From Solanum dulcamara (taxonomy: Eukaryota > Streptophyta > Magnoliopsida > Solanales > Solanaceae), in assembly GCF_947179165.1 (NCBI RefSeq), contig NC_077240.1:58228501-58292500 (forward strand): a stretch of DNA of 64,000 bases, written 5' to 3'. Below the pieces are notes generated by a model that did not search any database, was not told where the DNA came from, and saw nothing but the letters and a program-made list of their open reading frames with translations. Shown here one piece after another: positions 1 through 64,000 of this stretch. The first letter of the stretch is position 1. Every line of letters begins with the position of its first letter. The position numbers and the translations under genes were made by a program.

Positions 1-38
1 TTCCTATTAAGTTCTGGGGTCAATATGGCATAGCTGCA

Positions 39-2280
39 ATGTATCTTATTAACAGACTTCCTAGTAGTGTGCTAGAGTTCAAATCTCCTTATGAAAGACT
101 ATATGGTGTAAAACCAGTCCTGTCTCACTTGAGGTCAATTGGCTGCTTGGCTTTTATAAAAAATCTCACTAAACATGATAAACTCATGCCCAGATCAAGG
201 TTTGTTGTCCATATGGGCTACTCTGAAGTGCATAACGGATACATATTATTTGATTTGCTCAATAAGTCATTCTTTGTTAGTAGGGATGTTCTTTTTAGGG
301 AAGATATCTTCCTATTTTCCATAGATGAAAGGTCCATACTTCAGCAGCTGTTTGTAGATCCACAGCAAGATTTCACTACACTGGATCCTGTGATCACACT
401 AAGTACTGATCAGGCTGCTATATCTCCAAGTACTAATCCGAACTCTATACATATAGATGTTGAGCAACCTGAGGTAACTCAGACTTTACCTAAAGTACAG
501 CTGCAGTATGATCCCATGGTCCCTGAGGTGCCTCCCATTGCAGTGGTTCCACAGATTGCTAGAAAGTCTACAAGGTCTAAACAACCCCCTATCTGACTGA
601 AGGACTTTGTCTCATTCAATGCACTTAAGGATGTCCCTTATCCTCTTTCTAACTATGTCACTTATTCTCATCTATCCCCATCTTATCAATGCTACATTGC
701 AGCTACATTCACTGTGACTGAACCTACCACCTATGCAAAAGCAATCAAAGATCCTAGATGGATTGAGGCCATGCAAGTAGAGATTCAGGCCTTGGAGAGC
801 AATAACACCTAGGAGATTACACCACTACCTGCAGGCAAGAAGGCTATTGGGTGCAGGTGGATTTACAAAGTCAAATATAAATCTACAGGAGAGATAGAAA
901 AGTTCAAGGCCAGGTTAGTTGCAAAGAGGTACAGCCAGCAGGAAGGAATTGATTACATAGAGACATTTTCTCCAGTGGTTAAAATGGTAACAGTGAGGAC
1001 TATTTTGTCCATTACAGCATCCAAACAATGGCATATCCATCAGATGGATGTCTTTAATGCTTTTCTTCATAGAGACTTAACGGATGAAATATACATGCAG
1101 CTCCCTCAAGGTTTTGTAAGTCAAGGGGAGAATGTGTGCACACTGACAAAGTCGTTGTATGGCCTTAAGCAAGCTCCAAGATAGTGGAATCAAAAACTCA
1201 CTGAAGCTCTCCTAAGATTAAAATTTTAAACAGAGTCAATATGACTACTCTTTATTCATCAATAAATCATCAGAAGGAGTGGCAATAGTACTTGTGTATG
1301 TAGATGACATGCTGATCACTGGAAGCAGCTTGAAGTTAATAGAAGAAACTAAGAAGGCCTTACAAAAGGCATTTAAGATGAAAGACTTAGGGGAGCTCAA
1401 GTACTTCCTTGGAATTGAATTTACAAGGACCACAGAAGGAATACTTATGCATCAGAGGAAGTATACACTTTAACTAATAGCAGGAGTGGGAATGACAGCA
1501 GCCAAACCAGCAAGCACCCCAATGGATGTAAATATTAAATTGACATCCAAACAGTATGATGAACATGTGAACAAGAATCAAGAGGAATCATATAATCCCT
1601 TGACAGATCAATTAGCATAACAAAGGCTTATAGGTAAGCTACTGTATCTCAACATGACAAGGCCAGACATATCCTTCAGCACTCAGACATTGAGTCAATT
1701 CCTAAATCAACTAAAAAAATCTCACATGGATGTTGCACTAAGAGTAGTCAGGTATCTAAAGAGACAACCTGGATAGGACATACTACTCTCAAGCCACTCA
1801 TACAATCAGGTTAGTGCATATTGTGATGCAGACTAGGCTACTTGCCCTCTAACCAAGAAATCATTCACTGGGTACATAATAAAGATTGGAAAGTCACTAA
1901 TATCATGGAAGTCCAAGAAGCAGTCCACAGTGTCAAGAAGCTCAATTGAAGCTGAATATAGAAGCATGGCCTCAACTGTGTTAGAGTTGGTCTGGCTGCT
2001 GGATTGCTGAAAGAAATAGAGGCTGAAGTAGAGATGCCAGTGCTGGTGTATAGTAATAGCAAAGCTGCGATTCAGATTGCTGCCAATCCTGTGTATCATA
2101 AAAGAACAAAGCATATAGAAATAGATTGTCACTTCATTAGAGAAAGGCTGCAACAAGGCTTAATTCAAGTACACTACCTTCCGACTCAAGAATAACCAGC
2201 AGACATACTAACAAAATAATTGTCTAAAGCCCAGCATGAATATCTTTTGTCCAATCTAGGGGTGTTGAACATCTTTACAC
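39..2280 (+). pseudogene. copia pol remnant: integrase C-terminus, reverse transcriptase, RNase H
   Basis: Domains in order: integrase C-terminal region at 39-596 (motif NRLPS, then a region ending in VSRDVLF that is typical of copia); the RT start near 830-1184 ([27 protein letters not shown]); the RT active site YVDD at about 1303-1314 inside 1279-1473; and RNase H at 1620-2280, ending in HIEIDCHFIRE and ADILTK. In-frame stops are visible at 594-596, 810-812, 1182-1184, 1471-1473, 1618-1620, 1774-1776, 1834-1836, 2193-2195 and 2217-2219. Most replace Trp or Gln codons expected from the family. An extra T near 1224-1227 and a second shift near 2000 break the frame. The protein would act in the cytoplasmic virus-like particle to copy and integrate the element; this copy cannot. 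Confidence 0.92.
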
Positions 2281-2299
2281 CACCTAGCTTGAAGGGGAG

Positions 2300-2586
2300 T
2301 GTTAGAAGTTAAGAAGTTGAGGGCTTTTAGTCTTTTGATTAAAATTCTGTTAAAAACTAATTAGTTGGTTAGTTAGGTGCGGTGATTGTAACTGATTGGT
2401 TGTTACACTAATTAGCTATGTGTATGTGTATTAGTATGTACTCTGATGAATGAAATAACACAATCTGAGAAGATAATTTCTCTTCTCTCTTTCGCATCTC
2501 TCCTCTCTCTCTTCTTCTTCTCTCTTCTTCTTCTTTTCTTTTCTTCTTCTTTCCTCTGTATCTTTTCTCTATTTCTGGCTTTAACA
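2300..2586 (+). repeat. 3' LTR of the truncated copia element
   Basis: It starts TGTTAGAAG directly after a purine-rich tract (GAAGGGGAG) and ends TTTAACA, so it has the TG...CA ends of an LTR. It includes a pyrimidine-rich CT stretch at about 2470-2570. Its 5' partner is outside the window, so the boundary rests on the PPT and termini. Confidence 0.82.
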
Positions 2587-4081
2587 ATCAGGTTGAAGCT
2601 CAATATGAAATTGTTCATATATGGGTAAAAATGAGTTGGGTAATGAATTGGTTGGATAAAATCCTAGTTTACCTATATTTTAATGAGTAAATCGTCCTCT
2701 GCTCTAAAATTTAATATGGTGAAAATATTTTTGTCTTTTGTTAGATAAAAAATATTGAAAATATTTTATTTAATTTAATTTTATCATAAAATTAAACCTG
2801 ACATCTGATGCGGGATTAGATTTTTAAATCGGGACCCGACCCAGGCTTTTGAATCAGGATTCGATTTCTGCACCCGATATGAGACACGATTCCGATACCC
2901 AACCTCGAACTTGACTTTCAAATCAAGATTTGACCCCGACCCCCAATCTTGATGACAGATCCAAAACCCGATATCGATACCTAATTTAGGATTAGATCTT
3001 GACTCCCGATTCGAAACCCGACTTCGAGGGCCAAAGACTTCACATTTTCAATCTTTTAATAAGGAAGGAAATTACAATATTTTTGATGATATCATAAATT
3101 TTGAGTGAATAAAAGTTGAAAGCTTAACCCATTTGGCTAGCCTATATTTTACTCATATTTTATCTATCAATACCCATATTTTTATAGGTTGAATATAGAT
3201 TTAAACCCATCTAAAAAATCACTCACTCTATCCATTAAAATATCAACAGATGGAATGGACTAGCAAAATATGAACTCACTTTACCATCGCTACTCACTAC
3301 TCACGAGCAATCTATTTTCTTACGTATTCTTTAAAAGCTTTCATAGTATATATAGTGAAGTATTAAAGTTGTAGATGTCTAAAGATTTTATTGATTTACT
3401 TGGGGAGTCATTTTATTTAAGAAGTTCAAATAGTGCTGAATATTTTTTTGTGAATAACTCTGATAACAAAGAAAGACAAATTTTTATGCTAAAAATAAAA
3501 CACGCACATTCATAATTTAGTATAATATTATTTATTGACACATGCTACAAGAAACTAATGGTGTAATATATTGGGTATTTAGTTATTTACTTAGGAATTA
3601 ATTCCAGGCTTGAACATAATGCAGTAATTGAAAACCTTAACCATAAGAAAAACCTATTTAGAAAGTTCCCTAACCAAAACTCCAATTCCAACAACTTTAA
3701 TGGTGGTAAGAAAAATAAAGCGTATGAGAGAACAGTTGCGCAACAACAATCATGCGCCTCTTCGAATGTCTCCACACAATGTCAAGTGTCACAGGACACT
3801 CCAATCGAAATTACTACTATTACTTTAATCAATCCGATTAACCTCCCCCTGATATCCAACACTTTATTTGGTAAAAATCCTTGCGTATCTCCACTTACAT
3901 TCCACAAAACATATCACTAATGACATACAAATTAAACATGGTTACTTTATTGGTGAACTAACTTTTTTATTAAAAAAATTGAACTTGTTCAATATTCACA
4001 TAGGACACTGATAAGGTCAATTTCCACTCATATTCCAATCATGTAATGTCTCGGGTCAAAATTAGGGAAACAAAAATTTAC
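2587..4081. other. Intergenic stretch; no gene recognised
   Basis: AT-rich DNA between the copia LTR and the USP pseudogene. It contains the CCCGA-rich repeat at about 2800-3030. The last USP exon (the short C-terminal part expected after exon 3) should fall in 3300-4081 but I could not find it. The open frames at 3587-3828 resemble nothing I recognise. Confidence 0.55.
2800..3030. repeat. Degenerate short repeats of a CCCGA/TTCGA type
   Basis: A locally GC-richer patch in which variants of CCCGA, GATTCGA, CCCGAT and AAACCCGA recur about every 15-30 bases. It has no long open frame. It looks like a decayed minisatellite; no precise period can be fixed by eye. Confidence 0.45.
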
Positions 4082-4200
4082 CTTTTAATCTTGCCGAGTC
4101 CTCAACTACCGACTACTAGAAAGTCAACGTGCAATTCATGTGCAGCTTGACATATCTTATCTTTTGGATACCCTTCAAGGATTAGAGTCTCCGCCTTCAC
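4082..4200 (-). pseudogene. USP pseudogene exon 3 with premature TGA
   Basis: It begins after TTTTAG and ends before GTAAAT. It encodes VKAETLILEGYPKDKICQ, then a stretch ending DFLVVGS, a TGA stop at 4102-4104, and GLGKIKR. An Arg at the stop position is expected from the family; CGA to TGA is a single C-to-T change. Confidence 0.85.
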
Positions 4201-4284
4201 CTAAAACAATCATAACATTAATTACAAGACCAGGCTTGATCCACAAAAATATATAAACATCCAAAAATTGTCAAATGTATGTAC

Positions 4285-4376
4285 CATCTTTTGTTTGCAG
4301 AGATGGAGTGCCCAAGAGAGTATTCTGGTTGCATTCTCATGTTGTGCTTTTTTTACCGATTCAACCAGAGTAGGCG
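4285..4376 (-). pseudogene. USP pseudogene exon 2
   Basis: It is preceded by TTTGCAG and followed by GTACAT. It encodes PTLVESVKKAQHENATRIL and SWALHLCKQKM, which matches the second helix region of plant USPs. Phase agrees with exons 1 and 3. Confidence 0.85.
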
Positions 4377-4667
4377 CTGCAAACACAACTATTAATATAA
4401 ACCAATTAGTAATCACAAGTTCACCTTATTACTACTTTTGTCCCAATTTAAATATTTTACTTTAAATTCATACAAAGTTTTTCTTTAAAAATTAAATGTG
4501 TAAATTCTTTTTTCAATAAATAATGTGAACTATCCTAAATCTCGTTATCTTAAATTTATCACTTAAAATATTGAAATTGAAAAGTTAACTAAATATAGGA
4601 AAAAATATTCTTTTAGAAAAAATCAAACAAGAAAATGAGAGATTTAAATCTAAGTGAGAAAGTATAC

Positions 4668-4815
4668 TAGGTCTAGCAGGATAAACCATGGGGCTAAAAG
4701 GAAGTTGGACATTGATCAAAGTGATAATATTAGAAGGATTGTTGAGAAAATGAGCCAATGCCCAGTTGAGAGCATAGAAACTCTCTTCGCTCTCATCGAT
4801 AGCCACCATTATCAT
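4668..4815 (-). pseudogene. USP pseudogene exon 1, 3' piece
   Basis: It begins at the ATCAT target duplication of the left copia element. It encodes MIMVAIDESEESFYALNWAL and then a stretch ending FSPMVYPARP, followed by a GTATAC donor. The conserved Asp of VAIDESE, which contacts nucleotide in the family, is present. Confidence 0.88.
4811..4815. repeat. Target site duplication ATCAT (left copy)
   Basis: It is identical to 10783-10787 and flanks the copia element on both sides. The duplicated bases lie in the USP coding sequence. Confidence 0.9.
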
Positions 4816-5366
4816 TGTTATTCCTACTGTATTAAGATTAGTAAACCAGAAGCTATAAAGATGAAAATAAAAAAATAGTATCTGAGTCCATAGAATTCAC
4901 TGTATGTCCTTAAGGAATTTAATTCCCTCATTGTACCCGAGGTTATGGATTATTTCCTCCCAAGATAAAATGGATAAACTGTTAAAGAAGTAGCAGTACC
5001 TCAAATTTCAATAGTTTCAACGAACTCAAAAGCCAGCAACAAAATCACATAGAGATTCAATTTTGTTTGTAAGAAAATATATGCAGAAGAGGGAGAAATT
5101 TAATATTTACAAATGGGAGGAAAATCCTCTATTTATAGACAATAAAGGGTAGTGTGAACAGGTGTTTATTGTGGCTTATCAAAAAAGTCACAATCCTTTA
5201 CAAAAGTCACAACCTTTCAAAAAAGTCGCAACTCTTCAAAAAAGTCACAACTTTTTTTTTGGAAAAGTCACAACCTTTCGGAACGATCACAACCCTTTAG
5301 AAAAGTCACAACCTTTCGAAAAGGTCACGACCTTTCATTTCTCATTCACACCTTTAAAGCTCAACA
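4816..5366 (-). repeat. 3' LTR of the copia element at 4816-10782
   Basis: On the minus strand it starts TGTTGAGCTTTAAAGG at 5366 and ends at 4816. A purine-rich tract (plus-strand complement near 5367-5390) precedes it. At 5180-5340 it contains about eight copies of a unit of roughly 18 bp (AAAAGTCACAACCTTTC variants). Confidence 0.92.
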
Positions 5367-6072
5367 ATCCCCACATAAATGGGAAAAAGGCTATTGATAA
5401 AATATATGCATGAAAAACTGTGGATAAGTAGATTTTTCTTTGCACTTTCCGTAGTGAACATATATCGAATATACTTGGTCAATCGATAGATTTGATATCT
5501 TTGAACCTTTGAGCTTTGGTGTATACCTAGACAACATAAGTCACACAATCAACCATTCAACTACTTTTGGTTCTCATTTTTTTGTTCGTTTCATCCATGA
5601 ACACTTCTTGGTTCATAAGGGCGTAGAGAATTACCTTTACTGGATTCTCCTTGAAGCGGCTTACACTTCACACTTAAATAGGTGATATCTAAATGTGTTA
5701 TTTTGTAGAAATACTATTTGATATGCTCTGTATCAAACTTAGATATCATTAGAAGGTCCTAATACCTTATCCTTGTTACTGAACATTGTCGCATCATGAG
5801 AATGGATCATAAAAATTATTTTAACATTGTTGAATCGTCATCAATGACTTTGTTTGATATCCTTGAACCTAGATCTTGGGATCTCCAGTATTTTAGGTAG
5901 AGTTACCGCCACGATAATTTATCCTCAGTCATAGTCCCATTCTCTTTGATGATCGCTCAACTCCCTCTCTAATTAGGCCTTTTGTAAGTGGATCCAACAC
6001 ATTATTCTTTGACTTTACATAATCAATTATGATAATTCCACTAGAGAATAGTTACCTAACGGTATTATGTCT

Positions 6073-7590
6073 TCATTGTATGTGATGAGACTTACCGTTA
6101 TACATAACGCTCCCAACTCTTCCTATTGCAGCTTGACTATCACAATGTATGCATATAGGAGCCATTGGTTTGGGCCAAAATGAAATATCTTCTAAGAAAT
6201 TCTGAAGCCATTCTGTTTCTTCATCGTCCTTGTCTAAGTCTATAAACTCAAACTCCATTGTAGAGCGGGCTATACATGTTTGTTTGGAAAATTTTCAAGA
6301 TATCGCTCCTCCACCAATGGTGAAAACGTATTCACTTGTGAACTTAGTTTCAGTTGACCCAGTAATCCAATTTTCATCACTATATCCTTCAACAACTAGT
6401 GGATACTTATTGTAATGCAAAGAAAAGTTTTGAGTGTGTTCTAAATACCCCAAAATTCGTTTCATTGCCATCCAATAATTTTGGTTGGGATTACTTGTGT
6501 ATCGACTCAATTTACTTATAGCACAAGCTATGTCTGGTCGTGTATATTTTATGATGTACATCAAACTTCCCAACACTCTTGCATAATCCAATTGAGCTTG
6601 ACTTTCACCTTTATTCTTAGCAAGATCAAGGTTCACATAAATTGGTATTTTTGCACTTTTGAAGTTTAAGTACTTGTATTTTTCAAGTACCTTTTGAATA
6701 TAATGAGTTTGAGACAATTCTAAACCTTGAGGAGTTTTGTGAATTTTAGTTCCCAATATCAAATCGGCAACTCCTAGATCTTTCATATCAAATTTACTAG
6801 AAAGCATACGCTTAGTAGCATTTATGTTTGCAATGTCGTTACTCATTATTAGCATATCATCCACATATAAATAAACAATGACAACTTTGTTTGGAGTGTT
6901 TTTAATGTAAACACATTTATCACACTCACTAATCTTAAATCCATTTGTCAATATGGTTTGGTCAAACTTCGCATGCCATTGTTTGGGTGCTTATTTTAGT
7001 CCATAAAGTGACTTAACAAGTTTACAAACTTTATTTTCTTTAGCATAAACCACAATGCCCCGGGTTGTTCCATGTAAATTTCTTCCTCCAATTCTCCATT
7101 TAAGAAAGTTATATTTACATCCATTTGATAAATTTCAAGGCCATATACTACAGCTAGTGCAATTAACATCCGAATGGATGTAATCCTAGTTACAAGTGAG
7201 TATGTATCAAAATAATCAAGGCCTTATTTCTTTCTAAATCCTTTTACGACAAGTCTTGCCTTATATTTGTCAATAGTTCCATCAGCTTTTATTTTTCTTT
7301 TGAAAATCCATTTTGAACGCAAAGGTTTGTTTCCTGATGGAAGATCAACCAATTTCCAAGTATGGTTGCTCAAGATTGAATTAATCTCACTATTGAAAAC
7401 CTCTTTCCAAAAACATGGGTCCACAATGGACATAGCTTTTTTGAATGTTTGAGGCTCATGTTCAAGAAGAAATGTTACAAAATCATATCCAAATGAAGTA
7501 GATATCCTTTGACGTTTACTGTGCCTTGGATTCTCTTTATTAGGTACATTCTCCTTTGGTTCTTCTGAGGTCATTTAGACCTTCACCAGA
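6073..7590 (-). pseudogene. copia reverse transcriptase and RNase H remnant
   Basis: The RT begins in 7574-7224 (FKKAMS, WKLVDLPSG, KARLVVKGF), continues with damaged frames, and has the YVDD active site within 6951-6295 (VYLYVDDMLIMSN). It continues through DLGVADLILGTKI and TRPDIACAISKLSRY to RNase H. The RNase H end at 6258-6073 shows EWLQNFLEDI, CDSQAAIGR and YNGKSHHI. The catalytic YVDD is intact, but stops near 7224, 6985 and 6258 break the frame. Confidence 0.9.
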
Positions 7591-7599
7591 TACTTCAAA

Positions 7600-8900
7600 T
7601 CTAGTTTTATACAGATAGATATGTTTAAAAAATTTAGCATTATCTTATTCTATTACTGTATTGTCATGAATATCCGGATGTTCGAACTTATGAACCAAAA
7701 ATCAACATGCTTTATTATTTGTAGCATATCCAATGAAAACATAGTCCACAGTCTTAGGTCTTATTGTGACCCTCTTAGGTTTAGGAACTTGGACTTTGGC
7801 TAGACACCCCCACACTTTGAAATATTTTAAGTTTGGTTTTCTTCCTTTCCATTTCTCATATGGAATAGCCTGTGTTTTGTTGTGGGGAACTCTATTGAGT
7901 ATTCGATTTGCTGTAAGGATGGCTTCCCCCCACAACCTTTGTAGTAAACCTGAACTTATAAGTAAGGCATTCATTATTTCCTTTAAAGTTTAATTTTTTC
8001 TTTATGCAATTCCATTTGATTGAGGTGAGTAAGGGACAGTAGTTTGATGGATAATTTTATTTTCCAAATATATTTCTACAAAAGGAGATTCATACTCTCC
8101 ACCTCTATCACTTCTTATCATTTTTATCTTTTTATTCAACTGATTTTCAACTTCAATTTTGTATTGTCTAAATGTATCTATTGCTTCATCCTTCCTATTC
8201 AACAAATAGACATAACAATATCTAGTGCAATCGTTAATAAAAGTTATAAAATACTTTTTCCACCATGAGTTGGTGTTGACTTCATATCATAATTGTCTGA
8301 ATCAATTCTAAGGGACTAGAATTCCTTTCAACAGATTTATAAGGATGCTTAGCATACTTAGATTCAACACATACTTGACATTTTGATTTATTGCACTCAA
8401 AGTTAGGCAATACATTTAAGTTGATCAGTTTTCGCAAGATTTTATAATTGACATGTCCTAAACGTGAATGTCATAAATTATTTGACTCAAGTAAATAAGA
8501 AGAAGCTTGAACTTTATTATTATCAACAACCATTATATTTAGTTTGAAAAGGCCCTCGGTGAGGTAGCATTTTCCTAAATACATTTCATTCTTACTAACA
8601 ATACTTTGTCTGAAACTAGAACGCACTTGAATCCATTTTTGATAAGAACACCAGCAGAAACTAAGTTCTTTCTTATTTTTGGAACATGACAAACTTTGTT
8701 CAGCGTCACCACCTAGCCGTATGTCATTTTCAGAAATACTCTACCATATCCTTTAACCTTAGCCATTGTAGAATTTCTCATATAGATAGTCTCATCAAGT
8801 ACAGCAGGAGAATAATTAGCAAAGGCTTCTCGGACTGCACAAATATGTGACGTGGCTACTGAATCAAGCCACCATTATTTGAGATTTTCTACCAGGTTGC
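7600..8900 (-). pseudogene. copia protease and integrase remnant
   Basis: Near 8870 the protease site reads WWLDSVATSH, where the family has Asp-Ser-Gly; the Gly is Val here. The pre-integrase segment with HSRLGH and CQVC lies at about 8330-8470. The integrase core is at 8268-7990 (TFINDCTRYCYVYLLN, IRSDRGGEY, PYSPQSNG), and its C-terminal part is at 7974-7702 (ANRILNRVPHNKT, VWGCLAKV, VFIGYA). Several stops interrupt it, including one after SPQSNGIA near 8002. Confidence 0.88.
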
Positions 8901-8912
8901 ATTCGGTCAGCA

Positions 8913-9878
8913 TTACACATAATTTTTCAATATCCCCATTTGTATCAACCATGTTGGCTTCACCTTTCTTCTTTTCCTTCTTGGGAGCACGACATTCCAC
9001 AGCCTTATGTCCAATTTTTTCACAGTTATGGCAGTCTCCTTTGAACTTCTTTTTACTAGGATAGTTCTTCGGTCCAGAAGGTTACTTCCTTTTTTTGATT
9101 TGTTTGGACCATCCTCAACAATATTTTCTCCCATAATTTTTGAGCTTCCTCTAGCCTTCTTTTTGGCAGCCTTGTTGTCTTCCTCGATCCTAAGACGAAT
9201 AATCAAGACTTCAAGAGTCATCTTCTTTTGCTTGTGCTTCAAATAATTTTTGAAGTCTTTCTATGAAGGAGGCAATTTCTCGATTAATGCCGCTACTTGA
9301 AATGTTCTGTTTATGATCATACCTTCAATGGATAATTTAAAATCAATAACACATTTAACAATTTTAATAATAAAACTATTGAATTTGATTAGAACATGAA
9401 TAATGACTTATAGTTCTTGGACTTGAGACATCACAGTCTTGCTATCAACCATCTTATAGTCCAAAAACTTTACAGCCACAAACTTCTTTAAGCTTGTATC
9501 TTCAGTTTTGTATTTCTTCACAAGAGCATACCAGAGTTCTTTAGAGGTTTTACAAATACTAAAGACGTTATACAAGCCATCTTCCAATCCATTGAGTATG
9601 TAGTTCTTGCAAAGGAAATCAGAATGTGTCCATGCCTCAGTCACAATAAACTTTTCATTGTCAGGAATTCCTTTCTCTACCATAGGAACATCTTCATTTA
9701 TAAACCATTGTAGACTGAGTGTAGTCAGATAGAAGAACATCTTCCGCTGCCAACGTTTGAAGTCAATACTAGTAAACTTTCTAGGCTTTTCTGCAGTAGC
9801 CATTGCTGTAGAAACTGGTGTTCTACTGGTTGAAGGCATTGTGTTTGCTTCAAAACTTGATACATTTGTACCTCCCAT
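8913..9878 (-). pseudogene. copia gag remnant
   Basis: I chose the start MGGTNVSSFE at 9878 rather than the upstream Met. The region 9878-9408 matches the copia gag fold (KFTSIDFKRWQRKMFFYLTT, later KELWYALVKKYKTED). After stops near 9400 and 9262 the frame resumes through a Lys-rich segment. A CCHC zinc knuckle (CHNCEKIGHKAVEC) lies at about 8996-9037 in another frame. Gag packages the element RNA. The copy is broken by stops and frameshifts. Confidence 0.85.
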
Positions 9879-10287
9879 TCTGTTTGACAAAACAAAATAA
9901 GTGTTAAACAGCAGAATAACCAAATAGAAATTTTTGTTCAACTTAATAAAGTTTTTGTATTCTTCAAACCGAGAAAAATAAAAACTCAATTAACTTGATG
10001 AAGATTTTATTTCTTCGAATCAAGTTAATCACTGGAGTAGAAAGTCTTCCAATTTTAGTCTCCAACCCTCCAAACAGAATATAAGATGAATCAGAAATAT
10101 ACAACTTGTTTCTAGTTTAACGATAAAGTTTTTATGTTCTTCCAATCATTAACCGAATGAATCTTGAATACTGATGAATTTTTTATACTCTTCAAATCAG
10201 TATTAGATTCAAATAAAGTAGAAAACCATAAAGGTTTTACTCTCCAGAACCATAAGATACAAGAGAAAATAAAAAAAAATTGAGTTT

Positions 10288-10782
10288 GTTATTCCTCCTA
10301 TATTAAGGTTAATAAACCAGAAACTATAAAGATGAAAACAAAAAAATAGTATCTGAGTCCACAGAATTCACTGTGTGTCCTTAAGGATTTTAATCCCCTC
10401 ACTATACCCAAGTTATGGATTATTTCCTCCCAAGATAAAATGGATAAAATGGATAAACTATTAAAGAAGTAGAGGTACCTCAAACTTCAATAATTTCAGC
10501 GAACTCAAAAGCTAGCAACAAAATCATACAATGACTCAATTTTATTTGTAAGAAATATATGCAGAAGAGGGAGAAATTCAATGTTTAAAAATGAGAGGAA
10601 AATCCTCTATTTATAGACAACAAAGAGTAGTGTAAACATGTGTTTATTGTGGCTTATCGAAAAAGTCATAACCCTTCAAAAAAGTCACAACCTTTTGGAA
10701 AGTCACAACCTTTCAGAACGGTCATAACCCTTTGGAAAAGCCACAATCTTTCATTTCCCATTCACACCTTTAAAACCCAACA
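10288..10782 (-). repeat. 5' LTR of the copia element at 4816-10782
   Basis: Homologous over its length to 4816-5366 but about 56 bp shorter, mainly because it has fewer of the GTCACAACC-type tandem units (10660-10760). On the minus strand it starts TGTTGGGTTTTAAAGG. Confidence 0.92.
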
Positions 10783-10787
10783 ATCAT
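10783..10787. repeat. Target site duplication ATCAT (right copy)
   Basis: The partner of 4811-4815. Removing one copy restores the USP frame. Confidence 0.9.
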
Positions 10788-10869
10788 CTTCTTCTTCGGA
10801 GTAGTAGCCAGAGTATTATTAGTTGGACTTGCCGGAGCATTAGCTGCACTTGTCTTTTTGGAAATCAAA
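10783..10869 (-). pseudogene. USP pseudogene exon 1, middle piece, between the two copia elements
   Basis: These 87 bases encode ISKKTSAANAPASPTNNTLA, then TTPKKKM. This is the low-complexity N-terminal leader that precedes the USP domain. The stretch is flanked on the left by the right ATCAT duplication (10783-10787) and on the right by the LTR starting at 10870. Confidence 0.75.
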
Positions 10870-11346
10870 TGTTGGTGGGATTGATAGCCATATTTTTTGA
10901 AATTAATAGTCAATTTTTTTAGAAATTGGCTTCCACATTTGTTCAAATTTTTAGTCAAATATTGGTGAAAGTTGACAACCTAACTTTGTAGAAATTGGTT
11001 GCCACATTTATGTCTATCAAGAGGTTTAAAAACTCTATAAATAGAGTAGCAATTGAACATTTAAAAACTCACCAACATAGAGAAAGCATTAGAGAGAATA
11101 GAGAGTAATCCACAAACTATTTGTTAGTTTGTGAGAAAATATTGTGGGAGTAATATTTTAGTGAGTTGTGTGAAATAAAAGAGTGTTGTTCTTATAAAAG
11201 AGTAGTCATATTTTGATACTACCAAGTTGTCATCACTATTATTGTATCATATTTACCCATTTCTAATATTTGGTGGCGTTGTTACTCACTTGTTATTGCT
11301 ATTTAACATGAATATTATCCTGAGTGAGATTATCATTTTTCCAACA
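10870..11346 (+). repeat. 5' LTR of the inverted-interior copia element
   Basis: 477 bp, starting TGTTGGTGGGATTG and ending TTTTTCCAACA. A TATA-like CTCTATAAATAGAG at about 11033-11046 could be the element promoter. It is homologous to 15591-15929 (same orientation) and to 12155-12275 (opposite orientation). Confidence 0.9.
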
Positions 11347-11349
11347 CCG

Positions 11350-11362
11350 TAGTATCATATCC
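11350..11362 (+). other. Degenerate primer binding site (initiator-Met type)
   Basis: TAGTATCATATCC resembles the plant copia primer site TGGTATCAGAGC, with several changes. It lies 3 bp after the LTR and directly before the gag ATG. Confidence 0.6.
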
Positions 11363-12153
11363 ATGAAAAATAATAGTCCACCATCCTTTCAATACCCCCG
11401 TCTTACAAAAGAAAATTATGAAAAATGGTGTCTACGAATGAAAGCCATTCTTGACTCTCAAGATATTTGGGACATTATTGACAAAGGGTATACACAACCC
11501 GCTAATGAGGAAACTTTGTCCCAAAATAAAAAGGAAGTCTTGTTAAAGACAAGAAAAAAAGATCAACAAGACCTCATTCTTATCCACCAGTGTTTGGATG
11601 ATGGCATGTTTGAGAAGGTGGCTGATACAACCACCTCAAAATAAGCTTGGGAGATTTTACAAAATTCTCTCCAAGGAGTTGATAAAGTAAAGAAGATAAA
11701 ACTTCAAACTCTAAGGTCTGATTTTGAAGTTTTAAAAATGAAAAAATTCAAATCCATTTCAGATTTATACTCAATATTGATAGTTGTTGTGAATCAACTA
11801 AGAAGGTGCGGGAAGGAAGTAGATAATGTGCATGTGGTAGAAAAGATCCTTCGCTCTTTAACACCTAAATTTGATTATGTGGTGTGTACTATTGAGAAGT
11901 CTAAAGATTTAGACTCTATAATAGTAGAGCAATTGGAAGGTACGAAGAAAATATGAAAAGGAGAAAAGAAGAGCCACTAGAGCAACTTCTTAAAACTCAG
12001 ACATCCTTCAAAGATCTAGAAGGTGTAAAAAGTTATAGAGGAAATAGACAATGGCAAGGCCGTGGCAGTCGTGGTGGTCGTGGTGGCCGTGGAAGAGGAA
12101 GAAGCTATATTAACAAATTCAACAATGAAGATAAAAGCCACCAATCATTCAGA
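11363..12153 (+). pseudogene. copia gag, N-terminal part (not inverted)
   Basis: I chose the start at 11363 (MKNNSPPSFQYPRLTKENYE), just after the primer site. The frame has the usual copia gag features: YEKWCLRMKAILDSQDIWDI, then after a TAA at 11642-11644 AWEILQ, and later VEKILRSLTPKFDYVV. Further on is a Gly/Arg-rich tract (GRGSRGGRGGRGRGR) at about 12060-12105. A frameshift lies near 11950. The frame then runs into inverted LTR sequence at about 12154, so the translated tail YLTNNLNKCGSQ is not gag. Confidence 0.85.
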
Positions 12154-12298
12154 AGCCAATATTTGACTAACAATTTGAACAAATGTGGAAGCCAATTTCT
12201 ACAAAGTTTAGCTACCAACTTTCACCAAAATTTGACTATTAATTTCAACAAATGTGGCTTTCAATCCCACCAACATTTGATTTTCACAAATCTCTCCC

Positions 12299-13840
12299 TT
12301 AATTTTGATTTTTCTTCTTTATTCCAAGGCTTGATCTCAATCTCTGAAAATCTTCAAATTTGAGAGGCTTTGTAAAGATATCCGCAACTTGATCATGAGA
12401 TTTCACATACTTGAGTTCTACTTCTTTCTTCACAATGCATTCTCGGATAAAATGATATCTTGTGTCTATATGCTTGCTCCGATCATGATACACTGAATTC
12501 TTGGCAAGTGCTTGCGCAGATTTGTTATCAACACAAATCATTTTGGCTTCAATTTGTGGCAGATTGAGTTTCTTCAATAATCTCCTCAACAAAATAGCAT
12601 GGCATGTACATGATGTTGTTGCCACGTATTCAGCTTCACAAGTCCAGAGAGTAACAATGGATTGTTTATTTAAACTCCAAGAAAGAACACAATCACCCAA
12701 GAAAAAAACAAAATCAAATGTGCTTTTTCTATCATCAACATCTCCCTCATAATCACTATCACAATATCCCACAAGGTTAAAATCATTAGAAGAAGAATAA
12801 AATAGCTCAAGGTCGATCGTACCTTTTAGATAACGAAGAATTCTTTTAGTGGCCTTCAAGTGAGTGGAGGTAGGAGTTTCAATGAAGCGACTTACTACTC
12901 CAACTGCAAAGAATATATATGATCTCGTACATGTCAAGTACCTTAGACTCCCCACGAGACTTTTGAAAAAAGTGGAGTCTACCTTTTCACCATCATCAAA
13001 CTTTGACAATTTTATTCCACTTTCCATTGAGGTGTTCACAGGGTTTCAATCGAACATGTTGAACTTCTTCAAAATCTCCTTTGTATAACTTTCTTGAGAT
13101 ATAAAGATGTCTTCCTCCATTTGTTTCACTGCTAGGCCCAAGTACTATGACATGAGTCCATGTTCGTCATCTCGAACTCAAGGGACATAGCTTTCTTGAA
13201 AGCTTCAAACAAAACTGAGTTATTACCCGTTAGAATAAGATCATCAACATAAAGACAAACAAGCAGAATATCTCCATTAGTATGAACTTTAATGTAAAGA
13301 GCATATTCATGGAGATAACGAGTAAATTCATTGTCATGAAAGTACTTGCCAATGCAACTATTCCATGCTCTTGGAGCTTGCTTCAATCCATATAAGGCTT
13401 TATTCAACCTAAACACCTTATTTTCATGATTTTTTTATCATAAAGCCCAATAATTTCTCAACATAGACCTCTTCTTCAAGAACTCCATTCAAGAATGTCG
13501 ATTTGACATCTAGTTGATGGATTTTCTACCTTATTTGCGCTGCCAAAGAAATCAGCATACGAATCGTCTCCATGCGGGCGACGGGTGCATAGACTTCCTC
13601 GTAGTCAATGTCATGCCTTTATTTGTAGCCTTTAGCCATAAGTATTTCCTTGTATCTTTCTACTTCTCCATGATCATTTTTCTTTGCCTTGTATACCCTT
13701 TTAACTCCAATTGCTCGATGATTCTTGGGAAGAGTTGCTAATTCCCAAGTGTTGTTCTTATCGATTGACTAAATTTCCTCCTCCATGGCTTGTTTCCACC
13801 TTTTGTCTGTAACAGTTTTATCAAAATTCATTGGTTCACT
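12299..13840 (-). pseudogene. copia reverse transcriptase and RNase H remnant (in the inverted segment)
   Basis: RT pieces are at 13840-13420 and 13416-13132 ([16 protein letters not shown], then LYVDDLILTGN with the YVDD active site). RNase H lies within 13039-12299: SLRYLTCTRSYI, YLKGTIDL, GYCDSDYEGD, CEAEYVATTSC, DNKSAQALAKN, HIDTRYHFIRE and DIFTKPL. The last piece is a clean frame of 246 codons ending at 12299. Catalytic acidic residues of RNase H appear present. Stops and frameshifts upstream disable the whole. Confidence 0.9.
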
Positions 13841-13849
13841 ATCAGCAAA

Positions 13850-15560
13850 GAGACAACACAAAAAATTAAAATTAGTAACTTTTTCTGTGTTATCATAGAG
13901 TTCTTGGATACTTTGCATTCTATGCATCCTTTCACTTGAACTCTCTTGAATATACGGAAATGCAATATTTGCTGGTGAAGCAGGTGGGATAACATCATGT
14001 GTAGGTGCGATGATTTCCTATTCTTCTTCATCTGCAAAGTATGAAAGAAAATCATATATTCTTTCTTCCTGAGTCTCCCAATTTCATGCCGCTTCTTCAT
14101 CAAATTCAACATCACGACTCACCACCACCTTATTATTGTTTGGGTTGTATAATGTGTAGCCTTTTGAATTCGCTTCATATCCAATAAACATATACTTGAC
14201 ACTTCGATCGTCAAGTTTAGCTCTTCCTTGATGTGGAACATGAGTATAGACTATGCTTCCAAAGATTCTCAAGTGCTTGACACTTGGCTTTCTTCCACTC
14301 CATGTCTTTTGAGGCGTTTGATCTCGCACATTTCTTGTTGGAGACCTGTTGCTCAAATAAACTGCACAAGAAACAGCGTCGGCCCAAAATTCTTTTGGCA
14401 TACTTTTAGCTTTCAACATACATCTAGCCATATTAAGAATTGTTCTATTCTTTCTTTCTACAACTCCATTTGGCTGGGGCAAGTAAGGTACCGTTAGAGG
14501 GTGACGAATTTCATGAGATTGACAAAAGTCATTAAATTCTTTTGAAGTGAATTCACCTCCTTTGTCTAACCTTAATGCTTTTATTTCGTAGCCACTTTCT
14601 TTTTCTACAAGTGCTTTAAAATTTTTAAAAGAAACAAAAGTTTTTGATTTTTACTTCAAGAAATATACCAAAGTCTTTGCAATGAAATCATCAATAAAGA
14701 GAAAGGAGTATTTACTTTTGCCAAAAGAAGGTGGATCAATTGGACCACACACATCAGCGTGTACAAGCTGGAGTGTCTTGGTTTCACTTGACGTGAACTT
14801 TTTAGGAAAACTCCTCCTTGAGTGTTTTTCAAGAAGACAAGCTTCACACAACTGATTGGGATGGTTGATTTATGGAATCCCATCAACCATTTTCTTATCG
14901 CCCATTGATCTGAGTGGTTCAAAGTTCAACTGCTCAAATCGCATGTGCCAACACCATGAGTCATCTTGTACATTAGTATTCAAACACTTTGCATCAATGG
15001 TCTTAATATTCAAAGGAAACAACCTATTATTTGCCATATTCACTTTAGCAATTAAGTTGTTACTTGAATCTATAAGCCAGAGATGCATATTTTTCATATG
15101 AATATCATATCCTTTTTCAAGAAGTTGGCCCAAACTCAAAATATTACTTTTCAATTTTGGCACATAGTAAACCTTATTAATCAATATATGGCCACCATCT
15201 TTACAATATATCAAAATTGTATCTATCCCTTCAATTTGGACCTTTGAGATGTATCTCCAAAAGACATATTACCTTTCACCATCTTTTTTTATCTCCACAA
15301 ATTTGTCTTTATGTCCACACATGTGATTACTTTCTCCATTGTCAAGATACCATGAACTACAATCATTTGTATATTCTTCTTTAAGTGCCATTAACAATGT
15401 TGACTCATCTTCGTCTTTGTTGTTATCAACAAGGTTAGATTTCTCTTCAACATTGCTACGACATTCTTAAGTGTAATGTCCAAGTTTATGACAGTTATAG
15501 AACTCAATTTTAGATTTGTCATACCTGATTTCATAGGTACCTTGATAAGCTACATGTACT
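13850..15560 (-). pseudogene. copia protease and integrase remnant (in the inverted segment)
   Basis: Pieces in order on the minus strand: zinc knuckle; protease DNG motif; pre-integrase region at 15214-14870 (SWCWHMRFEQLNF); integrase N-terminal zinc part with CEACLLEKHSRRSF (14851-14651) followed by VHADVCGPID and FLFIDDF; and the integrase C-terminal half at 14482-14084 (PNGVVERKNRTI, CAVYLSNRSPT, FGSIVYTHVP, KYMFIGYEA). Stops at several points make it non-functional. Confidence 0.87.
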
Positions 15561-15590
15561 CTACCTCCTTGTTGTCCACGACCATGACTT

Positions 15591-15929
15591 CCTAACTTTG
15601 TAGAAATTAGTTGCCACATTTATGTCAATCAAGAGGTTCAAAAACTCTATAAATAGAGTAGCAATTAAACATCTGAAAATACACCAAAATAGAGAAAGCA
15701 ATAGAGAGAATAGAGAGTAATCTACAAACTATTTCTTAGTTTGTGAGAAAATATTGTGAAATAAAAGAGTGGTGTTCTTATAAAAGAGTAGTCATATTTT
15801 GATACTATCAAGTTGTCATCACTATTATTATATATTTACCCCTTTATAATATTTGATATCGTTGTTACTCTCTTGTTATTATTATTTAACGTGAATATTA
15901 TCTCGACCGAGATTATCATTTTTCCAACA
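15591..15929 (+). repeat. 3' LTR of the inverted-interior copia element, terminal part
   Basis: It begins inside the LTR at CCTAACTTTGTAGAAATT, which matches 10979 onward in the 5' LTR, and ends TTTTTCCAACA at 15929. The missing first part is the inverted piece 12155-12275; together they make about 460 bp against 477 bp in the 5' LTR. Confidence 0.87.
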
Positions 15930-16000
15930 ATCTCCACCTCCATATTTTCTCTCTGTCCATCTCTTTTGCGCGTTCGATCGGTTCGTCCCTTTTCTCTTTG

Positions 16001-16010
16001 TTATATATAT
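16001..16010 (-). promoter_or_regulatory. Probable TATA box of the USP gene
   Basis: On the minus strand GGATATATATAACAAAG lies about 60 bp upstream of the ATG at 15943, a normal distance for a plant TATA box and short leader. There is no experimental support. An upstream ATG at 15960 lies in the putative leader. Confidence 0.5.
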
Positions 16011-16154
16011 CCTGCTTTCTCCTTTGTTCACTTTAATCTCTTTGCTTTTTCTTAAAATACTGAACGAAACTCTCAAACAAACTATATATCTTAGAGTTAA
16101 AATACAGCTGGCTCAACCACGAAACAGTGAACACGGATAAGCCCATATATATTA

Positions 16155-17005
16155 GAGTCGTTTGGTTTGACGGATAAAAGGGGTTAATTTTAAAATTATT
16201 TTTAAGTGTTCTTTAATTTCATGTTTGCATGTAAAGGATATTCCATCCTTATTTTAGCATTAACAATTAGTACTGTGATAAATTATCTTTTTCTGAGGAT
16301 GAAATAGTAATTCCAGGATAATTATTTTGGGATAAAGTGCGTAAAATAACAAAAATATCCCCTTAATTTTTTTTATACACCACTTTTTACATTCATGTAT
16401 ATTAACATAATTTTAACAACATTTATAATAACATTCACAATCTCAATTAATCGTTGTTTTTACGATGATATATTTTTTTTATTAAAAATTGCATTTTATA
16501 ATAACATTCTATTTATGAATATATTATAAGTTAAATTTATTTATCTAAGTTTTATGTTTATTTATATTTTGATTTCTCTTAAAACGATCACCTCACCATT
16601 AAATTACATATTTTAATTAAATAGTTTATTACTAACTTAAAAATTATATTTTATATATCAATTAAAATGTAAATAACTTTAAAATATAGATAATTTTAAT
16701 AATAAAATTTATTTTACTCTAATAAACTTTAAATGGAAGTTTAATTTTTAAGCTAAATAATATGGAAATTTTATTTTTAAGAATAAATGACTAAAGCTTG
16801 CAAAGTAAATGTAAAAAAAAACTAAATAAGGTAGAGGATATTTTTGTAAACAAACAACTTATTCTTAGGTTTATGCAATGAATATAATTTTGAATATGAC
16901 ATACCAAATAAGCAATAAAAACTACTTCCAGCATAATTTATCGCAGCATAATTTTCCTCATCATAAATAATTTTATCATAACTTGTATCCAAACCAAACC
17001 ATCCC
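16155..17005. mobile_element. MITE candidate with TTTGGTTTG terminal inverted repeats
   Basis: The left end reads GAGTCGTTTGGTTTGACGG. The complement of the right end reads GGGATGGTTTGGTTTGGATA. These are imperfect terminal inverted repeats of about 20 bp, facing each other 851 bp apart. The flanks are TTA on the left and TAA on the right, which would fit a diverged 3-bp duplication of a PIF/Harbinger-like element. The interior is AT-rich and non-coding. The class assignment is inference. Confidence 0.5.
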
Positions 17006-17440
17006 TAAAAGTTTTCACTAAGGATATTTAAATTTTTTACATTTTTAAAATTCACAATTATTTTAATTTATAATATTTTTACATATGAAATTTTTTAATA
17101 ATCTTACATCTAAATAAATAAGTTAATATTAAAAAATTTAAATTTAATTAAAAAAATATATAAATTTACCAAGAGTACTATCGTAGAGTTTATTCATTTA
17201 ATTTTATTTGGTGATGAGAATTTGATATTGAATGAATAACTTTGACGTGGCAGATATGCATGCAAAAAGCAAGAAGTGTCATTTGGACATGCAAAAGCTT
17301 GCCACGGTTGCTTCCGATGTGTCAAATGTCTAGTTCTGGACATCTTTATCCTAACTTGCCATTCCAATCGATCACATAATTTTCTCTTTTACGCTCCCTT
17401 TCATTCTTTCATCCTATATATATATATACATATACAGATA
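17006..17440. other. AT-rich spacer with G-box-like word
   Basis: No open frame or domain. It contains GACGTGGCAG near 17236, and a stretch CTCTTTTACGCTC near 17391 that recurs near 56730, suggesting dispersed repeat DNA. It ends in a TA-rich run at about 17415-17450. Confidence 0.4.
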
Positions 17441-17741
17441 TACTAGATATATATGAGTTCCTGTTTGTACGGATTCAATATATATTATTTAATTTATTTA
17501 AATTTATGTAGCACAAATAACATTAGGAGAATCAATCAAATTTTTATATAATTTTAAAATATTTTAAGTTTTTAATTATTGTAATAAATAATACTTTTAA
17601 ATTAATTTTTGAATAATATATGTTACTCACTCTGTACCCACTTATGTGGCACATGTGAAATTTTGAAAGTTAATTTTAGTATGGTCTTTTAATGTAATTT
17701 TCAAATAATATATGTTACTTCCTCTGTTTCAACTTATGTGA

Positions 17742-17834
17742 CACATGTGAAATTTTGAAAGTCAATTAAATTTTTAGTATTTTTTTAAATATTTTAATTT
17801 GTTAATTAGTATGACTTTCAAAATTTCACATGTG
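17742..17834. repeat. Perfect 23-bp inverted repeat (hairpin or small MITE)
   Basis: The arm 17742-17764 (CACATGTGAAATTTTGAAAG plus TCA) is the exact reverse complement of 17812-17834, with a 47-base AT-rich loop. It lies within the repeat array and directly before a SINE fragment. Confidence 0.75.
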
Positions 17835-17840
17835 CCATGA

Positions 17841-17962
17841 CCTTGGAAACAGCCTCTGACAGAAATGCAAGGTAAGGCTGCGTACAATAGATCCTTGTGG
17901 TCGGGCCCTTCTCCGGATCCTGCGCATATCGGGAGCTTTAGTGCACCGGACTGCCTTTTTTT
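17841..17962 (+). mobile_element. Au-type SINE fragment
   Basis: It contains the conserved SINE words CCTTGGAAACAGCCTC, GGTAAGGCTGCGTACAATAG, CTTGTGGTCGGGCCCTTC and GAGCTTTAGTGCACCGG, ending in a T run. The 5' tRNA-like promoter part is missing. ATGAC just before and after may be a short target duplication. Such SINEs are mobilised in trans by LINE enzymes. Confidence 0.82.
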
Positions 17963-20394
17963 ATGACTTATATTACTCTTAATTAACGCAAAATTTTAAA
18001 TAATATATGTTATTTCTCCTATCCCAATTTATGTGGCACTTATGAAATTTCGAGAGTTAACCAAATTGCTAATATGTTTTTAATATTTTAAGTTATGATT
18101 TATAGTACTCTTAACGTAATTTTAAATAATATATGTTACTTCATCTGTTTCAATTTATGTGGCACATATGAAATTTCGAGAGTTAATCACATTTTATATG
18201 TTTTTCAAATATTTTAAATTATTAATTATTGTAATTTATAGTACTCTTAACGTCATTTTTAAATAATACATGTTACTTCCTCAGTCCTAATTATGTAGTA
18301 CGGGTGAAATTTCAAGAGTTAACCAATCCCAATTTATGTGGCATGTGTGAAATTTTGAGAGTTAATTACATTTAAATATGCTTTTCAAATATCTTAAGTT
18401 ATTAATTATTGCGATTTCTAATACTTTTAACGGAATTTTTTCAAATAATATATGTTACTTTCACTGTTTTAATTATATACTACGAGTGAATTTCGATAGT
18501 AAATCATATTTTTAATATTTTAAGTTAATTTTTAATACTATTTTTATAAAGAAAGTCGAAGAAAAGCGCAAGCCGGTCAATTCACTTAATACGAGAAACC
18601 GGAAAGGCAAGGACGTGAATGGGAAAGAAATACAGAGAGGTAGAAGTGAACAGCTTCCACTAAGTTCCTTACGGAAGAGCAATATTTACACGTGTTACTC
18701 TATAAGCCTCCAAATTAAGACACAATAGTAGACAGATATTACACGGTATAAAATTACGAAAATATCATTATATATATTCTTCAATTTATTTAAATTTATG
18801 TGGTACAAATAATATTAGGAGAGTCAATCAAATTTCTATATAATTTTTAAATATTATAGTACTTTTAACATAATTTTTAAGTAATATAAATTACTCATTT
18901 TGTCGCAATTTATGTGACACATGTGAAACTTTGAGAGTCAATCAAATTTTCATATGTTTTTTAAAAATATTTTAAATTATTAATTATTATCATTTATAAT
19001 ACTCTTAATTAACGTAATTTTTAAATAATATATGTTCCTCTCTCTCGCGCATGTGGTATATGTGAAAATTTGAGAGTTGATCAAATTTAATATGTTTTTT
19101 TAAATATTTTTAAATTGTTAATAAATTATTGTGATTTATAATTCTCCTAACGTACTTTTCAAATAATATATGTCATTCCACTGTCCCAATTTATGTTGCA
19201 CAGTTGAAACTTTGAAAGTTAATCAAAACGTAATTTTCAAATGATAAATGTTACTTCATCTGTCTCAATTTATGTGACACATCTGAAATTTGAGAGCTGA
19301 TCAAATTTTTAATATATTTTTTAAATATTTTAAATTGTTAATACATAGTACTCTTACAGTAATTACGTAGTTTTTAAATAACATATTATAATACTATTTT
19401 TTCATAAATTAAAATAAAATTACTAATTATAAATAATGTAAATGATCAGATAATTTATCATTAAAATACAAAATAAAAAATTTAACTATGTGTGGAGCTT
19501 GGATGACTAAGCAGTTAGCTTGACCCCAAGCTCCTCACATTCTCTCTTAAATAATAGAGTAATATACTAGATATAAAAGCACATGCAAAGACGGGCCTAA
19601 TATATAGTATTTTATTTATCTCATTTTATGTGGACACGAATAGAATTAGAAGAGTTAATCAAATTTTTATATAATTTTTAAATATTACAGTACTTCTAAT
19701 ATAATTTTTAAATAATATATGTTACTCGCTTTGTCGTAATTTATGTGGCACATTTGAAATTTTGAGAGTCAACAATTTTTCATATGTTTTTTTAAATATT
19801 TTAAGTTGTTAATTATTGTCATTTATAATATTCTTAATTAACGTAATTTTCAAATAATATAGGTTTCTCTCTCTCGTGCACGTGACTCATGTGAAAATTT
19901 GAGAGTTAGTCAAATTTAATATGTTTTTTTAAATATATTTTAAAGTTGTTTATTAATTATTGTGATTTGTAATATCATAACTTAATTTTCAAATAATATA
20001 TGTTATTCTTCTATCCTAATTTATGTAGCACAGTTGAAATTTTGAAAGTTAATCAAAAAGTAATTTTTAAATAATATATGTTACTCCCTATGTCCTAGTC
20101 TATGTGGCACATGTGAAATTTGAGAGTTAATCAATTTTTTAATATATATTTGAAATATTTTAGGTTTTTAATTATTGTGATATATAGCTTTCAAATATTT
20201 TAAGTTGTTAGTTATTGTGATATATAGTACTCTTAACGCAATTTTTAAATAACATATTATAATACTATTTTTTGTAACTTTACACAATATAACAGAAAAA
20301 AATAAGACAAATAAATTAATATAAAAGGAATATTAAGTATATAAAATAGAAGAAATTAAAGGAGAAGGGTAAATCGATCAAATGACCGGATGAC

Positions 20395-20531
20395 CCTAAG
20401 CCACTAAAGCTTCCCGCTATACAGGGTCCGGGAAAGGGCCTCACAACAAGGGTCTATTGTACGCAGTCTTATCTTGTATTTTTGTCAGAGGTTGTTTCCA
20501 AGGTTTAAACTCGTGACCTTCTGATCACATA
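20395..20531 (-). mobile_element. Au-type SINE fragment, opposite strand
   Basis: On the minus strand it contains a B-box-like GGTCACGAGTTTAAACC (20503-20519), then CTTGGAAACAACCTC, GACTGCGTACAATAGACC, TTTCCCGGACCCTG and GAAGCTTTAGTGG. It is more diverged than the copy at 17841 but extends further toward the 5' end. It lies in the AT-rich array. Confidence 0.8.
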
Positions 20532-21621
20532 GTTTCCTATATATATATATATATATATGTATGTAAGTCCCTGTATATATCACTCAATTTGTCTCAATTT
20601 ATGCGGTATGGATAGACGTAGGAGAGTCAATCAAATTTTTAAATATTTTTAAGTTATAAATTATTACGATTTGTATTAGATTTTACGTAATTTATAATAA
20701 TATATATCACTCACTCTGTCTCAATTTATTTGGCACATGCGAATTTTTGAGAGCCAATGGAATTTATAATATTTCTCAAAAATATTTTAAATTATTAATT
20801 ATTATAATTTATAATATCTTTTTTTCGTTTAAAATACTATACATACTAAAAACAAAAGTAAATGGAGAAAGCACGAAATATAAATAGAGGAAAATGAAGC
20901 AGAAGGAAAAATTGGTCAATTCATCGACTGCTCCTAAGCTGATCACATTCTCTTTAAGAATTTTAAATAATTTTTAAATATTTTAAGTTGTTAATTATTG
21001 TGATTTATAGTATTTTTAAATGTAATTTTCAAATAATATATACCACTTATTATGTCCCAATTTATATGGCACATGTAAAAATTTAAAAGTCAACTAAATT
21101 TTTAGAATATTTTAAATTGTTAATTATTATGACTTATAATATTTTTAATTAACGTAATTTTCAAATAATATAAGTTACTCACTTTATTTAGTACAAGTAA
21201 AATCTCGAAAGTCAATTAAATTTGTAATATAATGTACTTTTCAAATAATATATTACGCGATCTGTCCTTAAATTAAAATAATTTTATTACTTTTATTCTC
21301 ATACTATTCTTATTGTTAAGTGACTACATAAAATAATACTAATCAAACAGATGAAATGTGTATCTATAACATAGAAGTCAAGTAAAATAAAATAAAGTAA
21401 GTAATAAAATTATGCAACCAAAATGAACTGAAGTTCCAATGAAAGAAATTTATGAAAAGACGTGGCCATCCATGGAAAAGCCCAAAAAGACGAAGCTGCA
21501 GTTTCACACTACCAGGAGAATAATTGGCACAGAAATTTGGTAAATTACCAAAGTAACCTCTTGACCCTAAGCTTCTCTCATTCCCTCTTTAGTCTTTCCC
21601 TCTTATATAAAAGAGTAATAA

Positions 21622-21863
21622 TACTAGTAAGGAATATTATTTGCACCGATCCAATAATATTAATCTAGTTTCAACTTTATTTTTAAAAAATATGTTTAAA
21701 TATGAATCTAATCTTTAAAATATTTTTTTTAATTTTAAAAACTATTATTCTAAATTAATAGCATTATAATGTTTTAACGATCAAACATCTACTAAATCTT
21801 AAATCATAATAATCATATTAGAGAAAAAAATATTTATTAATTTTCAAATTTTTTGTTATGTTT
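21622..21863 (+). repeat. Dispersed repeat, copy 1 (matches 56766-56985)
   Basis: Starting at ACTAGTAAGGAATATTATTT it follows the same course as 56766 onward through GATCCAATAATATTAATC, AATCTAATCTTTAAAATAT and AATCATATTAGAGAAA. It forms the left flank of the LINE. The LINE target duplication starts at its end. Confidence 0.8.
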
Positions 21864-21868
21864 ACGTG

Positions 21869-21874
<6 letters not shown>
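21864..21874. repeat. LINE target site duplication ACGTGAGGTTT (left)
   Basis: It matches 33606-33616 exactly. The last three T residues cannot be separated from the poly(T) tail. Confidence 0.88.
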
Positions 21875-21910
<36 letters not shown>

Positions 21911-22445
21911 GGAACAGACCCTACACGAGGCTCCCACCTCTCGTGCACAGTCAGGGGTTAAGCAACACCCCCAAGCCTTAACATAAATAATCAAAATAAA
22001 AATACAAGGAGGGGGACATAAACCTTACCTCCGATCTTATGGTGGTTCATAAGTCGGCTAACCTATTATGGTCGGCTAACTCATCCCCGATACAAAAAGA
22101 GACTAACTATAACTAGAAAGCAGTAAACCTGTGAGAGGACTCCTCCCGGTACAATTCAACTATGAAAGCATAAATGAGGGAGACTCTCCCCTTCCATGAG
22201 AAAAAAGAAAAGTAACCTACACTAGTCCTATTCCAACTATGCTACGTACCAGACATAGCTACATTGAAGAAGAACAAGTATACGAAACTTCTATCTCGCA
22301 TGGGATGGGAAATTCTTTTCATCTTTGCTCTTTTTAGTCTTGTCGTACCAAGAAAATCTGCACAGACAGACAAAACCAGCAACATGCACAAGCAACCAAG
22401 TCTGGAGGTTGTTGTACGTGGGTGTGTTGGTTTTGGCCTCTGTTG
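21872..22445 (-). other. LINE 3' UTR and poly(A) tail
   Basis: On the minus strand the last 500 bases contain AAGGCTTGGGGGTGTTGCTT and GGTGGGAGCCTCGTGTAGGG and end in 36 A residues. I recall similar GGGAGCCTCGTG words before the tail of other plant LINEs. No coding frame of note. Confidence 0.75.
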
Positions 22446-25400
22446 TTACTGATGCTGTTGAACTTCATCTTTCAATTCTGCACTTTCAGCTTCAGCTCTG
22501 TGGTTGAGTTGTTGTTTGGTGTGTGGCTGAGTAGTTGTTTGGTGTTGTGTTTCCACAGTATGTATATGGAGTTGATGGAGGTGTATCATTCTACAGCTAC
22601 TCATGATATTGTTGTTGGTTCTTGGATGTTGTCTCTGAGGGTGTTGGAGTTCCTTCTGGGTTCCACTGTTAGCTTGTATTTGTTCCTTGTCTGCTTCAAG
22701 TTGGTGTAGTTGTTGCAGCTGTTGATGGAATGCATCCAAGGCTGCCAATCTGCAGGTTCTGATGGCTGCAGTCTCCCTAGGCTGCTTGTTGGTCTTTGTT
22801 ATGAGGTGGTTAGACTTCTTGGAGTACCTGTACAGAAAAACAAAACAAACAAACTTGTATATGTTTCTTGTCTGCTGCAGGTGGATGGAGTTGTTGCTGG
22901 GGTGACTGCTCTTGGGGCTCAATGCAGCTTCAAGTAGGAAGCTGCAGCTGGGGTACCTGCATAAATCAAAACGACTGCACCTCACAACCAAGGGGATCTG
23001 CAGGCTGCTGTACCCATGTTCCTTGTGTGCTGCCAGTTGGTAGAGTGTTTGCTGTGGTGTGTTGATGTTAGAGAGTGTGGATGTCCCTAAGAAAAAAAAA
23101 CAATCAGCCAAAGACAAACAGCCAAACAAACACAAAAACCAGAAGGAAGTTGCATTTCTGCATAGTCCTTGTGGAGGCCTCTTAGTAATTGTTTTGGTAT
23201 TTGTTTTGGTGGTTGTAGTTGTGATGTGTTCTATGTAGGTGTTGGGAAGACATGTTGATGAGTCCATCCTGACATCTGCATCTACACAACAAACAAGAAC
23301 CAGCAAGAAAGGAGCTGAGGTTAATAGAAAAGATCTCAAACAAGTGTGCATCTTCTTGTTGCTTCCTTTGTGATTAGGTTGCTTGTTGGTGTCAGTTACC
23401 CAAGAATGGATGTCCTTTGTTGTGATCAGGTTCAAATTCTTGGAGTACCTGCACAGACAATCAAAACCAACAAACCACACAACCCAAGAAATCTGCATGC
23501 TGCTGTAACCAATAGTAGTACTATTAGGTTGTATTTGTTCCTTGTCTGCTGCATGTTGGTGGAGTTGTTGCTGGGGTGTGTTGATAATAGAGAGTGTGGT
23601 TGACCAACTGAGTGTGTTGCTCCATAGAAGCCCCAGGACATTGCATCCCTCATAGCAGTTCCAAAGAGGGCCTGCATAAGTGGACAAAGGCCATGTCCAA
23701 AAAGATGGAGAAGAACAAGGCCAAATACTGGATTGGATGTTATGGGATTGTGTCTGTGAATTCCTGGTGATCAACTCCAATTTCTGATGGAATAGCTCCC
23801 CAGTTTTTGATGTCCCTAAGCAAAAACTAACAGCCAAATACAAACAACCAAACAACCACAAAATCCAGAAGGAAGTTGCTGCTCTGCACAGTCCTTGTGT
23901 AGGACTCTTAGTGATGGCTGCAGGTTCCCTAGGCTGCTTGTTGGTCTTTGTTTTGAGGTGGTTAGACTTCTTGGAATAGCTCTCCAATTTCTGATGGAAT
24001 AGCTCTCCAGTTGTTGATGTACCTGCAGCTACACAACAACCAGGAGCCAGCAGGACAGGGGTTGCACAATGGGCTGCTGCAAGTGTTGAGCTTTTAGAGA
24101 GTTCATGGATGGAGTGGAGAAACTGCTGAAGGTTTGTGTGCAGCTCCAATTTTGTGTTGGAGCATGCTTCACAGAACAGAGGATCTTCTCTTGTGATCTG
24201 GTTCAAGTTGCTTGTGTGTGGCTCCCCATTAGTTATTGCACCTAAACAAAAACAAACAAAGGAATACATACAACCAAACAAGTACCAAAAACAATAGGGG
24301 GCTCCATTTCTGCACACTCCTTTTGTTTCAGTCATGGAGAGTCCTGTAGCAGTGTTGTCCTCCATGTATTTGTTGTTAGAGCATGCTGGTGTATATCTCC
24401 AACAACCTGCAATTACACAGCAAATAACCAAAGACAAGCAAGGACCTGTACAGGTTAATAGAAGAGAAAGGATCTCAAAAAGAGTTTTGGAGCCTGTTAG
24501 CATTTTCCATATCGCTCGACTAACGTCTCCTCTTATCCGTTTGAGCTGGAACTTTCTGAAGTTTGCATATATATTCTCTCCTTTATCCATGCAAAGTTTG
24601 AAGGCTTGTTTCCCAAGATGGAGCTTCAATTTAGCAAAATTCTTCCTTTTTAATTTTAAGACAGCTGATTGTTTCAAGCTCGCTCGCCTAACGTTTCTAA
24701 TTGTCCGTTTCGGCTGAAATTTCTTGGGCCTTGTCAAAAAAACATAAGCTACAATCCTGCAAATTTTGGGAGCCTTTGGACAGGCCCACATGATACCCCT
24801 CACCCTGCACCTGCTGCCCTGCTGAGGCTTAGAGGCTGCAGGGGGTTTGGAGGATGTATTTGTGCTCTTCTCTATGTATTTGTTGTTGAAGAGTGCTGCT
24901 ATATCACTCCAAACACCTGCAGTAATACAGCAAACAAACCCAAACAAGACATAATATACACAGACTAGCAATAGAGATAGGACCTCATTAAGAGCCTTGG
25001 AGACTGTTATCATTTTCCAAGTCGCTCGACTAACGTTTCCAATTCTCCGTTTGAGCTGAAACTTTATGAAGGTAGTATATATATCCTCTCCTTTAGTCCT
25101 GCAAAATGTGAAGGCTTGTTTCCCAAGTTGGAGGATCCAAATTACTAAAGACCCTCTCTTTATGCTTAAGGCAGCTGAATGTTTCCATGTCGCTCGCCTA
25201 ACGCCTCCGATTATTCGTTTGGGCTGAAACTTTTTGGGACTTGTCAAAATATTATATTCTACCATCCTGCAAAGATTGGGGGCCATTGGACAGGTCCACA
25301 TGTTACTCCTCACCCTGCACCTGCTGCCCTGCTGAAGCTTAGAGGTTGCAGGGTGTTTGGAAGTTGTTTTTGTGCTCTTGTCTATGTATTTGTTGTTGAG

Positions 25401-25940
25401 GAATGCTAATATATTACTCCATACACCTGCAATAATACAGCAAACAAGCCCAAACAAAACATAATATACACAGACTAGCAATAAAGAAGGGACCTCAGTA
25501 AGAGCTTTGGAGAGTGTTATCATTTTCCAAGTCGCTCGACTAACGTCTCCAATTATCCATTTGAGTTGAAAATTTATGGAGTTAGCATATATATCCTCTC
25601 CTTCAGTCCTGCAAAGTTTGAAGACTTTTTTCCCAAGTTGGAGGGTCCAAATTACTAAAGACCCTCTCTTTAGGCTTAAGGCAGCTGAATGTTTCCATGT
25701 CGCTCGCCTAACGCCTCCAATTATCCGTTTGGGATGAAACTTCTTGGGACTTGTCAAAATAATATATTCTAACATCCTGCAAAGTTTGGGGGGCATTGGA
25801 CAAGTCCACATGCTACTCCACACCCTGCACCTGCTGCCCTGTACCATCCTGCTAAATCCTAAATCTATTGGTAAGGAGATTATCCTATAAGAGCAGTAAA
25901 TTAGGGGGACTCTCCCTTTTTCAATGGACCTAATTATCAT
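22446..25940 (-). CDS. Third long open frame of the LINE (1164 codons), repeat-built, function unknown
   Basis: An uninterrupted frame starts 41 bp after the RT frame stop and in a different frame from it. I do not recognise any domain. The N-terminal half holds three near-identical 170-residue repeats, each with SRCRVRS, KKFQPKRIIGGVRRATWK, KLCRTEGEDIYA and a hydrophobic stretch (LLLVCVYYVLFG). Within each repeat, a FQ-KR-V-RATWK module occurs twice. The rest mixes shorter modules (GLCRNATSFWFL, NTPQQ-L-QLAADKE, CRYSKKSNHL) and ends Gln/His-rich. The hydrophobic stretches coincide with pyrimidine-rich tracts ending in TGCAG or TTAG, which look like splice acceptors, so the frame may not be translated as one protein. 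An open frame of this length by chance is very unlikely; whether it is a protein remains open. Confidence 0.45.
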   Translation of the reverse strand: MIIRSIEKGRVPLIYCSYRIISLPIDLGFSRMVQGSRCRVWSSMWTCPMPPKLCRMLEYIILTSPKKFHPKRIIGGVRRATWKHSAALSLKRGSLVIWTLQLGKKVFKLCRTEGEDIYANSINFQLKWIIGDVSRATWKMITLSKALTEVPSLLLVCVYYVLFGLVCCIIAGVWSNILAFLNNKYIDKSTKTTSKHPATSKLQQGSRCRVRSNMWTCPMAPNLCRMVEYNILTSPKKFQPKRIIGGVRRATWKHSAALSIKRGSLVIWILQLGKQAFTFCRTKGEDIYTTFIKFQLKRRIGNVSRATWKMITVSKALNEVLSLLLVCVYYVLFGFVCCITAGVWSDIAALFNNKYIEKSTNTSSKPPAASKPQQGSRCRVRGIMWACPKAPKICRIVAYVFLTRPKKFQPKRTIRNVRRASLKQSAVLKLKRKNFAKLKLHLGKQAFKLCMDKGENIYANFRKFQLKRIRGDVSRAIWKMLTGSKTLFEILSLLLTCTGPCLSLVICCVIAGCWRYTPACSNNKYMEDNTATGLSMTETKGVCRNGAPYCFWYLFGCMYSFVCFCLGAITNGEPHTSNLNQITREDPLFCEACSNTKLELHTNLQQFLHSIHELSKSSTLAAAHCATPVLLAPGCCVAAGTSTTGELFHQKLESYSKKSNHLKTKTNKQPREPAAITKSPTQGLCRAATSFWILWLFGCLYLAVSFCLGTSKTGELFHQKLELITRNSQTQSHNIQSSIWPCSSPSFWTWPLSTYAGPLWNCYEGCNVLGLLWSNTLSWSTTLSIINTPQQQLHQHAADKEQIQPNSTTIGYSSMQISWVVWFVGFDCLCRYSKNLNLITTKDIHSWVTDTNKQPNHKGSNKKMHTCLRSFLLTSAPFLLVLVCCVDADVRMDSSTCLPNTYIEHITTTTTKTNTKTITKRPPQGLCRNATSFWFLCLFGCLSLADCFFFLGTSTLSNINTPQQTLYQLAAHKEHGYSSLQIPLVVRCSRFDLCRYPSCSFLLEAALSPKSSHPSNNSIHLQQTRNIYKFVCFVFLYRYSKKSNHLITKTNKQPRETAAIRTCRLAALDAFHQQLQQLHQLEADKEQIQANSGTQKELQHPQRQHPRTNNNIMSSCRMIHLHQLHIHTVETQHQTTTQPHTKQQLNHRAEAESAELKDEVQQHQ
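24330..25850 (-). repeat. Three tandem copies of a 510-bp unit inside the LINE
   Basis: Anchors recur at exactly 510-bp steps: CACCCTGCAC at 24801, 25311 and 25821, and TCGCTCGACTAACG at 24512, 25022 and 25532. 510 is 170 codons, so the frame is kept. Copy boundaries are approximate. Confidence 0.92.
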
Positions 25941-25981
25941 TATTAATATCAGTTAATAACTCAATGTATGAAGAAGTTCCT

Positions 25982-28900
25982 TCAATGTGGTTGATTGATC
26001 TTCTTCATCTTGGTTCTCCTGAAGCTAGCCATGCCAGCTTTGTCCATTTTGTAATGTCCCTTGGTCTCTCTTGGAAGCTGCTGAAAGCTGTAGTAGTGTT
26101 GTGTATAGCTTTTCATGTGGCTTTCCTTTGAGAGTGAATCTGCAGTGTAATTAGCTTCCCTAAAGATATGACTGAACTGGAAATTCTCCAGTTTGCTAAC
26201 CAATACCTGCAATTCAATAGTATAAGCAACAATGTTCCATGGAGGTTTAGCCTCTTGTTTGAGCCACTTGATTAGAAGTTCAGAATCCACTTCAAGGGCT
26301 ACCCTGCTGTATCCATGTTGTAGGCACCACTGAATACCAATAATTGCAGCCTGCACTTCAGCTTGGTTATTAGAACCACAACCTAGTGGAGATGCAAAAG
26401 CATATATTAACACTCCATTATGGTCCCTTAGAATGCCCCCTGCCCCTATCTTCCCTGGATTGTTAAGGGCACTCCCATCTGTGTTTAGTTTGATCATTGT
26501 AGGCTGTGGTTTAGTCCAGCATACTTTGGTTATTCTCAATTCATGTTGGCTTTTTTCAACCATGGTAACCAAATCTGCCCAATTACTTGGCAAATCAATA
26601 TATGGATACACAGTGGAGATAAGCATATATAGATCTTTGGATATTGAGAATATTACTCTAGTTGCATTAGACTTCTTGCCCCCATACTTGCAGGCACATC
26701 TATTCTTCCATAGATTCCAACACACAAAAATGGGGGTGGCCTGCATTACTAACTTATGTAGCTCATTGTTAGTTTTGATTAGCCACCACCTCATCAATAG
26801 GTTTTTTAGATGAATGTTGCTGTGTTGCAGACCCCAGTACCCTGAGAAGTGCTTCCATATGTGTTGTGCAAAGTAACCTGATACAAAGATATGCTCTATA
26901 TCATCAAGACCTGCTCTATAACAACAGGAGCATGCTGCAGGAGCATGTCCAAATGCTACTATTCTGTCATTTGTGGGGAGTTTAAGTCTGAAAGCTCTCC
27001 AAAGCAGAAAAGAGGCCTTGAAAGGAATACTATTGTGCCATATGTTGCTGTTAGTGGTTGATCTTGTCTTTTTCTTCCTTACCAACTCCCAGGCTGATGA
27101 ACAAGTGAAATTACCATGAGAGTTAGGCTTCCAGTAAGCTTGATCCTGCATATTTAGATTGTAGCTGATGGGAGTGCTGAGAATTCTGTGCACCAGCTGA
27201 GGGGGTGCATGTTTTCTTACTTTCTCTTCATTCCATCCTCCATTTTCCATGAATTCTGATACAATAGAGTTATTCAATCTGGGGAGACTTTCATTGTGGT
27301 AAGCTAAGGGACCTACCCCTAGCCAATCATCCCACCAAAAGCTGCTTGTTCCAGACTTAATCCACCACTGTATATGAGGTTCTATATCCTTTTTGTTGCT
27401 CATCATATGCTTCCACATTAGGGACTGTCCTGTGTTCCACTTTTTAATGACTGGATGAGCCCTTTGGCAGTATTTTGCTTTAAGGAATTCCCCCCATAGT
27501 GTCTTCTTTGATCTGAAAGTCCACCACTGTTTGTATTGGAAGGATAAGCACACATCCTCTAATGTTTTAACACCTATACCACCCTCCTCATAAGGATAAC
27601 TGAGAGTATCCCAAGAGGCCCAGTGATATTTTCTTCTTTCAGTATCCCATCCCCAAAAGAAGTCAGCAATTAGTCTTCTGATCTGATTCATGGTGGTCTT
27701 GGTAGGATTGATAGCTGACAGCAGGTGTATAGGAATGGATTGCAGCACTGTTTTCACCAAGGTGACTCTACCTCCATAGCTTAACATTTTAGTCTGCCAT
27801 CCCCTAATCCTGCTTAGAACCTTAGAGACCATACTAGAGAAGTATATGATCCTTTGTCTTTCTATATATAGGGGGCAGCCTAGGTAAGTGATTGGGCCAT
27901 GAGTGCATTTGTATCCTGTGATCATGCTGACCCTATCCACCACACCAGAGGGAGTATTCAGTGGCATCATGATTTGACTCTTATCTTTATTGATAAGTTG
28001 TCCTGAAATAGCTTCATACAGTTTAAGAGTTTTGGTAATCAGTGTAAGTGAGAAGTTGCTGGTAGATGTGAAAATGATCACATCATCTGCAAAGCTCAAG
28101 TGATTTACTTGAGGACCTCTTCTTTCCATCTGGAAACCTGTGTATAAATGATGGTGATGAAGATTGTTGAGAAGCCTAGACAGAACTTCAGCTCCAATGA
28201 TGAATAAGGTAGGGGATAGGGGGTCTCCTTGCTTGAGTCCTCTTGTAGAGTGGAAGAAGCCATGCCTTGCACCATTAATGATGACTGAGTACCAATTGTT
28301 TGACATAATCCTCCAAACCATATCAATCAACACTTCTCCAAACCCCATTTTCCTCATGACCCTACAAATGAATGACCAAGAGACCCTATCATAGGCCTTG
28401 GCCATATCCAGCTTTATCACCACATTATCCCCAGCCTTTGGTCTCTTAATATTGTGGATGATTTCTTGAGCTAACATTATGTTCTCAGCAATACTCCTAC
28501 CTTTAACAAATCCAGATTGGTTATCTGAGATTAGCTGAGGCACTATAGGAGCAATTCTGATGCTTATCAACTTAGAAATGATCTTGTTAGTGAAGTTGCT
28601 GAGAGAAATAGGCCTGTATTCTGATAGGCTGTTGGGATGCTCATTCTTAGGAAGTAGAGCTAAGCATGCATGAGAAATAAACTTGGGAATACCATGTCCA
28701 TTGAAGAAATACTGGACTAATCTCAGTAGGTCTTCACAGATGATATCCCAGCATGAATGAAAGAATTTCCCATTCATTCCATCTGGTCCAGCAGCTGATG
28801 TAGGGCTCATAGAAAATACAACTTTCTTCAGCTCATCCATAGTAGGTAAGGCTTGCAGGCTCTCATTCTGCTCCTCTGTAACCATCCTTGGAATGCACTT

Positions 28901-31837
28901 AAGAACATCTTCCCTGATCAGTCTCTCTTCTCCAGTGAATATTTTTTCAAAGTGTGCTGTGGCAGCTCTTGCAATATTGTCTTCACCTTGAATAGTATTG
29001 CCTTGTTCATCACTAATCTGATGGATGAATAACCTTCTTCTTCTTCCTCTGATAATAGCATGAAAATAGCTGGTATTGGCATCTCCATCTTTGAACCAAT
29101 GAAGTTGACTTTTCTGCTTTAAGATAGCCTTCTCCATCTTCAGATATCTGATGTACTGAGCATTGATCTGATGTAGCTTGGACCTGTTCTCTTCAGTATT
29201 GTCACTGATTATTTTCTCTTCAGCTTGTCTCACCTGCTCTTCATATTCTTTTACTGAAGCAAAGATGTCCCCAAACTCATTTCTTGACCACTTACTAAGA
29301 GTATTAGACACTCTTTTCAGCTTTTGTTGGAAGGTTCCCATTGGATTTCCTTCCACAGGATTATCCCAACATGCTTTTACAGTGCTAAGGAAATTGTCAT
29401 TGTCTGTCCAGCAGTTTAGAAATTTGAAATACTTGATAACATTACCTTGTTTTGCCCTGCTTTCCATCAATAGAGGGCAATGGTCAGATCCTGTGGAGGC
29501 TAAGTGACTGACAGTTGTTACAGACATGACTTCTAACCAAGAATCATTAACCATGGCCCTGTCAAGTCTTTTCCAAATTCTAGCATCTTTGTCCCTATTG
29601 TTGCACCAGGTGAACTTCTGCCCACAGAACCCCAGATCAGTGAGTCCACATGCTTCTATCACACTAATAAACTCAAAGCTCTTGTTCACATTATATGGCT
29701 GGCCCCCCATCTTTTCTTCAACATCTGTAATAACATTGAAGTCTCCAATGGTGCACCAAGGCTTCTCCTTACTGGAGAACTGCAACATCTTGTCCCATAA
29801 GTCTCTTCTCACAGCATCCTCATCCTCAGAGTCAGTCATTGGTTGATAATCACTGTCCTCTTCATCTTCCAGAGGCTGGTCATCAGAATCTTCCTCATTC
29901 TCAGACTCACACACAGCATACTCATCTTCTTGTATGTTGAGGGTGTAGGTGAGCTGAGGTAGATCAGTAGCTCTCTCAGTGATGATTTCAGCTGGATTTC
30001 TGGGAGATGTAGGAATGCAGTGGGCTTGGAGAGGAATGATATTCATCCCCACCTGGTCATCATCTAAGACAATTTGTTGACACCCCTGCTCCCCTTGCTG
30101 TACTATCACACTGTCCATTTTGGGAGTTTGACATTTATCAGTTGAGTTCATTTCTTTTATTTTCTTTTTGATGGCTTCTCTTATTTTCTTACTCAGCTTA
30201 TTCTTCTGAACAGTAGTACTTTTACCACTAGTACTGGGATGAGATCCCAGATCTTTGGCCATGGCACCTTTGCTAGCTTGCATGGTAAGTTCAACAATAC
30301 TCTCATGCATAGCATGAGGGGGTACCCCTCCCCTATTGGTTTCCCCATCCTGCATGTTAGTGGGGTTCTCCTGTACACTTCCAGCCTTTCCTCCTTCAAC
30401 TACCAGATCAGCAGCAACAATATTAATCTTTGGGAGGTTCAGGGGTATTGGGAGTGATAAGTCAATACCTGAGTTCCTTGCAACATTGTTCCCTTGAGCA
30501 ATACCTGTTAAGATAGTACTTGTGCATTCAATATGGGGGGGTGGGGTTTGTGGGAGAGATAAGTCAATACCTTGTCTCTGATTTGGAGTGCTTTCCTGCA
30601 TTGTTGATGAACTCCTCACTATTGAGTTCTTTTGAATGTGTGTGTTCCCTGCAATTTGGTTAGTGGGTTGGTCTTGCATAGCAAGATCAACATGAACATT
30701 TGGAATAGAGATAGAAGTAGTAGTTTTACCTGGATTTACTTTGCTTTGCTGCACTGCAACATACTTACCTTTGGTTAATACTCCTGCAGCTCTTATTTCT
30801 TGGTTCAGCTGGCCATTAATGTGTCCTTTGTTCTGTTTCCTTCTCTGAGTTTGCCAAGCATTGTCCTCCTTGCTAGTCTTATTGTTCTGTGACTGTTGTG
30901 GTATATTGGATGTCAAAGGATTTTGGTGCACCTGTAAGTTGTCAGGTTGAGGTTGGTTGTGCTCTTTGCTCTCTCCCTGAGTTTGACTTGTATTTTTTGT
31001 TGTATTTTCAGAACTTTTCTTTTTCATTTGTTCTTCATCTCTTCTCTTGATATTACACACATGCACCTTGTGCCCCTGATGCTTGCAATACATGCAGTAC
31101 TCAGGTACACTCTCATATAAAAGTTCCTGCCATCTTCCTATTGTAGGATCACTTTTGTCATGCCCAAGCCATACATGATGGGGTCTTTCTTGTGTAAGGT
31201 TGACCTGCACTCTTACCTTAGCAGTACTTCCCCTAGTCTTCTGAATAGAGGCTGCATCCATGAAGAGTACTTTCCCCACAGGAGCAAGGAGAGTGGTCAG
31301 GAACTCCTTATCATAACAGTGCCAGGGGAGTTCAGGAAGGGCAACCCAGACTAGGACAATGGGAGTCTCCTCCTCAGGCCTAAAAGTTGGAGTCCATGTT
31401 TGTATTCTCATGGATTGGCCTTCAATGGTCATTCTTTGCTTGGTCCACACAGTTGTGTAGTCCAATTCATTGTCCAAGTCAATATACACATGTCTGGCAT
31501 TGAAATGGGCAATTTTAACACCCCCTACCAATTGAGTTTGGAGAATGAAGCTTCTCCTTATTAGCTCCACCTTAGGCATAGTGTTGCTGAATTTTCCAAC
31601 AAGGGTATATTTACACTTTTCAGCCAATTTCACCATGAAATCCTCTTTGTCATAAATGACAGCTGGTAGGCCTTGTCTGGTGGTGTAAATAGGAGCAGAC
31701 AAATTAAGAGGGATATCATTTTTTGCTTGGTTCAGCCTCAGTTTGGAAGCAAAGGTTTGGATGACTGTATATGGGGCTGGCTGAGGGACCTGTTCCTTTC
31801 TATTAGGGAACTGGTTCTTTGGGGGATTTTTAGTCAT
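25982..31837 (-). CDS. LINE fused polyprotein: gag-like DUF4283 and zinc knuckle, partial endonuclease, RT, RNase H (1951 aa)
   Basis: Residues about 60-200 resemble the DUF4283 gag-like fold, followed by a CCHC knuckle (CMYCKHQGHKVHVC, about 246-260) and a long polar region. At about 683 the sequence enters an APE-type endonuclease in its middle (RRDLWDKML, GDFNVI near 698, SDHCP near 783). The N-terminal half of that domain, including the first Asn and the Glu of the active site, is absent. The RT has SEYRPISL, GFVKGRS, LDMAKAYDRV and the FADD active site at about 1248-1251. A zinc-binding region and plant-type RNase H (LNTDGSALNNPG, AEVQAA, EVDSELL, ANYTADSLSK, about 1775-1905) follow. In plant L1s gag and endonuclease/RT are normally separate ORFs; here an internal deletion seems to have fused them in frame. 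It would act in nuclear target-primed reverse transcription. Confidence 0.92.
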   Translation of the reverse strand: MTKNPPKNQFPNRKEQVPQPAPYTVIQTFASKLRLNQAKNDIPLNLSAPIYTTRQGLPAVIYDKEDFMVKLAEKCKYTLVGKFSNTMPKVELIRRSFILQTQLVGGVKIAHFNARHVYIDLDNELDYTTVWTKQRMTIEGQSMRIQTWTPTFRPEEETPIVLVWVALPELPWHCYDKEFLTTLLAPVGKVLFMDAASIQKTRGSTAKVRVQVNLTQERPHHVWLGHDKSDPTIGRWQELLYESVPEYCMYCKHQGHKVHVCNIKRRDEEQMKKKSSENTTKNTSQTQGESKEHNQPQPDNLQVHQNPLTSNIPQQSQNNKTSKEDNAWQTQRRKQNKGHINGQLNQEIRAAGVLTKGKYVAVQQSKVNPGKTTTSISIPNVHVDLAMQDQPTNQIAGNTHIQKNSIVRSSSTMQESTPNQRQGIDLSLPQTPPPHIECTSTILTGIAQGNNVARNSGIDLSLPIPLNLPKINIVAADLVVEGGKAGSVQENPTNMQDGETNRGGVPPHAMHESIVELTMQASKGAMAKDLGSHPSTSGKSTTVQKNKLSKKIREAIKKKIKEMNSTDKCQTPKMDSVIVQQGEQGCQQIVLDDDQVGMNIIPLQAHCIPTSPRNPAEIITERATDLPQLTYTLNIQEDEYAVCESENEEDSDDQPLEDEEDSDYQPMTDSEDEDAVRRDLWDKMLQFSSKEKPWCTIGDFNVITDVEEKMGGQPYNVNKSFEFISVIEACGLTDLGFCGQKFTWCNNRDKDARIWKRLDRAMVNDSWLEVMSVTTVSHLASTGSDHCPLLMESRAKQGNVIKYFKFLNCWTDNDNFLSTVKACWDNPVEGNPMGTFQQKLKRVSNTLSKWSRNEFGDIFASVKEYEEQVRQAEEKIISDNTEENRSKLHQINAQYIRYLKMEKAILKQKSQLHWFKDGDANTSYFHAIIRGRRRRLFIHQISDEQGNTIQGEDNIARAATAHFEKIFTGEERLIREDVLKCIPRMVTEEQNESLQALPTMDELKKVVFSMSPTSAAGPDGMNGKFFHSCWDIICEDLLRLVQYFFNGHGIPKFISHACLALLPKNEHPNSLSEYRPISLSNFTNKIISKLISIRIAPIVPQLISDNQSGFVKGRSIAENIMLAQEIIHNIKRPKAGDNVVIKLDMAKAYDRVSWSFICRVMRKMGFGEVLIDMVWRIMSNNWYSVIINGARHGFFHSTRGLKQGDPLSPTLFIIGAEVLSRLLNNLHHHHLYTGFQMERRGPQVNHLSFADDVIIFTSTSNFSLTLITKTLKLYEAISGQLINKDKSQIMMPLNTPSGVVDRVSMITGYKCTHGPITYLGCPLYIERQRIIYFSSMVSKVLSRIRGWQTKMLSYGGRVTLVKTVLQSIPIHLLSAINPTKTTMNQIRRLIADFFWGWDTERRKYHWASWDTLSYPYEEGGIGVKTLEDVCLSFQYKQWWTFRSKKTLWGEFLKAKYCQRAHPVIKKWNTGQSLMWKHMMSNKKDIEPHIQWWIKSGTSSFWWDDWLGVGPLAYHNESLPRLNNSIVSEFMENGGWNEEKVRKHAPPQLVHRILSTPISYNLNMQDQAYWKPNSHGNFTCSSAWELVRKKKTRSTTNSNIWHNSIPFKASFLLWRAFRLKLPTNDRIVAFGHAPAACSCCYRAGLDDIEHIFVSGYFAQHIWKHFSGYWGLQHSNIHLKNLLMRWWLIKTNNELHKLVMQATPIFVCWNLWKNRCACKYGGKKSNATRVIFSISKDLYMLISTVYPYIDLPSNWADLVTMVEKSQHELRITKVCWTKPQPTMIKLNTDGSALNNPGKIGAGGILRDHNGVLIYAFASPLGCGSNNQAEVQAAIIGIQWCLQHGYSRVALEVDSELLIKWLKQEAKPPWNIVAYTIELQVLVSKLENFQFSHIFREANYTADSLSKESHMKSYTQHYYSFQQLPRETKGHYKMDKAGMASFRRTKMKKINQPH

Positions 31838-31855
31838 GCTTTCTATTGGCTGGGG

Positions 31856-33514
31856 CTAGTTACTAACAGGTTTGGGCCCCTGGTTAATGGGGTTAAGCCT
31901 ATCAAAATTGGAGGAGACTTTAGGGAAGCTATTTTGAATACTTACAGGCTTATGCATTTGCATCATGTTGTTGGCCCTGTTTTGAGAGTTGGTATTAGGC
32001 TGGGGATTTGTATGCTCAGTAACCTGCATGACCATACTAGGAGCAGTACCAGGGAGTGCACAGGCTCCCCTGGAGTTCAACAAGTTAGCATCAACAATTA
32101 TAGGATTAGAGGGATGCCCATCTGCACTATGCTTACCAATGTGATGGATAGACTCATTAACATTAGGCACCACATTATTATTCAAACATTGCACAAGATT
32201 ATTAGGATTCTCAATATGCTTAGACTGTATTTGCATATACTGACCCTGCATATTGAGTTCAAGAGAGTGAGAGGACTTACCTTGTGCTCCTGTGGTTGAG
32301 CTGCTGCTGTGGGGGTGGTTCAATCCTTTTGGCATTTGATTCGTTTGATTATTTTGGGATTGAATACCATTGGCAAGGTACTGAGATTGATAATTTGCCA
32401 ATGTAATCTCCTCAGTTCTAACATCACTGTGACTGTGACTATCTTCCTCAAGCAAGTCTTGACGACTTTTTGGATTTGAACTTTTCGGAGCTAATTTGGG
32501 GTCTGTAGTTTGTGTAGGAAGCCTCACAACAGCCTTAGGAACATTTTGATATTGGCCCCTCATCATTTGTCTCGCCGGAACTCCGGCGACCCCACTGTGG
32601 TTGTCGTCTTGACGACTTTTCAAATTTGACTCGATTGGTAGTGATTCGAGGCTTGCCACATAGCTAGGAAGCTTCTCAACACTGTCATGAACCTGTTGAA
32701 CTATGCCTTGAACCAGTTGTCTCGCCGGAGCTCCGGCGCCCTCTTCACGTTCAGAATTCAAATTAAAATTCGAAGCTTTTGGTAGATATTCGAGCTGGTT
32801 TTGGATACCTGATAGGTTCTCCTTATCCAACTTAGTGAGTTGGCATTGATTTTGAGATGAAATTGTTGCCTGAGCTCCGGTGCCAAAATCGCGGTCAGTG
32901 GTCAAATTGAAATTTGAGATTCCAAATTGATATTCGAGCTGGTTGTTTATGCCTGTGAGGTGCTCCATGTCCAGCTGAGTATTTTGACATTGAGTTTGGT
33001 CCTTTAAGCTTGCCGGAGTTCCGGCGCCGGCGTCGATATTATCACCGGCGATAGCTACGCCGGTGAAACTTGTCCCATTATGTGCGCCATCGTCTGGGGA
33101 ACAATCCCCAGTGCTCATATCCTCTCGAACATGGCCGGAACTAGGTTGAACGAGTGATGGAAACTGCGGCGGCGCAGTTAACTTCGCCTCTTCAGCCGCC
33201 AGTGAATATCTCGACCCTGGATGATTCAACCGATTTGATTTTTGCATATTGTGTAGTTCTTGCAATGCTGATGATTCCCCAATTGTTTGTTCGATTCGAA
33301 TCCGCCCAGCTTTCTCCAAATCGTTGATGTGATGAACCCAGGCGAGTTGCTCCTCCGACAGTGCTACAGTGATCGCCGACTGATTTTGCACTTTGGAGGG
33401 GCTACGGGTGGAATTTTCCGATGCTACGACTTGCGTTGCATTCATGTCGTCGTTATCTTCGTTCCTATCTTTCGAACGAAATTTTCCTACGTCGGGAGGT
33501 GGTTCCCCTCCCAT
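31856..33514 (-). CDS. LINE 5' open frame (552 aa), low-complexity, with about 50-residue repeats
   Basis: The frame starts MGGEPPPDVGKFRSK 91 bp inside the element and ends with TAG at 31856-31858. The same frame continues six codons later at the Met of the next ORF, so the two are separated by a single amber codon. Residues about 163-360 hold four degenerate repeats of about 50 residues (GAGTPA, GTGAQA, GAGAPARQ, VAGVPARQ; with INNQLEY and ISNFNL in the first two). The rest is rich in Ser, Asn and Gln. No known domain. It may be the N-terminal extension of the gag protein. Either the TAG is a mutation in this copy, or it is a read-through or restart arrangement. Confidence 0.75.
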   Translation of the reverse strand: MGGEPPPDVGKFRSKDRNEDNDDMNATQVVASENSTRSPSKVQNQSAITVALSEEQLAWVHHINDLEKAGRIRIEQTIGESSALQELHNMQKSNRLNHPGSRYSLAAEEAKLTAPPQFPSLVQPSSGHVREDMSTGDCSPDDGAHNGTSFTGVAIAGDNIDAGAGTPASLKDQTQCQNTQLDMEHLTGINNQLEYQFGISNFNLTTDRDFGTGAQATISSQNQCQLTKLDKENLSGIQNQLEYLPKASNFNLNSEREEGAGAPARQLVQGIVQQVHDSVEKLPSYVASLESLPIESNLKSRQDDNHSGVAGVPARQMMRGQYQNVPKAVVRLPTQTTDPKLAPKSSNPKSRQDLLEEDSHSHSDVRTEEITLANYQSQYLANGIQSQNNQTNQMPKGLNHPHSSSSTTGAQGKSSHSLELNMQGQYMQIQSKHIENPNNLVQCLNNNVVPNVNESIHHIGKHSADGHPSNPIIVDANLLNSRGACALPGTAPSMVMQVTEHTNPQPNTNSQNRANNMMQMHKPVSIQNSFPKVSSNFDRLNPINQGPKPVSN

Positions 33515-33605
33515 TTTCGTCTTGATGACAATAGTGCCCTTAGTTGAGAGCTTTGTTTCTAGAGAGATGTTAGAGAGAGAAAATTGGTTGCGATATGAAG
33601 TATTA
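33515..33605 (-). other. LINE 5' leader
   Basis: 91 bp between the right target duplication and the first ATG. It includes a CTCTCTCTAACATCTCTCTAG-like pyrimidine stretch. Plant L1 promoters lie in such leaders, but nothing specific can be identified. Confidence 0.5.
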
Positions 33606-33616
33606 ACGTGAGGTTT
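33606..33616. repeat. LINE target site duplication ACGTGAGGTTT (right)
   Basis: The partner of 21864-21874; it marks the 5' end of the LINE. Confidence 0.88.
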
Positions 33617-34757
33617 GATTGACAGTAATTGTAATTACTTTATTTCCTTTTTCGCCCATTACGATTCGGAACACCCCCAAATTGACAGGCCTAAATTCAA
33701 AAAGACAACTTGCGGAAGACAATAAATCAAATTATAATAATAATAATAACAATAAGCGACAGACAGGAATATCATATAAGAAACAGGTCATGTCATAAAT
33801 CTGTAGTTCGATACAAAACATACAAAAAAAGCTCGAAAGTGACCAAGAAGATAAACTAACATAAGATCAAATCTTCGGACATGATGTCACATATACAGGA
33901 GCTACTAAGTATAGAAAAACTATATATACAAGAGAACTGACTAAGCAAAATACAAAAATACAAGTCAGTACAAAAGTGGAAAAGTAGCAAGTCTCTGGAC
34001 GTTAGGATCTCACCACGATCCGAACATGTGACGGCCAAGGGAGATCCAACGCTCACGGAGGGTGGCTCATACTGGGAGTTACATCAGAAAAAGATGCGGA
34101 ATTGTAATATGAGTACTAAAACACGGAATTCTCAATAGGCATTATATACCGACCGAGCTTAGAAAGATCAAGTATATAAAAAGAAACACGATGATACTAG
34201 CGGTATAAAAAGCAACACGATGATACTAGTGATACAAGTATAAGGATAAGATCTAAGTGATAACAATAATACTACAAAGAACAAACATTAATACTAATAG
34301 CTGGAAACAATGATACACACAAATACGAGCCACACAAACACATTCAATATTCAAGTCACACAGTGATGATATGCAAATGCTAAATGAAGAGAAGTAAGAA
34401 ATTCAAAAGAACCTTTGAGCCGCCTGGAATGAATGCCCTAGACTTAACCGTGAAATATTAGAAACCCGGGTGTATGTCAACAGGTCATCCGAAATGATAC
34501 CTCAGACTTATAATAGAATAACAGTAACCCAGATATATATAAACGAACTGCCCGGAGATACTTCAAACTTATCAATAGAATATATAGAATAATGTAGCCC
34601 GGAACTAAGTTGACAGGCTGACCGAAATGACAACTCAGACTTATCAGTATTGCCATTTTAAAATCATATAAGTCCCAAATCTTATCAATTCTTCTAATTA
34701 AACTCCTATTTAATACAATTCAATTCCTTATCAGAGAAGTCTCAACAAAATGTATGC
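33617..34757 (-). repeat. Old LTR-type fragment, left of the gypsy insertion
   Basis: Non-coding. From 33808 on, it aligns with 56998-57905 at roughly four bases in five, including GGAGCTACTAAG, CTCACCACGATCCG and GTGACGGCCAAGGGAGATCC. On the minus strand these read like the end of a gypsy LTR. At 34440-34650 a unit of about 75 bp (words GTGTATGTCAACAGG, ATGATACCTCAGACTTA) repeats imperfectly. Confidence 0.6.
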
Positions 34758-34762
34758 AGAAA
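34758..34762. repeat. Gypsy target duplication AGAAA (left)
   Basis: Identical to 44177-44181. The paralogous sequence at about 57900-57915 shows the site without the insertion. Confidence 0.88.
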
Positions 34763-34803
34763 TGTAATGACCTTGAGGGTGATTTTCGTAAATTTGTACA
34801 AAA

Positions 34804-34851
34804 CACGCGTGAACAGTAACACGCGTGAACAGTAACACGCGTGAACAGTAA
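34804..34851 (+). repeat. Three tandem copies of ACACGCGTGAACAGTA in the LTR
   Basis: Exact 16-bp units about 40 bp inside the 5' LTR, repeated at 42074-42121 in the 3' LTR. Each unit contains ACGCGT (CGCG core), a possible transcription-factor site. Confidence 0.9.
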
Positions 34852-35940
34852 CTTTTTGGGCAGAAAATGCCCCTTTCTTCCCATTTCAATATTTTTTTCA
34901 ACATTTGTTTGAGTTCTTGAACTCCTTGAGGTGATTTGAGAAGAGATTTTCGAGGCAAAGTGTTGGGTAAGTGATTTTTGACCTAAAACCTTCCTTTTTC
35001 ATTAAGTTTTTGACGATTTTAACTCTTAAATTTTAGTTTCAAACCCCAAAAATCTTTGTTTCTTCCCTAATCCGAATTTAAGGAAAATTGTTATTTCCAA
35101 CTCGTTTTGAGCTCTATTTTTATGGGTTTTTCAACCATGAGTTCCTTATTACCAATAGAATGGGATTGTTCAATAAATTTCCAGATTTGACCCTTTTCGA
35201 AAATAGTTAATTTTTGGACCATTTTACCCCCGGTTCCGAAACCTATCAATATGGGTGTCATTGGACTCCTTGTGACGTGTATGTTTCATTGTTGATAGTG
35301 GGTTGTCATTCCGGGCGCTGAATTCGAGAGTTGCTTGTCCGGTGGAGGTATTCGAGTGCGGTTTCGGCAATTGAGGTAGGTTTAGCTATCTTTCTTTGAG
35401 ATTGAGATGGGGTAATTAGTCATTCATATGTTATAGACTTTGGGATGGGGTTGTAGTATGAGTTGAGAATGTTATATATATTATGATGTCCGTGTGGAGA
35501 CTTATTTATTAATGTGTTGCCGTGACGGGGTTAATTTGTATTACATAGCCCGTGTGGGGGCCTTATTTGTTATCTTATTTGCTTTGAGAGCATGTGAATT
35601 ATGATTTGCCTAAGAGAGAGGCTTGAGTATATTATTTGACTTGTGATGCCGCCTGAGAAATTGAGTTGGGGGTTTTGAGCATACTTGAGTATTGAAATAT
35701 TGTTGAGAAAGGGGTGAATATTTAAATGAAAGTGTGTTCTTCCCGTTATTATTTATTGAGGGTGAATATCATGTGTAGGTTAAGTTTTGAGAACTTTGAA
35801 CATTATACCACATGTGAGTTGATTATTACTTCCATGCATATGTGTTTTGATGCATTCATCCTCATTCATCACATCATGAAATATGGGAAGTTGAGAAATA
35901 TGGAAATTCTTTTTGAGAAAGAAAATGAAACACCTTTAAA

Positions 35941-36141
35941 CCTTTGTATCTTGAGTCCCTGACCGAGGCAGTTTTCCGGCAGGGTAGTGGATGCATTGTG
36001 ATCCCAACCTTTGTATCTTGAGTCCCTGACCGAGGCAGTTTTCCGGCAGGGTAGTGGATGCATTGTGATCCTAACCTTTGTATCTTGAGTCCCTGACCGA
36101 GGCAGTTTTCCGACAGGGTAGTGGATGCATTGTGATCCCTT
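35941..36141 (+). repeat. Three tandem copies of a 67-bp unit in the LTR
   Basis: Units start at 35941, 36008 and 36075 (CCTTTGTATCTTGAGTCCCT). They are nearly identical and also present in the 3' LTR at 43211-43411. Apparent minus-strand frames across this region only translate the repeat. Confidence 0.92.
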
Positions 36142-36908
36142 GACCACGAGGAGGTGGCAAGGATAATGAGATTGAGGTATATGGTCTGCGAGACCCCCAT
36201 GGGTCCTGCTTGGTAGCACAGCTCGGCAGGTGTATACGACAGGCTGTGCGACAGTCTTGATTCCACCGTACCACCACATCATTGCATCATCATATTGCAT
36301 TGCATTGCATTGACATTTGTGCTGCTTGAATTATTTGATTAATTGTGATTATGAGTTGTTATTATACTTTACTCGTGCCACTATATATATAAACTGGCGG
36401 CACCGATGCCGAAGTGGGATTTTTCTGTATGCAGGTGGAAGCGTTCCTTAGTTTATTTCATAGGTTTGATTAATTCCTTATACTCAGTCAGCTAAAACCT
36501 ACTGAGTACATGTGAATTGTACTCACCCCTACTTCTGTGTCCCTTTTTGATGCAGATACTAGTCGGGGTACCCCACGTGGCAGTTAATATTCTAGCGGAT
36601 TGTGTATTCTCAGATTAGTGGTGAGGTCCCAGAATTCGGATCGTCACTAGTCTATCTTTATTTTTCAGTCTTTTGTACCATTCAGAGACTTATGTTGTAT
36701 CTTCAGATTCGAACCTTGTATTAGATGCTCTTTATACTTATGACACCAGGTTTTGGGATAATTTCTTCATTGTTTTTTTTTTATTTATTTAAATCGTGGA
36801 ATCACTTTCCCCTTTGGGAGTCTTGTATGAGTTTTATTTTTAGGGTTACACATCAGATTGGGTTTTGAGATGTGTGCCATCATGACCTCAGTTTTTGGGT
36901 CGTGACAA

Positions 36909-36921
36909 ATTGGTATCAGAG
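36909..36921 (+). other. Primer binding site (initiator-Met tRNA)
   Basis: TTGGTATCAGAGC, two bases after the 5' LTR. It matches the common plant initiator-Met primer site exactly. Confidence 0.92.
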
Positions 36922-37114
36922 CACTAGGTTCACCGGTCTTATAAGTTAAAGAGCAGGGTGTCTAGTAGAGTCTTGCGGATCGGTACGTAGACGTCCGTAC
37001 TTATCTTCGAGAGGCTACAAGATACTTAATAGGAGAATTTCTTTTTTTTTACTTCCTTCGTGCGATTTATTCATATCAAGTGTTATATACCTCTGATCTA
37101 TTCCTTCTGCGCAG

Positions 37115-40100
37115 ATGGTGAGGACTAGAGCCACAATTATTGAGGGTGAGGCTGCACCTGCTGCTCGAGCCCCAGTACGCGGGCGAGGTAGAGGACGTGG
37201 TGAAGTCAGAGGACGAGGCCGAGCCAGGGGAGCGGCGCCTGCTCGTGGACGAGCTAGAGAGTTATCACCTGAGCCCATGTATGAGCATGAGGATGACTTG
37301 GAGCAGCAGACTGAGGAGCAGAGGCCATCCCAGCCTCCTGTGGTTCCCGATAGTGCTCCGATTCTTCAGGAGCTACTGGTTCGATTATTGGCTAGACTGG
37401 ATGGTGCTCCTACCTCTGGTATTGTTTCAGGTACTGTAGGTTCTCCTATCATAGTTGGTGCTACACCGTCAGTTCAGGGGCCTAGTGTAGGATTTCAGAC
37501 TCCTGGTTCATCTTCAATGCCTTCTATTGCACCTCCGAGATTTGCAGCTCCGCCAGTTTCTGCTAATGCTGCCATGTCGGTAGCTGAGCAAAAGAGTTTC
37601 GAGAGGTTCGTTCGATTGGCACCTCCAAGGTTTGACGGTAAAGCCGGAGAGAAAGCCTATGACTTTTTGACTGAGTGCCAAGACAGGTTGTTCAACCTAG
37701 GTATTTTAGAGGCACATGGAGTTGCTTACACTTCATATCAATTTGCGGGAGTGGCCAAAGAATGGTGGAGGTCAGTTCTTGCTCGTAGACCTATTGGTTC
37801 TCCTATGATGAGTTGGGAACAGTTTACTGAGGTGTTCCTTGAGAGATTTGTGCCTTATAGCCTTCGTGATCAGCGTAGGGATGAGTTTGACAGACTGGAG
37901 CAGGGCTCCCTATCTGTATCTGAGTACGAGACTCGCTTCCATGAGTTATCTCGTTATGCTATGTCGAGTATTCCCACTGAGTTCGAGCGGATTCGGAAAC
38001 TAGTGAAGGGATTCGCCGGTTATCTCCAGGAGGCTACAGCCTCTCTTGTACTGTCTGGGGGTACGTTTCAGAGTATTATTGATCATGCCAGGATGATAGA
38101 GAGTATCCGATGTGCTAGACAGGGCGGGGCCAAGAGGTTCCGTCGGCAGGGTCAATTCAGCGATCATTCCTCCAAGGGTAGAGAATATTCGGGTCCAGGA
38201 ACCCATGGCTATCAGGGAAGACCAGTCCAGGCCGCTATTCAGGGTTCTTCGAGCTCTGGAGGTCGTTTTGACACTTCTAGTTATTCCCCACGGAGTTCAG
38301 GTCCTCGAGGTTGTTATGTGTGTGATGAGTTTGGGCATAAGGCCCAAGATTGCCCCAAACGTGCTCTTTCTAATGGACGGCCTGGGGTACCAGTTGTTCG
38401 TTCAATAGATGCTCCAACTGTTCGAGGTTCTTCGCAGAATACTAGAGGTGGCACCCATGTTGCTAGGGGTAGAGTACGAGGTGGTGCTCGTGGTGGTTCG
38501 CAGGCTAAGGGTGACCGTCAGTTATGCTATGCTATACCGGGTAGATATGAGGCAGAAGCCTCTGATGCAGTTATTACAGGTATTGTTCCAGTTTGCCATC
38601 GTTCTGCTTCAGTATTATTTAACCCAGGGTCTACCTATTCTTATGTGTCGACTTATTTTGATGTGGGTATTGATTATGTGAGTGAGTCCCTTATTGTGCC
38701 TATTACTATTTCTACCCCAATAGGTGAATCTTTAGTAGTGGATCGGGTATACAAGGGATGTTTGGTGATATTTTCGGGTAGAGAGACCCGTGCAGACTTG
38801 ATTTTATTAGACATGCTTGATTTTGATGTGATACTGGGTATGGACTGGTTATCTCCTTATCATGCTATATTAGATTGTTATGCAAAGACCGTGACCTTAG
38901 CTTATCCCGGTTTACCTAGCTTAGTATGGAAGGGTAATCCGAGTTCGTATCCTAAGGGGGTGATATCTTATATTCGTGCTCGTCGCTTGATGGATAAGGG
39001 TTGTTTGTCTTATTTGGCTCATGTACGTGATCTCACCACGGAGTCATCTCATATAGAGACTACGAGGGTGGTGAGAGAGTTTATGGATGTATTTCCTACA
39101 GACTTGCCGGGAGTTCCTCCTGACCGTGATATCGATTTTGTGATTGATTTGGAGAATGACACTAAACCCATCTCTATTTCTCCTTATCGGATGGCTCCGG
39201 CAGAATTGAAAGAGTTGAAAGAACAATTGGAAGATTTATTGAAGAAAGGGTTTATTAGACCTAGTGTATCACCGTGGGGTGCACCGGTTTTATTTGTGAA
39301 GAAGAAAGATGGTACTATGAGGATGTGTATTGACTATCGACAGTTGAACAAAGTCACTATCAAGAACAAGTATCCTCTCCCTCGCATTGATGATTTATTT
39401 GACCAGCTTCAAGGTGCATCGGTGTTCTCAAAGATTGATTTGAGGTCGGGTTACCATCAGTTGAGAGTTCGGGAATCTGATATCCCGAAGACTGCATTCA
39501 GGACTCGTTATGGGCATTATGAGTTTGTGGTTATGTCCTTCGGGTTGACTAATGCCCCGGCTGCTTTTATGGAGTTTATGAACCGGGTATTTCGACCTTA
39601 TTTGGACTCGTTTGTGATCGTGTTTATTGATGACATCTTGGTTTATTCCAAGAATGAGGCGGATCATGTTAGGCACCTGAGGACAGTCCTTCAGAGATTG
39701 AGAGAGGAGAAGTTGTATGCAAAATTCTCCAAATGTGAGTTTTGGCTTGAGTCCGTGACATTCTTGGGTCATATAGTGACCAAGGATGGTATTATGGTTG
39801 ATCCAACCAAAGTTGCAGCGGTTCGTGATTGGGTTAGGCCTACTTCGGTTACCGAGATTCGGAGTTTTATTGGGTTGGCAGGCTACTATCGTCGGTTTGT
39901 TCAAGGATTCTCTTCTATTGCAGCCCCATTGACTAGGCTAACTCAAAAGACCGTGGCATTTTAGTGGACTGATGAGTGTGAGGCGAGTTTTCAAAAGCTC
40001 AAGGAATTATTGACTTCAGCACCTATACTAGCCTTACCCGAGGAGGGCGTGGCATTTATTGTGTTTTGTGATGCTTCGGGAGTCGGCTTGGGTGGTGTAT

Positions 40101-42022
40101 TGATGCAAAAAGGTAGAGTTATAGCTTATGCTTCTCGACAGTTGAAGGTACATGAGAAGAACTATCCTACCCACGACTTATAGTTAGCAGCGGTGGTGTT
40201 TGTTCTGAAGTTGTGGAGGCATTATCTCTATGGAGTGCATTGCGAGGTCTATACTGACCACCGTAGCCTTAAGTATATCTTTTCTCAGCCGAATCTGAAC
40301 ATGCGGCAGCGTAGGTGGTTAGAGTTATTGAAAGACTATGACATTACCATACTTTATCATCCGGGAAAAGCTAATGTGGTAGCGGATGCCCTAAGTCGCA
40401 AAGCATCTAGCATGGGTAGTTTGGCCTTTCTTAAAGCTGTGGAGAGGCCTTTGGCGTTGGAGGTTCAGTCATTGGCTAGACAGTTGGTCCGACTTGATAT
40501 TTTTACACATCATGGTATTTTGGCCTTTGTGGAGGCTAGGTCTACTTTGATGGACCAGATTCGTACACACCAGTTTGAAGATGAAAAGTTGAGGGCCATT
40601 CGAGACAAAGTGTTGAGTGGTGAAGCAAAATCAGCCTCTCTTGATCTGGAAGGAGTTTTGAGGATTAATGGTCGCATTTGTGTGCCCAAGGTTAGTGAAT
40701 GGGTACGTATGATATTAGAGGAGGCTCATTGTTCCAAGTATTCGATTCACCCGGGAGTGGCAAAAATGTTTCATGACTTGAAACAACACTATTGGTGGTG
40801 TGGCATGAAGAGAGACATTATTGATTTTGTGGCTAAGTGTCTAAATTGCCAACAAGTGAAGTATGAGCATCAGAAACCGGGTGGTCCTATGCAAAGGATG
40901 CCCATTCCTGAGTGGAAATGGGAGCGTATCACTATGAACTTCGTGTCTGGATTACCCATGGCATTGGGTAAGTATGACTCTGTCTGGGTGATTGTGGATC
41001 GATTGACCAAATCAGCCCATTTCCTTCCGGTAAAGACTAGCTATAATGCAGATCAGTTAGCTAGGATCTATCTTCGTGAGATTGTTAGGCTGCATGGGGT
41101 GCCTATCTCTATTGTATCAGATCGGGGTTCAGTGTTCACCTCCCACTTTTGGAAGGCATTACAGCGTGGTTTGGGTACGCGGCTAGAGATGAGTTCAGCA
41201 TTTCATCCCCAAACCGATGGTCAGTCTGAACGGACTATTCAGGTATTGGAGGATATGCTTAGGGCCTGTGTGATTGATTTTGGTGCCCGATGGGACCAAC
41301 ACTTGCCCTTAGCAGAGTTTGCCTATAATAACAGTTATCACTCCAGCATTCAAATGGCACCATTTGAGGCATTGTATGGTCGTAGGTGTCGATCACCCAT
41401 TGGATGGTTTGATTCTGTTGCGGTTGATGCATTGGATACTGACTTACTTAGGGATGCTGTGGAGCGGGTACGTTTGATTCAGGGTCGACTATTGACAGCT
41501 CAGAGTCGTCAGAAGAGTTATGCTGATAGGAGGGTTCGTCCCTTAGAGTTCATGGTGGGTGATTGCGTGTGGCTTAAAATATCGCCCATGAAGGGTGTGA
41601 TGAGGTTCGGAAAGAAGGGCAAGCTTAGCCCAAGGTTTGTTGGCCCGTTTGAAATCCTGAGGAGAGTAGGTGGAGTGGCGTATAAGTTGGCCTTACCCCC
41701 TAAATTGTCAGCTGTCCATCCGGTGTTTCATGTTTCCATGCTTCGCAAGTATATACCGGATGAGTCTCATGTGATTTCTTATGATGCGGTAGAGTTGAGT
41801 CCGGATTTGACTTATGAGGAGGAGCCGACAGTTATTCTAGATAGGCGGCTTCGTAGACTCAGGACCAAGGAGGTCGCTTCGGTCAAGGTGCAGTGGCAGC
41901 ATCGGCCTACTGAGGAGGCGACTTGGGAGTTAGAGTCTGATATGCAGGCTCGATACCCTCAGCTTTTTGAGACCCCAGGTACTTTATTTTATCTTATGTT
42001 CGAGGACGAACATCCTTTTTAG
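37115..42022 (+). pseudogene. gypsy gag-pol polyprotein with two amber codons and two catalytic Asp-to-Asn changes
   Basis: A single frame of 1635 codons, counting two TAG codons at 39962-39964 and 40181-40183. Domains: Arg/Gly-rich N-terminus; gag near residues 165-260 ([15 protein letters not shown]); CCHC knuckle at 399-412 ([14 protein letters not shown]); protease with FNPGST, where residue 503 is Asn in place of the expected Asp; RT with YRQLNK and FIDD at 837-840; RNase H with FCDASG; integrase HHCC at about 1203-1250; catalytic core with MNF (residue 1275 Asn, expected Asp), SDRGS (Asp 1336) and GQSE (Glu 1372), the last two at DD35E spacing; and a chromodomain-like tail (VKVQW, EEATWE, about 1580-1630). 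The stops fall at the start of and within RNase H. Protease and integrase should be inactive, so this copy probably moved using another copy's proteins. Confidence 0.93.
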
Positions 42023-42032
42023 TGGTGGATAT

Positions 42033-44176
42033 TGTAATGACCTTGAGGGTGATTTTCGTAAATTTGTACAAAACACGCGTGAACAGTAACACGCGTGAAC
42101 AGTAACACGCGTGAACAGTAACTTTTTGGGCAGAAAATGCCCCTTTCTTCCCATTTCAATATTTTTTTCAACATTTGTTTGAGTTCTTGAACTCCTTGAG
42201 GTGATTTGAGAAGAGATTTTCGAGGCAAAGTGTTGGGTAAGTGATTTTTGACCTAAAACCTTCCTTTTTCATTAAGTTTTTGACGATTTTAACTCTTAAA
42301 TTTTAGTTTCAAACCCCAAAAATCTTTGTTTCTTCCCTAATCCGAATTTAAGGAAAATTGTTATTTCCAACTCGTTTTGAGCTCTATTTTTATGGGTTTT
42401 TCAACCATGAGTTCCTTATTACCAATAGAATGGGATTGTTCAATAAATTTCCAGATTTGACCCTTTTCGAAAATAGTTAATTTTTGGACCATTTTACCCC
42501 CGGTTCCGAAACCTATCAATATGGGTGTCATTGGACTCCTTGTGACGTGTATGTTTCATTGTTGATAGTGGGTTGTCATTACGGGCGCTGAATTCGAGAG
42601 TTGCTTGTCCGGTGGAGGTATTCGAGTGCGGTTTCGGCAATTGAGGTAGGTTTAGCTATCTTTCTTTGAGATTGAGATGGGGTAATTAGTCATTCATATG
42701 TTATAGACTTTGGGATGGGGTTGTAGTATGAGTTGAGAATGTTATATATATTATGATGTCCGTGTGGAGACTTATTTATTAATGTGTTGCCGTGACGGGG
42801 TTTATTTGTATTACATAGCCCGTGTGGGGGCCTTATTTGTTATCTTATTTGCTTTGAGAGCATGTGAATTATGATTTGCCTAAGAGAGAGGCTTGAGTAT
42901 ATTATTTGACTTGTGATGCCGCCTGAGAGATTGAGTTGGGGGTTTTGAGCATACTTGAGTATTGAAATATTGTTGAGAAAGGGGTGAATATTTAAATGAA
43001 AGTGTGTTCTTCCCGTTACTATTTATTGAGGGTGAATATCATGTGTAGGTTAAGTTTTGAGAACTTTGAACATTATACCACATGTGAGTTGATTATTACT
43101 TCCATGCATATGTGTTTTGATGCATTCATCCTCATTCATCACATCATGAAATATGGGAAGTTGAGAAATATGGAAATTCTTTTTGAGAAAGAAAATGAAA
43201 CACCTTTAAACCTTTGTATCTTGAGTCCCTGACCGAGGCAGTTTTCCGGCAGGGTAGTGGATGCATTGTGATCCCAACCTTTGTATCTTGAGTCCCTGAT
43301 CGAGGCAGTTTTCCGGCAGGGTAGTGGATGCATTGTGATCCTAACCTTTGTATCTTGAGTCCCTGACCGAGGCAGTTTTCCGACAGGGTAGTGGATGCAT
43401 TGTGATCCCTTGACCACGAGGAGGTGGCAAGGATAATGAGATTGAGGTATATGGTCTGCGAGACCCCCATGGGTCCTGCTTGGTAGCACAGCTCGGCAGG
43501 TGTATACGACAGGCTGTGCGACAGTCTTGATTCCACCGTACCACCACATCATTGCATCATCATATTGCATTGCATTGCATTGACATTTGTGCTGCTTGAA
43601 TTATTTGATTAATTGTGATTATGAGTTGTTATTATACTTTACTCGTGCCACTATATATATAAACTGGCGGCACCGATGCCGAAGTGGGATTTTTCTGTAT
43701 GCAGGTGGAAGCGTTCCTTAGTTTATTTCATAGGTTTGATTAATTCCTTATACTCAGTCAGCTAAAACCTACTGAGTACATGTGAATTGTACTCACCCCT
43801 ACTTCTGTGTCCCTTTTTGATGCAGATACTAGTCGGGGTACCCCACGTGGCAGTTAATATTCTAGCGAATTGTGTATTCTCAGATTAGTGGTGAGGTCCC
43901 AGAATTCGGATCGTCACTAGTCTATCTTTATTTTTCAGTCTTTTGTACCATTCAGAGACTTATGTTGTATCTTCAGATTTGAACCTTGTATTAGATGCTC
44001 TTTATACTTATGACACCAGGTTTTGGGATAATTTCTTCATTGTTTTTTTTTATTTATTTAAATCGTGGAATCACTTTCCCCTTTGGGAGTCTTGTATGAG
44101 TTTTATTTTTAGGGTTACACATCAGATTGGGTTTTGAGATGTGTGCCATCATGACCTCAGTTTTTGGGTCGTGACA
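42033..44176 (+). repeat. 3' LTR of the gypsy element
   Basis: Nearly identical to 34763-36907. It is preceded by a short purine-rich GTGGTGGATAT that may serve as the polypurine tract. AGAAA follows it. Confidence 0.96.
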
Positions 44177-44181
44177 AGAAA
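44177..44181. repeat. Gypsy target duplication AGAAA (right)
   Basis: The partner of 34758-34762. Confidence 0.88.
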
Positions 44182-46100
44182 CCAGCACAACTATCAAACA
44201 TATATACAAAAACTCACAACACCCAATCACACATTCGAGTAATCTCCCGTCACAGTGTAGATGAACTAGCATAGAACTCCCGCCAATCCTGGCTCACAGC
44301 CTCAGTTCCAATAGTTCAACATCAATAAAGCATTAAAAGCTCAAAATTACCACACAAAAAACCAACAAAGCAATCAAAGTAAAGCACACGATATCTTAAG
44401 CTTCACGCCACCAAAGACCAAGGTCTACATATTGTACTAACACATCACAAGGATCACCTAAACTAAGGCCCCTCCGACTAAAACTATGCTAACCAATCCA
44501 ATCTATGGTCATAACTAACCAAATATAATTAATTCCTAATACAACCTAATGTTCCAACCTAATCATCCAATACTACTTAAATATAATTAATCTAACTAAG
44601 CCAATTCTAAAAAAAAGAGAGCTATAACAACCTCAAATATAATTAATCTAACTAAGCCAAGTCTAAAGAAAAGGAAGCTATAACCAACCTCAAGGCCGAA
44701 AATCGCCCATCGAACTTTACTTGAGCACTTTTCCCTTCTATAGAGCCTCAGACTCCTCCTACACTATCAAGAACACAACGAGCAAGTCAAAATGGGTCCA
44801 ACAATATCCTTATTACAAATATAAAATTCAAACCGAAAGTGGGTCAAAATCGACCCTCAAATCGATGTTACAGAATCTTGAAACTAAAATTGTCATTATG
44901 TTCTCCTTGAAGTAAGGATTACATGCCCAAAAGTTGGGCAAAAACATATTTTAATTCGGACCTCAAATGGTCCAAATACCACACGTTTTAGAAAAGAAAT
45001 CAAGGAACAATATGCCGAAAATGAAAATAAATTAAGGAATTGAAGCTAGAATCACGTAAAGAAAGTGAAATGGGAGAGATTTGTCTTTGAATCACTTCAA
45101 ATGGACAAGAAATGAACAAATCACCCCAAACAGAGCTTAACGTAAAGGTTCTTCGTTCTTGAAGAAATGCGGAAGAAAAAGGGATTTAATCCCCCTGCGA
45201 CAACCGCAAAAGCGGTCAAATGGCAGCTTGAGCGGCCATCGCTAAAGCCAATAAGGGTCACATATGCGACCCTTGCCTAGAAGGCACCTGCCGCAAAAAT
45301 GGCTGGCCGATCGTTTAAGAGAACCCCGCCTCCCCTGATGTCCCTCACTTTTGAGGAGCCTAGGCCGCTTAAGCGGATACCGCTAAAGCGACCAAGGACC
45401 GCTAAAAGCGACGACACTAGTGACTGCTGCAATAAAAAGTTAGAGCACAAATCTCCAGCTTCAAACAAACCTTCGGAACTCACTCAATGTTAAAATGGCG
45501 CAAACTAAAAGTGCAAATCACTTCAAAACGACATTCCTGACTCATCAAAATTGACAAAACAACCAACAGATGTCGTCCCATCAAAATGTCGACCAAATTC
45601 AACACTTATAAAGAATTCACAAACAAAGCACCTAAAGCCACAACCTTATCCCGAAAGCTCGGTTCACGCCCCAAATAAGGTAAGGCACAACTGGCCCTTG
45701 GTTCCTTATTCAACTGAACTAGCCCCTAAACCATAATGAAAAGAAAACAACGAGGCTCGGAAAGTCCATCACAATTAACCGTTGAAACAAGATAACTGGA
45801 CCGGTGAGGTCACGATAATATCAATGACATAATGAAAAGATCGATAAGACCAATGTAAAGGATAAAGAACTAGAAAGCCGACAAGGCTGAAAAATGAAAT
45901 CATATACATAATAAACCGACAAGGCTATAAATGGAAGTTGAGAAGACCCAACATAATATGTCCACAAGTTTCTACAAATACTACAATTCAACTGATCGGG
46001 ATGAGTCTCCAACAATTCTAACAACTGTAGACAAGTCTCAAAGGTTCAAAATCTACAGACAACCAACAACACCAGAATGAGTGGAGCTTACCAATCCTCA
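44182..46100 (-). repeat. Old LTR-type fragment, right of the gypsy insertion
   Basis: Continuation of 33617-34757. To 45247 it aligns with about 57911-58834, including AGCGGTCAAATGGCAGCTT and AGCGGCCATCGCTAAAGCC. Beyond that it has no partner here. It contains several GC-richer words such as CGCTTAAGCGGATACCGC (45364-45390). No coding sequence; the right boundary is unclear. Confidence 0.55.
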
Positions 46101-46360
46101 GCTGAGACGATACCCTTATTGCAAAAGCCGATCAGAACCTTTGTATGAACCTGCAGCACAAATGTAGCGTCCTCAGGTAATAGGACGTCAGTAGTAATAA
46201 AAATGTAATGGTAGTAAGTCGGAAAATGAAATCATAAATAACTACGACGTAAAGGCTAATAGAGATAACACTTGAAACTGAAACACTGATAGCCTCCTTG
46301 GCTGACATCTGACCTCATAGTAATCACATATGCATGGTATGCTCATGTAATCGCATGTAG

Positions 46361-46406
<46 letters not shown>

Positions 46407-47635
46407 TGCAAATGTATGACATACCCAATCAAATGCTAGCAATGGTGGTCTCTTCCGGTAGCTAACCGACATCATATTACGAATCTGTGGCCATCTGTAC
46501 AATATACATAAGTCTTCTGGGAAAATAGGCCCTTTTCCCTTTGATTATAGCTCGGAGTTCATGCATAACATGTATGATATGAACTTTGAATGCAAATAGT
46601 AGGCCGTAATAAAAACTGAGCAAATCTTGGCTCATTGGTACTCTTATTCTCATAATCACTTTCTTATAACATGCAAATGCCTTGTAGAACCTCATATACT
46701 TTTCGAATAAACTTGAACACTTATCTTGACTTTAGAAAGGTAATTTAAACATGAGAATTTTCATAAAGATCTTAAGGTACTTAAAGAATCTTATCGTAAC
46801 TTCATTTAACTTTCATATGAGCATTTAAGCCTATAAAACTCATAATAAACTCAAAGCTCTTAACTCAATTTTAATTTAGAAAAATTAATTATTTAGGAAG
46901 TAAAAGGAGACTGAAAGGCATGACATTTTACGAATGATTCCAATTTGGAAATAGTATGATCATGTTTACGTGTTTAAACTGCAATCATTTTGCACGCACT
47001 AAAGCCCAAAGACAGGTTTAGCTGAACTACATCCTACACAGAATGCTAGTCACAAGGTAACAATACTTCCTGTTTGCTTGTTTTCGAATGAATTGTCAGC
47101 TTTAAAATCTGTCCAAAACATGCAACAACTTGAGCCGCAAAAAAATCCAGCTAAAAACATAAGAATTTGCGCAAAGGAATTCTGCTTAGGCTTCCTAATG
47201 ATTACTGTATTTATCCGTTTGCGAAGATACACTTCCTTATGTTTTGCATTTACCGTTTATGAATTATTTCAGTAATTTCTCTGCCTTTTCTATTTTCTAC
47301 TTCGCTTTGAAATGGTCTCTTGTGCTTTTGCGTTGAACCTCTCGAGAAAGTTTCATAGTAGAAAGACACTCCTCTTAGGTTCTCAAGCATAAACTTAAAA
47401 GAGTCAATTCTGGTGATCATGTCAACTATAGAAAAATTTATTGGAGAAAATTGTGGCGTGTGTCGTGAACATTACTAATAGAGGCAAACATTACTCAATC
47501 TTCGTGTAGCTGAACACCTAAAGGCCACGGTCAAGTTGGCAATTGGTATATTTGCAGAAATTTGTTAAGAAAGATACACAAATAGCCAGTTCAAGGGGCT
47601 ATTTTGGTCCTTCCAAATGCAGCTACAAGTGACAT
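46101..47635. other. Unassigned non-coding stretch with a TA microsatellite
   Basis: Repeat-derived by look, but I cannot place it in a family. Short frames near 47050-47275 show no recognisable domain. A TA dinucleotide run of about 41 bp lies at 46364-46404. Confidence 0.5.
46364..46404. repeat. (TA)n microsatellite
   Basis: About 20 uninterrupted TA repeats. Shorter ones are at about 20535-20558 and 57117-57134. Confidence 0.95.
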
Positions 47636-47640
47636 ATTAT

Positions 47641-47803
47641 TGTTGAGCAGATTAAATCAACTATCAACTAAGCAAGTTAGTTAAACTTCAAGAAATCAGT
47701 TAGTGAAGTTAGATTGTTTTCAGAAAGTAGTTAGTTAGTTAGAGGAGCCAAAATACAGTTAACAAAGTAGTGATCTAAGTCAAGAAGTGAAGTGTATATA
47801 TAT
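47641..47803 (+). repeat. 5' LTR of the copia element, first part
   Basis: Starts TGTTGAGCAGATTAAATC and matches 55495-55665. It is broken at GTGTATATATAT by the nested LTR. The last five bases TATAT are the target duplication. Confidence 0.92.
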
Positions 47804-50800
47804 TGTCACGATCCAAAATGGGCCATGAGTGACACCCATACTTAACCTCCTAGGTGGGAGAACCAACGATACAAACCCCAACTTACATTAACGATTCAAC
47901 TTATAAACCACGATAATAATGCGGAAGCTCAAACCTTATTAAAGTAAGAAATAATAAAAGTCACTAAAATCTATTACGTAACGTTTTCCAAAATCTGAAA
48001 GTCATCACATAAGGACATCTAAATTCTAAAACTAAGTCTAAAAATGTCAGACACCAGAATAAATAAATAACAAAATGTGTCTGAAAACTAAGGATGCTAT
48101 GCCATGACCGAGAGAATCCATCACGAGCTAGAAGGATAGCTCACCCTGAAATCTTATGAACTGGAGAATGACTAGAGTTGACGTCTAGTCGAAGTCGGTG
48201 GAACACTCGCTGCACTCCACAAAATAAAACAAAGAAAAATACAAGTAGGGATCAGTACAGGACAACATGTACTGAGTAGATATTATCGACCGACTCAAAA
48301 TAGAAATCAATATGCATAAAGTAGTAGCGGAAAATCAACAATAGCACTTAACATGTGGCAATTTCATAACTAGTCAACAATATCAAGATTACACATGAGG
48401 ACTCAGGCCTTCACATCACGCTCTTTTGAAAAATGAGTTATTGAAGATTGGGTAGCATTAAGTCATTTTAATTTATTTTTTTTAATATTACCGTGTCGGA
48501 ACGTGACATCCGATCCAAATATACCGTACCGAAATGTGACACCTGATCCAAATATAATTAATTTATCATTTTTTATTATTACATTCCACTTCATTAACAA
48601 TATTTCCTCAAGCCTTCTTTATTCAAGTCACCATTTTTGATAGGGCAAGTTCAAGATTATAGATTTCACGTTCTTGGAATTTCAGACAAATCACAACAAC
48701 ATACCAACCATCCAAACCACAACAATGAAATGCATAGTAAACTTTACGCATTACTCAATGACTAGCAATCACTATTAAGAGTCTATTTATGATATAGAAT
48801 AAAATCATAACCTACTTCAACCGAAGAATCGAAGTAAAGCAAGCTAATCCACCAATGTCCCTCCTTTGTTCAATGCCTTTGTTACGCCCCGGGAGGGTAC
48901 CCTAGACGTAACCAGCACTCAGAAACCATTTCTGGCTCCCAAGCGAACCACATAGCCTGATCACACATCCGTTCCTTCATTCATTCAGCGGAAAGTTTAA
49001 AAATAAAGAATAATTTAGCGGGCAACTGAAATCACCCATCCAACTCAAAGAATAAAGGCCGTGGGTCAATAAATCAACTAAAATAATTGTCATTAAAAAT
49101 AGTTTGACCAGAATAACTCAAGGAAAGAAATACTCAGTCGACCCATCACTATCTAGTCTATGAAGCCTTTATCACTACTATCTAATTGGTGCCAATGACA
49201 TATTCATGGCTACCTCAAATTAAAATAACAAGGGCCAACTTGATACAAGAATACATAAGCGGTGTCCTCCGAATGTAGGAAATGACTCACCAATACGCTG
49301 AGTGTGTATAAATCCTCAATGGTGCTTCTATTGACGATCTCTTAAACCTGTCTCTGCATCATGAAACAATGCAGGTCTAAATAGACGTCAGTACATGGAA
49401 TGTACGAGTATGTAATATGACAGAATGAAACATACCTCAAGGAAGAATAACATCGGATCAACTATCTCAAATCAGAAAGGTAAGAGAGACTCACATAAGA
49501 CGTCATAAATCTAAAGTAAGAATACATTTCTAGACAAAGACCAATCACACATCATACAATCCAATCCAATCATACACAATACAGTTCAATCAAATCATAT
49601 ATCATTCGATTCAATCCAATCATATACAATCGGTTCAACCCGGTCATATACGATCCGATCCAATCTATTCATATATCCTTCCATTCAACCCAATCAACAT
49701 ATCATCTAATCCAATCCAGTCCAATCGCACACTATCAAATCACAATTCATCTAATCCAATCCAATCAATGCAATCAACTCACAATCAACTCAAAAGGGCT
49801 CAACTCAATAAATATGCAAATTAAGTTATGCAATGTCTTACAATTCAACTCAATCATCTACAATCACAATCAAAGTAATCAGATCAAGCACAATCCATTC
49901 AATTGGGAGTTTCTCTAACCGACAACCATCACCATATGAGCGAGTGATAGTACTACAAGCCGACGTTGTTGCCGCGTCCGTTCATACCTTGCCAGGGTAT
50001 GAACGCATCAACCAATCATGGATCCAATCCAATCGAGTCCTATAATGTCAGGAAAAACATTTTGGGGAAGCATCCGACTTTAACGGTTCAATCCCCTCCT
50101 ACGTTTGGCGACGTAGTTATTGGGTTTGAGTATGGACTTTACTCTTATCCAATTCGGTGTTCGATACTCCTCCCAAGACTCAATATGCTCATATCTATCA
50201 AGTGAGTAACATACTCAAAATACTCATTTAACCTCATTGGACTCCTTCAAATCAACTCAATCAAATCTGGCCTACTTGGACCTTCTTTCAAATAGACTCA
50301 TCTCAACTCATCAAACTCTTCTCTTTAAAATTTATACAATCTCAAAATAGACCTTTTTATGTAAAAATGCTCAACTCATTTATACTAAAAATACTCATGT
50401 TCAAAAATAATTAAAAGACTTCTCAAACTCAACTCATGCTTAAACTCTTTTTAAATCATAGATGAAAATAATTATTTCTTAAACTCAAAATAGTGTATAA
50501 ATAGTTTATGCAAAAATTCTCACAAATCATGTACTTAAAACTCCTTCTCAAAAGATCCTTTATTTTTAAAAATACTCATAAGACTCCAACCGACTCAAAA
50601 TATGCAATTCACATATCACATAATCACATTAGACTCCAATTCACTTCATCACATAACTTCCTCATCAACATACCTCTTCATCAATCATTCTACACATATT
50701 AAATAATCACTATTCACATCATCACTCACACCATCATCAAAACATCGTCACTCGCATCATTATTACACCATCATCAAAACACCACCATTCACATTACCAT

Positions 50801-52770
50801 CAAATATTATCATCACATCATTGTCAAATATTATCATCACATCATTATCAAACATCTACTCCACAATCTTCAATTTAGTCCTATGTTCAAATTATAGAAA
50901 CAAAGGGACATTCTTAACTATCCAATTCATTCTTTCTGTTCCAATCAATACATATATACACACAACTATCCATCTCAACCTCAAGACAATTATGACAAAA
51001 GAAATCTCATCTTGGGTTCATGTGAATGAAACATGAATCCTTACTCTCAACAAAACTCAACTCAAGAATATCTTCAATACCTATAAATCTATATACAAAG
51101 GTACATTTGTAGTCGATAATATGAAAAATAACTATTTAGTAACTCAAGTCATTAAAATCATCAATCAACCATTAGTATCTAAAAACATTCCATAGTTTAG
51201 GGAAAACTTTCAAGAAAACCTTTCTAGAAGGTGCAACTCTTTCACAACTCTTAACCAACATATCTATGGGCATATGGAAGAACTCAATCCATATTTTAGG
51301 TTAGCCTTACATACCTTGTTTGAAGACTTTGAAGAGACCTTGATGTTAGACCTTCAATGGGAGGCTTGAATCCTTGAAACTCTTGAAGGCACCCTTTGTT
51401 GGAGATGGATTTGGAGAAGAAGAAGAAGAAGAAGAGAGGGAAAATTTTAGGGATTTTTAGAGAGAGGGAGAACTGAAAAATGGTCCTAAAACGTTCAAGG
51501 ATAGGGTATATATAATTAGGAAAAAGTCCAAGTTGCCCTTCTTCAAAAATCTAAAAAATTGGGCAAAAACCTTGCTGGCGCTATAGTGGCGCGTCGCGCC
51601 ACTGCAGCGCCAAGCCAAAATAGGCTTAAAACCCTGCACATCTAATAGTGGTGCGTCGCGTCAAGCCCCAAACTACTGAGGCTGTTTTCTGGCGCTATAG
51701 TGGCGTGTGGCGCCACTGGAGCGCCAAGCCTAAATTTCGCCCAGGCCTGAAATTCCTGCAGTACTAGTCTATAGTGAAATGGACATAACCTTTCACTCCA
51801 AACTCCAAAAATTGCAATCTTGGTGGCGTTGGAAAGAAGACTAAAAAACCTTTAATTTGGTAGGTCGAGGGACACCCAGTTCTTTATATCCTAGGAGATA
51901 TGGTCGTTTGAAGTTGACCCTTATACTAACTCATCCGAAAACTCAATCGATTGGAGTTCTTTGGACTCGACTTGGTGTTAGAGATCCCTTATGACCCCTA
52001 AACACATCTAACACACTTCAAATACTTAGGAATTAATCCTAATTCATGTGTAGAATTACAAGTCCTCCGGTCCGAGTCTACCCACACGTGAAGAAATGTT
52101 CGAGTCTTTGCGAAAACATTTCTGGGGTGTCACAGCCTTAGACCGTTTTCAATTTATCAAATATATAATATTTATAAGTAAACTAGTTCATCCTAGAACC
52201 CACAACAAACCCAACTCTATAATCAATTCCTTAAAACTCAAGCCTAGGGTTAAGTCTTAATTCCTCCAATATCATAACTATAATGATTTTCATATAATAC
52301 AATACACCTAATATTTAATTATGTATACTAATTTTACCAAAACTTGAATTATCATACGATAATATGGTAAGATAGACCTCAATTATGTAGCTGAAGAACT
52401 AGATACCTTCTTTGCATGGTAGACACAATTGTATAACTAACAGAATCAAAGAAGAGATGGTTTACCTGAAGCAATTTGTGGCTTCCTTCAGTGTTATATG
52501 CCGTACCTTTCTCTTCTCTTTACTTTTCTAATTAAAATATAATTGTGTATCAAAAGTAATAAACCCTATCCTTTTTCTTTAATAATTGGTATAGATTGTT
52601 AAATAAATTATCAACTTAGCCCCTTAATTAAATTAATTATTTAAAGTTATCCTCAACTAAATAATTGTACCTACCAAATGTTCCAAAATACCCATAAAAT
52701 AAATTTACGGGATGAGTCTTTTGTGAAATAAAAAGCTCTAGTTCTCAAAATGACCTAATGGGTCGTTACA
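47804..52770 (-). mobile_element. Solo LTR of a gypsy-like element, itself interrupted
   Basis: On the minus strand it starts TGTAACGACCCATTAGG at 52770 and ends GATCGTGACA at 47804. The ends are TG...CA, and TATAT duplications flank it (47799-47803, 52771-52775). No coding sequence. Without the nested insertion it is about 1.7 kb, so it is best explained as a solo LTR left by LTR-LTR recombination. Confidence 0.82.
48880..52134 (-). mobile_element. Solo LTR of a second gypsy-like element (3.26 kb), nested in the first
   Basis: On the minus strand it starts TGTGACACCCCAGAAATG at 52134 and ends GGGGCGTAACA at 48880. It is flanked by GCCTT at 48875-48879 and 52135-52139. Non-coding throughout. 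It contains degenerate CAATCCAATCATATA-like repeats (about 49540-49800), CATCATCA-like repeats (about 50690-50850), and a GC-rich pair of direct repeats near 51574 and 51689. Confidence 0.85.
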
Positions 52771-52775
52771 TATAT

Positions 52776-52901
52776 CCTCTCAAATCCGTTGTAACATTCA
52801 AGTTTTCAAATGAATAATAACACAAGTCTTCTTCTTTCTCCCTCAGTTCATAATCTATGAACACTATTAGAATACTTTCAAGCCACAAACAAATAACTTC
52901 A
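52776..52901 (+). repeat. 5' LTR of the copia element, second part
   Basis: Resumes CCTCTCAAATCCG after the nested element and its TATAT duplication, and ends AAATAACTTCA. It matches the end of the 3' LTR. Confidence 0.92.
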
Positions 52902-52912
52902 TGGTATCAGAG
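52902..52912 (+). other. Primer binding site (initiator-Met tRNA)
   Basis: TGGTATCAGAG directly after the 5' LTR of the copia element. Confidence 0.88.
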
Positions 52913-52946
52913 TAGGAGATCCTGATCTGAGAGGTTTAAAGTCAAA

Positions 52947-54500
52947 TTGGTTGATATCAATCAAGGTTTCTTCATTGAAGGATTCAAGATTCAAAGCTTC
53001 CGCAAAAGAATTAGATCAAAGTCTGAAGATTCAGATTCGAAAATGATGAATGCAAATGGAAATTCTGTGAATTCTGATGGTCCTGCAAATGGTTTAGCTT
53101 CTAACAGTAATGAAAATTCTGGAATTTCGATAAATCCTAGTAGTTCTACTGGTCAAGGTATTGATTTCCACCCCTTATTTCTGAATCGTACTGATATTAG
53201 TGGTGTTAATCTAGTGTCATTTCAACTGTTGGAGTCAGAGAACTTTTCCTTGTGGAGTAGGTCCATTAGACTAGCTTTACTAAGAAGGAACAAGATTGGG
53301 CTTATTGATGGTTCTTGCACAAAGGAGAGTGTGAATGAAGGTTTATGGGGTCAGCGGGAAATAGTCAATGCCATTGTTCTCTCGTGGCTGTTGAACTCTG
53401 TGTCCCAAAGTCTTCTTAGGGGTATAGCCTTTTCTACATGTTCTTATAGTGTGTGGGAAGACTTGAGGGAGAGATTCAATAGGGTAGATGGTTCTAAGAC
53501 TTTCCTGCTTCATAAAGAAATTGTAACCTTAGAACAAGGCTCTTCTACCGTGTCTGTGTATTACACCAAGTTAAAAAATTTATGGGATGAATTTGAGGCA
53601 TTAGTGCTTTCTCCTGGGTGTAATTGTGAAAGATCTAAAGGTTTTGTTGATTACCTGAATAGACAAAAGCCATATCAGTTCCCTATGGGATTAAATGAGT
53701 CTTATTCTCAGTCTAGAAGTAAAATTCTCTTAATGAGTCCTGTTCCTAGTGTTAATCAAGCCTATGCTATGGTGGTTAATGATGAATGTCAAAGAGGTAT
53801 TGCTTCTAGTAGTGCTAGTATGGGTATGAACTCTGTCAATGCTAGTGGGGTGGATCCTTTGGTGATGTATTCCAAGTCTGGTGGAAATATTTATGGGCAA
53901 AATGGTAACAACTTCAAGAAAACCAACTTTGGTGTGATTTATGACTTTTGCAGATGTAAAGGTCACACTAAAGATCAATGCTACAAATTGATTGGGTATC
54001 CTCCATTTTTCAAGTCAAAGAGAAAAATATATAATGGAGGAGGTACTGCATCCTATAATGTAGTAAGTGATCAAAATGTAGAAAGAAAGGATGTATGTGA
54101 GAATGTCTCTAGTGATCCTGACAGGTTCTCTGGTGGCTCTGGTAGTTTTGACTATTAATTTAACACTAATGTGTCATCCAAGGGAAAGCAGGTTATGGAT
54201 CAAGCAATTACTAGTCACAGTGGAGTAGATGAGTATGCCCAGCAACTACAAGGGTGCACCTTCACTAGAGATCAGTACACTCAGATTCTGTAGATGCTAA
54301 ATCAGAACAAAACAAGTGTGAACTCTGCAGGTGATATAGTTCATGCCAATGTAGCAGGTACAACTTTGTTAGTTTCTGAAAATAAGGAGGTCTGTATTAT
54401 AGATACAGGGGCCACAAATTATCTGGTGTCAAAGGTTGGTATGCTTACAAAGGAGTCTATAATAAAAACTATGCCAAACTCATCGGTGGCCCCCGTAGGT
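52947..54500 (+). pseudogene. copia gag and start of protease
   Basis: The frame from 52947 (MVDINQGFFIEGFKIQSF) has copia gag features: NFSLWSRSIRLALLRRNKIG, SVWEDLRERFNRVDGS, VYYTKLKNLWDEFEAL. The knuckle reads YDFCRCKGHTKDQC, where Tyr stands in place of the expected first Cys. A TAA at 54156-54158 ends the frame, then sequence continues in frame past a TAG at 54291-54293 to the protease site IIDTGATNYLVS (about 54395-54432). Homology ends near 54490. Both stops replace probable Gln codons. Confidence 0.87.
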
Positions 54501-54574
54501 TGGCACCAACTTTCACTTAGACACCTCAACTAGGTTTTGTTTATTCTAGTCACTTCATGTCAGATTCTGCTATG

Positions 54575-55190
54575 TCATTTTGACATTATGCCCTTTTCTT
54601 TAAACATATTTGTACATACAAAATTAACAAACTCTGTTCCATTGTCAGGCCTTACTATTTTCACTATTCTTCCAAATTGAGTCTGAACAAATTGCAAAAA
54701 ATACTGTAAAGAAACACAAACATCTGACTTGTTTTTCAATAAAAACAACCAATTCATCCTTGTAAAGTCATCCACAACTGTCAAAAAATATCTATTGCCA
54801 TAAAAAATAGTGTTCTTATAAGGTCCCCAAACATCCAAATGTACCAAATCAAAAATATTCACTACTTTTAATACTACTAAATGAAAACGAAGTTCTTGTA
54901 TGTTTTGCATAAGGACACACACTACATTTATTTAGAGACTTGTTAATAGTCTCAGTATTGGCAAGAAACAACTTACTCAACATATGAGAAGACATATGTC
55001 CTAGTCTCTCATGCCACACACTTATCTCTTCTTCTGGCATTTGTTTTTAACTGATATCCTGCTGTTTGTCTTTCACCACACATGAAGCATGTTGTAGTTG
55101 CTGCTTAGTAATATGCTTGAGAAATAAGTATAGCCCATCATCCTCTTTACCAATCTCCCTCACCTTGTCAGTGTACAAATTCTGAAACAC
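54575..55190 (-). pseudogene. Inverted pre-integrase and integrase fragment
   Basis: On the minus strand: a protease-end/pre-integrase region, VWHERLGHMSSHMLSKL, CSVCPYAKHTR (integrase zinc finger), then LVHLDVWGPY, FLTVVDDFTRMNW and VRPDNGTEFVN. It stops before the catalytic Glu. It is opposite in strand to gag and RNase H of the same element. Two frames are needed to read it. A 9-bp palindrome (55210-55218 and 55230-55238) lies at its right edge. Confidence 0.85.
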
Positions 55191-55240
55191 ACAAAAATGT
55201 GGAAAGATAGTGACTCAGCCGCCTAACTCCTGAGTCACTC

Positions 55241-55490
55241 ATGTATGGTGACAACAAATCATCTATCCAATTGGGAGCCATTCCAGTCTATCATGAGAGG
55301 ATTAAACACATTGAAATATATTGCCATTTTATCAGAGAGAATCTACAGCAAGGCTTAATAAAGATCAACTATATAGCAACACAGAATCAACCTGCAGATG
55401 TCCTAACTAAAGGATTGAGTAGAGTTCAGCATGAGCACTTGTTATCCAAGCTAGGAGTTATGGATATTTTTTCTCCTCCTAGCTTGAGAG
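55241..55490 (+). pseudogene. copia RNase H, C-terminal end
   Basis: It reads DNKSSIQLGAIPVYHERI, KHIEIYCHFIRENLQQG and ADVLTKGLSR, the usual end of copia RNase H, then a purine-rich tract AGCTTGAGAGGGAG and the 3' LTR. The frame runs on into the LTR. RT and most of RNase H are missing upstream. Confidence 0.88.
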
Positions 55491-55494
55491 GGAG

Positions 55495-55773
55495 TGTTGA
55501 GCAGATTAAATCAACTAAGCAAGTTAGTTAAACTTCAAGAAATCAGTTAGTGAAGTTAGTTGGTTTCCAAAAAATAGTTAGTTAGTTAGAGGAGCCAAAA
55601 TAGAGTTAACAAAATAGTGATTTAAGTCAAGAAGTGAAGTGTATATATATCCTCTCAAATCAGCTGTAACATTCAAGTTTTCAAATGAATAATAACATAA
55701 GTCTTTTTTTTTTCTCATTTCATAATTTGTAAGTACCATTAGAATACTTTCAAGCTACAAACAAATAACTTCA
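55495..55773 (+). repeat. 3' LTR of the copia element 47641-55773
   Basis: 279 bp, TGTTGAGCAG to AATAACTTCA, followed by ATTAT. It serves as the uninterrupted reference for the broken 5' LTR. Confidence 0.92.
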
Positions 55774-55912
55774 ATTATGTTATTACTTAATAAGGTGTTT
55801 CTCACGTAGAAATCACCATTAACATTTTACAACGGCGTATCTCTATTTTTTTCTCGGGGCTTGTTCTGATTTGTAAGATGGTTTGATCTGGAGTTGTGTT
55901 GAAATCATTGGA

Positions 55913-55941
55913 CCCGTGTTGGCACGGGGCCTGGCGTCTAG
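55913..55941 (+). mobile_element. Helitron-like 3' terminus
   Basis: A hairpin CCCGTG-TTGG-CACGGG (55913-55928) is followed nine bases later by CTAG at 55938-55941 and then a T. This is the classic Helitron end (hairpin, short spacer, CTRR, host T). The 5' end was not found. The copia element at 47641 may have inserted into this Helitron. Confidence 0.55.
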
Positions 55942-56765
55942 TCTTTTTATAGACGGCATGATATTAAAGTTAACCCACATTCCATTAATACCTATGCAAC
56001 AACACAGTTAAATTAATAAGATAATAAATATTTTAAGTGGCAAGGGTAGCATGCATGCCAATTTAAACAGTTTGTTAACCACCTCCTTCACTCCACGTGG
56101 AGTAGAGGTGGCAACAACAACAACAAAACTTTTTATCTCATTTACGTATATATTCGGGTATTGTATAAGTTCGTGGTAAAATAAATATAATTTTTTAAAT
56201 ATATTACAATTAATAAAAAATTGTTTTTAATAAATTCTACCTCACATAATAATAAAATTTCAACATAATTGGAATTACTATCTTTGCTAAAATATTCATA
56301 TATATTATAAAAATCATATAAAATAAATACATATACAAATATATCGTAACTAGATAATTTCTCATACATAATTAACGCATTTTGAAAGAGATTAAGATGT
56401 AGTTTTATCAAAATTTATTCCAAACTCAATGTTCCCTAACATGATCAATAATACAATAAAACTCTAAAATACAGGCTCGTAAACCTTTAACATGAGAGAA
56501 AGAAAAATAATAAATACATGAGGTGTTATATTCTTCTTCCCCTTTTAAAAGCATTCTTCCTCCAATGAAAATAAATATATGCGGATGTAAAGTTAGAAAC
56601 TCTTTATGAAATTTTAACAGGGTTTCATTTATATATGGCACTACCACACCCCTTAAACTCATACAGCGATATACATCATATTAATAAAACGACGTCTAAA
56701 AACAACATTATCAAATTACCACATAATTTGCTCTTTTACGCTCTCTTTCATTCTAAATTGATAAA
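55942..56765. other. AT-rich stretch, no gene recognised
   Basis: No domain in any frame. CTCTTTTACGCTC near 56730 matches 17391, linking this stretch to the repeat region upstream of the USP gene. Confidence 0.45.
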
Positions 56766-56985
56766 CTAGTAAGGAATAGTATGTGCACGGATCCAATAAA
56801 ATTAATCTAGTTTCAACTTTATATTTAAAAATATGTTAAAATATAGATCTAATCTTTAAAATATTTTTTTATTTTAAATACTATTATTCTAAATTAATAG
56901 CATGATAATGTTTTAACGTTCAAACACCTTCTAAATCTTAAATCATAAATAATCATATTAGAGAAAATATATTTATTAATTTTTA
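56766..56985 (+). repeat. Dispersed repeat, copy 2 (matches 21622-21850)
   Basis: Begins ACTAGTAAGGAATAG and follows copy 1 closely. It is joined here to the LTR fragment that also follows copy 1, after the LINE. Confidence 0.8.
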
Positions 56986-58834
56986 TATAAATATGTAGTT
57001 CGATACAAAATATACAAAAAAGGCCCAAAAGTGATCAAGAAGACAAATTAACATAAAATCAAATCTCCGGACTTGGTGTCACCTATACAGGAGCTACTAA
57101 GCACATAAAAGCTATATATATATATATATATATAGATCTAACTAAGCAAAATACAAAAATACAAGTTAGTACAAAAGGGGAAAAGCAGCAAGTCTCTGGA
57201 TGCCAACAACTCACCACGATCCGCGATTGTGACGGCCAAGGGAGATCCAACACTCATGGAGGGTGGGTCGTACTGGGAGTTGCATTAGAAAAAGACGCAG
57301 AAGTGTAGTATGAGTACCAAAACACGGAGTACAATAGGCATCATAGGCCGACCAAACTCCAAAAAATCAAGTATATAAAGAACAACATGATGAAATAAGC
57401 GGTATAAGGATAAGAACTAAGTTATAACAATAATAGTACAAAGAACAGACAGTAATACTAATAGCTCGAAACAATGATACACACAGATACGAGGCAAACA
57501 CAAACACATTCAATAGTCAAGTCACATATTGATGATATGCAAATGCTAAATGAAGGGAAGTAAAAAATCCGGAAGAACCTTCGGGCCGCCTGGAATCAAT
57601 GCCTCAAACTTAACAGTGAAATACCAGAAACCCAGGTGTATGTCAACGGGCCACCCAAAATGATACCTCTGATTTGTCAATAGAATAACAGTAACTCGGA
57701 TATATATCAATGGACCACCCAGAATGATACCTTAGACTTATTAGTAGTAAAAGTAGTCGAAAGTACAGACAAATAAGTGAAGAGTATTTCTATCATTTTT
57801 AAATCATATAAGTCCCAAATATTACCAAATCTTCTAATTAAACTCCCATTTTATACAATTGAAGTCCTTATTAGAGAAGTCTAAACCAAATGTACAACCA
57901 TATGCATAAATCAGCACAATTATCAAGCATATACACAAACACTCACAACACCCAAACACATAGTTCAATATTAATCAAACAATAAAAGCTCAAAAGTACC
58001 ACAAAAGCAACCAACAAACCAATCCAAGAAAAGCACAGGATATCCTAAGTTTCACGCCACTTAAGAGGAAGGTCTAAGGATTCTACTAACACAACAAAAG
58101 GATCACCTAAACTAAGGTCCCTAACTACGCTAACCAATCCAACCTATGGCCATAACTATCCAAAGATCATTAATGCCTAATAAAACCTAATGTTCCAACC
58201 TAATTATGCAATATTACTCAAATATAAGTAATCTTACTAAGACAAGTCTAAAGAAAGGGGAACCATAACCAACCTCAGGCCGAAAACCGCACAAGAATTC
58301 AACTCGGGCACTTTTCCCTTTTGTAGAGTTTCGCACTGCTGCCACACTATCAAGAACACAACAAGCAAGTCAAAACGGGTCCTACAATACCCATATTACA
58401 AATTTGAAATTCAGACTGGAATTGGGTCAAAATCGACCCTCGAATCGACATTATAGAACTTTGAAACTAAAATCGCCATTATGTTCTTCTTGAAGTAAGG
58501 ATCACATGCACAAAAATTGGGCAAAAATGGAGTTCAATTTGGACATCAAATGGTTCAAATATCACACTTTTTAGAATAGAAATCAAGGAACTCTAGCACG
58601 AAAACGAAAATGAATTAAGGAATTAAAGCTAGAATCATGTAAAGAAAGTGAAATGGACGAGATTTACCTTTGAATCACTTGAAATGAACAAGAAATGATA
58701 ATAATAACCCTAAACCGAGCTCAACTTAAAGGTTCTTCATTCTTGAAGAAATGAGAAAGAAAAAGAAATTTAATCCCCACCGACAACTGCAAAAGCGGTT
58801 AAATGGCAGCTTTAGCGGCCATCGCTAAAGCCGA
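56986..58834 (-). repeat. Old LTR-type fragment, copy 2 (no LINE or gypsy insertion)
   Basis: Aligns with 33798-34762 and 44182-45247 as one uninterrupted block. The gypsy insertion site corresponds to about 57903-57915. It ends at CGCTAAAGCC near 58834, where unrelated gypsy coding sequence starts. Non-coding. Confidence 0.75.
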
Positions 58835-58874
58835 CATGGAGAGGAGATAAATGAGATACGGAATAGATCAAAAA

Positions 58875-59850
58875 TTGTTGTGATCCACATGCAAAACATG
58901 AGTTGAAAAGTAGTTTGACTACTGCTCTAGTGTTATCCCTACCAAAGGGAACTAATGATTTTGTTATTTATTATGATGCGTCCAGAGTTGGACTTGGTAT
59001 TATGTTGATGCAAGGAGGTAAAGTCATAACTTATGCTTCCAGTCATCTTAAGATCCATGAGAGGAATTATACGATTCATGATCTCAATTTGGCAGCAGTA
59101 GTATTTGCTTTGAAAATATGGTGTCACTATCTTTATGGCTTGCATGTTGATGTGTTAACCGACTACAAAAGCCTTTTGTATGTTTTTAGTCAGAAAGAGT
59201 TGAACATGAGGCATAGGGGATGGCTTGAGTTGCTCAAGGATTATGACATGAGAATCCTCTCCCAACCAGGTAAAGCTAATGTTTTTGTTGATGCTCTTAG
59301 CACGTTATCTAGGGAAGTACTTCTCATGTGGAGGAAGAAAAGAAAGAATTGGCTAAGGAAGTGCGTAGACTTGCACGTGTGGGAGTTTGTTTTATGGATT
59401 TAAATTAAGGTGGTATCATTGTTTAGAATGGGACTGAGTTTTCACTGGTGGTGAAAGTCAAGGAAAAGCAAGACCAAGACCGCATCCTACTTAAGTTAAA
59501 GGAAGATGATCACAAGCAGAAAGTGATGAATTTTGCACAAAAGGGAGATGTGTGTTGAGGTATCAAAGTAAATTGTGTGTTCTAAATATTGATGGTCTTT
59601 GAGATATAATCATGACTGAGGCCTATATCTCCAGATATTCAATTCATTCGGGTTCTATAAATATGTACCATGACTTAAGAGAAGTTTATTGGAGGAGTGG
59701 CATGAAGAGAGATATTGCAGACTTTGTTTCTGATTGCCCAAATTGTCAACTAGTCAAGGTTGAACATCAATGGCCTTGTGGAGTAGCTTAGAATATAGAG
59801 CTGCTAGAGTGAAAGTGGGAGATGATCTATATAGATTTTATTCAGATCTT
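58875..59850 (+). pseudogene. gypsy RNase H and integrase N-terminal remnant
   Basis: RNase H lies in 58903-59300: VIYYDASRVGLGIMLMQGG, YASSHLKIHERNY, LAAVVFALKIW, VLTDYKSLLYVFSQ, PGKANVFVDALS. The end of the 166-codon frame (after LSREVLL) is frameshifted. Around 59600-59800 another frame shows the integrase zinc region (YHDLREVYW, GMKRDIADFV, CPNCQLVK) and EWKWEMI. Sequence stops near 59850 at the nested LTR. Confidence 0.85.
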
Positions 59851-59904
59851 ACCACGATCTTGAATATGAAATACAAGTAAAACTAAATACTATTTCTAAA
59901 CCAC

Positions 59905-61243
59905 ATTTCCCGGCAACAGTGCCAAAATTTGATACGCCCAAACTTACACTTCAATAAAGAAGTATAAAGCGACCGCTGTTAAATATAGAATAAAACTAGA
60001 TTGGGGTCAAACCCATAGGGAATGCGGAGGAAATAAGTCTACTAGCACTTAAACTCAGTTGTAGTCAATATTTCCAAATAATAAACATGCATAAAGTAAA
60101 TGGAGGGAATTTATTATTTCAATAAGTAAAGTTCACAGTAATAGAATAAAAACTTAAGGTTGCTAACAGGATGAGATGGTAACTAGGACTGTGTTCCCCA
60201 TGACATGTAACTCAGTAGTGGTTAGGTATTGGTAACAATGTATCAATGTGTCGCATGTAAAATCTAGCAAGTTATGTACATTTAAACACCTCTCGGCCCT
60301 ATTAAATGTATTTTACTCATATCCTCCCGGTCTCAGAATGTATTACCAACTAACCCTTGTTTTTGATCTTAGAAAATTATTTCCTCCCGGGCTCAAGTTT
60401 TTAGACGAAGGTTATGCTTCAAATATCTGTTGTCGTTTTCTTTTCCTAATCACTACCCCTTGCCCGAGCAAGTAATGAATACATGCGAGTTTTAACACGG
60501 GCCCTCGTTAAAAGAAAAACAAGATGAAGAAAACTACAATGCCATACTAAACACTTACCGACAATTACCTATACGTTTGCCTACTTCGTTATTGTGACAT
60601 GGTTTCCACAACTCTAGTTGTGAATTTAGCTACTCATAATTTGAATATCACAATTTAGAAATTGTAGACAAAATCTTAATTATGAACTTGCAAATTGAAT
60701 AGAATAAATTCAAAATCTTGATTTATGGAAAAAAATATAATAAAAATAGAAAAGAAAAAACTAAATCAATTTTCTCTGGTCTTCACGACGGCTCTTTCAA
60801 AATTCCCAACAAATAAAAGTATACGTTCTAGGTTAATAGTTTTTGTAAAAGTTAATTTTACTAAAAAATTATAAGTGTTGGAAAACCCCCAAATAAAATA
60901 GTTGAGTCCAAAACTAATTAGGAAAGCAAAACTCAAAAGGAATCGGACTGTATAAATGACACAGTGCTATGCCGAATATTTGTGTCCTTCTTACGCAAGT
61001 TCTGCCACTGATTGCCATGTCGCAGTGTACTTAGCAATTTCAATTGTTGTTATGTGGCATATATATATATATAATACTATTATATTCAATTTAATTTATT
61101 AAACTTCCTACTTGATTTTCTTCATTAATCCTTCATCTTTAATTTGTTTTGGCTCCAAGTTTCTTCATCTTCTCGTTAAATTAATACTATAAATAAAATA
61201 CACTATTTAGCATAATTCATAAAATTTATGCTCAAAAAAGACA
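59905..61243 (-). mobile_element. Athila/Tat-type LTR with primer site, nested in the gypsy element
   Basis: On the minus strand the LTR would run from TGTCTTTTTTGAGC at 61243 to GGGCGTATCA at 59930, followed by TTTTGGCACTGTTGCCGGG (59905-59927). This resembles the Athila/Tat primer site TGGCGCCGTTGCCGGGG. Non-coding. A short internal stretch may continue to about 59850. No target duplication found. TG...CA ends are present. Confidence 0.6.
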
Positions 61244-61289
61244 AATAAAAATATTAAATGTGAGGAAATTAATGATTAAAAATATCTAT

Positions 61290-62110
61290 TTTTGGCCTCA
61301 CATGAACACTCTTAAGGACATGTTGAAAGCTTGCATCATTGACTTTAAATGTAATTCGGATGATCACTTGCCTCTTATAGAGTTTGTCTACAATAATAAT
61401 TTTTACTCAAATATTCAAATGGCTCCTTATGAAGCTCTTTATGGGAGAAGATGTAGATCATCAATTGGTTGGTACAAAGTTGGTGAAGTAGTGTTGGAAG
61501 GGATAGATTTAATTCACCAGGCTATATAGAAGGTGTAATTCATTCAAGAGAGGTTGAAAACCGTGCAAAGTCATCAAAAGTCCTACACTGATGTTAGGAG
61601 AAGAGACGTAGAATTTGAGGTGAATGATTGGGTACATTTGAAAGTTTCACACATGAAAGGTGTTATGATCTTTGGAAAGAAAGGAAAGCTTAGTCCATCA
61701 TACATTTGTCCATACCAGCATATTAAGAAAGTGGGTAATGTAGCTTATGAGTTAGAGTTACCATCATAGTTAGCAGTCGTTCACCCTGTGTTCCATATTT
61801 CTATGTTTAAGAAGTGTTTGGGATATCCTTAGATCATTGTTACTACAAAAAGTATTGTTGTGAAGGATAGCTTTTCTTATGAGGAGATTCTAGTTTGGAT
61901 CCTTGATCGTTAGGTTCACAAGTTGAGGACAAAAGAGGTCTCTTCAGTCAAAGTTTTATGGGGGAACCAGTTTGTTGAGAAAGCTACATGGGAATCCAAA
62001 GAAGATATGAAATCTAAATATCCACATCTATTCTTCTTCCTAGTGTTGATGTTGAAGCTAATATTTCTTTTTTCCCATTTCAGAGTTAGTGTCTTTTCTA
62101 GTGTTTAAAT
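61290..62110 (+). pseudogene. gypsy integrase C-terminal remnant
   Basis: It resumes at LKDMLKACIIDF, then [34 protein letters not shown], and after stops [35 protein letters not shown], and the chromodomain-like KVLWGNQFVEKATWE. Stops include those at about 61527, 61767, 61831 and 61911. Frame order is normal for gypsy. It is related to the intact-length copy at 41260-42000. Confidence 0.88.
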
Positions 62111-62197
62111 ATTTTAACCTTGCATTGCATTCATACCTTGAGCAAATTATTAGCTTGGTCATCATTCGAGGGCGAATGATCCCATGGGGGGAGATAT

Positions 62198-63821
62198 TAT
62201 AAAACCCACAAAAAATTCTAACTTAGATTAATCCTAAGAGATTAGAGGAAAAGTTGGAATTTCTGTTAACAGTGACTTTCATGGACCCCACCTATGGTTC
62301 GTTAAAATTCCCACAAACTGAAGATGGGCCCATGAAATGAAGCTCCTGAAAGCTAGTTACCGACCCAACTCCCACAGACTATTCCACAGTCCGTATAAGT
62401 TTCCACAGATTGTAGAAGAAACCATAAAAGAGAGTCATGATGACCTACTACTCAGTGCCTCTTCACGACCATCTTATATGACTCATACAAGGATCTACAG
62501 ACGGTAGAGGGTCTTATAGACCCAACTTCAAGGAGCCCTTCCCAGTCCACTTCCCATGACTCATTTTTACTACCCGTTGAAATGTCTACGCACCGTAGAA
62601 GGTTCCATAGACCAACCATCAAGGAACCCTCTCAGTGCACCTCTACGAAGAGGGTCTACGACCCATAGAAGGGTTCATAGACCCCAACTTGTCAATTTAC
62701 AGTGAGCTCATATCTAAGCGCCTAATTTCTATGAAGGTTCTTCTATATCTCGTAGAATAACCCACAGACGACCCAGAGTAGTCTTAATGAGGGTTAGTTT
62801 AATCTTTTCTAACCTTTTCCAAACCAAAAGCCTGACGTTTTAGGACTAAAATAAGTCCCTATCAGTACCTTACATTCCTTTTTCTCTCATTAACCCTTAG
62901 AGGATATAAAGCATGGATTGGAGAGGAGAAAAAGGCTAGGGTTCTGCGTATTAATCAAGTTATTTGATTTCTGCCAAGAACATCATCCTTCAACGTATGC
63001 AAGGTTTATCATAGCGCTAGACTGTTTTTATTCTTGCGCATACATCTACATTCCATTATTATGAGTTCATTCTTGAGTTTTAGTTCTAGTATTTTGAGGT
63101 TTCGAGTGAGTTATGATGTGTATTATTAAATTCTCCGTATAATTGTTCTATTCTGATTATTCCCATAAATTCAAGTCCTTGAAATTGTTGTTCATGTTTA
63201 CATTCATATGAACCCTAGTTGAGTATTTACATTGCTTTACTATGCATTATTTTAACTTAAAGAATGCTATATTTTCATGTCTTGGTTGAGAAAAGATTTT
63301 TGAATACATGATATCCCTTGAGTGATAATACTTTACATTATTGAGTTTAAATCTGATTCTTATCAAGTCTAAAGAGTTAGAGTAGTTATGTATTTATTTA
63401 TCTTGAGACCAAGTTGAGAAGCAAAAGCTATAGTTTAATGCATTTACTAAGATTGACAATATAACTACTTTAAAGAGAAATGAGTTGAGAAGAGATGAGT
63501 TAAACTGAGTAAAGTCCAATGAGACTAACTGAGATACATTTTGAGTATTTTTCACGCACATGAGTATATGAGTATTATTGAATATTTTGGAAGTAGTATT
63601 GAGCATCAATTTTGGTAAGATTTTAGGTAACTCAAAATGCATAAACTACGTAGTCGGCATAGAATAGGATTATGCCATTGGTTCACGCGAATCCTCACTT
63701 TAGTCCCTGATACAGACTTTTATATGGATCTATGATTTGAGTTTCTGTTCCTTACTCTATCAAGGTATTGGAAGGCTTTGACAATGAGAACAGTTTGTTG
63801 TATCGTCATGATGCTCATAGT
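62198..63821 (+). repeat. Probable 3' LTR of the decayed gypsy element
   Basis: It follows the purine-rich tract and has no coding frames. The start TATAAAACCC is a degraded terminus. The true right end is lost, because the sequence jumps at 63822 back into integrase sequence. It contains repeated words around CACAGACT and CCATAGACC (62360-62700). Confidence 0.6.
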
Positions 63822-64000
63822 AATGTAGCTTATGAGTTAGAGTTACCATCATAGTTAGTAGTCGTTCACCCTGTTTTCCATATTTCTATGCTTAAGAAGT
63901 GTTTGGGATATCCTTAGCTCATTGTTCCTACAAAAAGTATTGATGTGAAGGATAGCTTGTCTTATGAGAAGATTCTAGTTCATATCCTTGATCGTCAGGT
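63822..64000 (+). repeat. Start of a tandem duplicate of 61737 onward
   Basis: AATGTAGCTTATGAGTTAGA begins both 61737 and 63822 and similarity continues to the window end. Shared stop codons (CCATCATAG; TATCCTTAG) show the region was already broken when copied. Offset 2,085 bp. Confidence 0.88.

Follow-up and report, generated by a model that had tools for sequence, protein, structure and literature searches.

A stop-free third reading frame with a nearly unconstrained protein at the 3' end of an L1-type LINE in Solanum dulcamara

An L1-type LINE of ~11.7 kb on the minus strand of Solanum dulcamara carries, 3' of ORF1 and ORF2, a third reading frame (ORF3) of 1164 codons. Judged from sequence comparisons, ORF3 may be a 3' module shared by several LINE groups that keeps a stop-free frame and U-rich, splice acceptor-like tracts while its amino acids are nearly free to change; ribosome passage would be what is selected, and the peptide would be secondary. 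We assign a probability of roughly 0.4 to this reading, under which the frame would be selected for the absence of stops alone, ribosome passage would serve the retrotransposon RNA, and the module would move between LINE families.

The window is the whole stretch of DNA that was analyzed (64,000 nucleotides). The parts of the element in it are as follows:

21864..21873, 3' side of the target-site duplication, AACCTCACGT as read on the minus strand
21872..21907, minus strand, poly(A) end of the LINE (T run on the plus strand)
21908..22445, minus strand, 3' tail past ORF3, with near copies at other genome sites
22446..25940, minus strand, ORF3: 1164 codons, 0 stops, amino acids nearly unconstrained
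25982..31837, minus strand, ORF1 (DUF4283) and ORF2 (reverse transcriptase, zf-RVT, RNase H), fused by a 680-bp deletion near 29811
31856..33514, minus strand, N-terminal part of ORF1, severed by a stop in the window copy
33606..33615, 5' side of the target-site duplication, second copy of AACCTCACGT

As in other plant L1-type LINEs, ORF1 has a DUF4283 domain (99.2 bits, Pfam cut-off 27.2), ORF2 matches the reverse transcriptase, zf-RVT and RNase H families of Pfam, and the element has a poly(A) tail and a target-site duplication. It departs from the usual plan of two ORFs followed by a short 3' UTR in having ORF3. The ORF1 frame is uninterrupted in L037/L020 where the window copy has its stop, and the end of ORF1 overlaps the start of ORF2 as TGATG in L013, L017 and L028. 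In L013, whose ORF2 has 1393 codons, a Pfam search of ORF2 at E 0.01 gave no endonuclease family; the window copy lacks the ORF2 start. The 680-bp deletion was considered as an intron and rejected, as it ends at a 4-nt repeat. Rfam gave no match over 21800-33900.

ORF3 runs from an ATG at 25940, 41 nt past the ORF2 stop, to a stop at 22446, which confirms the long frame at the LINE 3' end to which an earlier note had drawn attention. In L042/L039 the first ORF3 ATG lies 15 nt past the ORF2 stop and in the ORF2 frame. There are 0 internal stops, where 300 first-order Markov sequences predict 57.0 ± 7.3 (minimum 36). This rules out a chance frame, which the earlier note had also thought very unlikely. 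The alternative sense frames contain 66 (+1) and 58 (+2) stops, and the antisense frames 43, 30 and 69.

The first 1.5 kb of ORF3 is made up of units of 510 nt, or 170 codons, that begin at 25841, 25331 and 24821:

25332..25841, minus strand, 170-codon unit 1 (510-nt self-repeat)
24822..25331, minus strand, 170-codon unit 2 (510-nt self-repeat)
24342..24821, minus strand, unit 3, more diverged and shorter

Beyond them ORF3 consists of shorter modules rather than a simple array. The frame was said to be kept through repeats with a period divisible by three, and this is the case: 21 of the 25 self-matches in the window copy are in phase. Among self-matches that start beyond nt 1600, the in-phase fraction is 10/13 in the window copy, 16/22 in L030 and 4/6 in L031. 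Expansion of one short open unit, which the earlier note had named as an outcome that would speak against a meaningful frame, accounts for at most the first 1.5 kb, and even there the diverged units are still open. Pure repeat expansion is rejected, as it leaves the second half of ORF3 unexplained and the expected stops are missing. Within the units, the nucleotide motif GTTAGKCGAGCGA is retained in 11 of 12 half-units of the window copy (WIN) and L031, although the search pattern itself fixes these letters. A longer form of it has three matches in the window, with none expected. Runs of unchanged sites reach just the 95% point of shuffles, and we treat GTTAGKCGAGCGA as a lead. The predicted RNA structure of unit 1 has a z of -6.0, and units 2 and 3 are nearer to shuffles.

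The frame is open in many other copies. Among the near copies fetched, it exceeds 1000 codons from the usual start in 12 of 20 in group A (L011-L030) and in 3 of 5 in group B (L031-L035). A genome search with P0003 gave 101 scored loci, of which 71, as counted from the listing, lack a stop in the matched part, with open frames of up to 1230 codons; this list is ranked by protein score and so is biased toward intact copies. Four further sequence groups, F2-F5, were set by identity and frame length, without a tree, and one locus chosen as stop-free was taken from each. Read over 1.95 kb, these loci are open at 650/650 codons in one frame and have 24 to 39 stops in each alternative sense frame. 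Overall, copies with an open ORF3 occur in six sequence groups, despite DNA divergence of up to 22% and rearranged modules, and all 37 of the between-group alignments are in phase. No fixed stop was found in the sister groups sampled. Protein searches, run on capped candidate lists or over a limited length range, placed ORF3 relatives solely in S. dulcamara among the matches listed.

The substitutions show little sign of protein constraint. Unit-to-unit dN/dS in ORF3 is 0.94, 1.12 and 1.13, and fixed differences between groups A and B give 1.01 over 634 codons (10 synonymous, 34 nonsynonymous). Across 15 pairs from the six groups, which share sequences, N/S is 0.94 to 1.65 times neutral. Three independent pairs, with neutral ratios taken from set-specific substitution models, pool to 1.20 times neutral (p 0.13; 1881 codons, 307 N, 97 S). 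In these same three pairs, nonsense accounts for 0 of 404 inherited changes vs 18.7 expected, the distant copies having been picked open, a choice that excludes part of the private nonsense. Divergence of group A copies from the window copy is mostly 0 to 2% per aligned stretch, compared with 5 to 22% in ORF3 between groups, and therefore picking open copies cannot explain the absent stops. The earlier note had held that dN/dS near 1 with stops common in sister copies would count against the frame; the ratio is indeed near 1, but the sampled sister groups have no fixed stop.

Private changes, which reflect decay after insertion, do include nonsense: 4/91 in ORF3, 9/104 in ORF2 and 13/195 in both together. 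Three-way parsimony over the three units finds 131 changes, and none of 172 unit and A-B changes is nonsense (Fisher 2.6e-4 against 13/195, 0.014 against 4/91). Private N:S in ORF3 is 59:28, below the model's neutral ratio, and when pairwise counts among open A copies are added up, the ORF3 measure is ~0.47 (372 synonymous, 587 nonsynonymous). We infer that this lower N/S within group A reflects mutation bias in inserted copies, because the private ratio in ORF2 is nearly the same (64:31). Compared with private changes, fixed A-B changes (31:10) show no difference (p 0.41) and unit changes (86:22) have a slightly higher ratio (p 0.07).

Could the frame then be a relic, an open stretch left by repeat expansion or host-gene capture that has not yet accumulated stops? 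A dN/dS near 1 and the tandem origin of units 1-3 fit such a history. However, 2.6 to 10.8 stops are expected in each pooled pair and none is present, and the second half of ORF3 is not one repeat. We disfavor a relic and regard it as very improbable.

So, is ORF3 a real accessory protein? A long, basic and partly hydrophobic product might act by length or bulk make-up, or diversify in conflict with the host. This would explain why the frame is kept in six groups, and it is in line with the pooled N/S of 1.20 times neutral, which reaches 1.65 in one pair, and with the basic composition of the first 535 residues (92 K+R vs 21 D+E). Charge-changing replacements are also rarer than expected (0.21 vs 0.30, P 0.004), and BLOSUM scores of replacements are slightly conservative in the pairs L038-L040 and L038-L039, so the ORF3 protein may not be wholly free. 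However, the N/S excess is not significant, and pooled replacements fit neutrality in both hydropathy (P 0.10) and BLOSUM (P 0.30). The C-terminal 100 to 200 residues differ in frame and length between near copies. Pfam gave nothing above cut-off on ORF3, the single weak match being CoV_NSP6 at 18.1 bits (cut-off 25), and there was no NCBIfam match at 0.01 and no match to PDB sequences at 0.1, so the earlier judgement that no family is recognizable still holds. Structure prediction, suggested at the time as a check, gave no confident fold for unit 1 (AlphaFold2, three sequences, mean pLDDT 41). On balance, we doubt that an accessory protein is what keeps the frame.

ORF2 provides a control for the substitution results. 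In ORF2, the window copy and the F3 copy differ by 155 N and 164 S changes over 341 codons, an N/S of 0.34 times neutral (p 2e-21) obtained from one pair; BLOSUM is 0.76 vs -0.42, and the F3 copy has one stop in that stretch. ORF3 compared between the window group and the F3 group is at 1.05 times neutral (295 codons). Thus, for this one pair, protein selection on ORF2 is strong where ORF3 is near neutral.

The proposal of a third LINE protein with repeated hydrophobic segments has held up as regards the third frame, but the segments find no support as a selected protein feature. In the seven segments (591 nt), T makes up 48, 47 and 49% of codon positions 1, 2 and 3, without the preference for position 2 that would support a hydrophobic protein, and protein constraint is little or none. 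Equal T at all codon positions is expected of a U-rich nucleotide tract. Neither Pfam nor T by codon position gave evidence of an envelope domain in ORF3 or of membrane segments kept by protein selection. Instead, the segments largely overlap splice acceptor-like tracts and mostly end in CAG directly followed by GT:

25427..25453, minus strand, acceptor-like U-rich tract at the end of unit 1
24917, 24407, 24242, 23827, 23449, 23282, 23087 and 22828, minus strand, ends of eight further acceptor-like tracts

ORF3 has 9 such sites in the sense direction vs a shuffled mean of 0.55 (maximum 3 in 100 shuffles), ORF1 and ORF2 have none in sense, and the count is 13 in both L030 and L031. On the antisense strand, ORF3 is also above shuffles (9 vs 1.7). 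Of the window tracts that align, 4/6, 2/4, 3/3 and 3/4 are kept in F2, F3, F4 and F5, vs 1.3, 0.7, 0.4 and 0.7 in simulations (P 0.007, 0.137, 0.003 and 0.023, values that are not independent, as the groups are related).

Retained tracts would also be expected if the 3' region were a store of splice acceptors or alternative exons, to which upstream donors are joined to give variable mRNA tails that the open frame keeps long. In the RefSeq gene models P0002 and P0004, ORF3 acceptors are indeed joined to parts of ORF2 or ORF3 that precede them, but the models may reflect reads cross-mapping between copies. The nine acceptors occupy two different codon phases, so one donor frame would miss one open frame, and the frame is open between acceptors as well. 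An exon store therefore seems improbable to us.

Possible signs of splicing recur within the module. The 646 residues and stop of the RefSeq protein P0002 (LOC129890728) are reproduced on L020 by five GT-AG introns of 4522, 390, 51, 99 and 331 nt, the sole chain within the ranges searched, and four of the five acceptors are U-rich tracts. Exitrons are stop-free, in-frame, intron-like segments within a coding frame. The 51-, 99- and 390-nt segments are of this type, being GT-AG in frame, multiples of three and stop-free; the 331-nt segment and a further GT-AG segment of 218 nt are not multiples of three. Two of these segments are missing from some copies, at or near the following sites:

22735..22736, minus strand, site where the 99-nt GT-AG segment is lost relative to L018-L030
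22670..22671, minus strand, neighborhood of the 218-nt GT-AG segment relative to L027 and L030

The 99-nt segment is present in L018-L030 and missing from the window copy and L011-L017; the P0004 gene model on L022 also skips it, although reads from short copies could have created the 99-nt intron of the gene models. The 218-nt segment is present in L027 and L030 but not in L011, L018, L019 or L025, the four other copies checked. Near this second site the loss in the window copy exceeds that in its sisters by 22 nt, which alters its C-terminal frame. By eye, two of six larger indels fit GT-AG boundaries (99 and 218 nt, but not 22, 128, 47 and 680 nt). These exact GT-AG losses relative to sister copies suggest that, as in the spliced integrated retrotransposed elements (SpIREs) of human L1, spliced RNA re-entered the genome, and that the resulting copies then multiplied.

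The module also appears to have its own history. Groups A and B are separated by 7 fixed differences over 2168 bp of ORF2 but by 44 over 1921 bp of ORF3, and divergence jumps where ORF2 gives way to ORF3. Between A and F3 the order is reversed: DNA identity is 68% in ORF2 (229/342 aligned residues identical) and 81.5% in ORF3. The simplest reading is that the 3' module was swapped between LINE lineages.

How might ribosome passage be of use? Stop avoidance confined to one frame requires a translating ribosome, nearly free amino acids imply a product of little importance, and the retention of acceptors points to a role for splicing. Long 3' UTRs and introns lying >50 nt past a stop are described as triggers of plant nonsense-mediated decay, or NMD (PMC3711448). 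On the ribosome-passage reading, ribosomes would reinitiate at ORF3 just past the ORF2 stop, and translation would run to ~540 nt from the poly(A). Passing ribosomes could strip exon-junction complexes deposited by splicing within the module, and translation of ORF3 would shorten the effective 3' UTR, allowing the RNA to escape NMD. The ORF3 peptide would be a by-product. Against this, most ribosomes would halt after ORF1, upstream of any rescue. The lengths of the 218- and 331-nt segments, the antisense excess of acceptor-like sites, the shortage of charge changes and the lower N/S within group A also weigh against this reading.

What is new is that this LINE carries a further 3' frame, open over about a thousand codons and yet encoding a near-neutral protein. 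Coding potential is usually judged from protein conservation; here openness and conservation decouple, in six groups and with ORF2 as a control. Were ribosome passage the sole selected property, a plant LINE would have a way to shield its spliced RNA from surveillance, and there would be reason to seek unexplained long 3' frames in elements where protein similarity finds nothing. In the literature searched, with most subscription journals outside its coverage, no such frame is reported for a plant LINE.

The closest comparison among plant elements is Celine of poplar, described as a two-ORF L1-type LINE, 6,114 bp long, whose 3' UTR measures 189 bp (PMC11288735). The two share a DUF4283 ORF1, a reverse transcriptase ORF2, a poly(A) tail and a target-site duplication (PMC11288735). 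Unlike Celine, the S. dulcamara LINE is ~11.7 kb long, with a third frame of 1164 codons past ORF2. Rotifer LTR and Penelope-like retroelements, as reported in PMC5408684, also have a third ORF past pol, with ORF3 types common to different element lineages and mostly neutral within-genome variation. Their ORF3s bear envelope-like, GDSL or DEDDy domains, none of which was found in S. dulcamara ORF3. The likeness to exitrons, known from sequence and gene models, lies in the in-frame, stop-free, intron-like segments of ORF3; unlike exitrons, these form an array in a mobile element and are under little protein constraint. Human L1 SpIREs are likewise described as copies from which GT-AG segments are precisely missing, as would follow from reinsertion of a spliced RNA (PMC5860796). 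In that account the losses lie in the 5' UTR and ORF1 and are mostly dead ends, whereas the S. dulcamara losses fall within the 3' frame and the shortened copies went on to multiply.

The LINE, an 11.7-kb L1-type element on the minus strand, is nested in an older repeat: its two flanks correspond to neighbouring pieces of a related stretch that lacks the LINE, and these pieces adjoin near 56983/56987. Comparison within the window matches the flanks (33795-34754 and 21618-21844) to this stretch at 56761-57894. The LINE and its surroundings contain the following features.

17477-21268, AT-rich array whose repeats, ~78 to 138 bp long, have diverged
near 29811, minus strand, 680-bp deletion in the window copy of the LINE, joining ORF1 to ORF2
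31856-31858, minus strand, ORF1 stop codon in the window copy
34763-36908 and 42033-44177, 2146-bp LTRs of a Ty3/Gypsy-type retrotransposon
37115-42022, plus strand, internal part of the same retrotransposon (gag, protease, RT, integrase, chromodomain)

Given the ORF1 stop and the deletion that fuses ORF1 to ORF2, the window copy is probably not autonomous. In the 3' tail, a 128-nt stretch at window position 22358 (minus strand) is missing from this copy and from its near copies L011-L014; the stretch starts directly after the acceptor-like GTGCAG (resembling a 3' splice acceptor), and its own end is not AG. Within ORF3, the 1164-codon frame, RNA of the first 170-codon repeat unit (25332-25841, minus strand) folds much more strongly than shuffled sequences (z -6.0), and units 2 and 3 exceed their shuffles by less. 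The neighbouring Ty3/Gypsy-type element is probably a young insertion, as its two LTRs are 99.6% identical.
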